DNA of 64,000 nt. Source: Austropuccinia psidii. Taxonomy: Eukaryota > Basidiomycota > Pucciniomycetes > Pucciniales > Sphaerophragmiaceae. The translations under genes and the position numbers were made by a program. Each line of letters begins with the position of its first letter. The first letter of the stretch is position 1. The stretch is from positions 32,255,686 to 32,319,685 of the forward strand of contig JALGQZ010000006.1 in the NCBI GenBank assembly GCA_023105745.1. The letters are read 5' to 3'. Below, piece by piece: positions 1 through 64,000 of this stretch. Under the pieces are notes generated by a model, which did no database searches, was not told where the DNA came from, and saw only the letters and a program-made list of their open reading frames with translations.

Positions 1-164
1 GTTGAAAGCCATGCCAAAGATCTGTGTCCAAAATTTCAAAAGTGCTCACAGAGTGGCCAAGGTAATTCTTACAACAAAAAGAAGAGCAGAATACCCCTAA
101 AGGTGCATACCAGGAGTGGTACTTACTTTTGGTAATTCCTCTCCCCACCAAGCACCATAATGAA
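1..164. other. unassigned sequence downstream of element D pol
   Basis: This stretch follows the stop codon of the element D pol on the minus strand. A purine-rich tract on the minus strand (plus 138-150, CCTCTCCCCACC type) looks like a polypurine tract, but the sequence beyond it does not begin like the delta LTR seen at 19823 or 25200. It may be 3' untranslated sequence or another insertion whose end lies outside the window. I see no open frame here worth calling. Confidence 0.3.
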
Positions 165-464
165 TCAAGATTTTGAAGAATTGGGCCCAGGCTTTTCAGG
201 ATATAATGAAAGAAAATATTTGACAAGTTCAGGACAATTCTTGAGGTTTTTGGTTGGTTCCCAAGTGAATCTTTCTGGGTCTTTACTGAAACCTTTCCAT
301 TCCACCAGATACCATAATTTTCCTCTCTTGAGCTTTGAGTCCAGTATTTGAGAGACTTCCCATTCCTCTTCTTCTTCAATGTTGATTGGAGGAGGAGGCT
401 CTTGATGCCTATTTGGGATTGTTGATGTCTTGACTGGTTCTAAGAGTGAAATATGAAAGACTGG
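165..464 (-). pseudogene. element D pol, C-terminal part with chromodomain (detached exon of an interrupted frame)
   Basis: Read on the minus strand, an open frame runs from the LTR insertion at 470 to a TGA at 165-167. It encodes the end of a Gypsy integrase: HPVFHISLLEP, a proline and glutamate-rich linker, then a chromodomain with LWYLVEWKGF and a following TWEP motif, ending SLYPEKPGPNSSKS. Chromodomains at the integrase C-terminus bind modified histone tails and steer integration in chromoviruses; that is family knowledge. The upstream part of the same frame is at 12931 and beyond: the two halves were separated by the solo LTR 470-12925 and the A1 element nested in it. The codons on both sides of the break (KSI / HPVF) fit once one copy of the 5-bp duplication is discounted. 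The gene is dead through this insertion and through other stops. Confidence 0.85.
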
Positions 465-951
465 ATGGATGTCAGGGTGAGTCTATCTAGTAGCTATAAA
501 ATGTAAATACAAGCTAGTATTATGACTGTGACACGTCAAAAACAAATAATAAATTAAATCTTCAGGTCCTACTGCTACGTGGTAACAGTGGTGATGAGTC
601 CATTGAGGACCTGGGTTGCAATGCTCTAATATCTTTGACTGTAAAGAAACTGTGAGCCTGTGAGGTATGTATAACATACCCATAAGGCCACAAATGATAT
701 TATAGACAGTTAATTTTGTCTTAAACAGACTTTTTAGTTGAATTTAAAATAAAAAATAACAAAAAATAAGTATAACTTTTTTTTGGATAAACAAAGTTAT
801 AATTATTATGTCATTTTTGGATTCTACACCAAAAATAACATAGGGTACACCCATAGGGTGTTATACCCAAAAACACTTATTTCTTGTGTTATTGGAAGAT
901 TTAAGAATCTCACAGTACTAATGTAGCTTTTTTAACATTTTTTTAAAATTG

Positions 952-983
952 TTAAATTTAAGCTTAATTAAGCTTAAATTTAA
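952..983. repeat. 32-bp perfect palindrome in the alpha-1 LTR U3
   Basis: The sequence TTAAATTTAAGCTTAA followed directly by its reverse complement, with no spacer. The same palindrome is at 9709-9740 in the 3' LTR, unchanged. It lies about 300 bp into U3, upstream of the putative promoter, and could be a dimeric protein binding site or a cruciform-forming site. Confidence 0.9.
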
Positions 984-1948
984 AGTTACATAAGGTTTAT
1001 GCAACTTTACCAAAATTTTAGTTAAAATTGAGGTGTTGTGTATATTTACTGAATTGGCTAAGGATTTGCCATACAGAATGTAAATCCTGCGTGAGCTCAA
1101 TTTAAAAGGGTTTAAAGCCATAGTATGGCTTTAAATAAATAAAAGGGCAAAATCCAACTTTTTGGATCTGCAAGGACTCAATTAAGGTTGTCCACCTGTA
1201 TTGGAGGATTTTGAACCTTATTTAAACTTTAAGATTAGACTTTGATCCAACCTTAAGGTTTAAACTGGTTTTATCCCAATTTGGACAGGAATTTCAAGCT
1301 GCCAAAGGGTAAATCCCAATATGCAGGCTTGAAATCAAGGTTTTAAGAACTGTCAGAGCTTAATTAAGCTTAAAAACCTTAAATAAGCTTAAACCTTTAA
1401 AGTTTCAAGCATTAAAACCTTATCAAAACTTAAGGTTTGGTGTGTATTGCTATTTTACATGGAAAAATAGCAATAACTTCAAAAATTCATTAAAAATCCA
1501 ATTCTTAATGGATTTGCTTGAAATTTTCACACAACTTAGAATTTAATATTATCAATATATAAATTAAATTTTAAGTATCTTTTATAAATAAATTTCCTGG
1601 GTAATTAGCCTGGAAATTTACTCTTTTAATTAAGCTTAAAGAAAATTATGATTTCTTTAAAAATTAATTAAAAATTGAGTTTAAAAGATTTCTGCTTGAA
1701 ACTCTAATTTTAAGTTGTTCATGTGATAAACTTTAATATAAATAAACTTATTTTATATTGAAACTTAAAATAATTAAACTAAATGAGGATTAAAGGTACT
1801 TGGAGTTAAGAATAACACTGGTAACTTTAAATTGGAAGTAAAAATAAGTTGCCTTAAGTTAAGAGCTCTATTTTTAAGCATGGTTTTTCAGTTTTGACCT
1901 GAGCACGCCCTCTACATCCATTATGAATCATGAGAGCTGCTCTGAAGA

Positions 1949-1957
1949 CATAAAAAG
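1949..1957 (+). promoter_or_regulatory. putative TATA box of the A1 LTR promoter
   Basis: CATAAAAAG lies just after the last ATG triplets of U3 (1923 and 1930) and about 70 bp before the splice donor at 2024. The A2 LTR has ACTTAAAAGAAG in the same place. The switch from ATG-containing to ATG-free sequence here supports a transcription start shortly downstream. The exact start is not visible. Confidence 0.5.
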
Positions 1958-2023
1958 AGTCTTTTCATCACTGTTTTTGTCCATCATTCATTATCAATCC
2001 AATCGTATTAGAAATTTAAACAG

Positions 2024-3340
2024 GTAAAGTTTTATTAAATATAAAATATTATTATTAAAAGTAATTCTTAAGTTATTTTTAAACTTTATTTATTGAAATT
2101 AAAGAATTGAAGTCATAGAAGTTAGATTATTGTTGTAATCACCAATAATATATTTTATTATATAAAATTATCATTTTAAATATCTTTTAAAATCCACAAA
2201 TTCCTCTCTAAAACTCTTAAATCATAATTTATATTATTAAAAGTTGTTTTATCTTTAAATTTATTGATTTTTGACGTGTTTTTAACTTATAATTATTATT
2301 TAATATTATAACTGTTGTATTTTGACTTATTATATTAAATAAATCTTATAAGTAAGTTTTCTCTAGAATTCTATATTTTTTTATCTAGTATTAGTTTTTT
2401 TTATATAAAATTTTTATTCTAAAAGAATTATTTCTGCACAGTGTGTGTTTAATTCTTTTTATAAATAATATTTATATTATTTATAAGTGGTTAATATTCA
2501 TATTTTCCACGTGTAATTGTCTCATTAAGAGCTTTACACTTCTTATTGTTATAACTGTCAGTGACTATAACAATAATAGAATAATTATAATTTATTATAA
2601 TTATTATTTTTTTATTATTATATTATTATAATAATAATTAAATTTATTTTTTATATATAATTATTTTTGATAATTATATTTAAATTTGTGGTTATAATAT
2701 TTTATTATATTATATTTTTCTACTGAGGACAGTCATAGTACTCTTGATATTGCTACTATTATCAAGAGTTTCATAGACAAACCTTACATTTGGGGGCCTG
2801 GCCGTGATTTTAAACCAATTTTTGGGACATAAATCATATTCTAGACCTCATTTTACTTTTTTTTGACGTAAAATTGCCATATTTGTCTTAATATTGGCTT
2901 TTTTGGGACTTATCCCTTATAAATAATCTTTATAATATTAATAAAGTTATTTTTTCTTAAGAATATTGTTTGAAACAATATACTATTGAGTGACTTGGAA
3001 TAAATTTCTTTTGTCTAACTAGTGGCTTTTTCACATCACAGACTTGAAATTTATTCTTTGAGTTATTCTAGTATAAAGTGAATAATATCATAATTCTGAT
3101 TAATTAACTTGTTAATTGCATAATTATTATTTCTTTAAAGAAAATAATAAATCAAATAAAAAATCTTTAAAAATAAAAATCTTTACTAAAAACATTTTTT
3201 CTTTTTATCTTAGACATTTTTTCTTTATTTTTGACGTAATTCGCCATAAATTACATTAAAACAACTTTATTCAATAAGTTGAGTTTATAAGTTATTTTTA
3301 TTATTTGATAAAATAACTTATATTTTTAATTTTTCTCTAG
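2024..3340 (+). other. putative long leader intron of A1 (LTR donor to leader acceptor)
   Basis: CAG|GTAAAG at 2021-2029 is a good 5' splice site. A pyrimidine-rich tract ending TTTTTCTCTAG at 3330-3340 is a good 3' splice site. In elements B and C the acceptor TTTTTCTAG|TGTCTT is conserved at the same place and the donor is CAA|GTAAGT in the LTR. Removal would take out the rest of U5 and the primer binding site, giving an RNA that cannot be copied, so it would be a subgenomic message only. No ATG lies inside. Inferred from sequence only. Confidence 0.5.
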
Positions 3341-3506
3341 TGTCTTCCATCAGAGAAAGTTCTTCAGACTCTGAAGCCTCAGAGTCCAGTATTGAAATTC
3401 AAACCAGTCCAGCACCAAGGGGTTTAATAACCAAAGAACCCTTTAAAGGTCCTGCAGGTGAATTCAATTCAATTTTTACTCTATTTTTTATTAAAATTGA
3501 CGTGAA
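2789..3506 (+). other. A1 untranslated leader
   Basis: 718 bp, very AT-rich, with no ATG until the gag start. It holds the primer site, a block shared with element C (GTGGCTTTTTCACATC at 3022-3037, then TTATTCTTTGAGTTA at 3051-3065), the acceptor at 3340, the exon 3341-3457 and the start of a short intron. TTGACGTAA is followed by a GCCATA-type sequence twice (2863-2881 and 3231-3248). Confidence 0.7.
2791..2806 (+). other. primer binding site of A1
   Basis: TGGGGGCCTGGCCGTG starts two bases after the LTR end. The same GC-rich block follows the LTR in element C (50358-50373, identical) and in B (one or two changes), while the surrounding sequence is AT-rich and divergent, so it is under constraint. 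It begins with TGG as expected for pairing with a tRNA CCA end. I cannot name the tRNA; the predicted discriminator base would be C, which is uncommon. Confidence 0.75.
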
Positions 3507-4287
3507 ATGACTCCTACTAGAAGTGGAAGGAACTACTCCATCCAATCAAATGGATCTGGACCAGGACATTCCAGCCACAAATCCAAAAGGCAAGAATCTC
3601 CTCCCAGAGGAGAGGCACAAATGGAGGATGCCAGAACTTCCACCAGTTCCCAAAGGTTAGCCAGCACCTTTGAACCTCTTCTTGAGAGTCCAGAAGCTGA
3701 CATAACTGCTATTGCTGTTAGACCTGAACCATTTCCAACAGGCAGCTGTGGAAATTTATCAATCCCAATGGAAAAACTGGTTCCTAGCATCAAAACAACA
3801 AGAGTGGGAACTCCTTCCAAGTTTTTGGATAGGCACCATGAACTCTTATCTTCAAGTGAAGAAGTTCATGGGGCCAGAAAAGACAGAAGATCTTCTACTG
3901 GGTTGGACACCAATGTCTGTCAAAGGACAAGTCCAACAGATAAAAGCTTGGTTGAAAAACCAAAGCATGTTGTCAGAAGATCAGAAGAAGAAATTGGCTC
4001 AAGGCAAGGACAACAGCCCAGTGGAAGCTCCTCAAGCATCCACCAGCAAAAATCCGCCTCAACCAGTGCCAAACAAGCCCAAGCAAGCCCCAAAAACCAA
4101 CCAAAAGGGCAAGCAGAAGGCAAAGGGAAAGGCAAAGCCCAAGTGGAACAAGCCTTACCCGCAGAATTACAGAATTCCAAAGAAAGAGAAAACAGCCATG
4201 GACAATGTGTTCAATATGGCAAGAACTTTGATGGAATTCAAAAACAAGGAGGAGGAAAGATTGAACCAATCCTTTCCAAAGAAGTAG
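3341..4287 (+). CDS. orfX of A1: putative spliced accessory gene overlapping gag in another frame
   Basis: Proposed exons are 3341-3457, 3521-3655 and 3722-4287, with introns of 63 nt (GTGAAT...CTACTAG) and 66 nt (GTTAGC...CTGTTAG, with CTGAC as a possible branch site). All three are in one frame (+1 relative to gag). The first ATG in the spliced RNA is 3550, giving about 223 residues; exon 1 has no ATG. The product has a tryptophan-rich core (KNWF, EW, a W-x-G-x-MNSYL block, GW-P-S, WLKNQS), a Lys/Pro/Gln-rich basic stretch, the block [10 protein letters not shown], and a C-terminal helix-like [10 protein letters not shown]. The same gene is found in C, with about 58 of 91 core residues identical by hand count against about 36 of 91 for the Gag frame over the same DNA. 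Function is unknown; a nucleic-acid binding accessory role is only a guess. The alternative is an unspliced overlapping frame from 3712. Confidence 0.6.
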
Positions 4288-5744
4288 ACCTTGTAAAGCT
4301 TGTAACTTACTTTGAATCTTGTAATAAAGAAATTATGGCAAAATTTAAAGCATTTGATCATGTCCAACAGAAGTTGGGTAATGAAATATTACAAGTAAAA
4401 GACCAACAAAAGACCATAATTGGCCTTGAAAATGTTAATAAGGCAAATATTTTGTCTTTGACGCAAATTTGTGAAAGACTTGAGCTTAAAGTTACCTTAC
4501 TCAATCAACCAGATGAAAATTCAATTTCTTTTATAACTGGACAGTTGAAAGAATTGAAAATACAAGTGCAAAACTTGGAACATTTAACTGGTCACAATGC
4601 AGCTCTTTTTCAAGAACAATTGGAAAAAAGTGATAAAGCAAGACTTGAATTGAAAGAAGATATTCAATCAAGTATTAATAATATATCACTGAAAAATGAA
4701 TTGCCAAGGCAATCCACACCATTTCTTGACAGAAATGTTCTTAACTTGAATAATGATTTACATCACACAATTTCAAGTAATGATGTGGAAACTGCTTGCA
4801 ATTTTAAAGACATTCCAAGATTAGAGGAATGGCCAACCTTCAGTGGTGAAGGAGAATATAATCATATGGAATTTATGAAAACAATTGATATGTTCAAAGA
4901 AGACTTTAACATACCAGATGAATACATAAGTGCCAGATTACACTCATTATTTACCAAATCAGCAAAGAAATGGTATTATAAGATGAGACAAGACCATGGT
5001 AAACATTCTTGGCCTTGGTGGAAAGAACAAATTATTTCCAAATGGGCAAATGATTCCTGGAGATTTAGAATGGAAAATTCTTTTGAAGAAGCCATTTTTA
5101 ATATTGAGAGGGACAGGCCCATGTCTTGGTTTCTTAAACAGAAGGACAGATTAACTGCCCTTCATCCTGATATGTCTGAAACAATGGTACGTAAAAGGAT
5201 ATTAAGAAAATGTGGTGGTGACCTTGAGCATGCTATAAGAAGCAGATGTATTGAGCCTTGCTCTACAGAGGATTATATCAATGCTATGGAGGATATCACT
5301 ACTAGAACAAAAATTGGAAGAAATTGGTATAAACCCCCAATAGACAACAAGACTAGTGGGAAACCAATTTCAAAACCAAATAAACCACATGACAGACCTC
5401 CTTTGAAATGTCATAAATGTGGAAGTACAGCTCATTTGGCAAACACTTGTCCCAAAAAGACAAGAGTCAATGAGATAAATATTGAAAAAGTGGAAGACAC
5501 AAAAGAAACTGATGTATCTTTACATGAAAGTGATTCTGAACCTTCAGAAGAAGAAGTATTAGAAGAACTTAGTATAGAAAACATTAATGTTTCTTTTGAA
5601 GTCACTGAGGTACATACTCACTTACCACAGTACAGTGATGAATGCATGGATCTCATACATGTGCAAGATGCCAAAATGCAAAAACCAAACCTGCCAGAGG
5701 TAAAGGCTATACAGCTGGGTCATCTTGTATCACTAATATTGTGA
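3507..5744 (+). CDS. gag: A1 Gag polyprotein
   Basis: 745 codons from the first ATG after the LTR promoter. The N-terminal 250 residues are low-complexity (Ser, Gln, Lys, Glu) and overlap orfX in another frame. Then follows a predicted coiled-coil (about residues 255-410), a capsid-like domain ([18 protein letters not shown], then KKWYYKMR and [12 protein letters not shown], typical of Gypsy Gag), and a CCHC knuckle [14 protein letters not shown] near residue 635. It would form the virus-like particle and bind RNA. The stop is 103 bases downstream of the first ATG of the pol frame. In element C the matching region of gag and pol is in one frame, so the frame change here looks like a 1-bp loss near 5677 rather than a designed shift, though a programmed event cannot be excluded. 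The start codon lies inside the proposed intron 3458-3520. Confidence 0.9.
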
Positions 5745-8700
5745 TAAATAACATAGAAGCCAAGATACATCTTGACTCAGGTGCCTTTTGCACTTGTGTT
5801 GGAAAAGATTATCTTGTCAAGATTTATACCAATTGGCAAGACAAGTTGATTCCAATTGAAGGTATAAGATTCAGCAGTGCTAGCCAAAACATGCACCCTT
5901 TGGGTATATTTGAAGCAGCAATAATATTTCCTCATCCTGCAGGAAGTATAAGATTGAAAGCTGAATTTTTTGTTATGAATAATTGTACTTCACAACACTT
6001 TATACTTGGAAATGATTATCTCAATATCTATGGTATTGATATTAATAATCATAAAGACAGATATTTCACTATAGGGGAAAATAAAAGGCAAAAATTTGCT
6101 TTTTCTCCAGAAAGAAGAGAAATCACTGTCATTAAACAAGTGAAAAATGTTAACAAAGACAAATTTGTGTCAGATCAGTTAAGTGAAGCACAAATTAGTC
6201 CTGAATTAACACCAGAAATGAAGGAAGAACTTATTGAAATTTTATTTCAATATAGAGAAGCCTTTGCTTCTGATAATGAACCACTTGGGGCTATAAAAGG
6301 CCATGAGGTGGACATTATGCTTAATGTGGAAAGGCCTTATCCGCCAATATTAAGAAGACCAGCTTACCCAGCTAGCCCTAGAGCTAGAGAAGCATTAGAA
6401 AATCATATTAATGAACTAATGAAACTGGGAGTTCTTAGAAAAGTTGGGCACAATGAAGAAGTTGAAGTCACAACTCCAGTAATCATTACTTGGCATAATG
6501 ATAAGTCAAGGATGGTTGGTGATTTTAGAGCACTGAATACCTACACTATCCCAGACAGGTGTCCAATCCCTAGAATTCACGAGACTTTGACTCAATTATC
6601 CAAAGCAAGATTTATTACTTCTATGGATGCTTTAAAAGGCTTTCACCAGAATGTTTTGACACCTCATGCTAGGAAATTATTGAGAATAATTGCTCATTGT
6701 GGTATTTATGAATATTTGAGGATGCCTTTAGGTATTAAAAATGCACCCTCTCATTATCAGAGAATGATGAATACCATCTTCCCACATGAATTATCAGAGG
6801 GATGGTTAATCATTTATATTGATGACATTATCATTTGTTCAGAAACCTGGCAATTACATTTAGAGAGACTTTCATTAGTACTTAAGAAAATCTTACAAGT
6901 GAACATGAAAATTTCTCTTAAAAAGTGCAATTTTGGATTTCATGAGTTAAAAGCTCTAGGACATGTAGTCTCAGGACTGAGCCTTGGTGTTGATAAAAAC
7001 AAAGTGGCTGCAGTTTTACTGAAACAAATGCCCCAGAACAAAAAAGAAATGATGTCTTTCTTAGGGTTTGCCAGTTATTACAGGCAACACCTTAAAGATT
7101 TTGCAATCCATGCCAGATCATTATACAGAATTTGTGATCAACAAACTGTTTTTGAAATGACACAGGAGAGAATTCAAGCATATGATAAAATCAAGTATGC
7201 CTTGACCAATGCACCATTATTATTAATGCCAGATTGGAAACTTCCTTTCAAGCTGTATATTGATGCATGTGGTGATGGTTTAGGAGCTGCTCTTCATCAA
7301 GTTCAAATTGTCAATGACAAGCCTTATGAGGGTCCAATTTGTTTTATTTCAAGACAAATTAAACCTACTGAGGCCAGATATGGAGCTAGCCAAATGGAGT
7401 GCCTTTGCCTTGTTTGGGCTCTGGAAAAACTTCATTACTATCTTGATGGCAGTGTGTTTGAAGTAATTACTGATTGTAATGCAGTAAAATCACTTCTTAA
7501 CATGAAAACTCCAAACAGACACATGTTAAGATGGCGGATTGCTATACAGGAGTATAGAGGAAATATGACCATAGTACATAAAGCTGGAAATATTCACAAG
7601 AATGCTGATGGCTTGAGTAGATGGGCATTACCCAATACACCTGACAATCCTGCCTATGTTCCTACAAGTGCAGAACCTCAAATTCCAATTGAAGGAATTA
7701 ATATCACAGATGTTGGAACAGAATTCTTTGATGAAGTTAGAGAAAGCTATAAGCAAGATAAAAATTGCCATATACTTACTTCTCTACTTGACAAAGATTG
7801 CAAAGATGCAGCATTGGCTAATTCTCTGGATGATATTTGGAAAACATCTTATGACAACGGAAGATTCCATTTATTTGATGGTATATTATACCATAGGTCT
7901 AAACATACATGTGTCATGGTCCTATGTAGTAGGATGTTGATTAACACAATACTACTAGAATACCATGATAACATTTATTCTGGACATCTGTCTGAAGACA
8001 GAACAATGGAAAGAATTAAGACATGTGCCTGGTGGCCATCTTGGAGAAAAGATGTCATTGAGTACTGTCACAGTTGTGATAGATGCCAGAAAGCCAATAA
8101 AGCTACTGGTAAAAGATTTGGTTTAATGATCCATATTCAAGAACCAAGTACCCCATTGGAAGTGGTTCACATGGAGTGGGTAACTGCCTTACCACCTGGA
8201 GGTGATAAAAGTTACAATGCATGTCTTGTTATTGTAGACAGATATAGCAAAACACTAATCTTTTTACCATGTCACAAAGATGACACAGCTATGGATACAG
8301 CTCTTTTAATCTGGAATAGAGTAATATCCCATACTGGTCTCTTTAAAAACATCATTAGTGATAGAGACCCAAAATTTACATCAGCCTTATGGACTAATTT
8401 ACATACGCTTTTGGGTACAAAATTATCATTCTCAACAGCATACCATCCACAAACAGATGGGTTAGCAGAAAGAATGATTCAAACCCTTGAGGACATGATC
8501 AGAAGATTTTGTGCTTATGGCCTGGAGTTTAAAGATTCTGACGGCTTTACCCATGATTGGTGTACTCTTATACCAGCATTAGAATTAGCCTATAACACCT
8601 CCATCCATGCTTCCACAGGCAAAACTCCTGCAATGTTGGAAAAAGGATGGAACCCCAAACTTCCAGTTGATACTTTGAAGAAAGATCTAATTGATATTCA

Positions 8701-9271
8701 TCCAACTGCTTCAAGCTTTAAATTGTTGCTTGATAAAGTGAGGCACCATGCAAATAAAAGCATGAATGATGCCTTTGAATATGCTAAACAGAAATGGGAT
8801 AAAAGTCATAAAACACCAGAATTCAAAGTAGGGGACTTAATACTAGTTTCAACCTTGAACTTTAATAATATTAAGGGTCCAAAGAAATTGAAAGATTCCT
8901 TTGCAGGACCATTTATTATCAAAGCCCTTCATGGGACAAATGCAGTACAAGTGGAACTGTCAGGAGAGTTAGGAAATAAACATCCAACTTTTCCTGTCAG
9001 TCTTGTAAAGCATTACACTTCAAGTGATAAGGAATTATTTCCTTTAAGAAATGAAACACCCTTAGAGGTACCCCCACTTGAACCAAGTGAGGAAAAGAAA
9101 GTACTGAAAGTCTTAAAAGAAAGAAGACTTAGGGGCAAAAATGAAAGAGAATACTTAGTCAGGTACAGAAATCCACAACATGAAGATGAGTGGATTGAAG
9201 AAAGTAAAATACCTGATTCCCAAAGGTTTCTCAGAAGATTCAGACATGAGAGAAGACCAATTCCTCAGTAA
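5642..9271 (+). CDS. pol: A1 Pol polyprotein (PR-RT-RNase H-IN)
   Basis: 1209 codons, open throughout. Protease active site DSGA at residues 45-48. Reverse transcriptase with [11 protein letters not shown] near 327-337 (Asp 329 catalytic) and YIDD at 392-395. RNase H with Asp 541, Glu 587 and Asp 611. Integrase zinc finger with His 775, His 782, Cys 812 and Cys 815; catalytic core with Asp 907 and Glu 943 (35 residues between), followed by a GPF module and a chromo-like C-terminus ([15 protein letters not shown]). The first catalytic residue, Asp in the MDWV motif of all other copies here, is Glu 845. The real product would be a Gag-Pol fusion; the ATG at 5642 is just the first in this frame. 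The frame is -1 relative to gag with an overlap of about 100 nt and no canonical slippery heptamer. Confidence 0.95.
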
Positions 9272-9395
9272 AAAGTTTGAATTGTGTGCTTTACATACTT
9301 GAAAAGTATAAGTGAAGAGGTTGGACAGTGGATTATACCCCCCCCAAATAACTTGGGGGTATACTACAAAGAAAAATTGTGGTACAATTTTTTTT

Positions 9396-9408
9396 GGTGG
9401 TAGGGAAT
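9396..9408 (+). other. polypurine tract of A1
   Basis: GGTGGTAGGGAA directly before the 3' LTR. Elements B and C have GGTGGGAGGGAA and GGTGAGAGGGAA in the same place. It would prime plus-strand DNA synthesis. The 130 bases between pol and this tract hold no gene. Confidence 0.8.
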
Positions 9409-11595
9409 GTGAGCCTGTGAGGTATGTATAACATACCCATAAGGCCACAAATGATCTTATAGACAGTTAATTTTGTCTTAAACAGACTTTTTAGTTGAAT
9501 TTAAAATAAAAAATAACAAAAAATAAGTATAACTTTCTTTTGGATAAACAAAGTTATAATTATTATGTCATTTTTGGATTCTACACCAAAAATAACCTAG
9601 GGTACACCCATAGGGTGTTATACCCAAAAACACTTATTTCTTGTGTTATTGGAAGATTTAAGAATCTCACAGTACTAATGTAGCTTTTTTAACATTTTTT
9701 TAAAATTGTTAAATTTAAGCTTAATTAAGCTTAAATTTAAAGTTACATAAGGTTTATGCAACTTTACCAAAATTTTAGTTAAAATTGAGGTGTTGTGTAT
9801 ATTTACTGAATTGGCTAAGGATTTGCCATACAGAATGTAAATCCTGCGTGAGCTCAATTTAAAAGGGTTTAAAGCCATGGTATGGCTTTAAATAAATAAA
9901 AGGGCAAAATCCATGCAAAAAGGTGGGACAAAGGAAAAAGACCAAATAGAGCTGGGGTACCCAACTTTTTGGATCTGCAAGGACTCAATTAAGGTTGTCC
10001 ACCTGTATTGGAGGATTTTGAACCTTATTTAAACTTTAAGATTAGACTTTGATCAAACCTTAAGGTGTAAACTGGTTTTATCCCAATTTGGACAGGAATT
10101 TCAAGCTGCCAAAGGGTAAATCCCAATATGCAGGCTTGAAATCAAGGTTTTAAGAACTGTCAGAGCTTAATTAAGCTTAAAAACCTTAAATAAGCTTAAA
10201 ACTTTAAAGTTTCAAGCATTAAAACCTTATCAAAACTTAAGGTTTGGTGTGTATTGCTATTTTACGTGGAAAAAGAGCAATAACTTCAAAGATTCATTAA
10301 AAATCCAATTCTTAATGGATTTGCTTGAAATTTTCACACAACTTAGAATTTAAGATTATCAATATATAAATTCAATTTTAAGTATCTTTTATAAATAAAT
10401 TTCCTGGGTAATTAGCCTGGAAATTTACTCTTTTAATTAAGCTCAAAGAAAATTATGATTTCTTTAAAAATTAATTAAAAATTGAGTTTAAAAGATTTCT
10501 GCTTCAAACTCTAATTTTAAGTTGTTCATGTGATGAACTTTAATATAAATAAACTTATTTTATATTGAAACTTAAAATAATTAAACTAAATGAGGATTAA
10601 AGTTACTTGGAGTTAAGAATAACACTGGTAACTTGAAATGGGAGTAAAAATAAGTTGCCTTAAGTTAAGAACTCTATTTTTAAGCATGGTTTTTCAGTTT
10701 TGAACTGAGCACGCCCTCTACATCCATTATGAATCATGAGAGCTGCTCTGAAGACATAAAAAGAGTCTTTTCATCACTGTTTTTGTCCATCATTCATTAT
10801 CAATCCAATCATATTAGAAATTTAAACAGGTAAAGTTTTATTAAATAGAAAATATTATTATTAAAAGTAATTCTTAAGTTATTTTTATTCTTTATTTATT
10901 GAAATTAAAGAATTGAAGTCATAGAATTTAGATTTTTGTTGTAATCACCAATAATATATTTTATTATATAAAATTATCATTTTAAATATCTTTTAAAATC
11001 CACAAATTCCTCTCTAAAACTCTTAAATCATAATTTATATTATTAAAAGTTGTTTTATCTTTAAATTTATTGATTCTTCACGTGTTTTTAACTTATAATT
11101 ATTATTTAATATTATAACTGTTGTATTTTGACTTATTATATTAAATAAATCTTATAAGTAAGTTTTCTCTAGAATTCTGTATTTTTTTATCTAGTATTAG
11201 CTTTTTTTATATTATTTTTTTATTCTAAAAGAATTATTTCTGCACAGTGTGTGTTTAATTCTTTTTATAAATAATATTTATATTATTTATAAGTGGTTAA
11301 TATTCATATTTTCCACGTGTAATTGTCTCATTAAGAGCTTTACACTTCTTATTGTTATAACTGTCAGTGACTATAACAATAATAGAATAATTATAATTTA
11401 TTATAATTATTATTTTTTTTATTATTATATTATTATAATAATAATTAAATTTATTTTTTATATATAATTATTTTTAATAATTATATTTAAATTTGTGGTT
11501 ATAATAATTTATTATATTATATTTTTCTACTGAGGACAGTCATAGTACTCTTGATATTGCTACTATTATCAAGAGTTTCGTAGACAAACCTTACA
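9409..11595 (+). repeat. A1 3' LTR
   Basis: 2187 bp, same ends as the 5' LTR. It keeps a 49-bp segment (about 9913-9961) that the 5' LTR lost. One of the differences (ACGTGG here, ACATGG in the 5' copy at about 1456) is a CpG transition. The 32-bp palindrome (9709-9740) and the terminal hairpin are conserved. Confidence 0.95.
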
Positions 11596-12930
11596 GAAAC
11601 ACTACAATAATTATATTCTAATTATATCTTTAATAATTCTAAGGACACTACTGATGGATAACAGTCTTGTCACGTAAGAATATAGGTAAAGTAAGATAAG
11701 ATGATGGGTTTTTGAAGGAAAAAAACCCTTCTTTTTATATCTTTCAAGACTGTCAAGAGTTATTAACTCTTCACACGTCAGAGGAGTGAAAATTTTCACT
11801 CCATTGGTCAGTCTGTGGTTCTGGATCCTCAATTCTGACGTCAGTAGAGGCAGAATTGTGGTTTTGGAACCACAAATGATCATTCTGGATCAATACAGGG
11901 TGAAAAAACTTTTCACCTGCCATGTCAGCATTTGGATGACGTTGTTCTGGTGTCTGTATGATCAATACTGGTAATTCTGGGCGGGTTTAAGCTTTGAACA
12001 ACCATTATTTTGAGTATCAAGACAGTACTGGTTGGTACAGGTTTGGTACAGACCAGTATTGGTCAAAATACTTCCAACCAAGATATCTTAGTCAGTTTTT
12101 TAGATATAAAGAAACCAAGAGCACAGAATTGAAGGGCTTAATGAGCTCTTCAATTTGGTATGCTTCATGTTTACCCTTCTTTCAAATAGCAAAAGTTATA
12201 AGGGTTTTAAGTCTTTGGATGTATTTTTGTACATCAGTATGAGGCTTCAAAAACTTCCATGCCAGATATCTTCTTCAATTTGGAAGATATCTGTATTCTG
12301 ATGATAAAGTTTTGTAGGGCTTGATTAGCTCTACAGTTTGGTATATTACACTGTACAGTTGTATGAGTGTATGCCAAAGATACAGGGGTTTGTTTACTTT
12401 CTTGTTTTCAGAATATCTGTATTTCTGGTTGTTAAACCTTTGAACCAAGATCCCTCAGTCAATTTAAGAGATACAGAGGTCTAATGTATCTCAAATTAAA
12501 GCTCTTGTTTATATCTTTAATTTGGTTATACTTTTGTACAGTTTTGTACAAGCCCTCTTTGACTTTCAGGGGGGTCTTGGTTTTGAAATAAAGGTCATAT
12601 GGTATCTCCAGTTGTATTGGTGTTACAACAACATGGATGATATCATTGTGTAGCTCTCTATGTGAGATTTAAGAAAAATACCATTTTGGTATATAATAAC
12701 TTAAATATGCATAAGTTAGATGAGAGGTGAAAATAAGGGTTTTGACCTGTTTATTCCCCTCTAGGTTTCCTTATTCTGTTTGGATAAGGTTGGTGTTTAA
12801 TTTAAGAGGATTGTTTTCTCTTATTTATTACCTGTATTGACTATGTTTGTTCAATACTTGTCATGCCATTATTTATGGTATGTTGGATGTCATGCTAGTG
12901 CTCTGTTTTGAGTAACAGGCTGACAGTGGA

Positions 12931-14292
12931 TGGATTTCCATTGAGATGGGAGCTTGAGGTGGTAGGCATGAGTGCTGACTTTCTTCAAGATTGGAAAAGG
13001 ACCCAACCATCTTTCAGACAGTTTTTTGGTAGGTCTAGTTGATTTGAGGTTCTTGGAGGAAAGTCATACCATTTCACCAGGATTGAAAACAGGTGGACCT
13101 GCTCTACTTTTATCTGCATACCTCTTAAACCTGTTTCTGGCAACTTCAAGTTCTCTCTTGACATCTTGCTGTACTGATTGGATCTTTGTTGATAAATTTC
13201 CAGCAGGAGTATCTTGAGTAATGTGAACTGAGTCAAAATGTGGATCTCTTCCATAAACAGTGAAAATAGTGATTGTTTTGTTGAAGAGTGGTCAGAGTTA
13301 TTGTAGGCAAATTCAGCCAGAGGGAGCCAGGTGTTCTAATCATCTTGATGATAACTGACATACATCCAAAGGTACTGTTCTAGTATCTGATTTACCCTCT
13401 CTGTCTGTCCATCAGCTTCTGGATGGTAAGCAGTTGACAGATCTCTTGAAATCTTGAGCTGCTGACAAAGCTTGGTCGAAAAAGAAGAAACAGAAAGAGA
13501 ACCTCTATCACTAACAATTCTTGAAGAAAGGACATGTTTTGAGAAAATATTCTTGATGAATAAATGGGACAAATCCAGTGAAGTGATTGAAGACATTGTT
13601 GGAATAAAAACAGCCATTTTTGAGAATCTGTCCACTATGACAAGGATTGAGTCAGAAGAATTGGACAGTGGCAATTGAGTGATGAAATCCATTGAAAAAC
13701 AAATCCAAGGACCACTTGGAATTGGAAGAGGCTTGAGGAGTCCAAGCTTCTTGTGATGAATATTTTTGTTTCTTGAACACTGTTGACAGGATGATACATA
13801 ATCCTTGATAAATTGAGTCATTCCAGGCCAGTGAAAATCCTGCTTGACAAGTTTAAGAGTCTTCTCTTGGCCAGGGTGTCCAGCTAGAGGAGAGCCATTC
13901 CTTTTTTTGAAGTATGCTGAGCTGCATTGTGGGGTCATTCGGGACCACCACCCAATCTTTGAACAGGAGAAGTTGGGAGGAGGAATCAAGAGAATAATCT
14001 TGGACAGATTTACCTTCACCCAAATCTTGAAGGATACTTCTATATTGAGAATCTTGCCATAATGCCTTCTGAATTGATTCAATCCAATTTGAAAATGTTT
14101 CCACCTTGACTGCAAAGAATTTTGAGGCTTGAATTTCATCTTGCTTGATTATTTTTTGATAATTCATTGGATTATTGCTGATGAAATATTCCCCCTCTCT
14201 GGGTAAACGTTGTCCCAACGTGATAAAGCATCTGGAAGGGTGGACAAGCGGCCAGGGCAGTAGGTGATTGAAGAATGGAATTCAGAGAGAAA
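12931..14292 (-). pseudogene. element D pol, integrase part
   Basis: Integrase of the delta element in pieces. 13336-14139 carries the zinc-finger end (CQQC), the catalytic core with SMDFITQLP, VSDRGS and YHPEADGQTERVNQ (Asp, Asp, Glu present), ending at a stop after YHQDD. The part from 13335 to 12931 continues in shifted frames through a helical segment and the GPF module up to the LTR insertion, and resumes at 464. Stops and frameshifts also separate it from the RNase H part (about 14140-14290). It belongs to the chromodomain-bearing group; the C-terminal chromodomain is at 165-464. Confidence 0.85.
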
Positions 14293-15669
14293 TTAAGCCC
14301 AGCAGGCTTGATGTTGAGTAAGAATCTTTGATGACATGAAATATTGAAGTGAGGAATGATTGGTGATAACTTCAAAAGAGGAAGAAAGTGAAAGGAGAAA
14401 AGCTCTCCAGCGCTTGAGAGCCCAGACTATGCCAAGGAGTTCCTTGTCATGAATCTCATAATTGAGCTCAGCTGGGAGAAGCTTGCGACTATCAAATGCA
14501 ATTGGATGTTTTCCTGAGTCAGAAATCTGACTCAGTACAGCACCCAAGGCATAATAAGAAGCATCAGTCTCTACAATGGTGGGTAGAGAAGGATCAAAGT
14601 GAGAAAGGATTGGAGCAATGGTGAATGCCTCTTTGAGTTGATGAAACTGTCTCAGAGCTTCCTCATTGAGGGGAAAATGGACATCTTTCTTGAGGAAACT
14701 TGTGAGTGAACTAATCTTCTTTGAATAATTCTTGATGAAACGGCGGTAAAAATTGGCAAAGCCAAGGAATGATTGAAGAGCCTTGAGGTTTCTTGGAGGT
14801 GGCCAATTGAGAATTTGCTGGACCTTTGCTTGGTCCATCTTGAGGCCTTCAGAAGAAACAACATCACCCAAATACTCTTCACTAGTAACATGAAACAGGC
14901 ACTTGGAGGCCTTAGGAAAGAGGTTATTGGCTCTGAGTCTGGAAAGAACAGTGGACACATGAGTGACATGTTCTTCTTCAGATACGGAAAGGACCATAAT
15001 GTCATCCAAATAAACCACAGCATAAATATCAAGAAGATCATAAAAAATATCCTTGACAAGGTTTTGGAAAGAGGCAGGAGCATTGGTGAGCCCAAATGGC
15101 ATAACCAAATACTTATAGATGCCATATTTAGTTCTAAAACTTGTCAAATGTTCATCACCTTCCTGTATTCTGAGCAGGTTATATGCACCACATAAATCAA
15201 TTTTGGAGAAGATAGAAGAACCATTGAAAAAAGTAAGAAGCTGATTCATAGGAGGAACAGGATACTTGTTCTGCCTAGTAACAGCATTGAGTTTGCAGTA
15301 ATCAAAACACAAATGGAGGCCACCATCTTTATTTTTTACAAAGAGGATGGGTGCTCCTGTTGAGGAGGAGCTTGGCTGGATGAAACCTTTCTCTACATTC
15401 TCTGAAATGTAGGCCCTGAGTGTATCTGACTCTTGGTTTGATAAAGAGTAGATCACCCCAACTGGAGGTAGAGACCCCTCCAGCTCAATATGATGATCAC
15501 AGGCACGGTGAGGAGGAAGTTTTTCTGCTTTCACCTTGGAGAATACACCCAAGTACTGGTGATAAACAGAAGGAACAACCTTCATCATGGTTTCTCTTTC
15601 TTCTGGCTCTTCCTCTTCATCCCACAACTCCTCCAGGGAGTCATGATAAGATGAAGGAGGAAGGTCCAT
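14293..15669 (-). pseudogene. element D pol, reverse transcriptase and RNase H
   Basis: 458 codons open. It has the RT palm motifs IDLCGAYN, YLVMPFGLTNAPASFQ and VVYLDDIMVLS (YLDD, Asp pair present), then RNase H with ETDASYYALGAVLSQ and HDKELLGIVWALKRWR. It is a different lineage from the alpha and beta elements, which have YIDD and GIKNAP. Upstream, two in-frame stops (TAA at 15841-15843 and another near 15720, CAA to TAA by the look of the context) part it from the protease. The first residues (DLPPSSYHDSLEELWDEEEE) are an acidic spacer. Confidence 0.9.
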
Positions 15670-15840
15670 ATTCCCAAAGAAGAGATGAAGTGAAGATACA
15701 GAATTATCTTCTCCAACATCTTAAATCTCTTTGAAGACTTCATCTCTAGATGATAGTAATGAATTATGGGAATTAAGGGAAGGAATATGGACAGAAGATG
15801 CAAATGATGGTTTTCTAGAATCACCAACCAGAGCTGCACA

Positions 15841-16341
15841 TTATTTGGAAGAAGAAAAGTCATTACTGAAAGATTTTGAAGGATCATGATAGTCCTTATG
15901 ATAAGCATTAAAGGTGATCAGCCCTTGCCTCCAATCAATATATAGATTAAAATGATTAAGAAAGTCAAAGCCCAATATGAGGTCTTCTCCCTTGGGAGTA
16001 TCAATTACTAAAAAGTCCCATTCAAAGCTTGGGAAGGAAGGGAGCTCAACCATATATTTAGTATGGTGAGTCACAAATAAGGAAGGAGACTCTGAGGAGT
16101 CAAGAATAATAAGGGGAATCTTCTCTGAGAGTTCTGAAATGGTCAAAGAATACTTTTGAACAAACTGCTTTGCAATAAATGAGTTGGTAGCACCAGAATC
16201 AATGAGAATACTGTAAAACATATCAGAGAGAGAAGAAAAAACAAAAAATTTACGGGAATTTTTGACACAAGTATTCAGAATGCACAATTGTGCTCTGGAT
16301 GGAAAACAGTGAAGACCATTAAAACACAACATTATCTTCAC
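15841..16341 (-). pseudogene. element D aspartic protease region
   Basis: 166 codons with ILIDSGATNSF, the retroviral-type active site, and LILGFDFLNHF, the second conserved block. It is in the same frame as the Gag knuckle domain upstream (16342-16749), separated from it only by one TGA at 16342-16344. That position between Gag and protease is where several retroelements use stop readthrough, so the TGA may be natural rather than a mutation. Its end at a TAA is decay. Confidence 0.85.
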
Positions 16342-17675
16342 TCAGGCTTTTCCCTCGCTGGGAAATTTGCCTGACAGTTGGGTAAGCTTGTTTTGAGGCC
16401 TTTTGAAACAGGATGCAAGACTATGCTTCCCACCACAATAGGTACATAGACCCTCTTTGATTCTTCTTTCTTTTTCAGAGTTCATGAGCTTGAAATCTTT
16501 ATTCAATAAAGAAGAATGGGGCTGGTCCCTCTTCTGAAAATACTTCTTCTTATGACTTGAACTTGAAGTATTTTGAGGATGAGAAGAACTTGACTTTGAG
16601 GCTTCTGGATTCTTCTCTTGATGATGACTCTTTTCATTTTGCCTCTCATGGTACCTGGTATCAAGCTCAAGGGTAATATCCATTAAGTCTTGAAGAGAGT
16701 CAATTCTTGAAGGATGGGAGGCCAATTGATCCAAAATCCTGGATGGCAATCCCTTCCTGAAATGATGGATAAGAGCTCTTTCACCCCAATCTTCAATTCT
16801 TCAGACAAGACTTCTGAGATCAGCAATGTATAAGGATACATGCCCACCTTCTTTCATTCTTAAAGAATCCAATTCTGCTTCAGCTTTTCTGACTTCATTT
16901 GGGTCCCCGAATAAGGTGAAGAGTTGAGATTCAAATAATTTCCATGAATTGAGGAGGTAATTTGGATCTTTATTGATAAGATTGGAAAGAAAAGGCTCAA
17001 TCCATTTTGCAGCCCTGCCAATGAGAAATGAAGTGGCATAAAAGACCTTCTTTCTGTCTTGAGAAAAGTTTGCCGGATCATTATGAAAAATCAGTTGACA
17101 AGACTGAAGAGAGCTTCTAACTTTGAAGGGTTGAGTCCCATCAAAGCATTCTGGTGCCTTCATAGATGGATTCTTGAAGGCTTGTGGTCTTGATGCTTCA
17201 GAGGATGAAGCTGCTTGAAGATTGGCCATAATTTGAGTCATTTGCTGCATAATGGCCAATAAAGATGGTTCAGACTGATGAGAGACAGGCTGATTAGACT
17301 GGGCTAGAATTGGCCCTCCAGGACCTTGGGATGCCTCACCGGAGCAGGGACACCTTCAGTACCATCAGACTCTTCCTCTTCCACAGAATTCTCCTCCTCC
17401 TCTTCACCATCTTCACCTGGACCCTTGAAAATGGTCCTTGAAGTTCCTGGAAATCCGCCAACTACTTCTGAGAATGAGCTTGATCTTCTTGGCACTCTTC
17501 CTTCCTTCCTGGACAGTGCTGCTCCTTCCAAAGTGGGTCCTCTGTCCAATTTGGCCCTCAGTTGAGAAACTGCTGGGGTGCCATCAAGAGGAGCCCTTGA
17601 AGTTGGAGTGAGAACAGCTTGAGTTCTGGCCTGAGATCTTGTCTGCCTTGCAGGAGGTGAGTGTTGGATGAGCAT
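16342..17675 (-). pseudogene. gag: element D gag
   Basis: The likely start is the ATG at 17675 (MLIQHSPPARQTRSQARTQ), with a polar and acidic N-terminus ending at a stop at 17304. A capsid region follows (16801-17259: APECFDGTQPFKVRSSLQSC, AAKWIEPFL, LFGDPNEVRKAEAELDSLR), then a stop, then a region with LIHHFRKGLPSRILDQLA and a zinc knuckle CTYCGGKHSLASC (spacing C-2-C-3-H-4-C, one residue shorter than usual). The retrotrans_gag-like order is clear. At least two internal stops make this copy inactive. Confidence 0.85.
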
Positions 17676-18392
17676 GATTTCAGGATAAATTTGAATAAAA
17701 TGAAAAGGAATCAAGATTTGAAGATGAAAACTTGAGGCACTTTGAAATAATGCTTGAAGTCAAAAATCAAAATCAATATCTTGAGGAAAATCAATAAAAA
17801 TCAATAAATCAAATGAAATCTTCAGGTAAATCAATCAATTAAATACAAATCAATCAAAATCAAAATCTTGCAAAATCAATCAATCAATCAAATGAATTCT
17901 TGAGGCAAAATCAATTTATGTCAAAATTCTTGATGTGAAAAATCAGCAAAATCAATGAAATCTTCAGGTCAATCAATTTTCCTTGAGGTCAATATCAATT
18001 TATGTCAAATCAATCAATCAAATGAAAGTCAAGTGAGTTCTTCTTCAAAAATCAAAATTCTTGAAGAATGAATCAAATATGAATCTTGATGTGAAGAATG
18101 TGTCTGAATAACTTGATGAAAAATTTGAAATCACATGAAAATTAAGATGACGCCTGAATTATGAATGAATTAAAATGATGATTTGAATAAGATTAAAAAA
18201 AGGGAAATAAAAATAAAATTGGGGTCAGCTTTCAATTTTCAGAATGAAGAATTAATGAGAGAAAATTGAGAGGTGATGATGAATCATAAGGTTCATAAGC
18301 ATTAAAGAGTCATAATTTCAATGAAATGAGTGAATGAAATTATAAAGGAAGAATGAACAGAATGAAAAGAAATTATGAGTTAATTAATATAA
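17676..18392 (-). repeat. element D leader with GATT-type simple repeats
   Basis: Between the 5' LTR and gag lies 717 bp rich in short AATC/GATT units (densest at 17760-18050). On the coding (minus) strand there is no ATG from about 18133 down to the gag start. Directly after the LTR the sequence is TTATATTAATTAAC, with no TGG and no tRNA-like primer site. Confidence 0.7.
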
Positions 18393-19823
18393 TGTCAAAG
18401 GGGCTCTTGGACAGAAATACAACAGTGGCCTGGCACTCAGCAATCAGGGAACTCACTTGGAAGACTGCAAAGAATAAAGAAAATAAAAATAAAAGAATAA
18501 ATTCCTCTAAGAAATATGCAGGTACAAAGATGAGATGCAATGAGAGGAAAGGGAAGCCAAATGGCCAAAGAGCCAACTAAGTAAGTCCTTAATCACTATT
18601 TCAACCTTCCAAAATGAACAATGGAATTAGTAAGGATATGACCACCAAATATCCATTGACAGGCAAAGAAAGCAAAAGAGAAAAGGTGCTAAATGACTGA
18701 CCTGACAATATCAGTATTCACTTAAAAAAATGATAAGATAAATAAAGATAAAATAAAATCAAAATTTATTAATTAACTGGGGAAAAACCCCCCAGGGTGC
18801 AAAGGGTAGCCGGTATATGTGAAAAGTTGGGAGCTTGAGTTCTTCAGGCTGAAAACTGATCTGTATTGATCCTTGAGGCTGTATTGATTTTTTTGGGAAT
18901 TGATACAGCTGGCTAATATTGAAATTGAATTGGGTTGAATGAATTTCCCATGCTTGAAAATGAAATACAGTTCTTGATGGATCCAGACTGTATTGAAATG
19001 AAGGTGGTTGCCAAGATGGATTGAGTGGAGCTTTGAAACTTGAAAAATGACTGAATGAACTGAATTAACTGCATCTTGAATCCCTTGAGAATGGTTGAAC
19101 AGTATTGCCTTGGAGGAATACGGTGAATGACCTTATCCAATGACGTCTTAATGGCGTGATTGGTCTTTGATGCTGAAACACTTGCTCTTGAGCCTTGATG
19201 AGTCCTCTGAATGATTGGGTGCCTTGATGATGTGATGATATGTTGGAATGTTGAAATGACCATTTGATATTGCCACCATTGAATTTATGTTGAAAAATGA
19301 TTCACAATGATATATAACATCATTTATGGCATATTGGTTCATTGGAAAGAAGATTACGTCCAAAGGTGTTGAGATGGAAAGACAGAGGGGAAAAAGATGG
19401 ATGTGATAGCTTCAGATCTTGGAAAGGTGTTTCTGGGTCCTTTGGGGTTTTTGGCCACTTTTGCATTCTGAGCCAAAAACTGGCCCAAAGGGCGGGAAAG
19501 TGTCTTTTGGACACTTTGCCTCAAAGTGCGCGAAAATGCGCATTATGAGCACAAATGGCCAAAAACAGCCATTTGGGCCATTTGCCCTGGTTTTGAGGGA
19601 AATGACCAGAAATACCCATTTGGGCATAAATTGCTGCTATGGCTTCTGGATTGAGGTGAAGGGTCATGAAGGCCCCAAAAGACAAATGGCCATAAACGGT
19701 CCATAAGATGATGATGTGGCCATATTGGCCACTGGTGATGGATATGGTCAATTGGCCATAAAAGGACTGTGGCTTGATATGCCATATGGGGATCAAAGGA
19801 GGTGAATTGCCATGGTTGTGACA
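18393..19823 (-). repeat. element D 5' LTR (delta LTR)
   Basis: 1431 bp. In plus coordinates it starts TGTCAAAGGGGCTC and ends GGTTGTGACA. The solo copy at 23582-25200, which has a perfect target duplication, has the same ends, fixing these borders. The other LTR of D lies left of the window. D inserted into the pol gene of element G, whose sequence resumes at 19824. The first five bases after the LTR are GTCTA; the matching copy is outside. Confidence 0.85.
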
Positions 19824-22800
19824 GTCTAGGAGCCTAGAACTGGAATCACAGTTAGAGGAACCTTGGTTGAAAGGCCTTCAGGAAAACAAATATTTTCTTA
19901 TAGATGGACTTTTTTATCACAGAGATAGTACACTAGTGCCCTCAAATTGATAGAAAGAGACCATGTCTCACTGATACTTCAAGAATGCCATTATTTCCCC
20001 TGCATGGGAAACATGGGTTGATACAGGACCAAGGAGAGGATATCAAGAACAGCTTGGTGCCCTAAGTGAAAGGAAGGTAAGTGAGTACATTAATGCTTGT
20101 CAAATATTCCAGAATTAAAACAGAAAGCATCGGAAAAATTATGGACTACCCCACCATATAGAGGAGCCCAAGCACCCATAATAAATCCTTAACATGGACT
20201 AGGTAATAGGCCCTGTCCCAGGGGAAGGAAAACTACAACACTTTCCCAGTCAATGCACAGGTTTAGCAATGGTTTTTCATTCCTGCAATTTCATAAGGAG
20301 GATATAGCCATGGACAAAGCATTGATATTCTGGAATAACATTATAGGAACCGGTGGAGTACGAGAAATAATCATCACTGACAGAGACTGTGAGCCTTGAG
20401 GTATATTTTACATACCCAAATAGGCTACAATTATCTCAAAAATAAAATCTGAACTATGCATAACCCATAAGTCATGCATATATTCAAAATTCATCATTTT
20501 TGATTCCAGAAAAGATGAATAACTTCTTATTGAGTAAGTAAATCCATGGATTTAAGGCCAGATTTGGATTCTACACAAAATTTCACCTAGGGTAGCTCAA
20601 TAGGGTGAATAAGCTCAAACAAACTCTTTGAGGTGGTAATATGAAAAATAATTCAATACCACATAAAAGATCTGTGAATTTTTTTGTTTTTCTTGATTTC
20701 ACGCCAAAATAATGGGAATGTGAGGAATCCCATGTTACATATACACTAAGAATAGTGTTATTCATGTTTGGGGTTCTCAATATGATGGTATTTGTACATA
20801 CACCTTTGGTACACTCATAGTGGATATCCCACTTGAAGGCTGAATTTCTATTTTGACGTGAAAAATAGTCAAGGGGGACAAAAGACATCAAAGAGAGCCA
20901 GGGTACCCAACTTCTGAGGCCTCTGAGGCATGGACAGCTCCAAAGCTTTAATCCATGGCTGATCTTGGCCCAATTAGTCAACTAAAACCTTTTGGGAACT
21001 TGGTTACCAAGTTGAAATTTCATTATATCATAAGAAAATAGAAAATAAGCTGCTATTATGACGTGCCAAGGAGGTAAAGAGTGACTTGGACTCCTGTAAC
21101 CATGTCAATACTTAATAATTTTCCATGGATCATCCCTAAAAGAGTAACTAAAGCCCTTTTTGGACTAGTATCCATTGATTTACCTCATAGCAACCAGCCA
21201 TATAGTGCTATTTGCAATTCTATGTAGAAATGAGGTAAAAACTTCAAAAATGCATTAAAAATACAATTCTTAATGAATGTTTCTGAAGCTTTCAGTATCA
21301 ATTAAGAAGTGTATAATTAATATGAAAACAAAAAGTAATTATACTTTCATAAGTAAAATTAAAAGTTCTACTTACAGTCCATTTTTGATGATACCACATG
21401 AAACACTGAATCTTTAAAAATTCACAGAAAATAAAATCTGTGGTGAAATTTCCAATAAAATTGATATCTTTGAGAAATCGATGATCATTTTGGAATACAA
21501 GAAGATCTACAATTGTTACTCCTTTTATCCTTAACCATAAATGGGTTGGTAGTCATGAAAAAGCATCAATTAAGCAATTATGACAATCTTATGTGACAAC
21601 AGATGATGCAATCAATAATCCAAAAGGGTTTACTGTTTTCTCACTCACTGGGATTTCAGTTTTATACATGGCATGTCTCTGTGAGCTGTCTTAGACTCCA
21701 AAGAGGCCTCCTCTTGCTGTTTTTTCCAAAATCATCACATTATTCAATTATACCTTTATTATTAACCAGTAGCTATTAGTTAGAGTTTCTTCTTAAGTGT
21801 TTTAATATTTTAGAAACAATCAGAAAGAAATGAAATCATAGAAATCAACTATATATTGTTGTAATACTGTTATAAATCCATTTTTGATCCATTCAATCCA
21901 CAATTATCCGTCAAATTTCTCTACTATTATCCTTTATTAAGTTCTCTGGAGTATTAGTGAGTGTTTTGTCTTAATTCTTATAGTTTTTTTCTAGCAATTG
22001 TTTTCTTCAATAATTATATTTATGATTATTCTTGCAAAAGCTAATTATATATTAAAATAGTTTTATTATTAAATACTTCTTGTAATTGATTCTTGTAGAC
22101 AATTACTGCTTACTGTTATAATCACTAGTATTGTATAACAAGTAAAAGAAATAAATATTTAATTAATTATTTAATTGTGGCTTTAATAATTTTTTCTATT
22201 ATATTTCATAAGAACAGTCATAGTACTGTTGATTAATAGTAATATTATCAGAAGTTTCATATACATATCTTACAGAGACCCCAACTTCAAATCAATGATT
22301 TGGACAAACCTCTATGATATTCTTGGTATAAAACTTTCATTCTCCACAGCTTACTATCCCCAAACAGATGGACTGGATGAAAGGATTATCCAGACTATGG
22401 AGGATGTAATCAGGAGATTTCTGCCTATAAAATAGATTACAAATACCATGAAGGATATACCCATTACTTGGTTACACTTCTGCCATCTATCCAATCAGCT
22501 TATAAAAGTGGCCAGAACTCTACCACAGGGATGACTCCATCTCTAATAGAGGGAGGATGGAACCCCCAATTTCCAGCGGATCACCTGAATAAAGATATTC
22601 TAACAATCCACCCCACTTCCAAGTACTTCCATGATATTTCAAAGAAGGCTTGAAACAAAGAAGAAAGTAGAACAGCTCAGGAAAAAGAGTACAATAAGAA
22701 GAGGTATGATAATACTTGTAAAGGACCTGAATTCAGGGAAATGAATCAATTGTTAATTACTACTTTGAAATTAAATAACCTTAAAGGCCCCAAGAAAATG

Positions 22801-23196
22801 AGAGACTCATCTGTGGGACCATTAATTATCACCAGGCTGATAGGAAAGAGTTCAGTGTAAGTCAAAATCTTAGAAGAAATTTCCAGGAAAAACCCAGTAT
22901 TTCCAGTGAGTTTGATCAAGCCATACCGCCAAGCTGGAGAGGACATGTTCCCCTCAAGGAATGAGAACCATAATCCATAAGACATAGTGGAGGTGGAGGA
23001 ATGCCCTGGCCCAGAAACGAAACTCATAAAGGGAAGGAATATCAGACTAAATGGAAAGAACCATAGAAAGTACTTTATCAGATTCAAGAATCAGACAGCT
23101 TATAAAGATAAATGGTTAGCAGAAGATACAATACCAGATTGTGACCTTCACCCGAGAAGATTCAGAACCTCTAGGAGGGCTGAAAATTCTCATTAA
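19824..23196 (+). pseudogene. element G pol, integrase part (beta family), interrupted by an alpha-2 LTR
   Basis: Two pieces, 19824-20387 and 22280-23196. The first encodes the run from ELEEPWL through the HHCC region with several stops and frameshifts (for example in HMSEDRTKERV and CQKAN blocks), then DMDKALIFWNN and ITDRD. The second continues with [35 protein letters not shown] (catalytic Glu present), the GPF module and a chromo-like end ([24 protein letters not shown]). It is the same family as E and F but older. The break falls inside ITDRD-PNF; the GAGAC target duplication lets the frame be followed across it. The 5' part of G lies left of the window beyond element D. Confidence 0.85.
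20388..22274 (+). mobile_element. solo alpha-2 LTR in element G pol
   Basis: 1887 bp, starting TGTGAGCCTTGAGG and ending ACATATCTTACA, flanked by perfect GAGAC duplications (20383-20387 and 22275-22279). It matches the LTRs of B and C along its length in the opposite orientation. There is no internal region, so it is a solo LTR left by recombination. Confidence 0.95.
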
Positions 23197-23212
23197 AAAT
23201 GCTTCTTTTTTA

Positions 23213-23223
23213 TAGGGAGGGTA
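23213..23223 (+). other. polypurine tract of element G
   Basis: TAGGGAGGGTA directly before the G 3' LTR. E and F have GAGGGAGGGTA and GGAGGGAGGGTA (minus strand) in the same place. Confidence 0.75.
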
Positions 23224-23581
23224 TGTCAGCCTCTAACTCAAAGCCAGAGGACAAGCATGACAGGAAAAACACTGCAAAGGATTGGTAGAGAAAAATACTA
23301 CCAAAAGATCAATAGGCCAAAAAATATCATAAAGGGCATTAAAAAAGGAGTAAATCCACCCCTTTTGAAATATATAATGCCCATAGCCATAATACAAAGA
23401 ATAACAAACTTATTCCTGCTAAAAGCAAGAACTGAGCATAAAACTTAATTTTAACCTCCCATCTAAAATCTGGAGAAAGAGGAGGAAGCCCATTAAATGG
23501 GTGTTTTAATTGATATACTCAGTCAGGGATATCTAATGGTAATGGAAAAATGAAGCTAGCATCAAAATGACAGCAGGTATG

Positions 23582-25200
23582 TGTCACAGGGGTGCTTGGG
23601 AAAACCAAGAGTGGCCTGGCACTCAGGAATCAAGGAATAACTTGGAGGGCTCCAAAAGGATAAAGAAGTAACGAATAATATAGCTGTTTAGAATAGAATA
23701 AGATCAAATAAAAGATATGACAAAAGTTAAGAATGAAGCCAAAGGCCAAGGAGCTAACCAAATGAATCCAAATGTACTGTTTCAACATTCCAGAAATAAC
23801 AATCAAATTAGTCAAAGATATGACCACCAATATCCACTGACAGGTGAAGAGAAAGGTGCAGATGACTAAATTAAGAATATAAGTATTTAACTTCAAGAAT
23901 GAAAAGAAAATAATAATTCAAATATATCCAGTATATTAATTAACTTGGGAAAATGTCCCCAGGGGTTAAAAGGTGGCCAGTATATGTGAAAGGTTGAAGA
24001 CTGATCCTGCAGGGTTAAACAATCAGCTGTATTGACTTTTTGGGTAAATACAGATCTGGCAATATTGAAAAATGAACTGTGTGCTTTGACTTCCCTCAGT
24101 GGAATATGTATTAACTCAAAAGAGCCAATGCCATACAGGCTGTCTGAATACAGCCTGTTTGGACTAATTGAGTTGTCCAAGGAGTGCTTGATACCTGGAA
24201 AACAGACTTGAATATAAACAAACTTGTGAAACTCTACTTGAAGCATCCTGGGCCAGTATTCCCTTGGGGGAATACTGTTTAAATGAAAGAACTGACACCT
24301 GGAGGGCCAGGTTATTGGTACCCTCAAATGGGCTTGTGAATTCCACCATGCATTGCCAACTTGGGTAAGATGAGTATTCCCTTTGAAATAGACTTATGGG
24401 CTGGTGATGTGACTTTAAATTAAAAAGAGTGAGTCTAAAATGTTTCACCATTGGATTTCTGAGGAAAAATGGTACATAATGGTATATAATATCATATATG
24501 CCCCATTCCTGGTTCCTGCAGTGCAGGCTCCATAACTGAGGGAAAGGGTTCCCTATGACTTGAGGAGAAACACTTCTGAGCATGAGCTGTTGGCCTCTGG
24601 TAGTTGCTAGAGGCCACGGGTGTAGTCTTGGGGTTTATGTCAATCTATGGCCAATTTGAGGTTTTAGGATTCTTGGGCCAATTTTGGTCTATGGAGGTAT
24701 TGACCAAAATTGGAGCTCAGGTGTGCCCACTTGTGGTTTGGTACCCACCTGGAATTGGGTGCTACTTATCTACCCCCTTGGCGCCTTTTGGCCTCATTGT
24801 ATTTAGGCCAAAAGGGGCCTAAATGGTCCCATGGACTGTGGCCTACAGATCATAGGGGGACTAAATGGTTCAAAAAGGGAATGTATACCTAAAAGCACCT
24901 AATCAAAGGGGGTGGGTCAGGGGCCAAAGACCCCTTGAACATAAAATGACCCCCCAGGCCCAAAATAAAGGGGATTGGCCCTGGGTTTGGTGAGGTAAGG
25001 AATTGGCCAAAAGTGCCAAAAGAAAAAGATATTATATATGCCTGAAGGCCAAACATGGAGTTTGGGGCCTTGATTGGCAATAGAAGGTGGGTGTGGCCCA
25101 AGAGCCATTGAAACACTATTGAAAGCCAATATGCCATAAAATGGGTCAGGCCAACAATGTCATAAAAACTTATTGGGGCATTCTTCCCATGGTTGTAACA
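23582..25200 (-). mobile_element. solo delta LTR in the G 3' LTR
   Basis: 1619 bp, starting TGTCACAGGGGTGC and ending GGTTGTAACA, with perfect GTATG duplications (23577-23581 and 25201-25205). It shares blocks with the D 5' LTR (for example GTGGCCTGGCACTCAG and the GGTCCCC/GGGG-rich parts) but is diverged and about 190 bp longer. No coding sequence. Confidence 0.9.
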
Positions 25201-25684
25201 GTATGGCCAAGAATAAGCCAAAAAAGGGTGAACAGAATATTCACCCGCAATCCAACCTCTATGGTTTAGTGTGAGATACCTAAAGTGGGGGCTTGTTTGA
25301 AAGAGAAAAATAAGGGCTTTCTTATGGTTCCATTAATCTCCTCATGGCTCATCTAAAAAAAACATAGTCAATACTTAATCTAAGAAAAATCAACATCTGA
25401 ATAATGGAATTTAGAAATGGTGTTGCAATGCCATATTTAATGTTACCCATGGAAAATGAGGTACCATTGTGTAGGCCTCACTTGAGGATACACAATTGAG
25501 CACATTGAGCTCATTATCTGTAAAAGTGACAAAGATATGGATGCTTTAAGGTTAAAATCCCATAGTATGGTCAAGAACTCAATACTGTGGGATACTATCC
25601 CATATTCTTCAAGACAATGTGTCAATTGTACAAAGTAGCTTGTTTATCATTCAATAATTCATGGTTTGGCCTTGATTGGGTCTC

Positions 25685-27611
25685 TGTAAGATGTGTCTAT
25701 GAAACTGATGATAATATAACTATTAATCAACAGTACTATGAGTGTTCTTGTGAAATATAATAACAAAGTGTTATTATAACCACAATTAAATAATTAAAGA
25801 ATTATTTCCTTCACATGTTAAGCACTACTAGTGATTTTAACAGTGAGCAAGTAATTGTCTACAAGAATCAATTACAAGAAGATTTTAATGATAAAACTTC
25901 TTTTTATTAAAATAATAAAATTATTTTAATATATAATTATCTTTTGCAAGAATAATTATAATCGTAATTCTTGAAGAAAGCTGATATTGGAGAAAAACTT
26001 CAAGAATTAATAATAAATCACTCACTAATATTCCAAAGAGCTTATTGAAAGATAAGATAGAGAGATTTGACATAGAATTGTGGATTTAAAGGATCAAAAT
26101 GAATTTATAAGAGTATTACAGCAATATATAGTTGGATTCTATGATTTCACGTCTTTCTGATTGATTCTGAAAGAATTAAAATACTTAAGAATAGCTTTAA
26201 CTAATACTTAGTTGTTGGTAACAATGATATAAATGATAATAAGATGATGATGATGTGGAAAAAACAGCAAGAGGAGGCCTCTTTTAAGTCAACAACAGCT
26301 CACAGAGGTGTGCCATGGAGCAAACTGAAAAAACCAGTGAGTGAGAAAAGAATAAACCCTTTTGGATTATTGATTGCATCATCTGCTGTCAGGTAAGATT
26401 ATCATAATTACTTAATTAATGCTTTTACATGACTACCAACCCCAATATGATTAAGAATAAAAGGAGGAAAATCGGTAAATCTTATTTTATTCCAAAATAA
26501 GCGTTGATTTCTCAAAGTTATCAATGTTATTGGCAATTTAATCACAGGTTGTAATTACTGTGAATTTTTGAAGATTCAGTGTTTCACGTAGAATAGTCAA
26601 AAATGGACTGTAGGTAAAACTTTTGATTTTACTAGTAAAGCCATAATTCTTTTTGGTTGTACAATAGATATCACAGTTCTCTATTGGTCCTTGAATATTC
26701 AGAAAGATTCATTAAGAATTGTATTTTTAATGAATTTTTGAAGTTTTTACCTCATTTCTACGTAGAATTGCAAATATCAGTGTTTAACCGGTTGCTATGA
26801 GGTAAATCAATGGATACAAGTCCAAAAAGGGTTTGAATTACTCTTTTGGGGCTTATTAATGGAAAATCATTAAGAATTGACATGGTTACAGGAGTCTAAG
26901 AAGCTCTTTACCCCCTTGGCACGTCAAAATAGCAGGTTATTTGCTATTTTCTTAAGATTTACTGTAGTTGTAACATGATGACCAAGTTCCCAAAGGGTTT
27001 TAGTTTACCAACTAGGCCAAGATCAGCCATGGATTCAAGCTTTGGAGCTGTCCACGCCTCTGAGGCCTCAGAAGCTGGGTACCCTGGCTCTCTTTGATGT
27101 CTTTTGCCCCCCTTGCTTATTTTTCATGTCAAAATAAAAAATTAAGCTTCAAGTGAGATATCCACTTTGGGTGTGCAAAAGGTCCATGTAAGAATACCAT
27201 GATATTAAGTGCCCAAAACATGCATAACACTATTCTTAGTGTATATGTACCATCGGATTTCTCACATTCCCATCATTTTGGTGTGAAATTAAGAAAAACA
27301 AAACTTTTCACGGATCTTTTATGTGGTATTGATCATGTGGTATTAAAGTATTTTCCATATTACCACCTCAAAGAGTTAATTTGAGCTTATTAACTCTATG
27401 GAGCTACCCTAGGTGAGCTTTTATGTAAAATCCAAATCTGGCTTTAAATCCATGGATTTACTTACTCAATAAAAAGTTATTCATCTTTTCTGCAATCAAA
27501 AATGATGAATTTTGGATATATGCATGACTTATGAGTTATGTGTAATTCAAAATTTATTTTTAAAATAATTGTGGCCTATTTGGGTATGTAAAATATACCT
27601 CAAGGCTCACA
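25685..27611 (-). repeat. element B 3' LTR
   Basis: 1927 bp, TGTAAGATGTGTC at the left edge and CTCAAGGCTCACA at the right edge (so TGTGAGCC on the minus strand). The polypurine tract GGTGGGAGGGAA is next to it at 27612-27623. Confidence 0.9.
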
Positions 27612-27741
27612 TTCCCTCCCACCAAAAAATAAAATTGTACTACAATTTTATCAATGGTATAAATAATAAAAGCCCAAAGGGGGGTTAATGTCCACTGTCC
27701 AACCCCTTTACATCACTCAGATCAAGTAATTTAAAGCACAT

Positions 27742-30700
27742 TTATAGACATATTCTGGCTTGTGGCCTTCTTTCATGTCTAAATATTCTGAAGAGTTTAT
27801 CTGAGTCAGGTATTTCTGATTCTGCCAGCCATTCATCTTCATGTACTGGATTTCTATATCTGACAGGATATTCTCTCTGATTTTTACCCCTAAGTCTCCT
27901 TTCTTTAATGACTTTCTTTATCTTTTTGTCTTCATTCTGTTCCACAGGTGGTACAGTTAAAGGATTTGGGTTTCTTAAAGGAAACAATTCTTTGTCAGCT
28001 GGTTGATAAGGCTTTATCAAGCTGACAGGAAATGTGGGGTGTTTATTTTCCAATTCACCACTCAATTCCACTTGAATTGCATTGATTCCATGTAAGGCAA
28101 CAATAATAAAAGGTCCTCCATATGAATCTTTAAGTTTCTTTGGGCCTTTGATATTATTAAAATTCAAGGTTGAAACTCGAACTAAGTCCCCTACTTTGAA
28201 GTCTAGTACTTTATGACTCTTGTCCCGCTTCTGTTTTGCATAATCAAAAGCATCATCCATACTTTCTTTTGCATGATGTTTTACTTCATCAAGCATTATC
28301 TTGAAGCTTGAAACTGTAGGATGAATGTCAATCAAGTCTTTCCTCAGTGTGTCTGCTGGGAGTCTTGGAATCCATCCTTTTTTTAACATAGCAGGAGTTT
28401 GGCCTGTAGAAGAATGAACTGATGTCTGATATTCCAGTTCCAATTCAGGTATTAGAGTGCACCAATCATGGGTAAAGCCATCGGAGTCTTTGAATTCTAA
28501 CCCATAAGCACAAAATCTCCTGATAATGTCTTCCAAAGTTTGAATCATCCTCTCTGCTCACCCATCTGGTTGAGGGTGATATGCTGTAGAGAATGATAAC
28601 TTAGTCCCAAACAATCTATGAATATTGGTCCAAAGTGCAGATTTGAAGTTGGGATCTCTGTCACTTATGCTATTCTTAACTAATCCTGTATGAGAAATAA
28701 CTCTACTCCATAGAAGAAGAGCTGTATCCATAGCAATGTTGTCTTTATGACATGGTAAGAATATGGGAGTCTTGCTCTATCTGTCCACAATGACCAAACA
28801 AGCATTATAGCCTTTGTCACCACTTGGAGGAAGTGCTGTGACCCAATCCATGTGAACAACTTCCCAAGGGGATTTTTGTTCTTGAATATGTATCATAAGT
28901 CCCAATTTCTTGCCTGTACTCCTGTTTTCTTTTTGACATCTGTCACAGGTATGGCAATATTCAATGGTTTCTTTTCTCCAAGATGGCCACCATGCACAGT
29001 TCTTCACTTTTTAAAATGTTCTGTCCTCTGACAGGTGTCCAGAGTAGATGCTATCATGGCATTCATGAAGAATTGTATTGATAAGAAATCTGCTGCATAA
29101 TGTCATTACACAAGAATGTTTGGTTCTGTGGTAAATAATCCCATCAAACAAGTGAAACCTTCCTTCAGAATAGGAATTTCTCCAAACTTCATCTAGTGCA
29201 TTGACTAAAGATGTATTTTTGCAGTCTTTATCTAATAAAGAAGTCAAGATATGGCAATTCTTGTCCTGCTTATAAGATTCTCTGACATCTTCAAAGAATT
29301 CAGTTCCAATATCAGTTATGTTAATCCCTTCAATTGGAATCTGTGGTTCAGCTTCCAAAGGTACATAAGCTGGGTTATCAGGAGTGTTGGCTAATGCCCA
29401 CCTGCTAACTCCATCATCATTCTTATGAATGTTTCCTGCTTTGTGAACTATAGTCATGTTTCCTCTATATTCTTGAATGGCTATTTGCAACCTTAACATA
29501 TGCCTGTTGGGAGTCTTCATGTTAAGAAGTGATTTTACTGCATTACAGTCAGTTATCACCTCAAAAACACTGCCATCAAGATAATAGTGTAATTTCTCAA
29601 GTGCCCATACCAAACATAAGCACCCCATTTGGCTTGCACCATATCTGGCCTCTGTTGGTTTGATTTGTCTTGAGATATAACAAAATGGTCCCTCTGTAGG
29701 TTTGTCATCAATAATTTGGACTTGATGTAGGGCTGCCCCTAATCCATCTCCACATGCATCAATGTACCATTTAAAAGGAATATTCCAGTCAGGCATGAGG
29801 AGTAAAGGTTCTTCTGTAAGAGCTTTCTTTATCTTCTGATAAGCTTTAATTCTGTTGATCATGGATTCTATATAGTGATTCGGCTAGAATTGCAAAGTCT
29901 TTCAAATGTTGCCTATAATAGCTGGAAAACCCAAGAAAAGACATCATTTCTTTTTTGTTCTGGGGTATTGGCTTAAGTAACACTTCTGCTACTTTCTTTT
30001 TGTCAATACCAAAGCTTAAAACAGAAACAACATGTCCTAAGGCTTTGAGTTCTTCAAAACCAAAATTGAATTTCTTAAGTGAAATTTTCATGTTCACTTC
30101 TGCAACTTTGTGAAGTACCCTTGCAAGTCTTTCAAGGTGCAAGGACCATGAATCAGAACATATGATAATATGATCAATATGAATGATAAGCCATCCTTCA
30201 GAAAATTCTGTGGGAAAGATGGTATTCATCATTCTTTGATAATAAGATGGAGCATCTTTAATGCCAAATGGCATTCTAAGATACTCATAAATACCACAGT
30301 GGGTGATAATTCTAAGTAATTTATTAGCTTTAGGCGTCAAAACACTTTGATGAAAGCCTTTCAATTTCCCCATTGATGTTATATACTTGGCTTTAGACAA
30401 TTGAGTCAAGGTTTCTTGAATTCTAGGGATTGGATACCTATCTGGAACTGTGTAGGTATTCAATGCTCTGAAATCTCCAACCATTCTTGATTTATCATTA
30501 TTAAAGGCAATAATAACAGGTGTTGTCACTTCAACTTCCTCATTATGGCCTATTTTCCTTAGTACACCAAGTTGGATTAACTCTTGGATATATTTTTGCA
30601 AGGCTTCTCTAGCTCTGGGAAGGGCTGGATAAGCTGGTCTTCTAAGTACTGGAGCATATGGTCTGTCAATATTCAGAGTAATATCAACTTCATGTCCCCT

Positions 30701-31495
30701 TATAGCACCTAATGGTTCATTATCAGAGGAAAATGCATTATTGTATGTGTATAACACATTAATAAGTTCATTCCTCATTTTTGGTGACAATGATGGATTA
30801 ATTTGTGATTCAACAAGTTGATTAGACACAAATTCATCTTTATAAGTATCTTTAACAGAAGATACCACAGATATTTGTTTTAGCATATTGGAAAAAGCAA
30901 GTTTTTGTCTTTTTTTATCCCCAATTGTAAAATATCTGTCTTTATGGTTCTTGATGTCAATACCATAAATATTTAAGTAATAATTTCCAAGAATGATGTG
31001 CTGAGATGTGCAATTATCCATTACCACAATCTCAGTTTTAATTCTTACACTTCCTGCTGGGTGTGGAAATACAAGATTAGTGTCTAATATACCCAAAGGG
31101 TTCATATAGTTACTGGTATTACTAAATTGCACACCTTCTATTGGTAATGGATGGTTTTTCCATTCAGGAAGTATAACTTGGAGATAATCTTTGCCCACAC
31201 AAGTGCAAAATGCCCCTGTATCCAAATTTACTTTGGCTTCAGTATCATTTATCAGGGTTGAGGTGATACAAGATGCTCCAGAAGTGTATCCTTTACGTCT
31301 AGCAGGTTTGGGTTTACACATTCTGGCATCCTGGATATTGATAAGGATATGACAATACTTACTGTACTGTGGCAAGTGGGTATGGACTTCTGTGACCTCA
31401 AAGAAAGCTGTAATTTTTTCAATGGGATAGTCCTCAACTGGTGTATCCTCAGAGACTGCAGAATCTTGATCAGATTCCTCTTTCTCTTCACTACA
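27742..31495 (-). pseudogene. pol: element B pol
   Basis: Pieces in several frames: 29846-31375 (protease [12 protein letters not shown], reverse transcriptase), 29011-29862 (end of RT, RNase H with YIDACGDG, integrase start with HECHD), 28777-29007 (zinc finger CDRCQ, MDWVTALPP), then a stretch with ISDRDPNF and a stop in the DGLAE motif near 28560, and 27742-28548 (integrase C-terminus, GPF module, EYPVRYRN). In the RT, the first catalytic Asp is Gly (SMGKLKGFHQ) and YIDD has become HIDH, so it cannot polymerise. The protease has DTGA where A1 has DSGA, which is still functional in the family. A frameshift of one or more bases parts 29862 from 29846 and the region 28549-28776 is open but without a start. 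Confidence 0.9.
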
Positions 31496-33323
31496 CTGAA
31501 TTCCTTAAATGACCTGAGCCTCATTTATTTTTGTCTTTTTGGTGCAAGTGTTGGCTAAATGTGAAGTACTTCCACATTTATGACACTTCAAGACAGGTCT
31601 TTCTGGTCTTTTATCCTCTCCGGGAATCTTTGGGACCATCTTGGATTCCATAGGAGCTCTAGTCCAAGTTTTACCAATTCTTGTTCTGGTAATGATATCT
31701 TCCATTGCATTAATGTAGTCCTCTGTGTGTCAGACATATCTGGGTGTAAAGCAGATAGTCTGTCTTTTTTCTTGAAGAACCAAGTAAGTGGCTTATCTTT
31801 CTCTGAGTTAAAAATGGCACTTACAAAATAATTTTCCATTTTAAACCTCCAAGAATTGTTGGCCCATTTGGTAATCACTTCAGATTTCCGCCAAGACCAA
31901 TCATGTTTTCCATGATCTATCCTCATCTTGTGATACCATTTCTTTGCAGTCCTGGTAAACAGACAGTGTAATTTACCCACTATGATTCCATCAGGTATAT
32001 TAAAGTCTTCTTGTAACATATCAATAGTCCTGATGAACTCAATATGGTTGTATTCTCCTTCACCAGAGAATGTTGGCCATTCCTCCAATTTGGAAATATC
32101 TTTAACAGAGACAACATTCTGTCCCAAAAGTGGGGTAAAACTTCCTTTAACAGAACGTTTTTCTTCAGTAAAAGGTGTAGAGTGTCTTGGAATATGTGGT
32201 TCATAATTCTTATTAATTTGTTCTACATTTGCAATTATTTCATTTTATAACTTCTGCCTTTCACTGTCACTTTTTGCTAAATGTGTAGCAAACTGATTGG
32301 TAGTTTCAACTATCTTTAAGATATGATCTTGTAGAATTTTAAGTTGATCATTCATTTTTACAAAAAAAGATATTCAATATCATCATTCTGAACTTGACAT
32401 ATACTCTGAATTCTTCTACATGCATTCATGATTGAATCAAATCTGGCATTTGTCAATTTCTACCATTCAGTACATTTCTTGTCATGTCTTTTCAGAACAC
32501 TGATATCCAATGTTATTTTAGTTAACTTTGCATCAAGTTTACCAATTTCTACATTAATACTACTTTGTACATAATTCATTTGCGTGGAAAGGTCCTGTTC
32601 ATCCTTTCCTGCTCCTTGGCTTTGAATTCTATTAGAGTTCTGGCCACAGCTGAAGGCTCCAATTCAGGGATCCTATACCCCTGTGGGTAAGGTATGTGCC
32701 AATTGGATTTGCCTTGATTGTTCTTGGGACCTCTCTGCTTCTTCTTAGGTCCATTGGTATTGTCCTTGGACCCCTCTGGAGCTGGTTTGGAGCTGGTAGC
32801 CGCCACTTGGGCCTCTGTCTCCAAATCTGGAATCATTTCCAGTTCCTTCTTCTGGTCTATGGATAAAAGACTTTGGTTCTTCAACCAGTTATTTATCTTT
32901 TTGACCTTGTCTTTGCAAGATAGGGGGCTCAACCCTCCTAAGATTTCTATGGTCTTCTCCTGACCCAGAAAGCTCTTGATGTGTAAGTAGTACTTCGTGG
33001 CCCCCTGCCAAAGGCTTTGGCATATTTCCCACTCCTCTTCTTTGGCTGCTCTGAACCAATTTTTGTATTGGCATTGATAAATTTCTATTGCTTCCACTTG
33101 AAATTGGTTCAGCCCTGGAAATATTATCATGAATCAGTTCAGGCTCAGAATTCACGTCAAAATCTGTGGGTACAGACCTTGGGGAATGGAGGGCAACTCT
33201 GGCATCCTCTAAAGGTGTCTTTCTTGAGGAAGACTTGGCACTTCTGAATTTGGTCTTGCCTCTTCCTTGTCCACATCCATCTGGTTGGACTGAATAGTTG
33301 CTTTCATTTCTGGTATGCACCAT
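31496..33323 (-). pseudogene. gag: element B gag
   Basis: The start is the ATG at 33323 ([16 protein letters not shown]). The polar N-terminal part is open to 32889, then frameshifts and stops follow (for example near 32380 and 32245). The capsid block [18 protein letters not shown] and the [16 protein letters not shown] block are at 31740-32127. About 83 bp are missing near 31720 compared with C, joining MSDT to the TEDYIN block and shifting the frame. The knuckle [14 protein letters not shown] follows at 31540-31590, then a stop near 31505. Confidence 0.88.
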
Positions 33324-33518
33324 TTTCACATCAATTTAAAGATAAAAAGTGAAAATATAAGATAAAATACACACCTTTTGGTGGTAATTTATTCTTTTCT
33401 GAGTTAAATAAGGTGCCTCTTTTAGCAATTTGCACCTCAATACTGTCTTCAGATTCTGGACTAGTGATATTTATTTTAGTGAGTCTGTTTCCAGCTGCAC
33501 AGTATTTGATTAAAGACA
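32576..33518 (-). pseudogene. orfX of element B, decayed
   Basis: Same exon order as in C: 33375-33518, then a 65-nt GT...AG intron (33310-33374), an exon from 33309, an intron starting GTCTGTACCC, and a long last exon ending near 32576. The last exon is still open for about 184 codons ([31 protein letters not shown]). The middle exon has a TAG where C and A1 have Trp (RH-x-WR block), so no full product can be made. The VFNMA block near the end is lost by a small deletion. Confidence 0.6.
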
Positions 33519-33890
33519 CTAGAAAAAATTTTTTTTTATACTTTTTCAAAATATTTTTAAAGATTTTTTAAAAGTTTTATATTTTTTAATATTAAGAAAA
33601 ATTTTCTTTTTAAAGAAATAAAATTAAAATTTAAGATTTTGAATGAAAATTCTTCAGAGTAACTCAAAGAATAACTTTATAAGTTTTTGGATGTGAAAAA
33701 GCCACGTGTAAAAACAGTATAAAATCAAACCAAATTCCTCAATGAAAAGATTTCCAAAACAATTTCGAAAAATAAGAATTATTTTAACTTTAAAATGAAA
33801 GAAAACAAATTATTAAATTAATATATTTTAGAACTTAAAAATATATTAATTAAGGGTACAAGGTTCAAAAAACAAGGCCAGGCCCCAAAA
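33324..33890 (-). other. element B leader with primer site
   Basis: The primer site follows the LTR on the minus strand (TTTTGGGGCCTGGCCTTG type, plus 33873-33890). The rest is AT-rich; GTGGCTTTTTCACATC (plus 33692-33707) is shared with A1 and C. The acceptor TTTTTTCTAG precedes the exon at 33518. Confidence 0.6.
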
Positions 33891-35779
33891 TGTAAGATGT
33901 GTCTATGAAACTGATGATAATATCACAATTAATAAACAGTACTATGACTGTTTTTATGAAATATAATAACAAACTGTTATTATAGCCACAATTAAATAAT
34001 TAAAGAATTGTTTCTTTCACGTGTTAAACACTACTAGTGATTTTAACAGTGAGCAAGTAATTGTCTGCAAGAATGAATTACCAGAAGATTTTAATAATAA
34101 AATTATTTTAATATATGCTTATCTTTTGCAAGAATAATTATAATGGTAATTCTTGAAGAAAACTAATTTTAGAGAAAAACTTTAAGAATTAATAATAAAT
34201 CACTCACTAATATTCCAAAGAACTTATTGAAAGATAAGATAGAGAGATTTGACGTAGAATTGTGGATTTAAAGGATCAAAATGAATTTATAAGAGTATTA
34301 CAGCAATATATAGTTGGATTCTATGATTTAACGCCTTTCTGATTGCTTCTGAAAGAATTAAAACACTTAAGAATAGCTTTAACTAATACTTACTTGTTGG
34401 TAACAATGATATAAATGATGATAAGATGATGATGATGTGGAAAAAACAGCAAGAGGAGGCCTCTTTTAAGTCAACAACAGCTCACAGAGGCGTGCCATGG
34501 AGCAAACTGAAAAACCAGTGAGCGAGAAAACAATAAACCTTTTTGGATTATTGATTGCATCATCTGTTGTCATGTAAGATTATCATAATTACTTAATTGA
34601 TGCTTTTACGTGACTACCAACCCCAATATGGTTAAGAATAAAAGGAGTAACATATTTAAATCTTCTTTTATTCCAAAATAATCATTGATTTCTCAAGGTT
34701 AAAAATGGTATTGGAAATTTCATCACAGGTTGTAATTCCTGTGAATTTTTGAAGATTCAGTGTTTCACATAGAATAGTCAAAAATGGACTGTAAGTAGAA
34801 CTTTTAATTTTACTAGTAAGGCCATAATTCCTTTTTGATTGTACCATAGAGAATGTGGCTCTCTATTGGTCCTGAAGGTTTCAGAAAGATTAATTAAGAA
34901 TTGTATTTTTAATGAATTTTTGAAGTTTTTACCTCATTTCTACGTAGAATTGCAAATATCAGTGTTTAACTGGTTGCTATGAGGTAAATCAATGGACACA
35001 AGTCCAAAAAGGGTTTTAATTACTCTTTTGGGGTTCATCCAAGGAAAATCATTAATAATTGACATGGTTACAGGAGTCTAAGTAGCTCTTTACCTCCTTG
35101 GCATGTCAAAATAGCAGGTTATTTGCTATTTTCTTAAGATTTACTGTAGTTGTAACATAGTAACCAAGTTCCCAAAAGGTTGTAGTTTACCAATTAGGCA
35201 AGGATCAGCCATGGATCCAAGCTTTGGAGCTGTCCACACCTATGAGGCCTCAGAAGTTGGGTACCCTGGCTCTCTTTGATGTCTTTTGTCCCCCTTGCTT
35301 ATTTTTCATGTCAAAATAGAAAATTAAGCTTCAAGTGAGATATCCACTATGGGTGTACCAAAGGTCCATGTACGAATACCATGATATTAAGTGCCCAAAA
35401 CATGAATAACACTATTCTTAGTGTATATGTAACATGGGATTTCTCACATTCCCATTATTTTGGCGTGAAATTAAGAAAAACAAAATTCTTCACGGATCTT
35501 TTATGTGGTATTGAAGTATTTTTCATATTACCACCTCAAAGAGTTAATTTGAGCTTATTCACTCTATGGAGCTACCCTAGGTGAATTTTCATGTAGAATC
35601 CAAATTTGGCCTTAAATCTATGGATTCACTTACTCAATAAAAAGTTGTTCATCTTTTCTGAAATCAAAAACAATGAATTTTGGATATATGTATGAGTTAT
35701 GAGTTATGCATAATTCAAAATTTATTTTTAAGATAATTGTGGCCTATTTGGGTATGTAAAATATACCTCAAGGCTTACA
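33891..35779 (-). repeat. element B 5' LTR
   Basis: 1889 bp. The splice donor CAA|GTAAGT of the minus strand is preserved (plus ACTTAC near 34388-34393). Confidence 0.9.
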
Positions 35780-35926
35780 GTCTCTATATGGGATCTGTAA
35801 AGCTTTTTTTGTGTCATACATGTCAGAAGAGGACTGTGTGGTCCCCAAATGAGAATCTTCACCCTTTATTGGTGAGAACTTCCGAGATGTGGTTTCAAAG
35901 CCACATCTGAGCCCAATAAAGCTTGT

Positions 35927-36155
35927 GCAGGCTTTGTAGTAGCCACAAGTTGGTCCTTGAAAGAGAAAATTTTTCACTCTTCCTATATTAACAGGTATAG
36001 AGGCCCTTTCCACGTAATTTTAGGATAAAAAAGGGCCTTTTCTCTTCCAAAATGAGAATACCCATCCTGATCTGGAGTTCCTAAATTGTACAACTTTCAA
36101 AAAGAGCTATACTTTCAAATATTAATTAGCCATACTTTTAATATTGAGTATTGTA
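35927..36155 (+). repeat. direct repeat, copy 1 (229 bp)
   Basis: Starts CAGGCTTTGTAGTAGCC and ends TTGAGTATTGTA. Nearly identical to 36562-36792. Part of the G LTR, including its promoter-like TTAGGATAAAAAAGG. Confidence 0.9.
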
Positions 36156-36561
36156 TGTCAATACAGCCTGTCAATACCTGTACAGGTTGGATTCACCCAA
36201 TACAGTTTCAATACACCAGTATGAAACTGTATGATCACTCAAATACACCACACCTCTTTTACAGGTTCTGTACAGCTGTACAGGACCTGTATTGGCCAGA
36301 CTCAATTCAATCATCAATTATTCTCATGAAAATTCTTCCTCTGGATCAGGGCTGGTGATTCTCACATATACCAGCCCCTCTTTCTCCCCCCTGGGGACTT
36401 TTCCCCAGTTAATTAATTTAGTTTATTTATTATTTTATAATTATTCTTATCCTTATTTTGGGTATTATAATTATTTAAATTTAAGTTAGTCTTTGCATTT
36501 TCTCTCTTCGCCTGTACAGTATGAGCTGGGTGGCCATATCCTTATTAACCCTTCTCTTGGG
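36156..36561 (+). mobile_element. delta-LTR-like fragment between direct repeats
   Basis: 406 bp that do not belong to the G LTR. The part CACATATACCAGC...CTGGGGAC-TTTTCCCCAG-TTAATTAAT resembles the reverse complement of the D LTR near 18780-18830, and GTGGCCATATCCTTATTAA resembles its 18630-18650 region. It has no delta LTR ends, so it is a fragment, not a solo LTR. Confidence 0.6.
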
Positions 36562-36792
36562 CCAGGCTTTTTTAGTAGCCACAAGTTGGTCCTTGAAAGA
36601 GAAAATTTTTCACTCTTCCTATATTAACAGGTATAGAGGCCCTTTCCACTTAATTTTAGGATAAAAAAGGGCCTTTTCTCTTCCAAAATGAGAATCCCCA
36701 TCCTGATCTGGAGTTCCTAAATTGTAAACCTTTCAAAAAGAGCTATACTTTCAAATATTAATTAGCCATACTTTTGATATTGAGTATTGTAT
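36562..36792 (+). repeat. direct repeat, copy 2 (about 230 bp)
   Basis: Second copy of 35927-36155, with few differences (for example CCACTTAATT here, CCACGTAATT in copy 1, a CpG transition). After it the G LTR continues normally. Confidence 0.9.
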
Positions 36793-36983
36793 TGGTTATT
36801 ATAGTTAGTCAGTTGATAATAAGTGCACCCAGAGCGTTCAGCAGCACTCACCACCAATATAACCTCATAGTAAAGCCCTAAAAATAATTTTTAAACTATT
36901 TTTCATCCTTTATTACTGTGTAAGGGTCATAGTTAAAGTGGAAAATATCTTAAAAATTCCTCTATTATAGACTCAGACTCACA

Positions 36984-38542
36984 GAATGTCTTCAATTTAA
37001 TATGTAGCTCATTTGTGCTTGAACTAAACATTGAATTTTTCCAACCACCATCTGAAAAGAGCTTGAGTACTAAAACTCAAATTTTCACACAATTGCATTT
37101 TTTTTATTTTCTAAGAACCCCCAAAGTGAGCTAAGGAATCTTAAATGAGTATATGTATATAATCACTGTGGTAATTTTTGAAACTTTTTTGATGTTAGAT
37201 TTTTCAGACATTCTATTTTCAAAGTTTTTCCTTTCAGTCTTCTTCTTCATCACTCTCAAATTCTTAGTAATAGATATCTCTGGTATATTATTCTCAATGA
37301 ACTCTTGCTGCTGATAAATCAATGAACCTCTGTAGTATCACTTCTCTTTGGTGATAGGGTTATAGGATAGAATTATGCATTTTCTTTAAATCAGACCCTC
37401 AATATTACTATCTTTGATTAATTCTCCTGGAAACAATTCTGAGAAAAGGAAAGGTACTATATTTTAATTTCAATTCTTATACCCAAATCTTGCAGTGATT
37501 CTTTGTTAAAACAAAGGAGTTATGGTATTACTAGTATTCATTCTTGCTATAGTCTTGTGGAATGATTGAATGATGAAAGTGATAATAAATGAGCAAAATG
37601 AGCTAAAAAAAATTAACTACAATGAGAGTTAAAAATATGTGAAATGATGAAGATGTGATACATACCCTTGATCTGGTTAGAAATCCTATATAGGTGTATT
37701 TTCATGAGAGATTTCAAAATTTCTTTTGGTATTAATTAATTTTCTCTGGGTTAGGAAATATATTATTCATGTGGAATATATGGAACCTTAATTAAAAGTT
37801 CAGTACTTTTCCTTCCCCAAATATTTTTTACAGAGCTAAAGTAACCAGTGATAGTGATTTTGGAGGCTCTGATAGAAATTTAAAGAGAAATTACTTAGTC
37901 AAAGCCTTTTGATATTGATAAGAAGTAATAGGAAGTTTTTTTGTGTTACAATTAGAAGAGGTTTGTCCTCAAATACTCCAGAATATATTTAAGGCTACAA
38001 TAGATCTCCTGAAGATGATACAAGCACATATTTTCAAAAAAGTCAGTTCAAAAAATTCTATACATCCAACAATAATCATATGCAATATATTAGCTGGATT
38101 TCAAATCTTGAAGTGATAAAAGATGCTTTAGTTTAATTTTATTTTTCCCAAAGGCCAAAATTTTTTTCTTGAAAAAATAATGACAATAATAATTTTAAAT
38201 TCTTTCAATATTTTGACAATTAGTTACAAGTTTTTTATGGAATCTTTTTGCAATTATTAATGGTAATTGAAACAAATATAAAGTCAAAAGGCTTTTAGAA
38301 TGAAAAAATATAAGGCAAAAAAATCTGTTGAAGTTTTCAAGTTTCTTCCAAAAATCTTAAAAATAATCTCACAGTTCATTATGGTAAGATTGGAGAAAGA
38401 AACATACATCATGGCATCATTGGGACCTGTTTTTTCCAAAAACTATCTGAATTTGTGTTATCCTGAGGAATCTTTAGTGCTGAAATATATCCTTCATTCT
38501 TGCAAAATTTAGTTTCAAAGTCTCAAAAGAATCCTCAAAAAG
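36984..38542. other. unassigned AT-rich sequence
   Basis: No retroelement ends, no recognised coding region. Short open frames such as 37131-37322 (minus) and 38300-38512 (plus) have no recognisable motif and typical length for chance in AT-rich DNA. It is the only sequence in the window, with 39769-41205, not attributable to an LTR element. Confidence 0.5.
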
Positions 38543-39768
38543 TGTCAGGATGAGTCTTTGCAATAGCCTAAAAATATTCTATACAAGCTAGCACTATGAA
38601 TGTAACACAGTAAATATAATTTTAAAAATAGCTAAAAGATCCTACTGCTATATCATAGCAGTGGTGATTAATATACTAAGAGACTTTTTTGGAATGATTA
38701 AATAACAATTTACTGCAAAAAAAACTAAAATGATTAATGAATTTCATTATATCAAAATTATCCTAACAGTACTACTGGTATAACACAGTTTTACTACATG
38801 AGAGTGCTAATTGATTTATGATGAGGTCCTTTTCCAGTGAGGAAAGGACTTCTTTTATCCATTTATGGGTCGTTGAGGGGCTGATAATCTTTTAACATAT
38901 CGTAAGAGTGAGTTTTATATCTCTTGAGGCTGGATTGTGGTTCTTTACCATCAATTCTGATGTCTGCATAGTGAAAATGGTGCTTTTGGGACCACAAAGG
39001 ATCATTCTGGATCAATACAGGGTGAAGCATCTCTGAAACGGCCAAATCAATATTGTTATGATGAATAAAGAGTATTTATATTAATAATATTAGTCATTCT
39101 GGGAATTCTTACGCTTTAAACTACCATTATTTTAAGTATTAAGCCGGTACTGGTTGGTACAAGTTTTGTACAGACCAGTATTGTACAAAAAACTTCCAAA
39201 ACATTCCAAGCCAAATATCTCTGCAAATTTAGAATGTATCAGAGTTTTAATTATACATATTTTTAGGGCTTAAGTTGATCTAAAGCTTGGTATACTCTAC
39301 AGTATAATTGTATTAATATATGGCAAAGATACAGGGATTTCTGTATATTGCTGTTTTCAAAACTACTGTATTTTGAGTAATGAATATTCAAACCAAGATT
39401 CCTTTACCATTTTCTAGGATACAGAGGTAAAATGTATCTCAATTTTAAGTTCTTGTTTGGGTCTTTAATTTGAATATACTTTTGTACAGTTTTTTACAAG
39501 AACTCCTAGACTATGCAGAGTTTCTTTGGCATAAAATGGGGCTATAAGGGTATTTTTAGGAGTAGAAGTTCTACTGAAAAAGAAATGGTACCATTGGATG
39601 GATCCAATCTCTTATCCTATTTGAAAAAAATTGGTTTTTTATTTTTTGGGTTTTTTCCCACTTTATATTTATATCCGTATGGAAAGTATTTTTCCAATAC
39701 TTTATACATCATTATATATGGTATTTTGGATTCCATGCTGGTGCTCTATTTATAGTCATGGGCTGAAA
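38543..39768 (-). mobile_element. decayed solo LTR, beta variant
   Basis: About 1.2 kb, starting TGTCAGGATGAGTC and ending GGGCTGAAA (CTGACA mutated). It follows the solo LTR 470-12925 block by block (CAAGCTAG, CCTACTGCTA, GGATCATTCTGGATCAATAC, GTACTGGTTGGTACA, CCATGCTGGTGCTCT). Flanks AAAAG (38538-38542) and ATAAG (39769-39773) look like a duplication with one change. Older than the copy at 470. Confidence 0.75.
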
Positions 39769-41205
39769 ATAAGTTAAGGAATATTTTAGGGAGTAAATTC
39801 ATTTTTTTAGGTCCTTTTAGCTTAAGTATAGCTCTACCCTCTTTACAGCCAGTCCTAGCCACATTTTTTTATTGAATCCAAATTATCATGTGTTTGACTT
39901 CCCCTGTGAATTCATTTCAAGCCGGAATGAAAAACAGAGGTTTGACTTGATTTTAGCAGGCCATGCCTGGAGTAAATACCTTTAGTGTAATATTTGACAA
40001 GTAGCAAAATTATATCCTTTCCCCCTTAATTTTGGTATTAATCATTAATTTTTGGCTTCATTTGTCCCATTCTACTATGGTATTTATACAAAATCTGTAA
40101 TTAAATTTCATTTTAAAATTGAACAGCTTGTCACATTTTAATATCATACATAAGTTGAGATTCATTCCTGTAAAACATCTTCAAAAATTGATTGAATATA
40201 CCTCCATATCCCATCCCTTTTAAACCACATACCAACTCTCATTTCCAATACTAAAATAACATTAATCTTTATATTCTCATGTTTTAAATCCTCAAAAACT
40301 AATTTGAGTTTGATTATAGTTGAGTAACAGATTTTTAACCAATAGTCAACCCAAGCCAGAATTTGATTAGGAATACAATGTTTGAATTAATTCTATATTC
40401 TTATTAATAAAGAAACAGCAGAATATCTTCCATTAAATTGCAAAAGACTTTGTACTCAAATTTTCTAAAAATATCAATTTTATTGATTTTTCTTGTTCTT
40501 TGAGGAATATTTTGATAAAAATAACTATTCTCTGTTTTGATTCTGAGTTTTTTAACCTTTGAATATCTCAATATATACCTAAGGATTATATTTCTGTTAT
40601 AATTTGAAGTTGTTTTGAAAGTGGCATGGTTCAATTCAGGGAGAAGAAATGATCTGATTGAGGTATGGTGGGGAGATATGAACTTGTGTTTATATGGATT
40701 AAGTCTCATATTACTGTTGGACAAAACAGAAGATTTTCTATGAACAAGAATATGGGCTGTGTTATTAAATACCATTTTTTTCACCAGGCTCAAGCTCATA
40801 GTACCCCACAACAGTAGTAAGTTCAGCCCACAGGCAGACTTACAGTCTAAATTTACACGAAGAGGTCAGTTTTGCAGCAGGAAGCTGGATTCAATTCATA
40901 ATAACATGGCACAGTCCCGAAAGGGAAGTGTATGTGTTTAAACAAATTATTCAATTTCTTTATGCAAATGTAAGAATCAAGTTACATATAGCAAAAATGT
41001 GACAACAAATAAGGTATCACCATGTAAATTACACACCCCAACCAACTTGACACCCCTGTTATAGCTACTGGACCCATGCAGTAAGAAAATTACACCTTCA
41101 AGAATTACACAGCCACTTTTAATTTCAAATAGAAAAGTCCCATGATGCAAAGCTCAACACCATGGATTTCCTGAAATTCATCTCCAGCAACACCTCAGGA
41201 ATAAC
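39769..41205. other. unassigned AT-rich sequence
   Basis: No LTR element recognised. The open frame 40404-40811 on the minus strand (about 135 codons) has no motif I know and a composition driven by AT-richness. The end, ATAAC (41201-41205), is the target sequence of element F. Confidence 0.5.
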
Positions 41206-42216
41206 TGTCAGGATGAGTCTATGATAAAGTGTTAATAAAGGTATATAAAGCTTTAACTATGACTGTGACATAGATGAAAAGTATTTAAAAAGTTTTGGGT
41301 TGAAGATATTAAGGGCTTTACTAATAAAATTAGTGGTGGTGAGCACTACTAAAAGCCCTGGATGAAACTTTACCTGTTGTATTACAATGATAAAGACTAC
41401 AATAATTAAGCTGAAAGTATACCTGACTTGTTTTCCAAGATTATAACTGTTTTGGACAGTTTTACTATGTAATATTTTAAGAACAGGATGAGGAAACCTT
41501 CTCTGGTGGAGAAAAGCCCTCCTTTTATGCTAAAATGGGGTGGAATCGCCCTCTAGACCATCCATGTAGGGCGAATGAAGAGTTTTTCAGTTCAGGGTAC
41601 TGGATTTTGGCTTACACAATGCCTTTATTCCCTGTATTCAGCTCAGGTGTGTTTTTGAAACCACATCTGGGCCGTTTCCACCAATACAGGGTGAAAATTT
41701 TCATTTGGGGACCACACATCCCTCTTCTGACATGTATGACGCTTAGAATGCTGTACAGAGCCTTTATGGGACACAAGTATTGAATGAACGGGAAGGTATT
41801 GAAGTATAAAAATGCTTCTTTGTCTATTTGGCACTTCATAATCATGGCTGTGGGATATTATCCCACAGTAAAGGTGTATTGGCCCAATTGTGGGATTTTA
41901 ATATTAAAACTGCTATACCTTTGCCATTTTTTGAGATATTGAGCTCAGAGTTGGTTCATTGTGTAGGCCTGGATGGGATCTACACCATGGTACCTCATTT
42001 GGTATGGGTATCATTAAATATGGCAAAGTTATTCCATGTACAACTTTTGTTATTCATACTTATGATTTTCTCAATATCTGTAGGGAGCTTATTTGCTCCA
42101 TAACATTTTTTTTGGATGAGATATGGAGAAATAAAAGGAACAATCAGATAGCCCTGATTGTGATATTTTCAAAAAGACCCCACTTTGGGTATCTCACACT
42201 AAAACTGTAGAAGTTA

Positions 42217-44121
42217 TGTAAGATGTGACTATGAAACTGATGATAATATTAATATTAATAAACAGTACTATGTCTGTTCTTATGAAATATAATAATAAAA
42301 TATTATTATAACCACAATTAAATAATTATAAAATTATTTCTTTCACGTGTTATACACTACTAGTGATTATAACTGTGAGCAGTAATTGTCTACAAGAATC
42401 AATTACAAGAAGAATTTAATGATAAAAACTTCTTTTATTAAAATAATAAAATTATTTTAATATATAATTATCTTTTACAAGAATAATTATAAAGATAATT
42501 CTTGAAGAAAACTATTACTAGAGAAAAACTTTAAGAATTAAAGATAAATGACTCACTAATACTCCAAAGAACTTATTGATAGATAAAAGTAGAGAAATTT
42601 GACGTAGAATTGTGGATTTAAGAGATCAAAATGATTTATAGCAGGATTACAACAATATATAGTTGGATTCTATGATTTCACGTCTTTCTGATTGATTCTG
42701 AAAGATTTAAAACACTTAAGAGTAGTTTAACTAATACTTACTTGTTGGTAACAATGATATAAAATGATAATAAGATGATGATGATACAGAAAAAACAGCA
42801 AGAAGAGGCTTCTTTTAAGTCAACAACAGCTCACAGAGGCGTGCCATGGAGCAAACTAAAAAACCAGTGAGTGAGAAAACAATAAACCTTTTTGGATTAT
42901 TGATTGCATCATCTGTTGTCATGTAAGATTATCATAATTACTTAATTGATGCTTTTACGTGACTACCAACCCCAATATGGTTAAGAATAAAAGGAGTAAC
43001 ATCTGTAAATCTTCTTTTATTCCAAAATAATCATTGATTTCTCAAATTTATCAATGTTATTGCCAATTTCATCACAGGTTTTAATTACTGTGAATTTTTG
43101 AAGATTCAGTGTTTCACGTAGAATGGTCAAAAATGGACTATAAGTAAAACTGTAATTCTTTTTGGTTGTACCATAGATAATACAGTTCTCTATTGGTCCT
43201 GAAAGTTTCATAAAGATTCATTAAGAATTGTATTTTTAATGAATTTTTGAAGTTTTTACCTCATTTCTACGTAGAATTGCAAATATCAGTGTTTCACTGT
43301 TTGCTATGAGGTAAATCAATGGATACAAGTCCAAAAAGGGTTTTAATTATTCTTTTGGGGTTTATCCATGGAAAGTCATTAAGAATTGACGTGGTTACAG
43401 GAGTCTAAGTAGCTCTTTACCTCCTTGGCACGTCAAAATAGCAGGTTATTTGCTATTTTCTTAAGATTTACAGTAGTTGTGACATGGTAACCAAGTTCCC
43501 AAAGAGGTTTAGTTTACCAATTGGGTCAAGATCAGCCATGGAACCAAGCTTTGGAGCTATCCACGCCTCTGAGTCCTCAGAAGTTGGGTACCCTGGCTCT
43601 CTTTGATGTCTTTTGTCCCCCTTGCCTATTTTTTACGTCAAAATAGTAATTTAAGCTTCAAGTGAGATATCCACTATGGGTGTACCAAAGGTCCATGTAA
43701 GAATACCATGATATTAAGTGCTCAAAACATGCATAACACTATTCTTAGTGTATATGTAACAAGGGATTTCTCACTTCCCCATTATTTTGGCATGAATTTA
43801 AGAAAAACAAAAATTTTCACGGATCTTTTATGTGGTATTGATGATGTGGTATTGAAGTATTTTCCATTTTACCACCTCAAAGAGTTAATTTGAGCTTATT
43901 CACTCTATGGAGCTACCCTAGGTGAATTTTTGTGTAGAATCCAAATCTGGCCTTAAATCCATGGATTTACTTACTCAATAAAAAGTTATTCATCTTTTCT
44001 GAAATCAAAAATGATGAATTTTGAATATATGAATGATTTATGAGTTATGTATAATTCAAAATTTCTTTTTTAAGATAATTGTGGCCTATTTGGGTATGTA
44101 GAATATACCTCAAGGCTCACA
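42217..44121 (-). repeat. element C 3' LTR
   Basis: 1905 bp. Keeps CACGTG at 42343-42348 where the 5' copy has CACATG. Polypurine tract GGTGAGAGGGAA (minus) at 44122-44133. Confidence 0.92.
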
Positions 44122-44261
44122 TTCCCTCTCACCAAAAAATAAAATTGTACTACAATTTCATTAGTGATAAAAGAATAAGGCCCCAAAGGGGGTTAATGTC
44201 CACTGTCCAACCTCTTTAAATTACTCAGATCAAGTAATTTAAAGCACATTTATAGACATAT

Positions 44262-47200
44262 TCAGGCTTGTGGCCTTCTTTCATGTCTAAATCTTCTTAA
44301 GAGTTTATCTGAGTCAGGTATTTCTGATTCTGCCATCCATTCATCTTCATGTACTGGATTTCTATATCTGACAAGATATTCTCTTTGATTTTTACCCCTA
44401 AGTCTCCTTTCTTTAATGAATTTCTTTATCCTTTTGTCTTCATTCTGTTCCACAGGTGGTACAGTTAATCTTTGAGTTTCTTTGGGCCTTTGATATTATT
44501 GAAATTCAAGGTTGAAACTAGAACTAAGTCCCCTACTTTGAAGTCTGGTACTTTATGACTCTTGTCCCACTTCTGTTTTGCATAATCAAAAGCATCATCC
44601 ATACTTTGTTTTGCGTGGTGTTTTACTTTATCAAGCATTATCTTGAAGCTGGAAGCTGTAGGATGAATGTCAATCAAGTCTTTCCTCAGTGTGTCTGCTG
44701 GGAGTCTTGGATTCCATCCTTTTTCTAACATAGCAGGAGTTTGTCCTATGGAAGAATGGACTGATGTCTTGTATGCCAATTCTAATACAGGTATCAGAGT
44801 GCACCAGTCATGGGTAAAGCCATCTGAGTCTTTCAATTCTAATCCATAAGCACAAAATCTCCTGATCATGTCTTCTAAAGTTTGAATCATCCTCTCTGCT
44901 AGCCCATCTGTTTGAGGGTGATATGCTGTAGAGAATGATAACTTAGTCCCAAAGAATCTATGAAGATTGGTCCAAAGTGCAGATGTGAACTTGGGATCTC
45001 TGTCACTTATGATATTCTTAAATAACCCTGTATGAGAAATAACTCTACTCCATAAAAGAAGAGCTGTATCCATAGCAGTGTCATCTTTATGACATGGTAA
45101 GAATATGGGAGTTTTGCTATATCTGTCTACAATGACTAAACAAGCATTATAGCTTCTGTCACCACTTGGAGGAAGTGCTGTGACCCAATCCATGTGGACA
45201 ACTTCTCAAGGGGATTTTGGTTCTTGAATATGGATCATCAATCCAAATTTCTTGCCTGTGCTCCTGTTTGCTTTTTGGCATCTATCACAGGTATGGCAAT
45301 ATTCAATGGTTTCTTTCCTCCAAGATGGCCACCATGCACAGTTCTTCACTTTCTCAAGTGTTCTGTCTTCTGACAGGTGTCCAGAGTATATACTATCATG
45401 ACATTCATGAAGAATTGTATTGATAAGTAATCTACTACACAGTGTCATCACACAAGAATGTTTTGTTCTATGGTAAATAATGCCATCAAACAAGTGAAAT
45501 CTTCCTTCAGAATAGGAATTTTTCCAAACTTCATCAAGTGCATTAACTAAATATGTATCTTTGCAGTCTTTATCTAATAAAGAAGTCAAGATATGGCAAT
45601 TCTTGTCTTGTTTATAAGATTCTCTGACCTCTTCAAAGAATTCAGTCCCAATATCAGTTATGTTAATTCCTTCAATTGGAATCTGTGGTTCAGCTTCCAA
45701 AGGTACATAAGCTGGATTATCAGGAGTGTTGGCTAAAGCCCATCTACTAATTCCATCAGCATTCTTGTGAATGTTTCCTGCTTTATGAACTATAGTCATG
45801 TTTCCTCTATATTCTTGAATGGCTATTTGCCATCCCAACATATGTCTGTTGGGAGTTTTCATGTTAAGAAGTGATTTCACGGCATTACAGTCAGTTATCA
45901 CTTCAAAAACACTGCCATCAAGATAATAGTGTAGTTTCTCAAGTGCCCATACCAAACATAAGCACTCCATTTGGCTTGCACCATATCTGGCTTCTGTTGG
46001 TTTGATTTGTCTTGAGATATAACAAACTGGTCCTTCTGTAGGTTTGTCATCAATAATTTGGACTTGATGTAGGGCTGCCCCTAATCCATCTCCACATGCA
46101 TCAATGTACAACTTAAAAGGAATATTCCAGTCAGGCATGAGGAGTAAAGGTGCTTCTGTAAGGGCTCTCTTTATCTTCTCATAAGCTTTAATTCTTTCCT
46201 CTGTCATCTCAAATACAGTCTGTTGATCACAGATTCTATAGAGTGATTTGGCTAGAATTGCAAAGTCTTTTAAATGTTGCCTATAGTAACTAGCAAATCC
46301 AAGAAAAGACATCATTTCTTTTTTATTCTGGGGTATTGGCTTAAGCAGTACTGCTGCCACTTTATTTTTGTCAATACCCAAGCCTAAACCAGAAACAACA
46401 TGTCCTAATGCTTTAAGTTCTTCAAAACCAAAGTTGCATTTCTTAAGTGAAATTTTCATATTCACTTCTGCAACTTTGTGAAGTACTCTTGCAAGTCTTT
46501 CAAGGTGCAAAGACCATGAATCAGAACATATGATAATATCATCAATATAAATGATAAGCCATCCTTCAGACAATTCTGTAGGAAAGATGGTGTTCATCAT
46601 CCTTTGATAATGGGATGGAGAATTTTTAATGCCAAATGGCACTCTAAGATACTCAAAAATACCACAGTGAGTGATAATTCCAAGTAATTTCTTAGCTTTA
46701 GGCGTCAAAACATTTTGATGGAAGCCTTTCAATGCATCCATTGATGTTATATACTTGGCTTTAGACAATTGAGTCAAGGTTTCTTGAATTCTAGGGATTG
46801 GATACCTATCTGGAACTGTGTAGGTATTCAATGCTCTGAAATCTCCAACCATTCTTGACTTATCATTATGCCATGCAATAATAACAGGTGTTGTCACTTC
46901 AACTTCCTCATTATGGCCTACTTTCCTTAGCACACCAAGTTGGATCAACTCTTGCATATGTTCTTCCAAGGCTTCTCTAGCTCTGGGACGGGCTGGATAA
47001 GCTGGTCTTCTAAGTTTTGGAGGATATGGTCTGTCAATATTAAGAGTAATATCAACTTCATGTCCTCTTATAGCGCCTAATGGTTCATTATCAGATGCAA
47101 ATGCATTTTTATAGGTGTATAACACATTAATAAGTTCATTCCTCATCTTTGGTGACAATGATTGATTAATTTGTGCTTCAACAAGTTGATTAGTCACAAA

Positions 47201-47852
47201 TTCATCTTTGTAAGTATCCTTGACAGAAGATACTACAGATATCTGTTTTGGCATATTGGAGAAAGCAAATTTTTGTCTTTTGTTATTTCCAATTGTGAAA
47301 TATCTGTCCTTATGGTTATTTATATCAATACCATAAATATTTAAGTAATCATTCCCAAGAATGATGTGCTGAGATGTGCAATTATGCATTACTACAATCT
47401 CAGTTTTCATTCTTATACTTCCTGCTGGATGTGGGAATACAATATTAGTGTCCAATATGCCCAGGGGGTACATATTGTTACTGGGACTACTGAATTGTAC
47501 ACCTTCTATTGGTAATAGATGGTTTTTCCATTCAGGAAGTATAATTTGGAGATAATCTTTGCCCACACAAGTGCAAAATGCCCCTGTATCCAAATTTCCT
47601 TTGGCTTCAATATCACTCATCAGAACTGATGTGATACAGGATGACCCAGCAGTATAACCCTTTCCTCTAGCAGGTTTTGTTTTACACATTCTGGAATCTT
47701 GGATATTGATCAGGTTGCAGCAATCCTCACTGTACTGTGGCCAGTGGGTATGGACTTCTGTGCCCTCAAAGAAAGCTGAAATGTTCTCAATGGGATAGTC
47801 CTCCACTGGTGTATCTTCAGAGACTGCAGAATCTTGATCAGACTCTTCTTTC
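44262..47852 (-). pseudogene. pol: element C pol (nearly intact)
   Basis: 45206-47806 is one open frame of 866 codons: protease [11 protein letters not shown], reverse transcriptase with [11 protein letters not shown] and YIDD, RNase H ([27 protein letters not shown]), integrase zinc finger (HECHD, GH, CDRCQ). A TGA at about 45206 replaces the Trp of KSPWEVVH (a G to A change); the frame goes on at once in 44465-45193 with [18 protein letters not shown] and [12 protein letters not shown], so all three integrase acidic residues are present. After KKLKD about 166 bp are missing compared with B, removing the GPF module and shifting the frame; the chromo-like tail is at 44262-44453. Pol is in the same frame as gag, separated only by a TAA at 47853-47855. 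Confidence 0.93.
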
Positions 47853-49804
47853 TCTTAAGTACACTGAATTTCTTCAATGAATTGAATTTCATTGATCTTT
47901 GTCTTCTTAGGACAAGTGTTGGCTAAATGTGAAGTACTTCCACATTTATGACAGTTCAAGACAGGTCTTTCTGGTCTTCTTTCCTCTCTAGGAATCTTTG
48001 AGACTATTTTGGACTCTATTGGGTTTTTAGTCCAAGTCTTACCAATTCTTGTTCTGGTAATGATATCTTCCATAGAATTAATGTAGTCCTCTGTTGAACA
48101 AGGTTCCACACATCTGCTTTTGATAGCATGTTCCAGTTCTCCTCCACACTTTCTTAATATTTTCATATTAATCATAGTGTCAGACATATCTGGGTGTAAA
48201 GCAGATAATCTGTCTTTTTGTTTGAAGAACCAAGTAAGTGGTTTGTCTTTTTCTGAGTTAAAAATGGCACTTTCAAAAGCATTTTCCATTTTAAACCTCC
48301 AAGAATTATTGGCCCATTTGGTAATCATTTCAGATTTCCACCAAGACCAGTCATGTTTACCATGATCAATCCTCATTTTGTAATACCATTTCTTTGCAGT
48401 CCTGGTAAATAAACAGTGTAATTTTCCCACTATGATTTCATCAGGTATATTGAAGTCTTCTTGCAACATATCAATAGTCCTGATGAATTCAATATGGTTG
48501 TATTTTCCTTCACCAGAGAATGTTGGCCATTCTTCTATTTTGGGAATATCCCTTGTAGAGTAGGCATTTTCTCCTAATAATGGGGTGAGACTTTCTTTAA
48601 CAGAAAGTTTCTCTTCAGTTAAAGGTGTAGGATGTCTTGGCATATGTGGTTCATGATTCTTATGAATTTGTTCCACACTTGCAATTATTTCATTCTTCAA
48701 CTTCTGCTTTTCACTGTCACTTTTTGCTAAGTGTATGGCAAATTGATTTGTATTCTCAACTATTTTTAAGACTTGGTCTTGCAAAATTGTAAGTTGATCA
48801 TTCACCTTAAAAATGGAAAGATCTTCCATTTCATCATGCTGAATTTGGCACATATTTTCAATTCTTTTGCAAGAATTGGTAATTGAGTCAAGTCTGGCAT
48901 TTGTCACTTGGTGCAATTCAATGTATGTTTTGTCATTTTTCTTTAATTCAACTATATCTGATGCAATTTTAGTTAACTTTCTATCAAGTTTACCCATTTC
49001 TATATTAATACTAGTCTCTACACCAATTATTTGCGTGGAAAGTTTCTGTTCATCCTTTCCTGCTCCTTGGCTGTGAATTCCATCAGATTTCTGGCCATAT
49101 TGAAGACACTGTCCACGGCTGAAGGCTCCAATTTGGGGATCCTGTACCCCTGTGGGTAAGGTCTGTGCCAATTGGCTTTTCCTTTGCCCTTTCCTTGATG
49201 GTTCTTGGGACCCTTCTGCTTCTTCTGAGGTCCCTTGGGATTGTCTTTGGACACTTCTGGAGCTGGTTCGGAGCTGGTAGACGCCACTGGTGCCTCTGTC
49301 TCCAAAGCTGGAGTCATTTCCAACTCTTTCTTCTGGTCTATGGATAAAAGACTTTGGTTCTTCAACCAACTCTTTATCTTTTTGACCTTGTCTTTGCAAG
49401 ACAGGGGGCTCCATCCTCCTAAGAGTTCTATGGTCTTCTCCTGACCCAGAAAGCTCTTGATGTGTAAGTAGGAGTTCATGGCCCCCTGCCAAAGGCTTGG
49501 GCAGATTTGCCACTCCTCTTCCTTGGCTGCTCTGAACCAGTTTTTGTACTGGCATTGATAAATTTCTATTGCTGCCACCTGAAAGTGGTTCAGCCCTGGA
49601 AATATTACCATAAATCAGTTCAGGCTCTGAATTCACGTCAAAATCTGTTGGTACAGACCTTGGGGAATGGGGGGCAACTCTGGAATCCTCCAAATGTGTC
49701 TTTCTTGTGGAAGACTTGGCACTTCTGGATTTGGTCTTGCCTCTTCCTTGTCCACATCCATCTGGTTGGACTGAATAGTTGCTTCCATTTCTGGTATGCA
49801 CCAT
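47853..49804 (-). CDS. gag: element C Gag
   Basis: 649 codons from the ATG at 49804 to a TAA at 47853-47855. Polar N-terminus ([20 protein letters not shown]), coiled-coil (about residues 265-390), capsid block [53 protein letters not shown], and the knuckle [14 protein letters not shown] near residue 625. In B the base triplet at the stop position codes for Glu (CSEEKEE), so the TAA is probably a mutation and the family would make one Gag-Pol frame. The N-terminal 250 residues overlap orfX. The start codon lies in the proposed intron 49791-49853. Confidence 0.92.
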
Positions 49805-49997
49805 TTTTACGTCAATTTAAGGATAAAGAGTAAAAATAAAGATAAAAACACACCTTTTGGTGGTAATTTATTCTTTTCAGAATTAAATAAGGTGCCTATT
49901 TTAGCAATTTGCACCTCAATACTTTCCTCAGATTCTGGGCTAGTAATATATCTTTTACTGAGTCTGTTGCCAGCTGCACAGTATTTGATTAAAGACA
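49027..49997 (-). CDS. orfX of element C: putative spliced accessory gene overlapping gag
   Basis: Proposed exons 49854-49997, 49659-49790 and 49027-49595. Introns 49791-49853 and 49596-49658, both 63 nt, GTGTGT...ACCAG and GTCTGT...TCCAG. Frames match across both. The first ATG of the spliced RNA is 49788 ([14 protein letters not shown]), giving about 232 residues. Exon 2 shares SNQMD, then RH-x-WR, then PELPP-x-P with A1. Exon 3 has the Trp-rich core ([36 protein letters not shown]), a Lys/Pro/Gln-rich basic stretch, [10 protein letters not shown] and [11 protein letters not shown], ending NFPRK. In the unspliced frame, TGA codons inside the second intron (near 49640) block translation, so the intron is needed. 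I do not recognise any domain. Function unknown. Confidence 0.62.
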
Positions 49998-50375
49998 CTA
50001 GAAAAATTATAAAAGAGAAAAAATTATTTTTTATACTATTTAAAATATTTTTAAAGATTTTTTATAAGTTTTATATTTTTTTAATATTAAAGAATTATTC
50101 TTTTTAAAGAAAAAAATTCAAGATTTTGAATGAAAATTAATTCAGAGTAACTCAAAGAATAATTTTATAAGTTTTTGGATGTGAAAAAGCCACGTGTAAA
50201 ACAGTATAAAATTAAACCAAATTCCTCAATGAAAAAGATTTCCAAAACAATTTCAAAAATAAGAATTATTTTAACTTTAAAATGAAAGAAAAAAATATTA
50301 AATCAATATATTTTAGAGCTTAAAAATATATTAATTAAGGGTACAAGGTTCAAAAAACACGGCCAGGCCCCCAAA
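49805..50375 (-). other. element C leader with primer site
   Basis: The primer site is 50358-50373 (minus TGGGGGCCTGGCCGTG). The acceptor TTTTTCTAG ends at 49998. Sequence shared with A1: GTGGCTTTTTCACATC (plus 50179-50194 reversed) and ATTCTTTGAGTTA next to it. No ATG on the coding strand. Confidence 0.7.
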
Positions 50376-50900
50376 TGTAAGATGTGACTATGAAACTGAT
50401 GATAATATTAATATTAATCAACAGTACTATGTCTGTTCTTATGAAATATAATAATAAAATATTATTATAACCACAATTAAATAATTATAAAATTATTTCT
50501 TTCACATGTTATACACTACTAGTGATTATAACTGTGAGCAGTAATTGTCTACAAGAATCAATTACAAGAAGAATTTAATGATAAAAACTTCTTTTATTAA
50601 AATAATAAAATTATTTTAATATATAATTATCTTTTACAAGAATAATTATAAAGATAATTCTTTAAGAAAACTATTACTAGAGAAAAACTTTAAGAATTAA
50701 AGATAAATGACTCACTAATACTCCAAAGAACTTATTGATAGATAAAAGTAGAGAAATTTGACGTAGAATTGTGGATTTAAGAGATCAAAATGATTTATAG
50801 CAGGATTACAACAATATATAGTTGGATTCTATGATTTCACGTCTTTCTGATTGATTCTGAAAGATTTAAAACACTTAATAATAGTTTAACTAATACTTAC
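49998..50900 (-). other. putative long leader intron of element C
   Basis: Donor CAA|GTAAGT in the LTR (GT at 50900-50899) to acceptor CTAG at 49998, 903 nt. Same positions relative to LTR promoter and exon 1 as in A1, though the sequence between is largely different. Would remove the primer site from the spliced RNA. Confidence 0.5.
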
Positions 50901-52301
50901 TTGTTGGTAACAATGATATAAAACAATAATAAGATGATGATGATACGGAAAAAACAGCAAGAAGAGGCTTCTTTTAAGTCAACAACAGCTCACAGAGGCG
51001 TGCCATGGAGCAAACTGAAAAACCAGTGAGTGAGAAAACAATAAACCTTTTTGGATTAATGATTGCATCATCTGTTGTCATGTAAGATTATCAAAATTAC
51101 TTAATTGATGCTTTTACGTGACTACCAACCCCAATATGGTTAAGAATAAAAGGAGTAACATCTGTAAATCTTCTTTTATTCCAAGATAATCATTGATTTC
51201 TCAAATTTATCAATGTTATTGCAAATTTCATCACAGGTTTTAATTACTGTGAATTTTTGAAGATTCAGTGTTTCACGTAGAATGGTCAAAAATGGACTAT
51301 AAGTAAAACTTTTAATTTTAATAGTAAAACTGTAATTCTTTTTGGTTGTACCATAGATAATACAGCTCTCTATTGGTCCTGAAAGTTTCATAAAGATTCA
51401 TTAAGAATTGTATTTTTAATGAATTTTTGAAGTTTTTACCTCATTTCTACGTAGAATTGCAAATATCAGTGTTTCACTGGTTGCTATGAGGTAAATCAAT
51501 GGATACAAGTCTAAAAAGGGTTTTAATTACTCTTTTGGGGTTTATTCATGGAAAGTCATTAAGAATTGACGTGGTTACAGGAGTCTAAGTAGCTCTTTAC
51601 CTCCTTGGCACGTCAAAATAGCAGGTTATTTGCTATTTTCTTAAGATTTACAGTAGTTGTGACATGGTAACCAAGTTCCCAAATAGGTTTAGTTTACCAA
51701 TTGGGTCAAGATCAGCCATGGAACCAAGCTTTGGAGCTATCCACGCCTCTTAGTCCTCAGAAGTTGGGTACCCTGGCTCTCTTTGATGTCTTTTGTCCCC
51801 CTTGCCTATTTTTTACGTCAAAATAGTAATTTAAGCTTAAAGTGAGATATCCACTATGGGTGTACCAAAGGTCCATGTAAGAATACCATGATATTAAGTG
51901 CTCAAAACATGCATAACACTATTCTTAGTGTATATGTAACATGGGATTTCTCACTTTCCCATTATTTTGGCATGAATTTAAGAAAAACAAAAATTTTCAC
52001 GGATCTTTTATGTGGTATTGATGATGTGGTATTGAAGTATTTTCCATTTTACCACCTCAAAGAGTTAATTTGAGCTTATTCACTCTATGGAGCTACCCCA
52101 GGTGAATTTTTGTGTAGAATCCAAATCTGGCCTTAAATCCATGGATTTACTTACTCAATAAAAAGTTATTCATCTTTTCTGAAATCAAAAATGATTAATT
52201 TTGAATATATGCATGATTTATGAGTTATGTATAATTCAAAATTTCTTTTTTAAGATAATTGTGGCCTATTTGGGTATGTAAAATATACCTCAAGGCTAAC
52301 A
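50376..52301 (-). repeat. element C 5' LTR
   Basis: 1926 bp. The right edge reads GGCTAACA where the 3' LTR has GGCTCACA. Promoter-like ACTTAAAAGAAG (minus) near 50970. Confidence 0.92.
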
Positions 52302-52724
52302 AGTTAGATGAGAGGTGAATATTTTATTCACCATTATTTGACCTTATTTTGGCCATAGCTCCTGTAATTTTCATTCTATCTCAGTTTGGCTAGTACCATT
52401 GGATAGCCCTGACCTAGAGCCTCAATTTGAATACCCATTTGATGGGTTTAAGTTTTTTCCTCTGGATTTTGGATGAGAGGTGAAAAATAAGGTTTATGCT
52501 CAGAAACAAGTTTAATCAGGAATAACTTTTTTATTCCTTGTCCTATGATGGTGGGACTTGTGGATTTGGAAAGTGGTGGATTTCCTCTTTCCTTCATAAC
52601 CTTTTGAGCTGATTTGGCTCAGCTCCATGTTTTGGTGATATCTTGGCTGTACTATTGGTTTATGGTATTTGGCTGTCATGATTGTGATCTGGTTTTGAGT
52701 CACAGGCTGACATACCCTCCCTCC

Positions 52725-55700
52725 AAAAGGATTAATAATTGAGGAGACTTCTAAGTACTCCTAGAGGTCCTGGATTTCCTTAGATGAAGGTTTCTATCTG
52801 GTGTGGCCTCTTCTGCCAACCAGTTATCTTTGTATGCTGTCTGGATTTGAGATGTGACCAAGTATTATCTCTGGTATTTACCATTCAGGCTAATCTTTCT
52901 GGCCTCCATGATTTGCTTTACAGGGCAAGGGGAGTCTTTCACTTCCACTATTTCTGGTTGAGTGGGATTTTTCTTCCTGGAGGGGAGCTTATCCTCGTCT
53001 GTTTGGAAGTATGGCTTAACAAAACTCACTGGGAATACTAGGTGTGTCCTAGAAGATTCCTCTGCAAGTTTGACCTCCACTTCATTTTTTCCTATCATTT
53101 TAATGATAGTGAAGGGCCCTAAAAATGAGTCTCTCATTGTTTTTGGCCCCTTAAGATTTTTGAAGTTGAGTGTGGCCACTAACACCTGGTCCCCTTTGTT
53201 AAAGTCAGGTCCCATGTGGGATTTGTCCCACCTCTATTTGTTGTATTATTTTGCCTCAGCTATGCATCTGGAAGCTGTATCACAGGCCATCTTCCACATA
53301 TCATGGAATTCTTTGGCTGTTGGGTGGATAGTCAGAAGATTTTTTTTCAAGCAATCCACAGGAAATAGGGGGTTCCACCATTTTTCTACCAGGGAGGGTG
53401 ATTTCCCTGTGATAGACTGCTGGCTTGTGTTGTAAGCCAGTTGGACTGCTGGTAGAAGGGTAACCCAGTCATTGGTATATCCTTCATGGTCCTTGGATTC
53501 CATTCCAGATTCACAGAATCTCCTGATGATATCATCCATAGTCTAGAACATCCTTTCAGCTAAACCATCTTTCTGTGGGTGGTAAGCTGTATAGAATGAA
53601 AGTTTTGTACCCAGCATGTCATAGAGGTTGGTCCAAAAGTCTGATGTAAATCTTGGGTCCCTTTCACTAATAATAATTTTTGGGACTCCACATTTGGATA
53701 TTATTTTATTCCAAAATAACAAAGTTGTATCAATTTCTGTATCATCCTTGTGACATGATAGGCACCTCACACTTTTGCAGAACCTATCAACTATGATGAG
53801 GAAAATATTGAAGTTTCCTTTTCCTCCTGGGAAAAGTCCTGTGACCCAGTCTATGTTAATGGTTTCCAATGGGTGTTTGGGTTCTGCTATGTTTTGAAGT
53901 AGCCCATACTTCTTACCATGTTTTCTGTTTTCCTTGTGGCATATCTCACAAGTGTTGATATATTCACTCAACTCTTGTTCCTACTTGGGCCACCAAGCTG
54001 TGCTTGCTACCCTCTCCTTGGCCCTGTCTTCACTCATGTGTTCCATATAAGGGCAGTCATGAAATTCCTGCAGGATCAGGGATATATGGTCTCTGTCTAT
54101 CACTGTCAGTGCACTTGTGTGCTTTTCTCTATGATAGAGAAGGCCATCTGTAAGAAAAAACTTGTTATCCTTATAATCCCTCAACCAGGGTACCTCTAAC
54201 TGGGATTCCACCTTGGGCCTCCTTTAATTCTGTTGAGGGAGTTGCAACAGTATGCCACACTGTTTATGTTTGGCATAGGTCTCAATTACTGTACTGAAGA
54301 ACTCATTATGCAGTTCTGAGGAGCTTACTCCCAATATGGGAGTTTTTGTTCCTTCTGAATCAGTGTCTCCACTGTCTGGGGTACCACTTCCTGGTTCTCA
54401 TTTGGAAAATCTGAAGTTCCTCATCCTTTCTATTTCCATGAAGTGGATAGGAATTTTTGCTGCTACTTCAGGGTCATAATCTGTGTGAACCTTTGAGATA
54501 TTACCACATACCCAAAAAGGTCACAAGAAATATTTAAAATAATTATACATTAAAAATAAGTACCTTAAAACTACAAAAATGCCATAAATTTACATTTATA
54601 AGGACATTCATAGTACAATAAGTAAAATATTAGTAATTTTTACTTATTGTTTCATAGCCAAACCTTACAATCTGGGTTGCTTTTGACATTATATAGTCGC
54701 CATCTTCTGAGATCATCTGCATTGGTGTGGCATTTGCCCTCCTTGTATATCATGTACATATTGCCTCTATACGCCTGGATGGCTATTTGCCACCTCAGCA
54801 TGTTTCTATTGGTAGTCTTCATGTTTAATAAAGAATTCAAGGATGTACATTCTGTGTATACTTCAAAGACTGCACCTTCCAAATAATAGTGGAGTTTTTC
54901 TAGGGCCAAGACTAAGCATAGACATTCAGTCTGGGTGGCCCCATACCTGGCTTCTGAATCTTCCAGCTTCCTAGAGATGTAGCATATTACTCCTTCTCTT
55001 GGTTCAACATCTACAATTTGTCTCTGGTGAAGGGCTGCCCCTAAGCCTTGGATTCAGGATGCATCTATATATAGCTTGAATGGTAGTTCAAAGTCAGGTA
55101 AGATGAGCACAGGTGCATTATTGAGTTTATGTTTGATCCTCTCATATGAATCCCTTCTTTCTTTTGTAATTTCATAAGCTAGCTCTTTTGAACATAACTT
55201 GTATAGACTACTTGTTATGTGTGCAAAGTTTGTGATGTGGTTTCTGTAGTAGCTAGCAAACCCAAGGAAAGATTGGATGTGTTTAATGTTCTTTGGTACT
55301 GTTTTTTGAAGTACTTCTGCTACTTCATTCTGGTCTATGGCCAGACTAAGACGTGATACTTTATGTCCTAGTGCCAGTAATTCTTTTTGGCCAAAGTTTC
55401 ACTTCTTAAGTGAAACTTTTAGATTGATGGGTGTGCATTTACTTAGTACTCTGTCTATTTACTGTACATAGTCTTCCCATGTTTCTGAGTATATAATGAT
55501 GTCATCAATATATACTACCATCCAGCCTTCCAATATTTCTTCTTCAAATATTGTGGACATCATCCTTTGGAAGTGGGCTGGTGCATTTTTGATGCCAAAT
55601 AGCATCCTTATATACTCATATATACCCATATGGCATATCATACTGAGTAAATTCATGGATTTTGGTTTAACTCCATTCTGGTGGAAGCCCTTCATACAAT

Positions 55701-56585
55701 CCATCTTGCTTATATTGTTGGCTTTTGCCAGTTTATCTGGGGCATGAAGTATCCTTGGTATAGGGTACCTGTAAGTTTTTGTGTAGTTATTCAGAGTTCT
55801 GAAATCCCCACACAACCTAGATTTGCCATCATGGGAGGTGATAAGGACAGGAGTGGTGATTTCCACGATTTGATTGTGTCCTATCTTCCTGATGACATGC
55901 TTTTCTAGGAGTTCATTGATGTTTTTCTCAATTTTCTTCCTGGTTTCCAGACTTTCTGGGTATGTTGGTCTTCTCAGCATGGGTGGATAAGGCCTTTCCA
56001 CATCCAGATATAGTTCTATATCATGGCCTTTGATCTTTCTGTGTACTGGTGGGGGTAGTGCTGAATTTGCCCTCTCTGAATTCATTCAGTAGTTCTTCCG
56101 GAGGGACATGGGTAGATATTTAGTATATATGAAGTGAAAGTTTCTTGTCCTTGTTTGTACCAATGGTAATATTGCTGTTTTTACTATTGTAAATATCAAA
56201 GCCATAAGTCCTCTGGTAGTCTGTCCCCAGTAAAAACCTTGGATGTGGGCATCTTCAAGCACAACAAACTCTGGGTTGAGTCTGATATTACCTTTCCTAT
56301 GAGGTATAAGTATCTCTTTGATAATTGTCCCAGTGGATGTCATCTCCCCTGATGAAGGTTTGAAGCTCTTTGCCTTAGTTGGCAAGATTTGTTTTAACAA
56401 TTTGGGAAGTGATGATCTAAATAGGTTCTGACCACTATTGAGAAGTGTGCACCACTGTCAATGATCAATGGGTGTTGAGCATTGTCAATACAAGCATTCA
56501 TCTTTGTGGCTATCCCATGTATATGTTCCATTCTTTTAGTTGGTGTTACTAGGAATATTTGTACATCTTGTGTGTATTTACACAA
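52725..56585 (-). pseudogene. pol: element F pol (beta family), decayed, with a mini-LTR inside
   Basis: From right to left: protease 56086-56585 (IIDSGAHFSIV), reverse transcriptase 55459-56085 (SKMDCMKGFHQN, GIKNAPAHFQRMM, YIDDIIIY), RT end and RNase H about 54670-55458 (stops), [21 protein letters not shown] (Asp of TDC is Glu), the mini-LTR 54484-54669, spacer and integrase N-terminus 53981-54211, zinc finger and core 53543-53971 ([18 protein letters not shown]: second catalytic Asp is Glu), then 53246-53539 and the GPF module 52865-53215. At least six stops or frameshifts. It is the oldest large beta copy whose structure can be followed, apart from G. Confidence 0.9.
54484..54669 (+). 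mobile_element. 186-bp mini-LTR with alpha-type ends
   Basis: Starts TGTGAACCTTTGAG, contains CACATACCCAAAAAGG near the start, and ends TTTCATAGCCAAACCTTACA. Flanked by perfect ATCTG duplications (54479-54483 and 54670-54674). About 50 bp at the left and 75 bp at the right match the ends of the 1.9-2.1 kb alpha LTRs; the middle 1.7 kb is absent. It has a 13-bp hairpin at 54615-54650 in place of the alpha terminal hairpin. It interrupts the pol of F at the NPAYDPE block. Confidence 0.85.
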
Positions 56586-57175
56586 GTTTTTATTTGAAGT
56601 ATCTTGTGGTGTGCCTGCCTCTAACTACATTTCCTGAATTTCTATTTGTGTTTCCTCATGGTACTCCACTAGAAATGTTTCTCTTGGGTCTTGTTCATCA
56701 TCAGATTGTTCTCTGATGGAATCACCCATAGAGTCTGATTCAGAATCCTTTCTTGGGAATTCCTCCTCTGAGACTTGCACAATGGCATAGACTTTGTTCT
56801 TTTCCTTTGGACAGTTATTGGCATAGTGGTCTGTGGAACCACATTTGTGACAAGTATTTTTCTTCTTGGTCCTTTCTGCCATTTTTCTTTGGGTTCCTCT
56901 TTGATGTCCACCCTGAAAGGTTGATCCTCTTTGAAACTACTGCCTCTAAATTGGAAATATCTCCCTATATTTGTTCTTTTCCTTACATCTTGAAAGGTAT
57001 TTGCAATGTCATCTAGGGTGCAGCTTTGGTTGCATCTGCATTTTACTGCATGTTATAGTTCCCCCGGAATTTGAGTCAGGAGTTTGTGGTTCCTCATTTG
57101 AATATTCATTGGAGGATAAATGGCTTTATGTCTTTTGGACTGTCTAAGACACCACTAATATGGATCTATGTCCAC
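56586..57175 (-). pseudogene. gag: element F gag, C-terminal part
   Basis: Knuckle CHKCGSTDHYANNC (56625-56882), an acidic tail (SDSMGDSIREQSDDEQDPRE), and upstream the block matching E's MNIQMRNQKLLTQLPGELEH in several frames. At 57175 the gene is cut by element E; its beginning lies right of the window. Confidence 0.85.
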
Positions 57176-58616
57176 TGTCAGGCTGAGTCTATATTGAAGT
57201 GGTAATAAAAGTATTTACAACTAGAATTATGACTGTGACACGTAGAAAAATTGATTTAAAATCAGGGTTTTGGAGGTTTAAGATGATTTATAAAATAATT
57301 AAGGGGTTCTAATATTGGATTATAGTGGTGGTGAGCGCTACTGAGAACCCAGGGTGCAATCTTACCAGTTGGTTTACTATAATAAGAGTTACAATAATTA
57401 AAATATATAATTATACCTGTTTATTACCCAAGAGTAAAACTGTTTTTGGACAGTTTACTACATAGGGTATTCAAGAGCAGGATGAGGAGATGATTTTTGC
57501 TGTGGAAAGCCCTCCTTTTATCCTGAAATTGGGGTGGAAGGGCTGCTAGACCTTTCCACGTAGAGGAGGTGAAGATTTTTCACTCTCCAGGACAGGCTTG
57601 TGGTTTACAAACAGCCTTTATACCCTGTATTGGGCTCAGATGTGGTTTTGAAACCACATCTGGGCGGTTTTCACCAATACAGGGTGAAAATTTTCATTTG
57701 GGGACCTCACAGCCTGATTCTGACGTGTATGACGTGTAGAATGCTGTACAGAAACTGTATGGGACCCCAGTATTGACTGACATATGAGGTATTGAAGTAA
57801 AAACATGCTTCTTTGTCTATTTGACACCTCATATTCATGATTATGGGATATTATCCCATGGTAAGGCTGTATATGACAGCAGGTGCGATTTTGACCTTAA
57901 AACAGCCATAACTTTGCCAATTCTTGAGATATCCACCTCAAAATTGGTTCAGTGTGTAGCCCTGTGTGTGCTCGACACAATGGTACCTCATTTGATATGG
58001 GTATCATTAAATATGGCAAAGTTATCCCATGTACAAGAATTTTGTACCTTTGCGTGTTTTAGGCAAAAAGCTGTATTGAGCTTGTTTGCCGCATAACTTT
58101 TGTTCTAGTTGAGCTATGGGGAAATGAATGGCACCATCAGATAGCCCTGATTGTGATCTTTCCAAAAATACCCCACTTCAGGTATCCCACACTAAAACTG
58201 TAGAAGTTAGATGAGAGGTGAATGTTTTGTTCACCCTTATTTGGCCTGAAATTGACCATAACTCCAGTAATATTGGTGCTACCTCAGTTTGGCTGGTACC
58301 ATTGGATAGCCCTGGCTTAGAGCTTCATTTTGAATACCCATTTGATGGGGTTAAGCCTCTCCTTCTAGATTTTAGATGAGAGGTGAAAATTAAGGTTTAT
58401 GCTCAGCAATAACTTTGAGCAGGAATAACTTTGTTATTCCTTGTCCTATGGTGATGGGACTTATATTTTCAGGAAGATGTGAGTTTCCCCTTCCGTTTAA
58501 TACCTTTTGAGCTGATTTGGCTCAGCTCCATGTTTTGGTGGTATCTTGGCTATACCATTGGTTTATGGTATTTTGGCTGTCATGCTTGTGCTCTGGTTTT
58601 GAGTCACAGGCTGACA
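57176..58616 (-). repeat. element E 3' LTR (uninterrupted beta LTR)
   Basis: 1441 bp, left edge TGTCAGGCTGAGTC, right edge GTCACAGGCTGACA. This is the only unbroken beta LTR here and served to reconstruct the pieces of F and G. Promoter-like GGATAAAAGGAGGG (minus) near 57510-57525. The polypurine tract GAGGGAGGGTA (minus) is at 58617-58627. Confidence 0.93.
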
Positions 58617-58640
58617 TACCCTCCCTCTAAAAAAGGCTCA

Positions 58641-61600
58641 TCATTGATGATACTGTTCAGTCCTCCTAGAGGCTCTGAATATTGTTAAATGAAGGTTCCC
58701 ATCTGGTATGGCATCCTCTGCCAACCATTTGTCTTTATCTGCTGTGTGGTTCTTGAATCTCACTAGGTATTGTCTTTGATCCTTCCCATTGAGTCTGATC
58801 TTCCTGGCCCTGATGATTTTACTCACAGGTCCAGGGGAGTCTTCCACTTCCACTATCTCCTGTGGTGTGGGGTTCTTCCTCCTTGAGGGGAATTTGTCCT
58901 CCTCTGTCTGGAAGTATGGTTTGACCAAACTCACTGGAAAGACTGGATGTTTCCTTGAAAATTCCTCAGTTAGTTTGACTTCCACTGCATTTTTTCCTAT
59001 CAACTTAATAATAGTGAAAGGTCCTACAAATGAGTCTCTCATCTTTTTAGGTCCTGTGAGATTGTTGAAGTTCAGTGTAGACACTAGCACCTGGTCCCCT
59101 TCTTTGAAGTCAGGTTCCATATGTGATTTGTCCCACCTCTGCTTATTGTATTCTTTTGCCTCAGCTATGCATTTGGCAGCTGTGTCACAGGCCCTCTTCC
59201 ACATATCATGGAAGTCTTTGGCTGTGGGATGGATGGTCAGAAGGTTTTTCTTCAAGTGATCCACAGGCAACAGGGGATTCCACCCTTTCTCTACCAACGC
59301 AGGTGTTTTTCCTGTGGTGGAGTGCTGACTTGTGTTATAAGCCAGTTGGACAGCTGGTAAGAGGGTAACCCAATCATGGGTGTATCCCTCATGGTCTTTG
59401 TATTCCATGCCATAGGCACAGAATCTTCTGAGGATGTCCTCCATTGTTTGGATCATCCTTTCAGCTAGGCCATCTGTTTGTGGATGGTAAGCTGTGGAAA
59501 AAGCAAGTTTGGTACCAAGTATGTCATATAAGTTAGTCCAAAATTCAGATGTGAATTTTGGGTCCCTATCACTAATGATGATCTTAGGGACTCCACAGGT
59601 AGATATGATGTTATTCCAAAATAACAGAGCAGTATCCATGGCTGTCTTCTTTATGGAATGGTAGGCACCTCATGCTCTTGCTGAACCTATCAACTATGAT
59701 CAAACAGGCATTGTAGTTTCCTTTGCCTGCTGGGACAAGTCCTGTAACCCAGTCCATGTTGATAGTTTCCCATGGGTGCTTGGGTTCTTCTATGTGTTGA
59801 AGTAACCCATACTTCTTCCCATGTTTCCTATTTGCCTTTTGGCATCTTTCACAAGTGTTGATGTATTCACTCAACTCTTGTTCCCACTTGGGCCACCAAG
59901 CTGTGCTTGCTACCCTCTCTCTGGTCCTGTCTTCACTCATGTGTCCCATATAGGGGCAGTCATGGCACTCTTGTAGGATCAATGCGATGTGGTCTCTGTC
60001 TACCACTGTGAGTGCACTTGTGTGCTTTTCTCTGTGGTAGAGCAGGCCATCTATAAGAAAAAACCTCTTGTCCTTATAGGCCCTCAACCAGGGTTCTTCC
60101 AGCTCGGTTTCCAGTTCTGGGCTCCTGTACTTTTGTTGAAGGAGCTGGAGTAGTATGCTACACTGTTTGTGTTTGGCATAAGACTTCTGTACTGCACTGA
60201 AGAATTCATTGTGCAGTTCTGAGGAGCTTATTCCCAGTATGGGAGTTTCTGTTCCTTCTGAATCAGTGTTTACACTGTCAAGGATACCATTTCCTGGTGC
60301 CCATTCAGAAAATCTGAAGTTCTTCCTCCTATCTATTTCCATGAAATGGATAGGGATTTTGGCTGCAACTTCTGGGTCATAAGCTGGATTGCTCTTCACA
60401 TTGTCTAGTGGCCATCTGCTGAGGCCATCTGCATTGGCATGGCTTTTACCTTCCTTGTATATGATGGTCTTGTTCCCTCTATACTCTTGGATAGCTATTT
60501 GCCATCTCAGCATATGTCTATTAGTAGTCTTCATGTTTAGTAAAGACTTCAAGGCTGTGCAGTCTGTGTAGCCTTCAAAGACTGCACCCTCCAAATAATA
60601 ATGGAGTTTTTCTAGAGCCCAGACTTGACATAGACATTCTGTCTGGGTGGCCCCATACCTGGCTTCTGAATCTTTCAGCTGCCTTGAGATGTAGCAAATT
60701 ACTCCTTCTCTTGGTTCACCATCCACAATTTGTCTTTGGTGAAGGGCTGCTCCTAGGCCTTGACTGCATGCTGCATCTATATATAACTTGAATGGTAGTT
60801 CAAAGTCAGGTAAGATGAGCACAGGTGCATTAGTGAGTTCATATTTGATCCTCTCATATGCATCCCTCCTTTCCTTGGTTATTTCAAAAACTACATCTTT
60901 TGAACATAACTTGTATAAACTACTAGTTATGTGTGCAAAATTTTTGATATGGTTTCTGTAGTAGCTAGCATACCCAAGGAAAGATTGCATCTCTTTGATG
61001 CTCTTTGGTACTGGTTTTTGCAGTACTGCTGCTACTTTATTCTGGTCAATTGCCAGACTAAGACCTGAGACTTTATGTCCTAGAGCCAGTAGCTCTTGTT
61101 GGCCAAAATTGCACTTTTTAAGTGGAATTTTTAGATTTATGGGTGTGCATTTACTTAGCACTCTGTCTATGTATTGCACATGATCTTCCCATGTCTCTGA
61201 GTATATAATGATATCATCAATATATACTACCATCCAGCCTTCCAATATTTCATCTTGAAGTATTATGTCCATCATCCTTTGGAAGTGGGCTGGTGCATTC
61301 TTGATGCCAAATGGCATTCTGTTGTACTCATATATGCCCATATGGCATATTATTCTGAGTAACTTCATGGAGTTTGGTTTAACCCCATTTTGGTGGAAGC
61401 CTTTCATACAATCCATCTTGGTTATGTATTTGGCTTTGGCCAGCTTATCCAAGGCATGAGGTATCCTTGGTATAGGGTACCTGTCTGCTTTTGTGTAGTT
61501 GTTCAGGGCTCTGAAGTCCCCACACAATCTAGACTTGCCATCATGCCAGGTGATGAGGACAGGAGTGGTGATTTCCACTATTTCATTCTGTCCAATCTTT

Positions 61601-62482
61601 CTGATAACATCCATGTCCAGGAGCTCATTGATATGTTTCTCAATCTCCTTCCTGGTTTCCAGGCTTGCTGGTAAGGAGGTCTCCTCAGCATAGGTGGATA
61701 AGGCCTTTCCACATCCAGATATAGTTCTATATCATGGCCTTTGATCTTTCCTAATGGTTCTTCACCAATGGCAAATGCTGGTCTGTTCTTTCTCAGCATC
61801 TTTAGTAGACTTAGTTTTTGTTTACTGGTGAGGGTAGTGCTAAACTATCCCTCTCTGAATTCCTCCAGAAGTTCTTCTATTGGATCTTGAGAAGATAACT
61901 GGTATATGTCAAGTGAAAATTTCTTTTCCTTGTTAGTACCAATGGTGATGTGCCTATTTTTACTGTTGTAAATGTCTATGCCATACATCCTCTGGTAATC
62001 TGTTCCCAGTAAAAATCCTTGGATGTGGGCATCATTAAGTACTACAAACTCTGGATTGAGTCTGATATTACCCATCTTATGGGGTATAATTATTTCTTTG
62101 ATAATTGTCCCAATGGAAGTCATCTTCCCTGATGCACTTTTAAAGTTCTTTGCCTTAGTGGGCAAGAGCTGTTTTTCCCAGTTTGGGAAGTGGGTATCCA
62201 GATAGTTTCTGGCCACTATGGAGCAGTGTGCTCCACTATCAATGATCAGTGGGTGCTGAGCATTGTCAATACAAACAGTCATTTTTGTGGCTGTTCCATG
62301 TATATATGCCATTCCTTTGGTTGTTGTAACCAGGAATGTTTGTGCATCTTGTGTGTGTGTTTGCACAAGTTCTTGTTAGCAGTGTCTTGTGGCATGCCTG
62401 CTTCCAACTGTATGTCCTGGATTTCTAGTGGTGTTTCCTCTTGGTATTCCACTAGAAACTCCTCTCTTGGGTCTTGATCATC
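58641..62482 (-). pseudogene. pol: element E pol (nearly intact)
   Basis: Protease 61845-62366 (IIDSGAHCSIV, LLGTDYQRMYG); a TAG ends it where the family has Lys before FSTTLTSKQK. 61578-61799 carries RKNRPAFAIGEEPLGKIKGH and YPPMLRRPPY; there a 1-bp loss near 61673 shifts the frame. 59611-61614 (667 codons) has RT (TKMDCMKGFHQ, NAPAHFQRMM, YIDDIIIY), RNase H (YIDAACSQGLG, TECLCQVWALEK, YTDCTALK), zinc finger and MDWVTGLVPAGKGN. A 2-bp loss near 59640 ([11 protein letters not shown] block) shifts to 58641-59639: [25 protein letters not shown] module, chromo-like tail ([16 protein letters not shown]). All RT and integrase catalytic residues are present, so only three small lesions separate it from a working frame. 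Confidence 0.93.
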
Positions 62483-63800
62483 CTAAGATGGTTCTCTGAT
62501 GGCATCACCCATAGAGTCTGAATCAGAATCCTCTGTTGGAGGTTCTTCCTCAGGGACTGTCTCTATGGCATAGATTTTCTTCTTTGCCTTTGGACAGTTG
62601 TTGGCATAATGGTCTGTTGAACCACAATTGTGGCAAGAACTTTTCTTCTTAGCCACTTCTGCCACTCTTTCTCTGGGTTTGTCCTTAAACTCTACCCTGA
62701 GTGGTTGTTTCTCTTTGAAACTGCTGCTTCTATATAGGGTGAATTTCCCTATATTAGTCCTCTTCCTTATGTCCTGTAAGGTGTTGGCTATTTCATCTAG
62801 AGTGCAATTCTGGTTGCACCTGCATTTTACTGCATGCTCTAGCTCTCCTGGCAGTTGTGTCAGAAGTTTTTGATTCCTCATTTGGATGTTCATCTGAGGA
62901 TCAATGGCGTTAAGTCTTTTAGACTTTCTAAGACACCACTCATATGGATCTTTGTCCAAAGAGTATTTGTAATTCTCAAATGACATGGTCTTTTGCCATA
63001 TCCAAGTTCCATTACTGTACTTTTGGATGATTTGACTCTTCCACCATGGCCAGTTTCTTCTGCCACGGATTTCTTTCATTTCTGTATACCATATACTTGC
63101 ATGACCTTTGAATGCAGTATTTAATCTAGCAGTAATCCAGTAGTCTGGTATGCTTGGTACATCAATGAAGAGTCCATCAATATAATCTATGATTTCCATA
63201 TGATCATATTCTCCTGATCCAGAGAATTTGGGCGAGTTTGAGGCCTCAGGAAGCTGTTTCAAGGCTTCCTTCTCTGAATAAGACATGCCATCTCCATCCT
63301 GGTTTTGTGATGGAGATCTTGCCTTATTCAACAACATGGCATCTGGTTTGATGTCATCTGGTTGATATGGATTCTCCATAGCTTGGCCTTGTGGTTGGGG
63401 CTTCAAGCTATGATAGGCATTAAAGAATTTGTTAATGTCTTGATCCAGACACTCCCTGTCCCTTGTGCTGTGGTGTTGTTCTTCAAAGACTATGTTCAGT
63501 CTTTTGTTGGTTTCTTCAGAGGCTTTGCTCAGTTGAGCATATCCTTCTTGAAGATTTTTAACTATTTGTTCCAAGGAGGCTTGAGTTTGTCTCATCCTCT
63601 CTTGGCTAGCTTTAATTTCTGCAAACTGCTTTGCAGATTGTTCAGCATATTGGGACATTTGTAACCACAGTGTATCACTGTTGATGTTACTCTCAGATGT
63701 GACAATGTTATTTTCAGTCTGAGTGGGGGTAATGTTTCTATTACTAGGACTACTGATTCTAGAGTGGTGTACAACTACTTCTGGTTCTTGTGTACTTCTT
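62483..63800 (-). CDS. gag: element E Gag (from about the coiled-coil on)
   Basis: Open from about 63800 (no ATG until 63658) to a TAG at 62483. It has a coiled-coil (MSQYAEQSAKQFAEIKASQE onward), capsid blocks (SNSPKFSGSGEYDHMEIIDY, ASIWYTEMKEIRGRRNWPWW, MSFENYKYSLDKDPYEWCL, NIQMRNQKLLTQLPGELEH), the knuckle CHNCGSTDHYANNC and an acidic tail with SDSDSMGDAIREPS. The stop replaces a codon that is Asp in F (SDDEQDPRE block), so Gag and protease may once have been one frame. The N-terminal sequence before 63658 is open in this frame and overlaps the next feature. Confidence 0.85.
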
Positions 63801-64000
63801 TTACCAAATCTAACAGCTTCTGGATCATGGGATCTGACTCTTTCCTCCTCTGGTTGAAGGAGGTTTTGTTCTTGCCCTTGTTCCCTTGTCTTCTCCTGGA
63901 AACTTCCTGGAATTGTGAAGAATGGTGACTCTTGGCCACTGATCTGCTGGTTTCTGAATGGTGTGAAGCCACTGGAGAGCTGATTTGGCCTGATCCTTGT
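63775..64000 (-). CDS. element E open frame upstream of and overlapping gag (partial)
   Basis: Open from the window edge to a TAG at 63775: basic, Ser/Gln/Lys-rich (SVAKSHHSSQFQEVSRRRQG, NKGKNKTSFNQRRKESD), then a helical end DPMIQKLLDLVKEVHKNQK. It is in a different frame from gag (62483-63800) and both frames are open over at least 25 bases and probably more. It is either the Gag N-terminus shifted by an indel, or a counterpart of the alpha orfX, which also is basic and also ends just before the Gag coiled-coil. Confidence 0.5.
   Translation of the reverse strand, partial: QGSGQISSPVASHHSETSRSVAKSHHSSQFQEVSRRRQGNKGKNKTSFNQRRKESDPMIQKLLDLVKEVHKNQK

Follow-up and report, generated by a model that had tools for sequence, protein, structure and literature searches.

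Introduction

Extra regulators expressed from spliced RNA are a hallmark of the complex retroviruses, and many retroviruses produce spliced RNAs that lack the gag start codon. Regulators of the Rev/Rex type are small proteins made from RNAs from which long introns spanning gag-pol have been spliced out, and the genomic RNA retains these introns. Extra spliced regulators are known in few Ty3/Gypsy elements, the one found here being Cer1 of Caenorhabditis elegans.

The Cer1 protein CERV is described as the product of a spliced Cer1 RNA that is read partly in a non-gag frame, as nuclear, and as required for the export of the unspliced RNA and for Gag, which is made from that unspliced RNA (PMC10309623). 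It has 517 amino acids with H, M and G domains, shares exons 1–3 with Gag, and is also found in related elements, with no obvious relatives beyond nematodes according to the available part of the same paper (PMC10309623). Extra conserved genes (aORFs) are also reported for plant LTR retrotransposons, where they are placed more frequently downstream of pol, ahead of the 3′ LTR (PMC7264820). For fungi, the available text of a review of LTR retrotransposons (PMC3248453) contains neither “intron” nor “splic” nor “additional ORF”, and among the papers listed by a literature search, no title or beginning of an abstract described a gene of this kind in the Gypsy elements of rusts or other fungi. The rust Austropuccinia psidii has a haploid genome of ~1 Gb that is ~90% transposable elements, with Gypsy elements predominant, and the Ty3/Gypsy expansion is discussed in its genome papers, the available parts of which mention no extra gene (PMC12774611, PMC8063080).

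In the window, i.e., the whole stretch of 64,000 nucleotides of A. psidii DNA that was analysed, a spliced gene in an alternative frame over gag (orfX, with its product X) had been proposed for one Ty3/Gypsy element, A1, in a sequence-only reading. Like CERV, X would be made from a spliced RNA of the element in a frame other than that of gag; in contrast to CERV, it is smaller, has no reading frame in common with Gag, and has a tiny intron whose removal would take away the Gag start. In contrast to the Rev/Rex-type proteins, it sits over gag itself and had no relative in Pfam or PDB searches, and in contrast to the plant aORFs, it lies across the 5′ end of gag and seems to be spliced. X is rated here as an undescribed protein family, whose position and switch differ from those of Cer1 and the complex retroviruses, though it is likewise a spliced accessory gene, and it appears to be the third, apparently undescribed gene of a very abundant element.

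Element A1 and its neighbours

The genome surrounding the window amounts to 1.015 Gb in 84 contigs. Element A1 (positions 651–11595) has two LTRs, is flanked by copies of the target site GAAAC (646–650 on the left and 11596–11600 on the right), and encodes a Pol with reverse transcriptase and RNase H ahead of the integrase, the features by which Ty3/Gypsy elements are recognized; its Gag and Pol frames are both open. The Pfam matches in Pol were RVT_1 (residues 287–442), RNase H (507–638), the integrase zinc domain (766–820) and rve (837–936), the last at 32.0 bits, just below its cut-off of 32.6, and a chromodomain (PF00385) at the integrase C-terminus was a weak match under the gathering score (E = 0.0044). 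The LTRs, a Gag with a CCHC-like knuckle and the order reverse transcriptase–RNase H–integrase are shared with other rust Ty3/Gypsy elements. The Gag and Pol frames differ and overlap by ~100 nt (5642–5744), so that a frameshift or a similar device would be needed to make Gag-Pol. Immediately 3′ of the 5′ LTR (2789–2810) stands the sequence TTTGGGGGCCTGGCCGTG, which looks like a tRNA primer site and is common to the alpha and beta types of element, as it is also found at the leader starts of C and L009.

Element C (42216–52301, minus strand) has LTRs at 52301–50375 and 44121–42216 that are 97.5% identical. It is adjoined, in the same orientation, by D (~25.7–35.8 kb), a decayed relative with similar LTR repeats. 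Between the alpha elements, at 12926–15498 on the minus strand, there are Pol-like ORFs with only 24–32% identity to A1 Pol, which are assigned to a second, distant Gypsy lineage.

Structure of orfX

The three exons proposed for orfX of A1 were confirmed as open and in one phase, as were the two GT...AG introns between them (Table 1), and the roughly 190 stop-free codons ascribed to the last exon correspond to 187 codons plus the stop, within a stop-to-stop ORF of 193 amino acids. Each intron carries a stop in the X frame (TAG at 3658–3660 in intron 2). The coordinates of exon 1 also held, with the correction that this exon begins at a 3′ splice site (CTCTAG|TGTCTTCC), which implies at least one further, leader exon. 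The structure of orfX in C, on the minus strand, is the same as in A1, and D has the same exon 1 acceptor as the loci compared below. Taken with the results that follow, X is by sequence criteria very probably a gene, in a frame shifted from gag and lying over the gag start.

Table 1. Features of the A1 element and of the X genes in the window.
Feature	Position	Strand	Remark
A1 5′ LTR (TGTGAG...CTTACA)	651..2788	+	96% identity to 9408–11595
A1 leader, LTR to Gag ATG	2789..3506	+	zero ATG in 718 nt
Candidate leader donor TATAAA|GTGAAT	3078..3083	+	joining to 3341 would create A|TG (inferred)
A1 3′ splice site TTTTCTCTAG ahead of exon 1	3331..3340	+	AG|TG
A1 orfX exon 1	3341..3457	+	no in-frame ATG; present in MF-1 models P0003, P0008
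A1 intron 1	3458..3520	+	GTGAAT..CTACTAG, 63 nt; holds the Gag start codon
A1 Gag ATG	3507..3509	+	its A lies 14 nt from the end of intron 1
A1 Gag ORF	3507..5744	+	first 260 codons overlap orfX; CCHC knuckle weakly matched downstream
A1 orfX exon 2	3521..3655	+	first ATG after splicing at 3550–3552, X frame
A1 intron 2	3656..3721	+	66 nt; Gag codons unconstrained between A1 and C
A1 orfX exon 3, with stop	3722..4287	+	helical core, Lys/Pro/Gln-rich tract, C-terminal helix (low-confidence model)
A1 Pol ORF	5642..9271	+	reverse transcriptase, RNase H, integrase; weak chromodomain match
A1 3′ LTR	9408..11595	+	96% identity to 5′ LTR
D decayed orfX, exons 2–3	32579..33307	−	one stop and gaps
C orfX exon 3	49027..49595	−	
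C intron 2	49596..49658	−	63 nt
C orfX exon 2	49659..49790	−	
C intron 1	49791..49853	−	63 nt; holds the Gag ATG (49804)
C orfX exon 1	49854..49997	−	
X-like gene of a beta-type element, C-terminal part	63775..63999	−	runs on outside the window (L009, minus 1216–461)

Selection on the X frame between families

The between-family tests compare pairs of real copies, some of them decayed, and a few of the differences are neutral decay. For the core from LNHFQ to the DQKK block, the identities between A1 and C that had been estimated earlier proved to be exact, with 58 of 91 residues in the X frame and 36 of 91 in the Gag frame, and over the whole of exon 3 the values were 57% for X and 37% for Gag. 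At positions 1, 2 and 3 of the 186 X codons of exon 3, there were 60, 43 and 92 differences (0.32/0.23/0.49), and the same DNA read in the Gag frame gave 91, 60 and 46 for 187 codons (0.49/0.32/0.25). Past the overlap, Gag differed at 132, 113 and 217 of 429 codons (0.31/0.26/0.51), a codon-position pattern distinct from that of the overlap (chi-square 33.9, p = 4e-8), and Pol gave 0.15/0.07/0.47 over 1038 codons. In exon 2 the X frame showed 0.30/0.21/0.42 (43 codons), whereas within intron 2 the Gag codons differed at ~0.7 for every position (14, 14 and 15 of 21) with an amino acid identity of 24%, which indicates constraint on the exons in the X frame and none on intron 2. The amino acid conservation of X (57%) is close to that of the Gag-only region (54%). 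The third positions of X thus change most and Gag is the less conserved frame, as had been claimed in arguing that the alternative frame is no by-product, and the between-family comparison supports a spliced overlapping gene under selection.

A comparable pattern was seen with other types of element. In the gamma type (L042, L044), which is without intron 2, X is homologous to alpha X over its full length (BLASTP E 4e-29 to 2e-26), against E values of 1e-7 to 1e-4 for the Gag N-terminus encoded by the same DNA; A1 and L042 differ by 0.41/0.35/0.59 in the X frame and by 0.57/0.45/0.49 in the Gag frame. L056 represents a further alpha-like type (X3 against A1, 0.36/0.30/0.66), and L050 showed the same codon-position inversion against A1 and C as these two show against each other. 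The beta type (L009, L052, L054) has a protein at the same place as alpha X: between L054 and L009, X differs by 0.35/0.30/0.50 (49% amino acid identity) and the Gag over X by 0.45/0.33/0.34 (38%). L052 and L009, which differ by 0.05 at each position in either frame, have diverged too little for this comparison. The gag-only DNA of L054 and L052 gave 0.34/0.27/0.56, and the amino acid conservation in the beta type was 46–49% for X against 51% for gag-only. None of four profile comparisons between alpha/gamma X and beta X was significant, the best (E 0.036) involving a GW.P motif.

Openness of the two frames

In a permutation test, the protein of one frame was kept fixed and synonymous codons were either shuffled within each amino acid or drawn by Gag-Pol usage. 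With X fixed, exon 3 of A1, C and L009 would be expected to hold 7.2–8.6 stops in the Gag frame by shuffling and 16.7–18.4 by usage; none was observed in any of the three, which was reached in 0 of 4000 permutations each, and L054 likewise had none against a mean of 8.1 (0 of 5000). The unused third frame behaved as expected (P 0.56–0.95), and exon 2 was too short for this test (P 0.12 and 0.24 by shuffling, 0.004 and 0.018 by usage). The Gag frame is therefore open far beyond chance given X in A1, C, L009 and L054, and translation of Gag very likely runs through the overlap.

With Gag fixed, the X frame was open with P values of 0.005 (A1), 0.003 (C) and 0.07 (L009) by shuffling and of 0.004, 0.0005 and 0.001, respectively, by usage, and L054 had one X stop against 3.55 expected (P 0.018). 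The third frame, too, had fewer stops here than expected under the usage model (P 0.0008, 0.04 and 0.005; by shuffling 0.21, 0.47, 0.03 and 0.05), which means that the usage model is too generous and that the evidence for X given Gag is weak in the beta type; X is open beyond chance given Gag in A1 and C. Since the amino acid constraint lies on X, the N-terminus of Gag looks like an overprint and is better seen as written over X: the overlap described earlier stands, and its direction would be the reverse.

Variation within the A1 family

An alignment of the alpha copies in both frames had been suggested as a check, and here the result did not support the proposal. Among 39 copies of the A1 family (97.7–98.8% identical to A1 across 1.7–2.8 kb), the changes looked neutral in the X frame, i.e., selection on X was not visible within this young family. 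The segregating rates in exon 3 were 0.197/0.134/0.133 at X positions 3/1/2, and the 85 singletons (XnGn 50, XsGn 19, XnGs 14, XsGs 2) fit the neutral spectrum (expectation 0.556/0.206/0.229/0.009), with just 14 shared variants, too few for use. The singletons of the Gag-only region were, however, nearly neutral too (137 of 190 nonsynonymous, 0.72 against 0.785 expected), so that the single-family test is uninformative. Stops were present in X in 8 copies and in the overlap part of Gag in 5; the X stop was lost in one copy and the Gag ATG in one. The GT and AG of intron 1 were intact in 39/39 copies, those of intron 2 were altered in three, and acceptor 0 was altered in one.

Splice sites and a proposed start-codon switch

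The splice layout was compared in eight loci (A1, C, L042, L044, L056, L009, L052 and L054), with the sites chosen by eye from the translations and L049, L050 and L051 outside the comparison. In all eight, exon 1 begins with TG after a pyrimidine-containing AG (AG|TG) and the Gag ATG lies inside intron 1 of X, 11–20 nt before its end (counted from the A, 14 nt in A1, C and the gamma type, 11 nt in L056 and 20 nt in the beta type). In the alpha and gamma types, the acceptor AG is contained in the Gag codons M-x-x-T/S-R. Intron 1 is 63 nt long in A1, C and L044, 68 nt in L009, 81 nt in L054 and 88 nt in L056, the six loci measured, and the donor position of L042 reads GAAAGT.

The leader of A1 has no ATG against 11.5 expected from base composition and 8.7 from dinucleotides, and that of C has none in 570 nt against 9.3 expected from base composition; the first-order Markov probability of an ATG-free leader is 0.0002 for A1 and 0.0006 for C (5000 runs each). 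The ATG-free run upstream of the Gag ATG extends over 1,576 nt in A1, back to 1931 in the LTR (0/3000 simulated runs), and in C the nearest upstream ATG is 703 nt before that of Gag, inside the LTR. Control triplets are uneven in the leader (AGT 14, TGA 17, TAG 5, GTA 4 and GAT 3 in A1; GAT 2 in C), and part of the ATG shortage may therefore be compositional, though only ATG is absent from both. In the beta type, 3, 4 and 4 ATGs were counted in the leaders, with 15–21 expected. It follows from the ATG-free leader that the first AUG past the LTR on an unspliced A1 or C RNA is that of Gag; once intron 1 is removed, the AUG that comes first belongs to the X frame, at 3550 in A1 and 49788 in C. 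The unspliced RNA should thus give Gag, and splicing, which removes the Gag start, should give X, so that the choice between the two proteins seems to lie with splicing.

The beta exon 1, which lies upstream of the Gag ATG, shows conservation at the protein level from the first codons onward (L054–L052, 57% amino acid identity, 0.30/0.28/0.45 over 98 codons, one stop in L052) and has no in-frame ATG near its start. Most simply, the last base of a leader exon would be an A, and the joining of this exon to the TG would provide an AUG for X. Donor-like sites after an A, which are consensus matches only, are TTACAA|GTAAGT in L009, TTATAA|GTAAGT in L052 and, among others, CTAACA|GTGAGT in L054; those of C are found only inside the LTR, and there was no such match in L056 or in the 200 nt examined for L042. 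The leader donor differs between families.

Distribution of X in the genome

Sixteen genome samples (eight of 8 kb and eight of 7 kb) were taken at fixed round coordinates, i.e., not at random. X-like sequence was found by tblastn (E ≤ 1e-4) in 8/16, including two short pieces (L049 and L051), with gag in 9/16 and pol in 11/16, and elements with X are, as far as such samples go, widespread. A protein search of the genome with the X of C gave 40,119 first-look candidates, of which 150 were scored; these were 95–100% identical, C itself included, and 142 had no internal stop. Decayed copies were also met, with stops in L042, L044, L050, L052 and L056 and loss of the exon 1 frame in L009. Two older gag-pol remnants (L045, L046) had no X upstream by tblastn and no open X-like frame.

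The X protein

X has ~230–270 amino acids in the alpha type and ~300 or more in the beta type. The Trp-rich core and basic tract noted previously were found again in alpha X, which consists of the short exon 1 part, a Trp-containing core with a GW(T/S/H/N)P motif, the Lys/Pro/Gln tract and a C-terminal helix before the stop that is conserved in alpha and similar in gamma. The earlier failure to recognize a domain was borne out, as no Pfam family scored over its cut-off and no PDB match was obtained for X. Rev-type regulators are marked by a leucine-rich export signal and an RNA-binding motif rich in arginine; X was seen by eye to have a Lys-rich basic tract along with a helix at its C-terminus. 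Structure prediction for alpha X (exon 3) and beta X gave all-helical, poor models (pLDDT 57 and 40), and a single scan of viral contigs with alpha X returned no relative.

Possible functions of X

X is seen as an accessory gene of these Ty3/Gypsy elements, and a role as a Rev/CERV-like regulator is favored for it at a probability of roughly 0.4, because the layout amounts to a splicing choice between the structural protein and a small basic protein, and because CERV is the best functional precedent. Ribosomes on the unspliced RNA, with its AUG-free leader, would reach the AUG at 3507 and make Gag(-Pol), whereas excision of intron 1 would take this AUG away and leave that at 3550 as the first; if the leader intron were excised as well, the A|TG junction would probably give X an earlier AUG at exon 1. 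We infer that X would then bind the intron-containing RNA of the element and either permit its export or protect it from splicing; the spliced RNA would come first, and the genomic RNA and Gag would follow after X has accumulated. Against this role weigh the empty Pfam and PDB searches, the poor structure models, the missing intron 2 of the gamma type, the small number of database models with an intron at the place of intron 1, the variable leader donor, the scarcity of other triplets in the leader, the lack of visible selection within the A1 family and the non-significant alpha–beta comparisons of X. Slightly more tentative is the wider suggestion that fungal Ty3/Gypsy elements evolved a programme like that of the complex retroviruses, in which a spliced early regulator, X, is overprinted by the Gag N-terminus and splicing both removes the Gag AUG and creates that of X, and that much of the expansion of repeats in the 1-Gb genome went along with this programme. 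If true, a conserved spliced regulator in a fungus would point to such control having arisen also in intracellular elements, and the switch between X and Gag would be unusually economical.

Alternatively, X could be a particle or nucleic-acid-binding accessory (e.g., an RNA chaperone or assembly factor), with splicing merely expressing it apart from Gag. The basic Lys/Pro/Gln tract, the predicted helices and an amino acid conservation near that of the Gag-only region, in A1–C as in the beta type, would suit such a protein, but the position of the Gag start inside the X intron in 8/8 loci would then be left unexplained, and since this layout points to a choice of product, the accessory role is considered rather unlikely. 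That X controls copy number or counteracts silencing, by a logic like that of Ty1 p22 or as a silencing suppressor, seems less probable again: the elements are very abundant and partly recent, as the sample and candidate counts above indicate, but p22 of Ty1 is a segment of Gag read in the gag frame, whereas X is in another frame and has its own conserved sequence. It is more doubtful still that X forms the N-terminal domain of a fusion with Gag produced by further splicing to the downstream Gag frame, as in the database models P0131 and P0014, which join X to Gag-frame sequence, for X keeps a stop of its own in the alpha, gamma and beta types, with the C-terminal helix conserved right up to that stop, and the fusion models disagree among themselves. 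Finally, the notion that there is no separate gene and that the X frame is open as a side effect of the composition of Gag, to which the basic, repetitive Gag N-terminus, the shuffling result for L009 and the neutral-looking changes within the A1 family might lend some color, is already contradicted by the codon-position asymmetry in A1–C, alpha–gamma and the beta pair, by the better conservation of X than of Gag over the same DNA, by the improbable openness of X given Gag in A1 and C and by the far stronger homology of X between distant families, and could be rescued only by a systematic alignment artefact.

Database gene models

Three protein searches with X gave 411, 956 and 326 matches. 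Among the best 120 of the 411 matches to X exon 3, 118 were named as A. psidii MF-1 hypothetical proteins and two carried no name, and the best 120 of the 956 and the best 120 of the 326 were all from A. psidii MF-1. Many of the MF-1 “hypothetical proteins” would thus belong to mobile elements and not be host or effector genes. The plant-type UniRef name of one of them, P0245 (“No apical meristem-associa...”), was not supported by a Pfam scan.

Twenty-four MF-1 gene models were fetched out of 120 listed. The junction of intron 2 is present in 15/24 (nine of the VPKD type and six of the IPQG type), and other models (P0007, P0014, P0107 and P0131) join the X and Gag frames in differing ways, which we take as gene-finder guesses. 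An intron at the position of intron 1 is present in only 2/24, P0003 and P0008, where it joins exon 1 to exon 2 with borders that are a few codons off (three residues fewer and one more), the intron 2 acceptor of P0008 being different as well. Both of these models are marked partial, as would be expected if the start codon is split.
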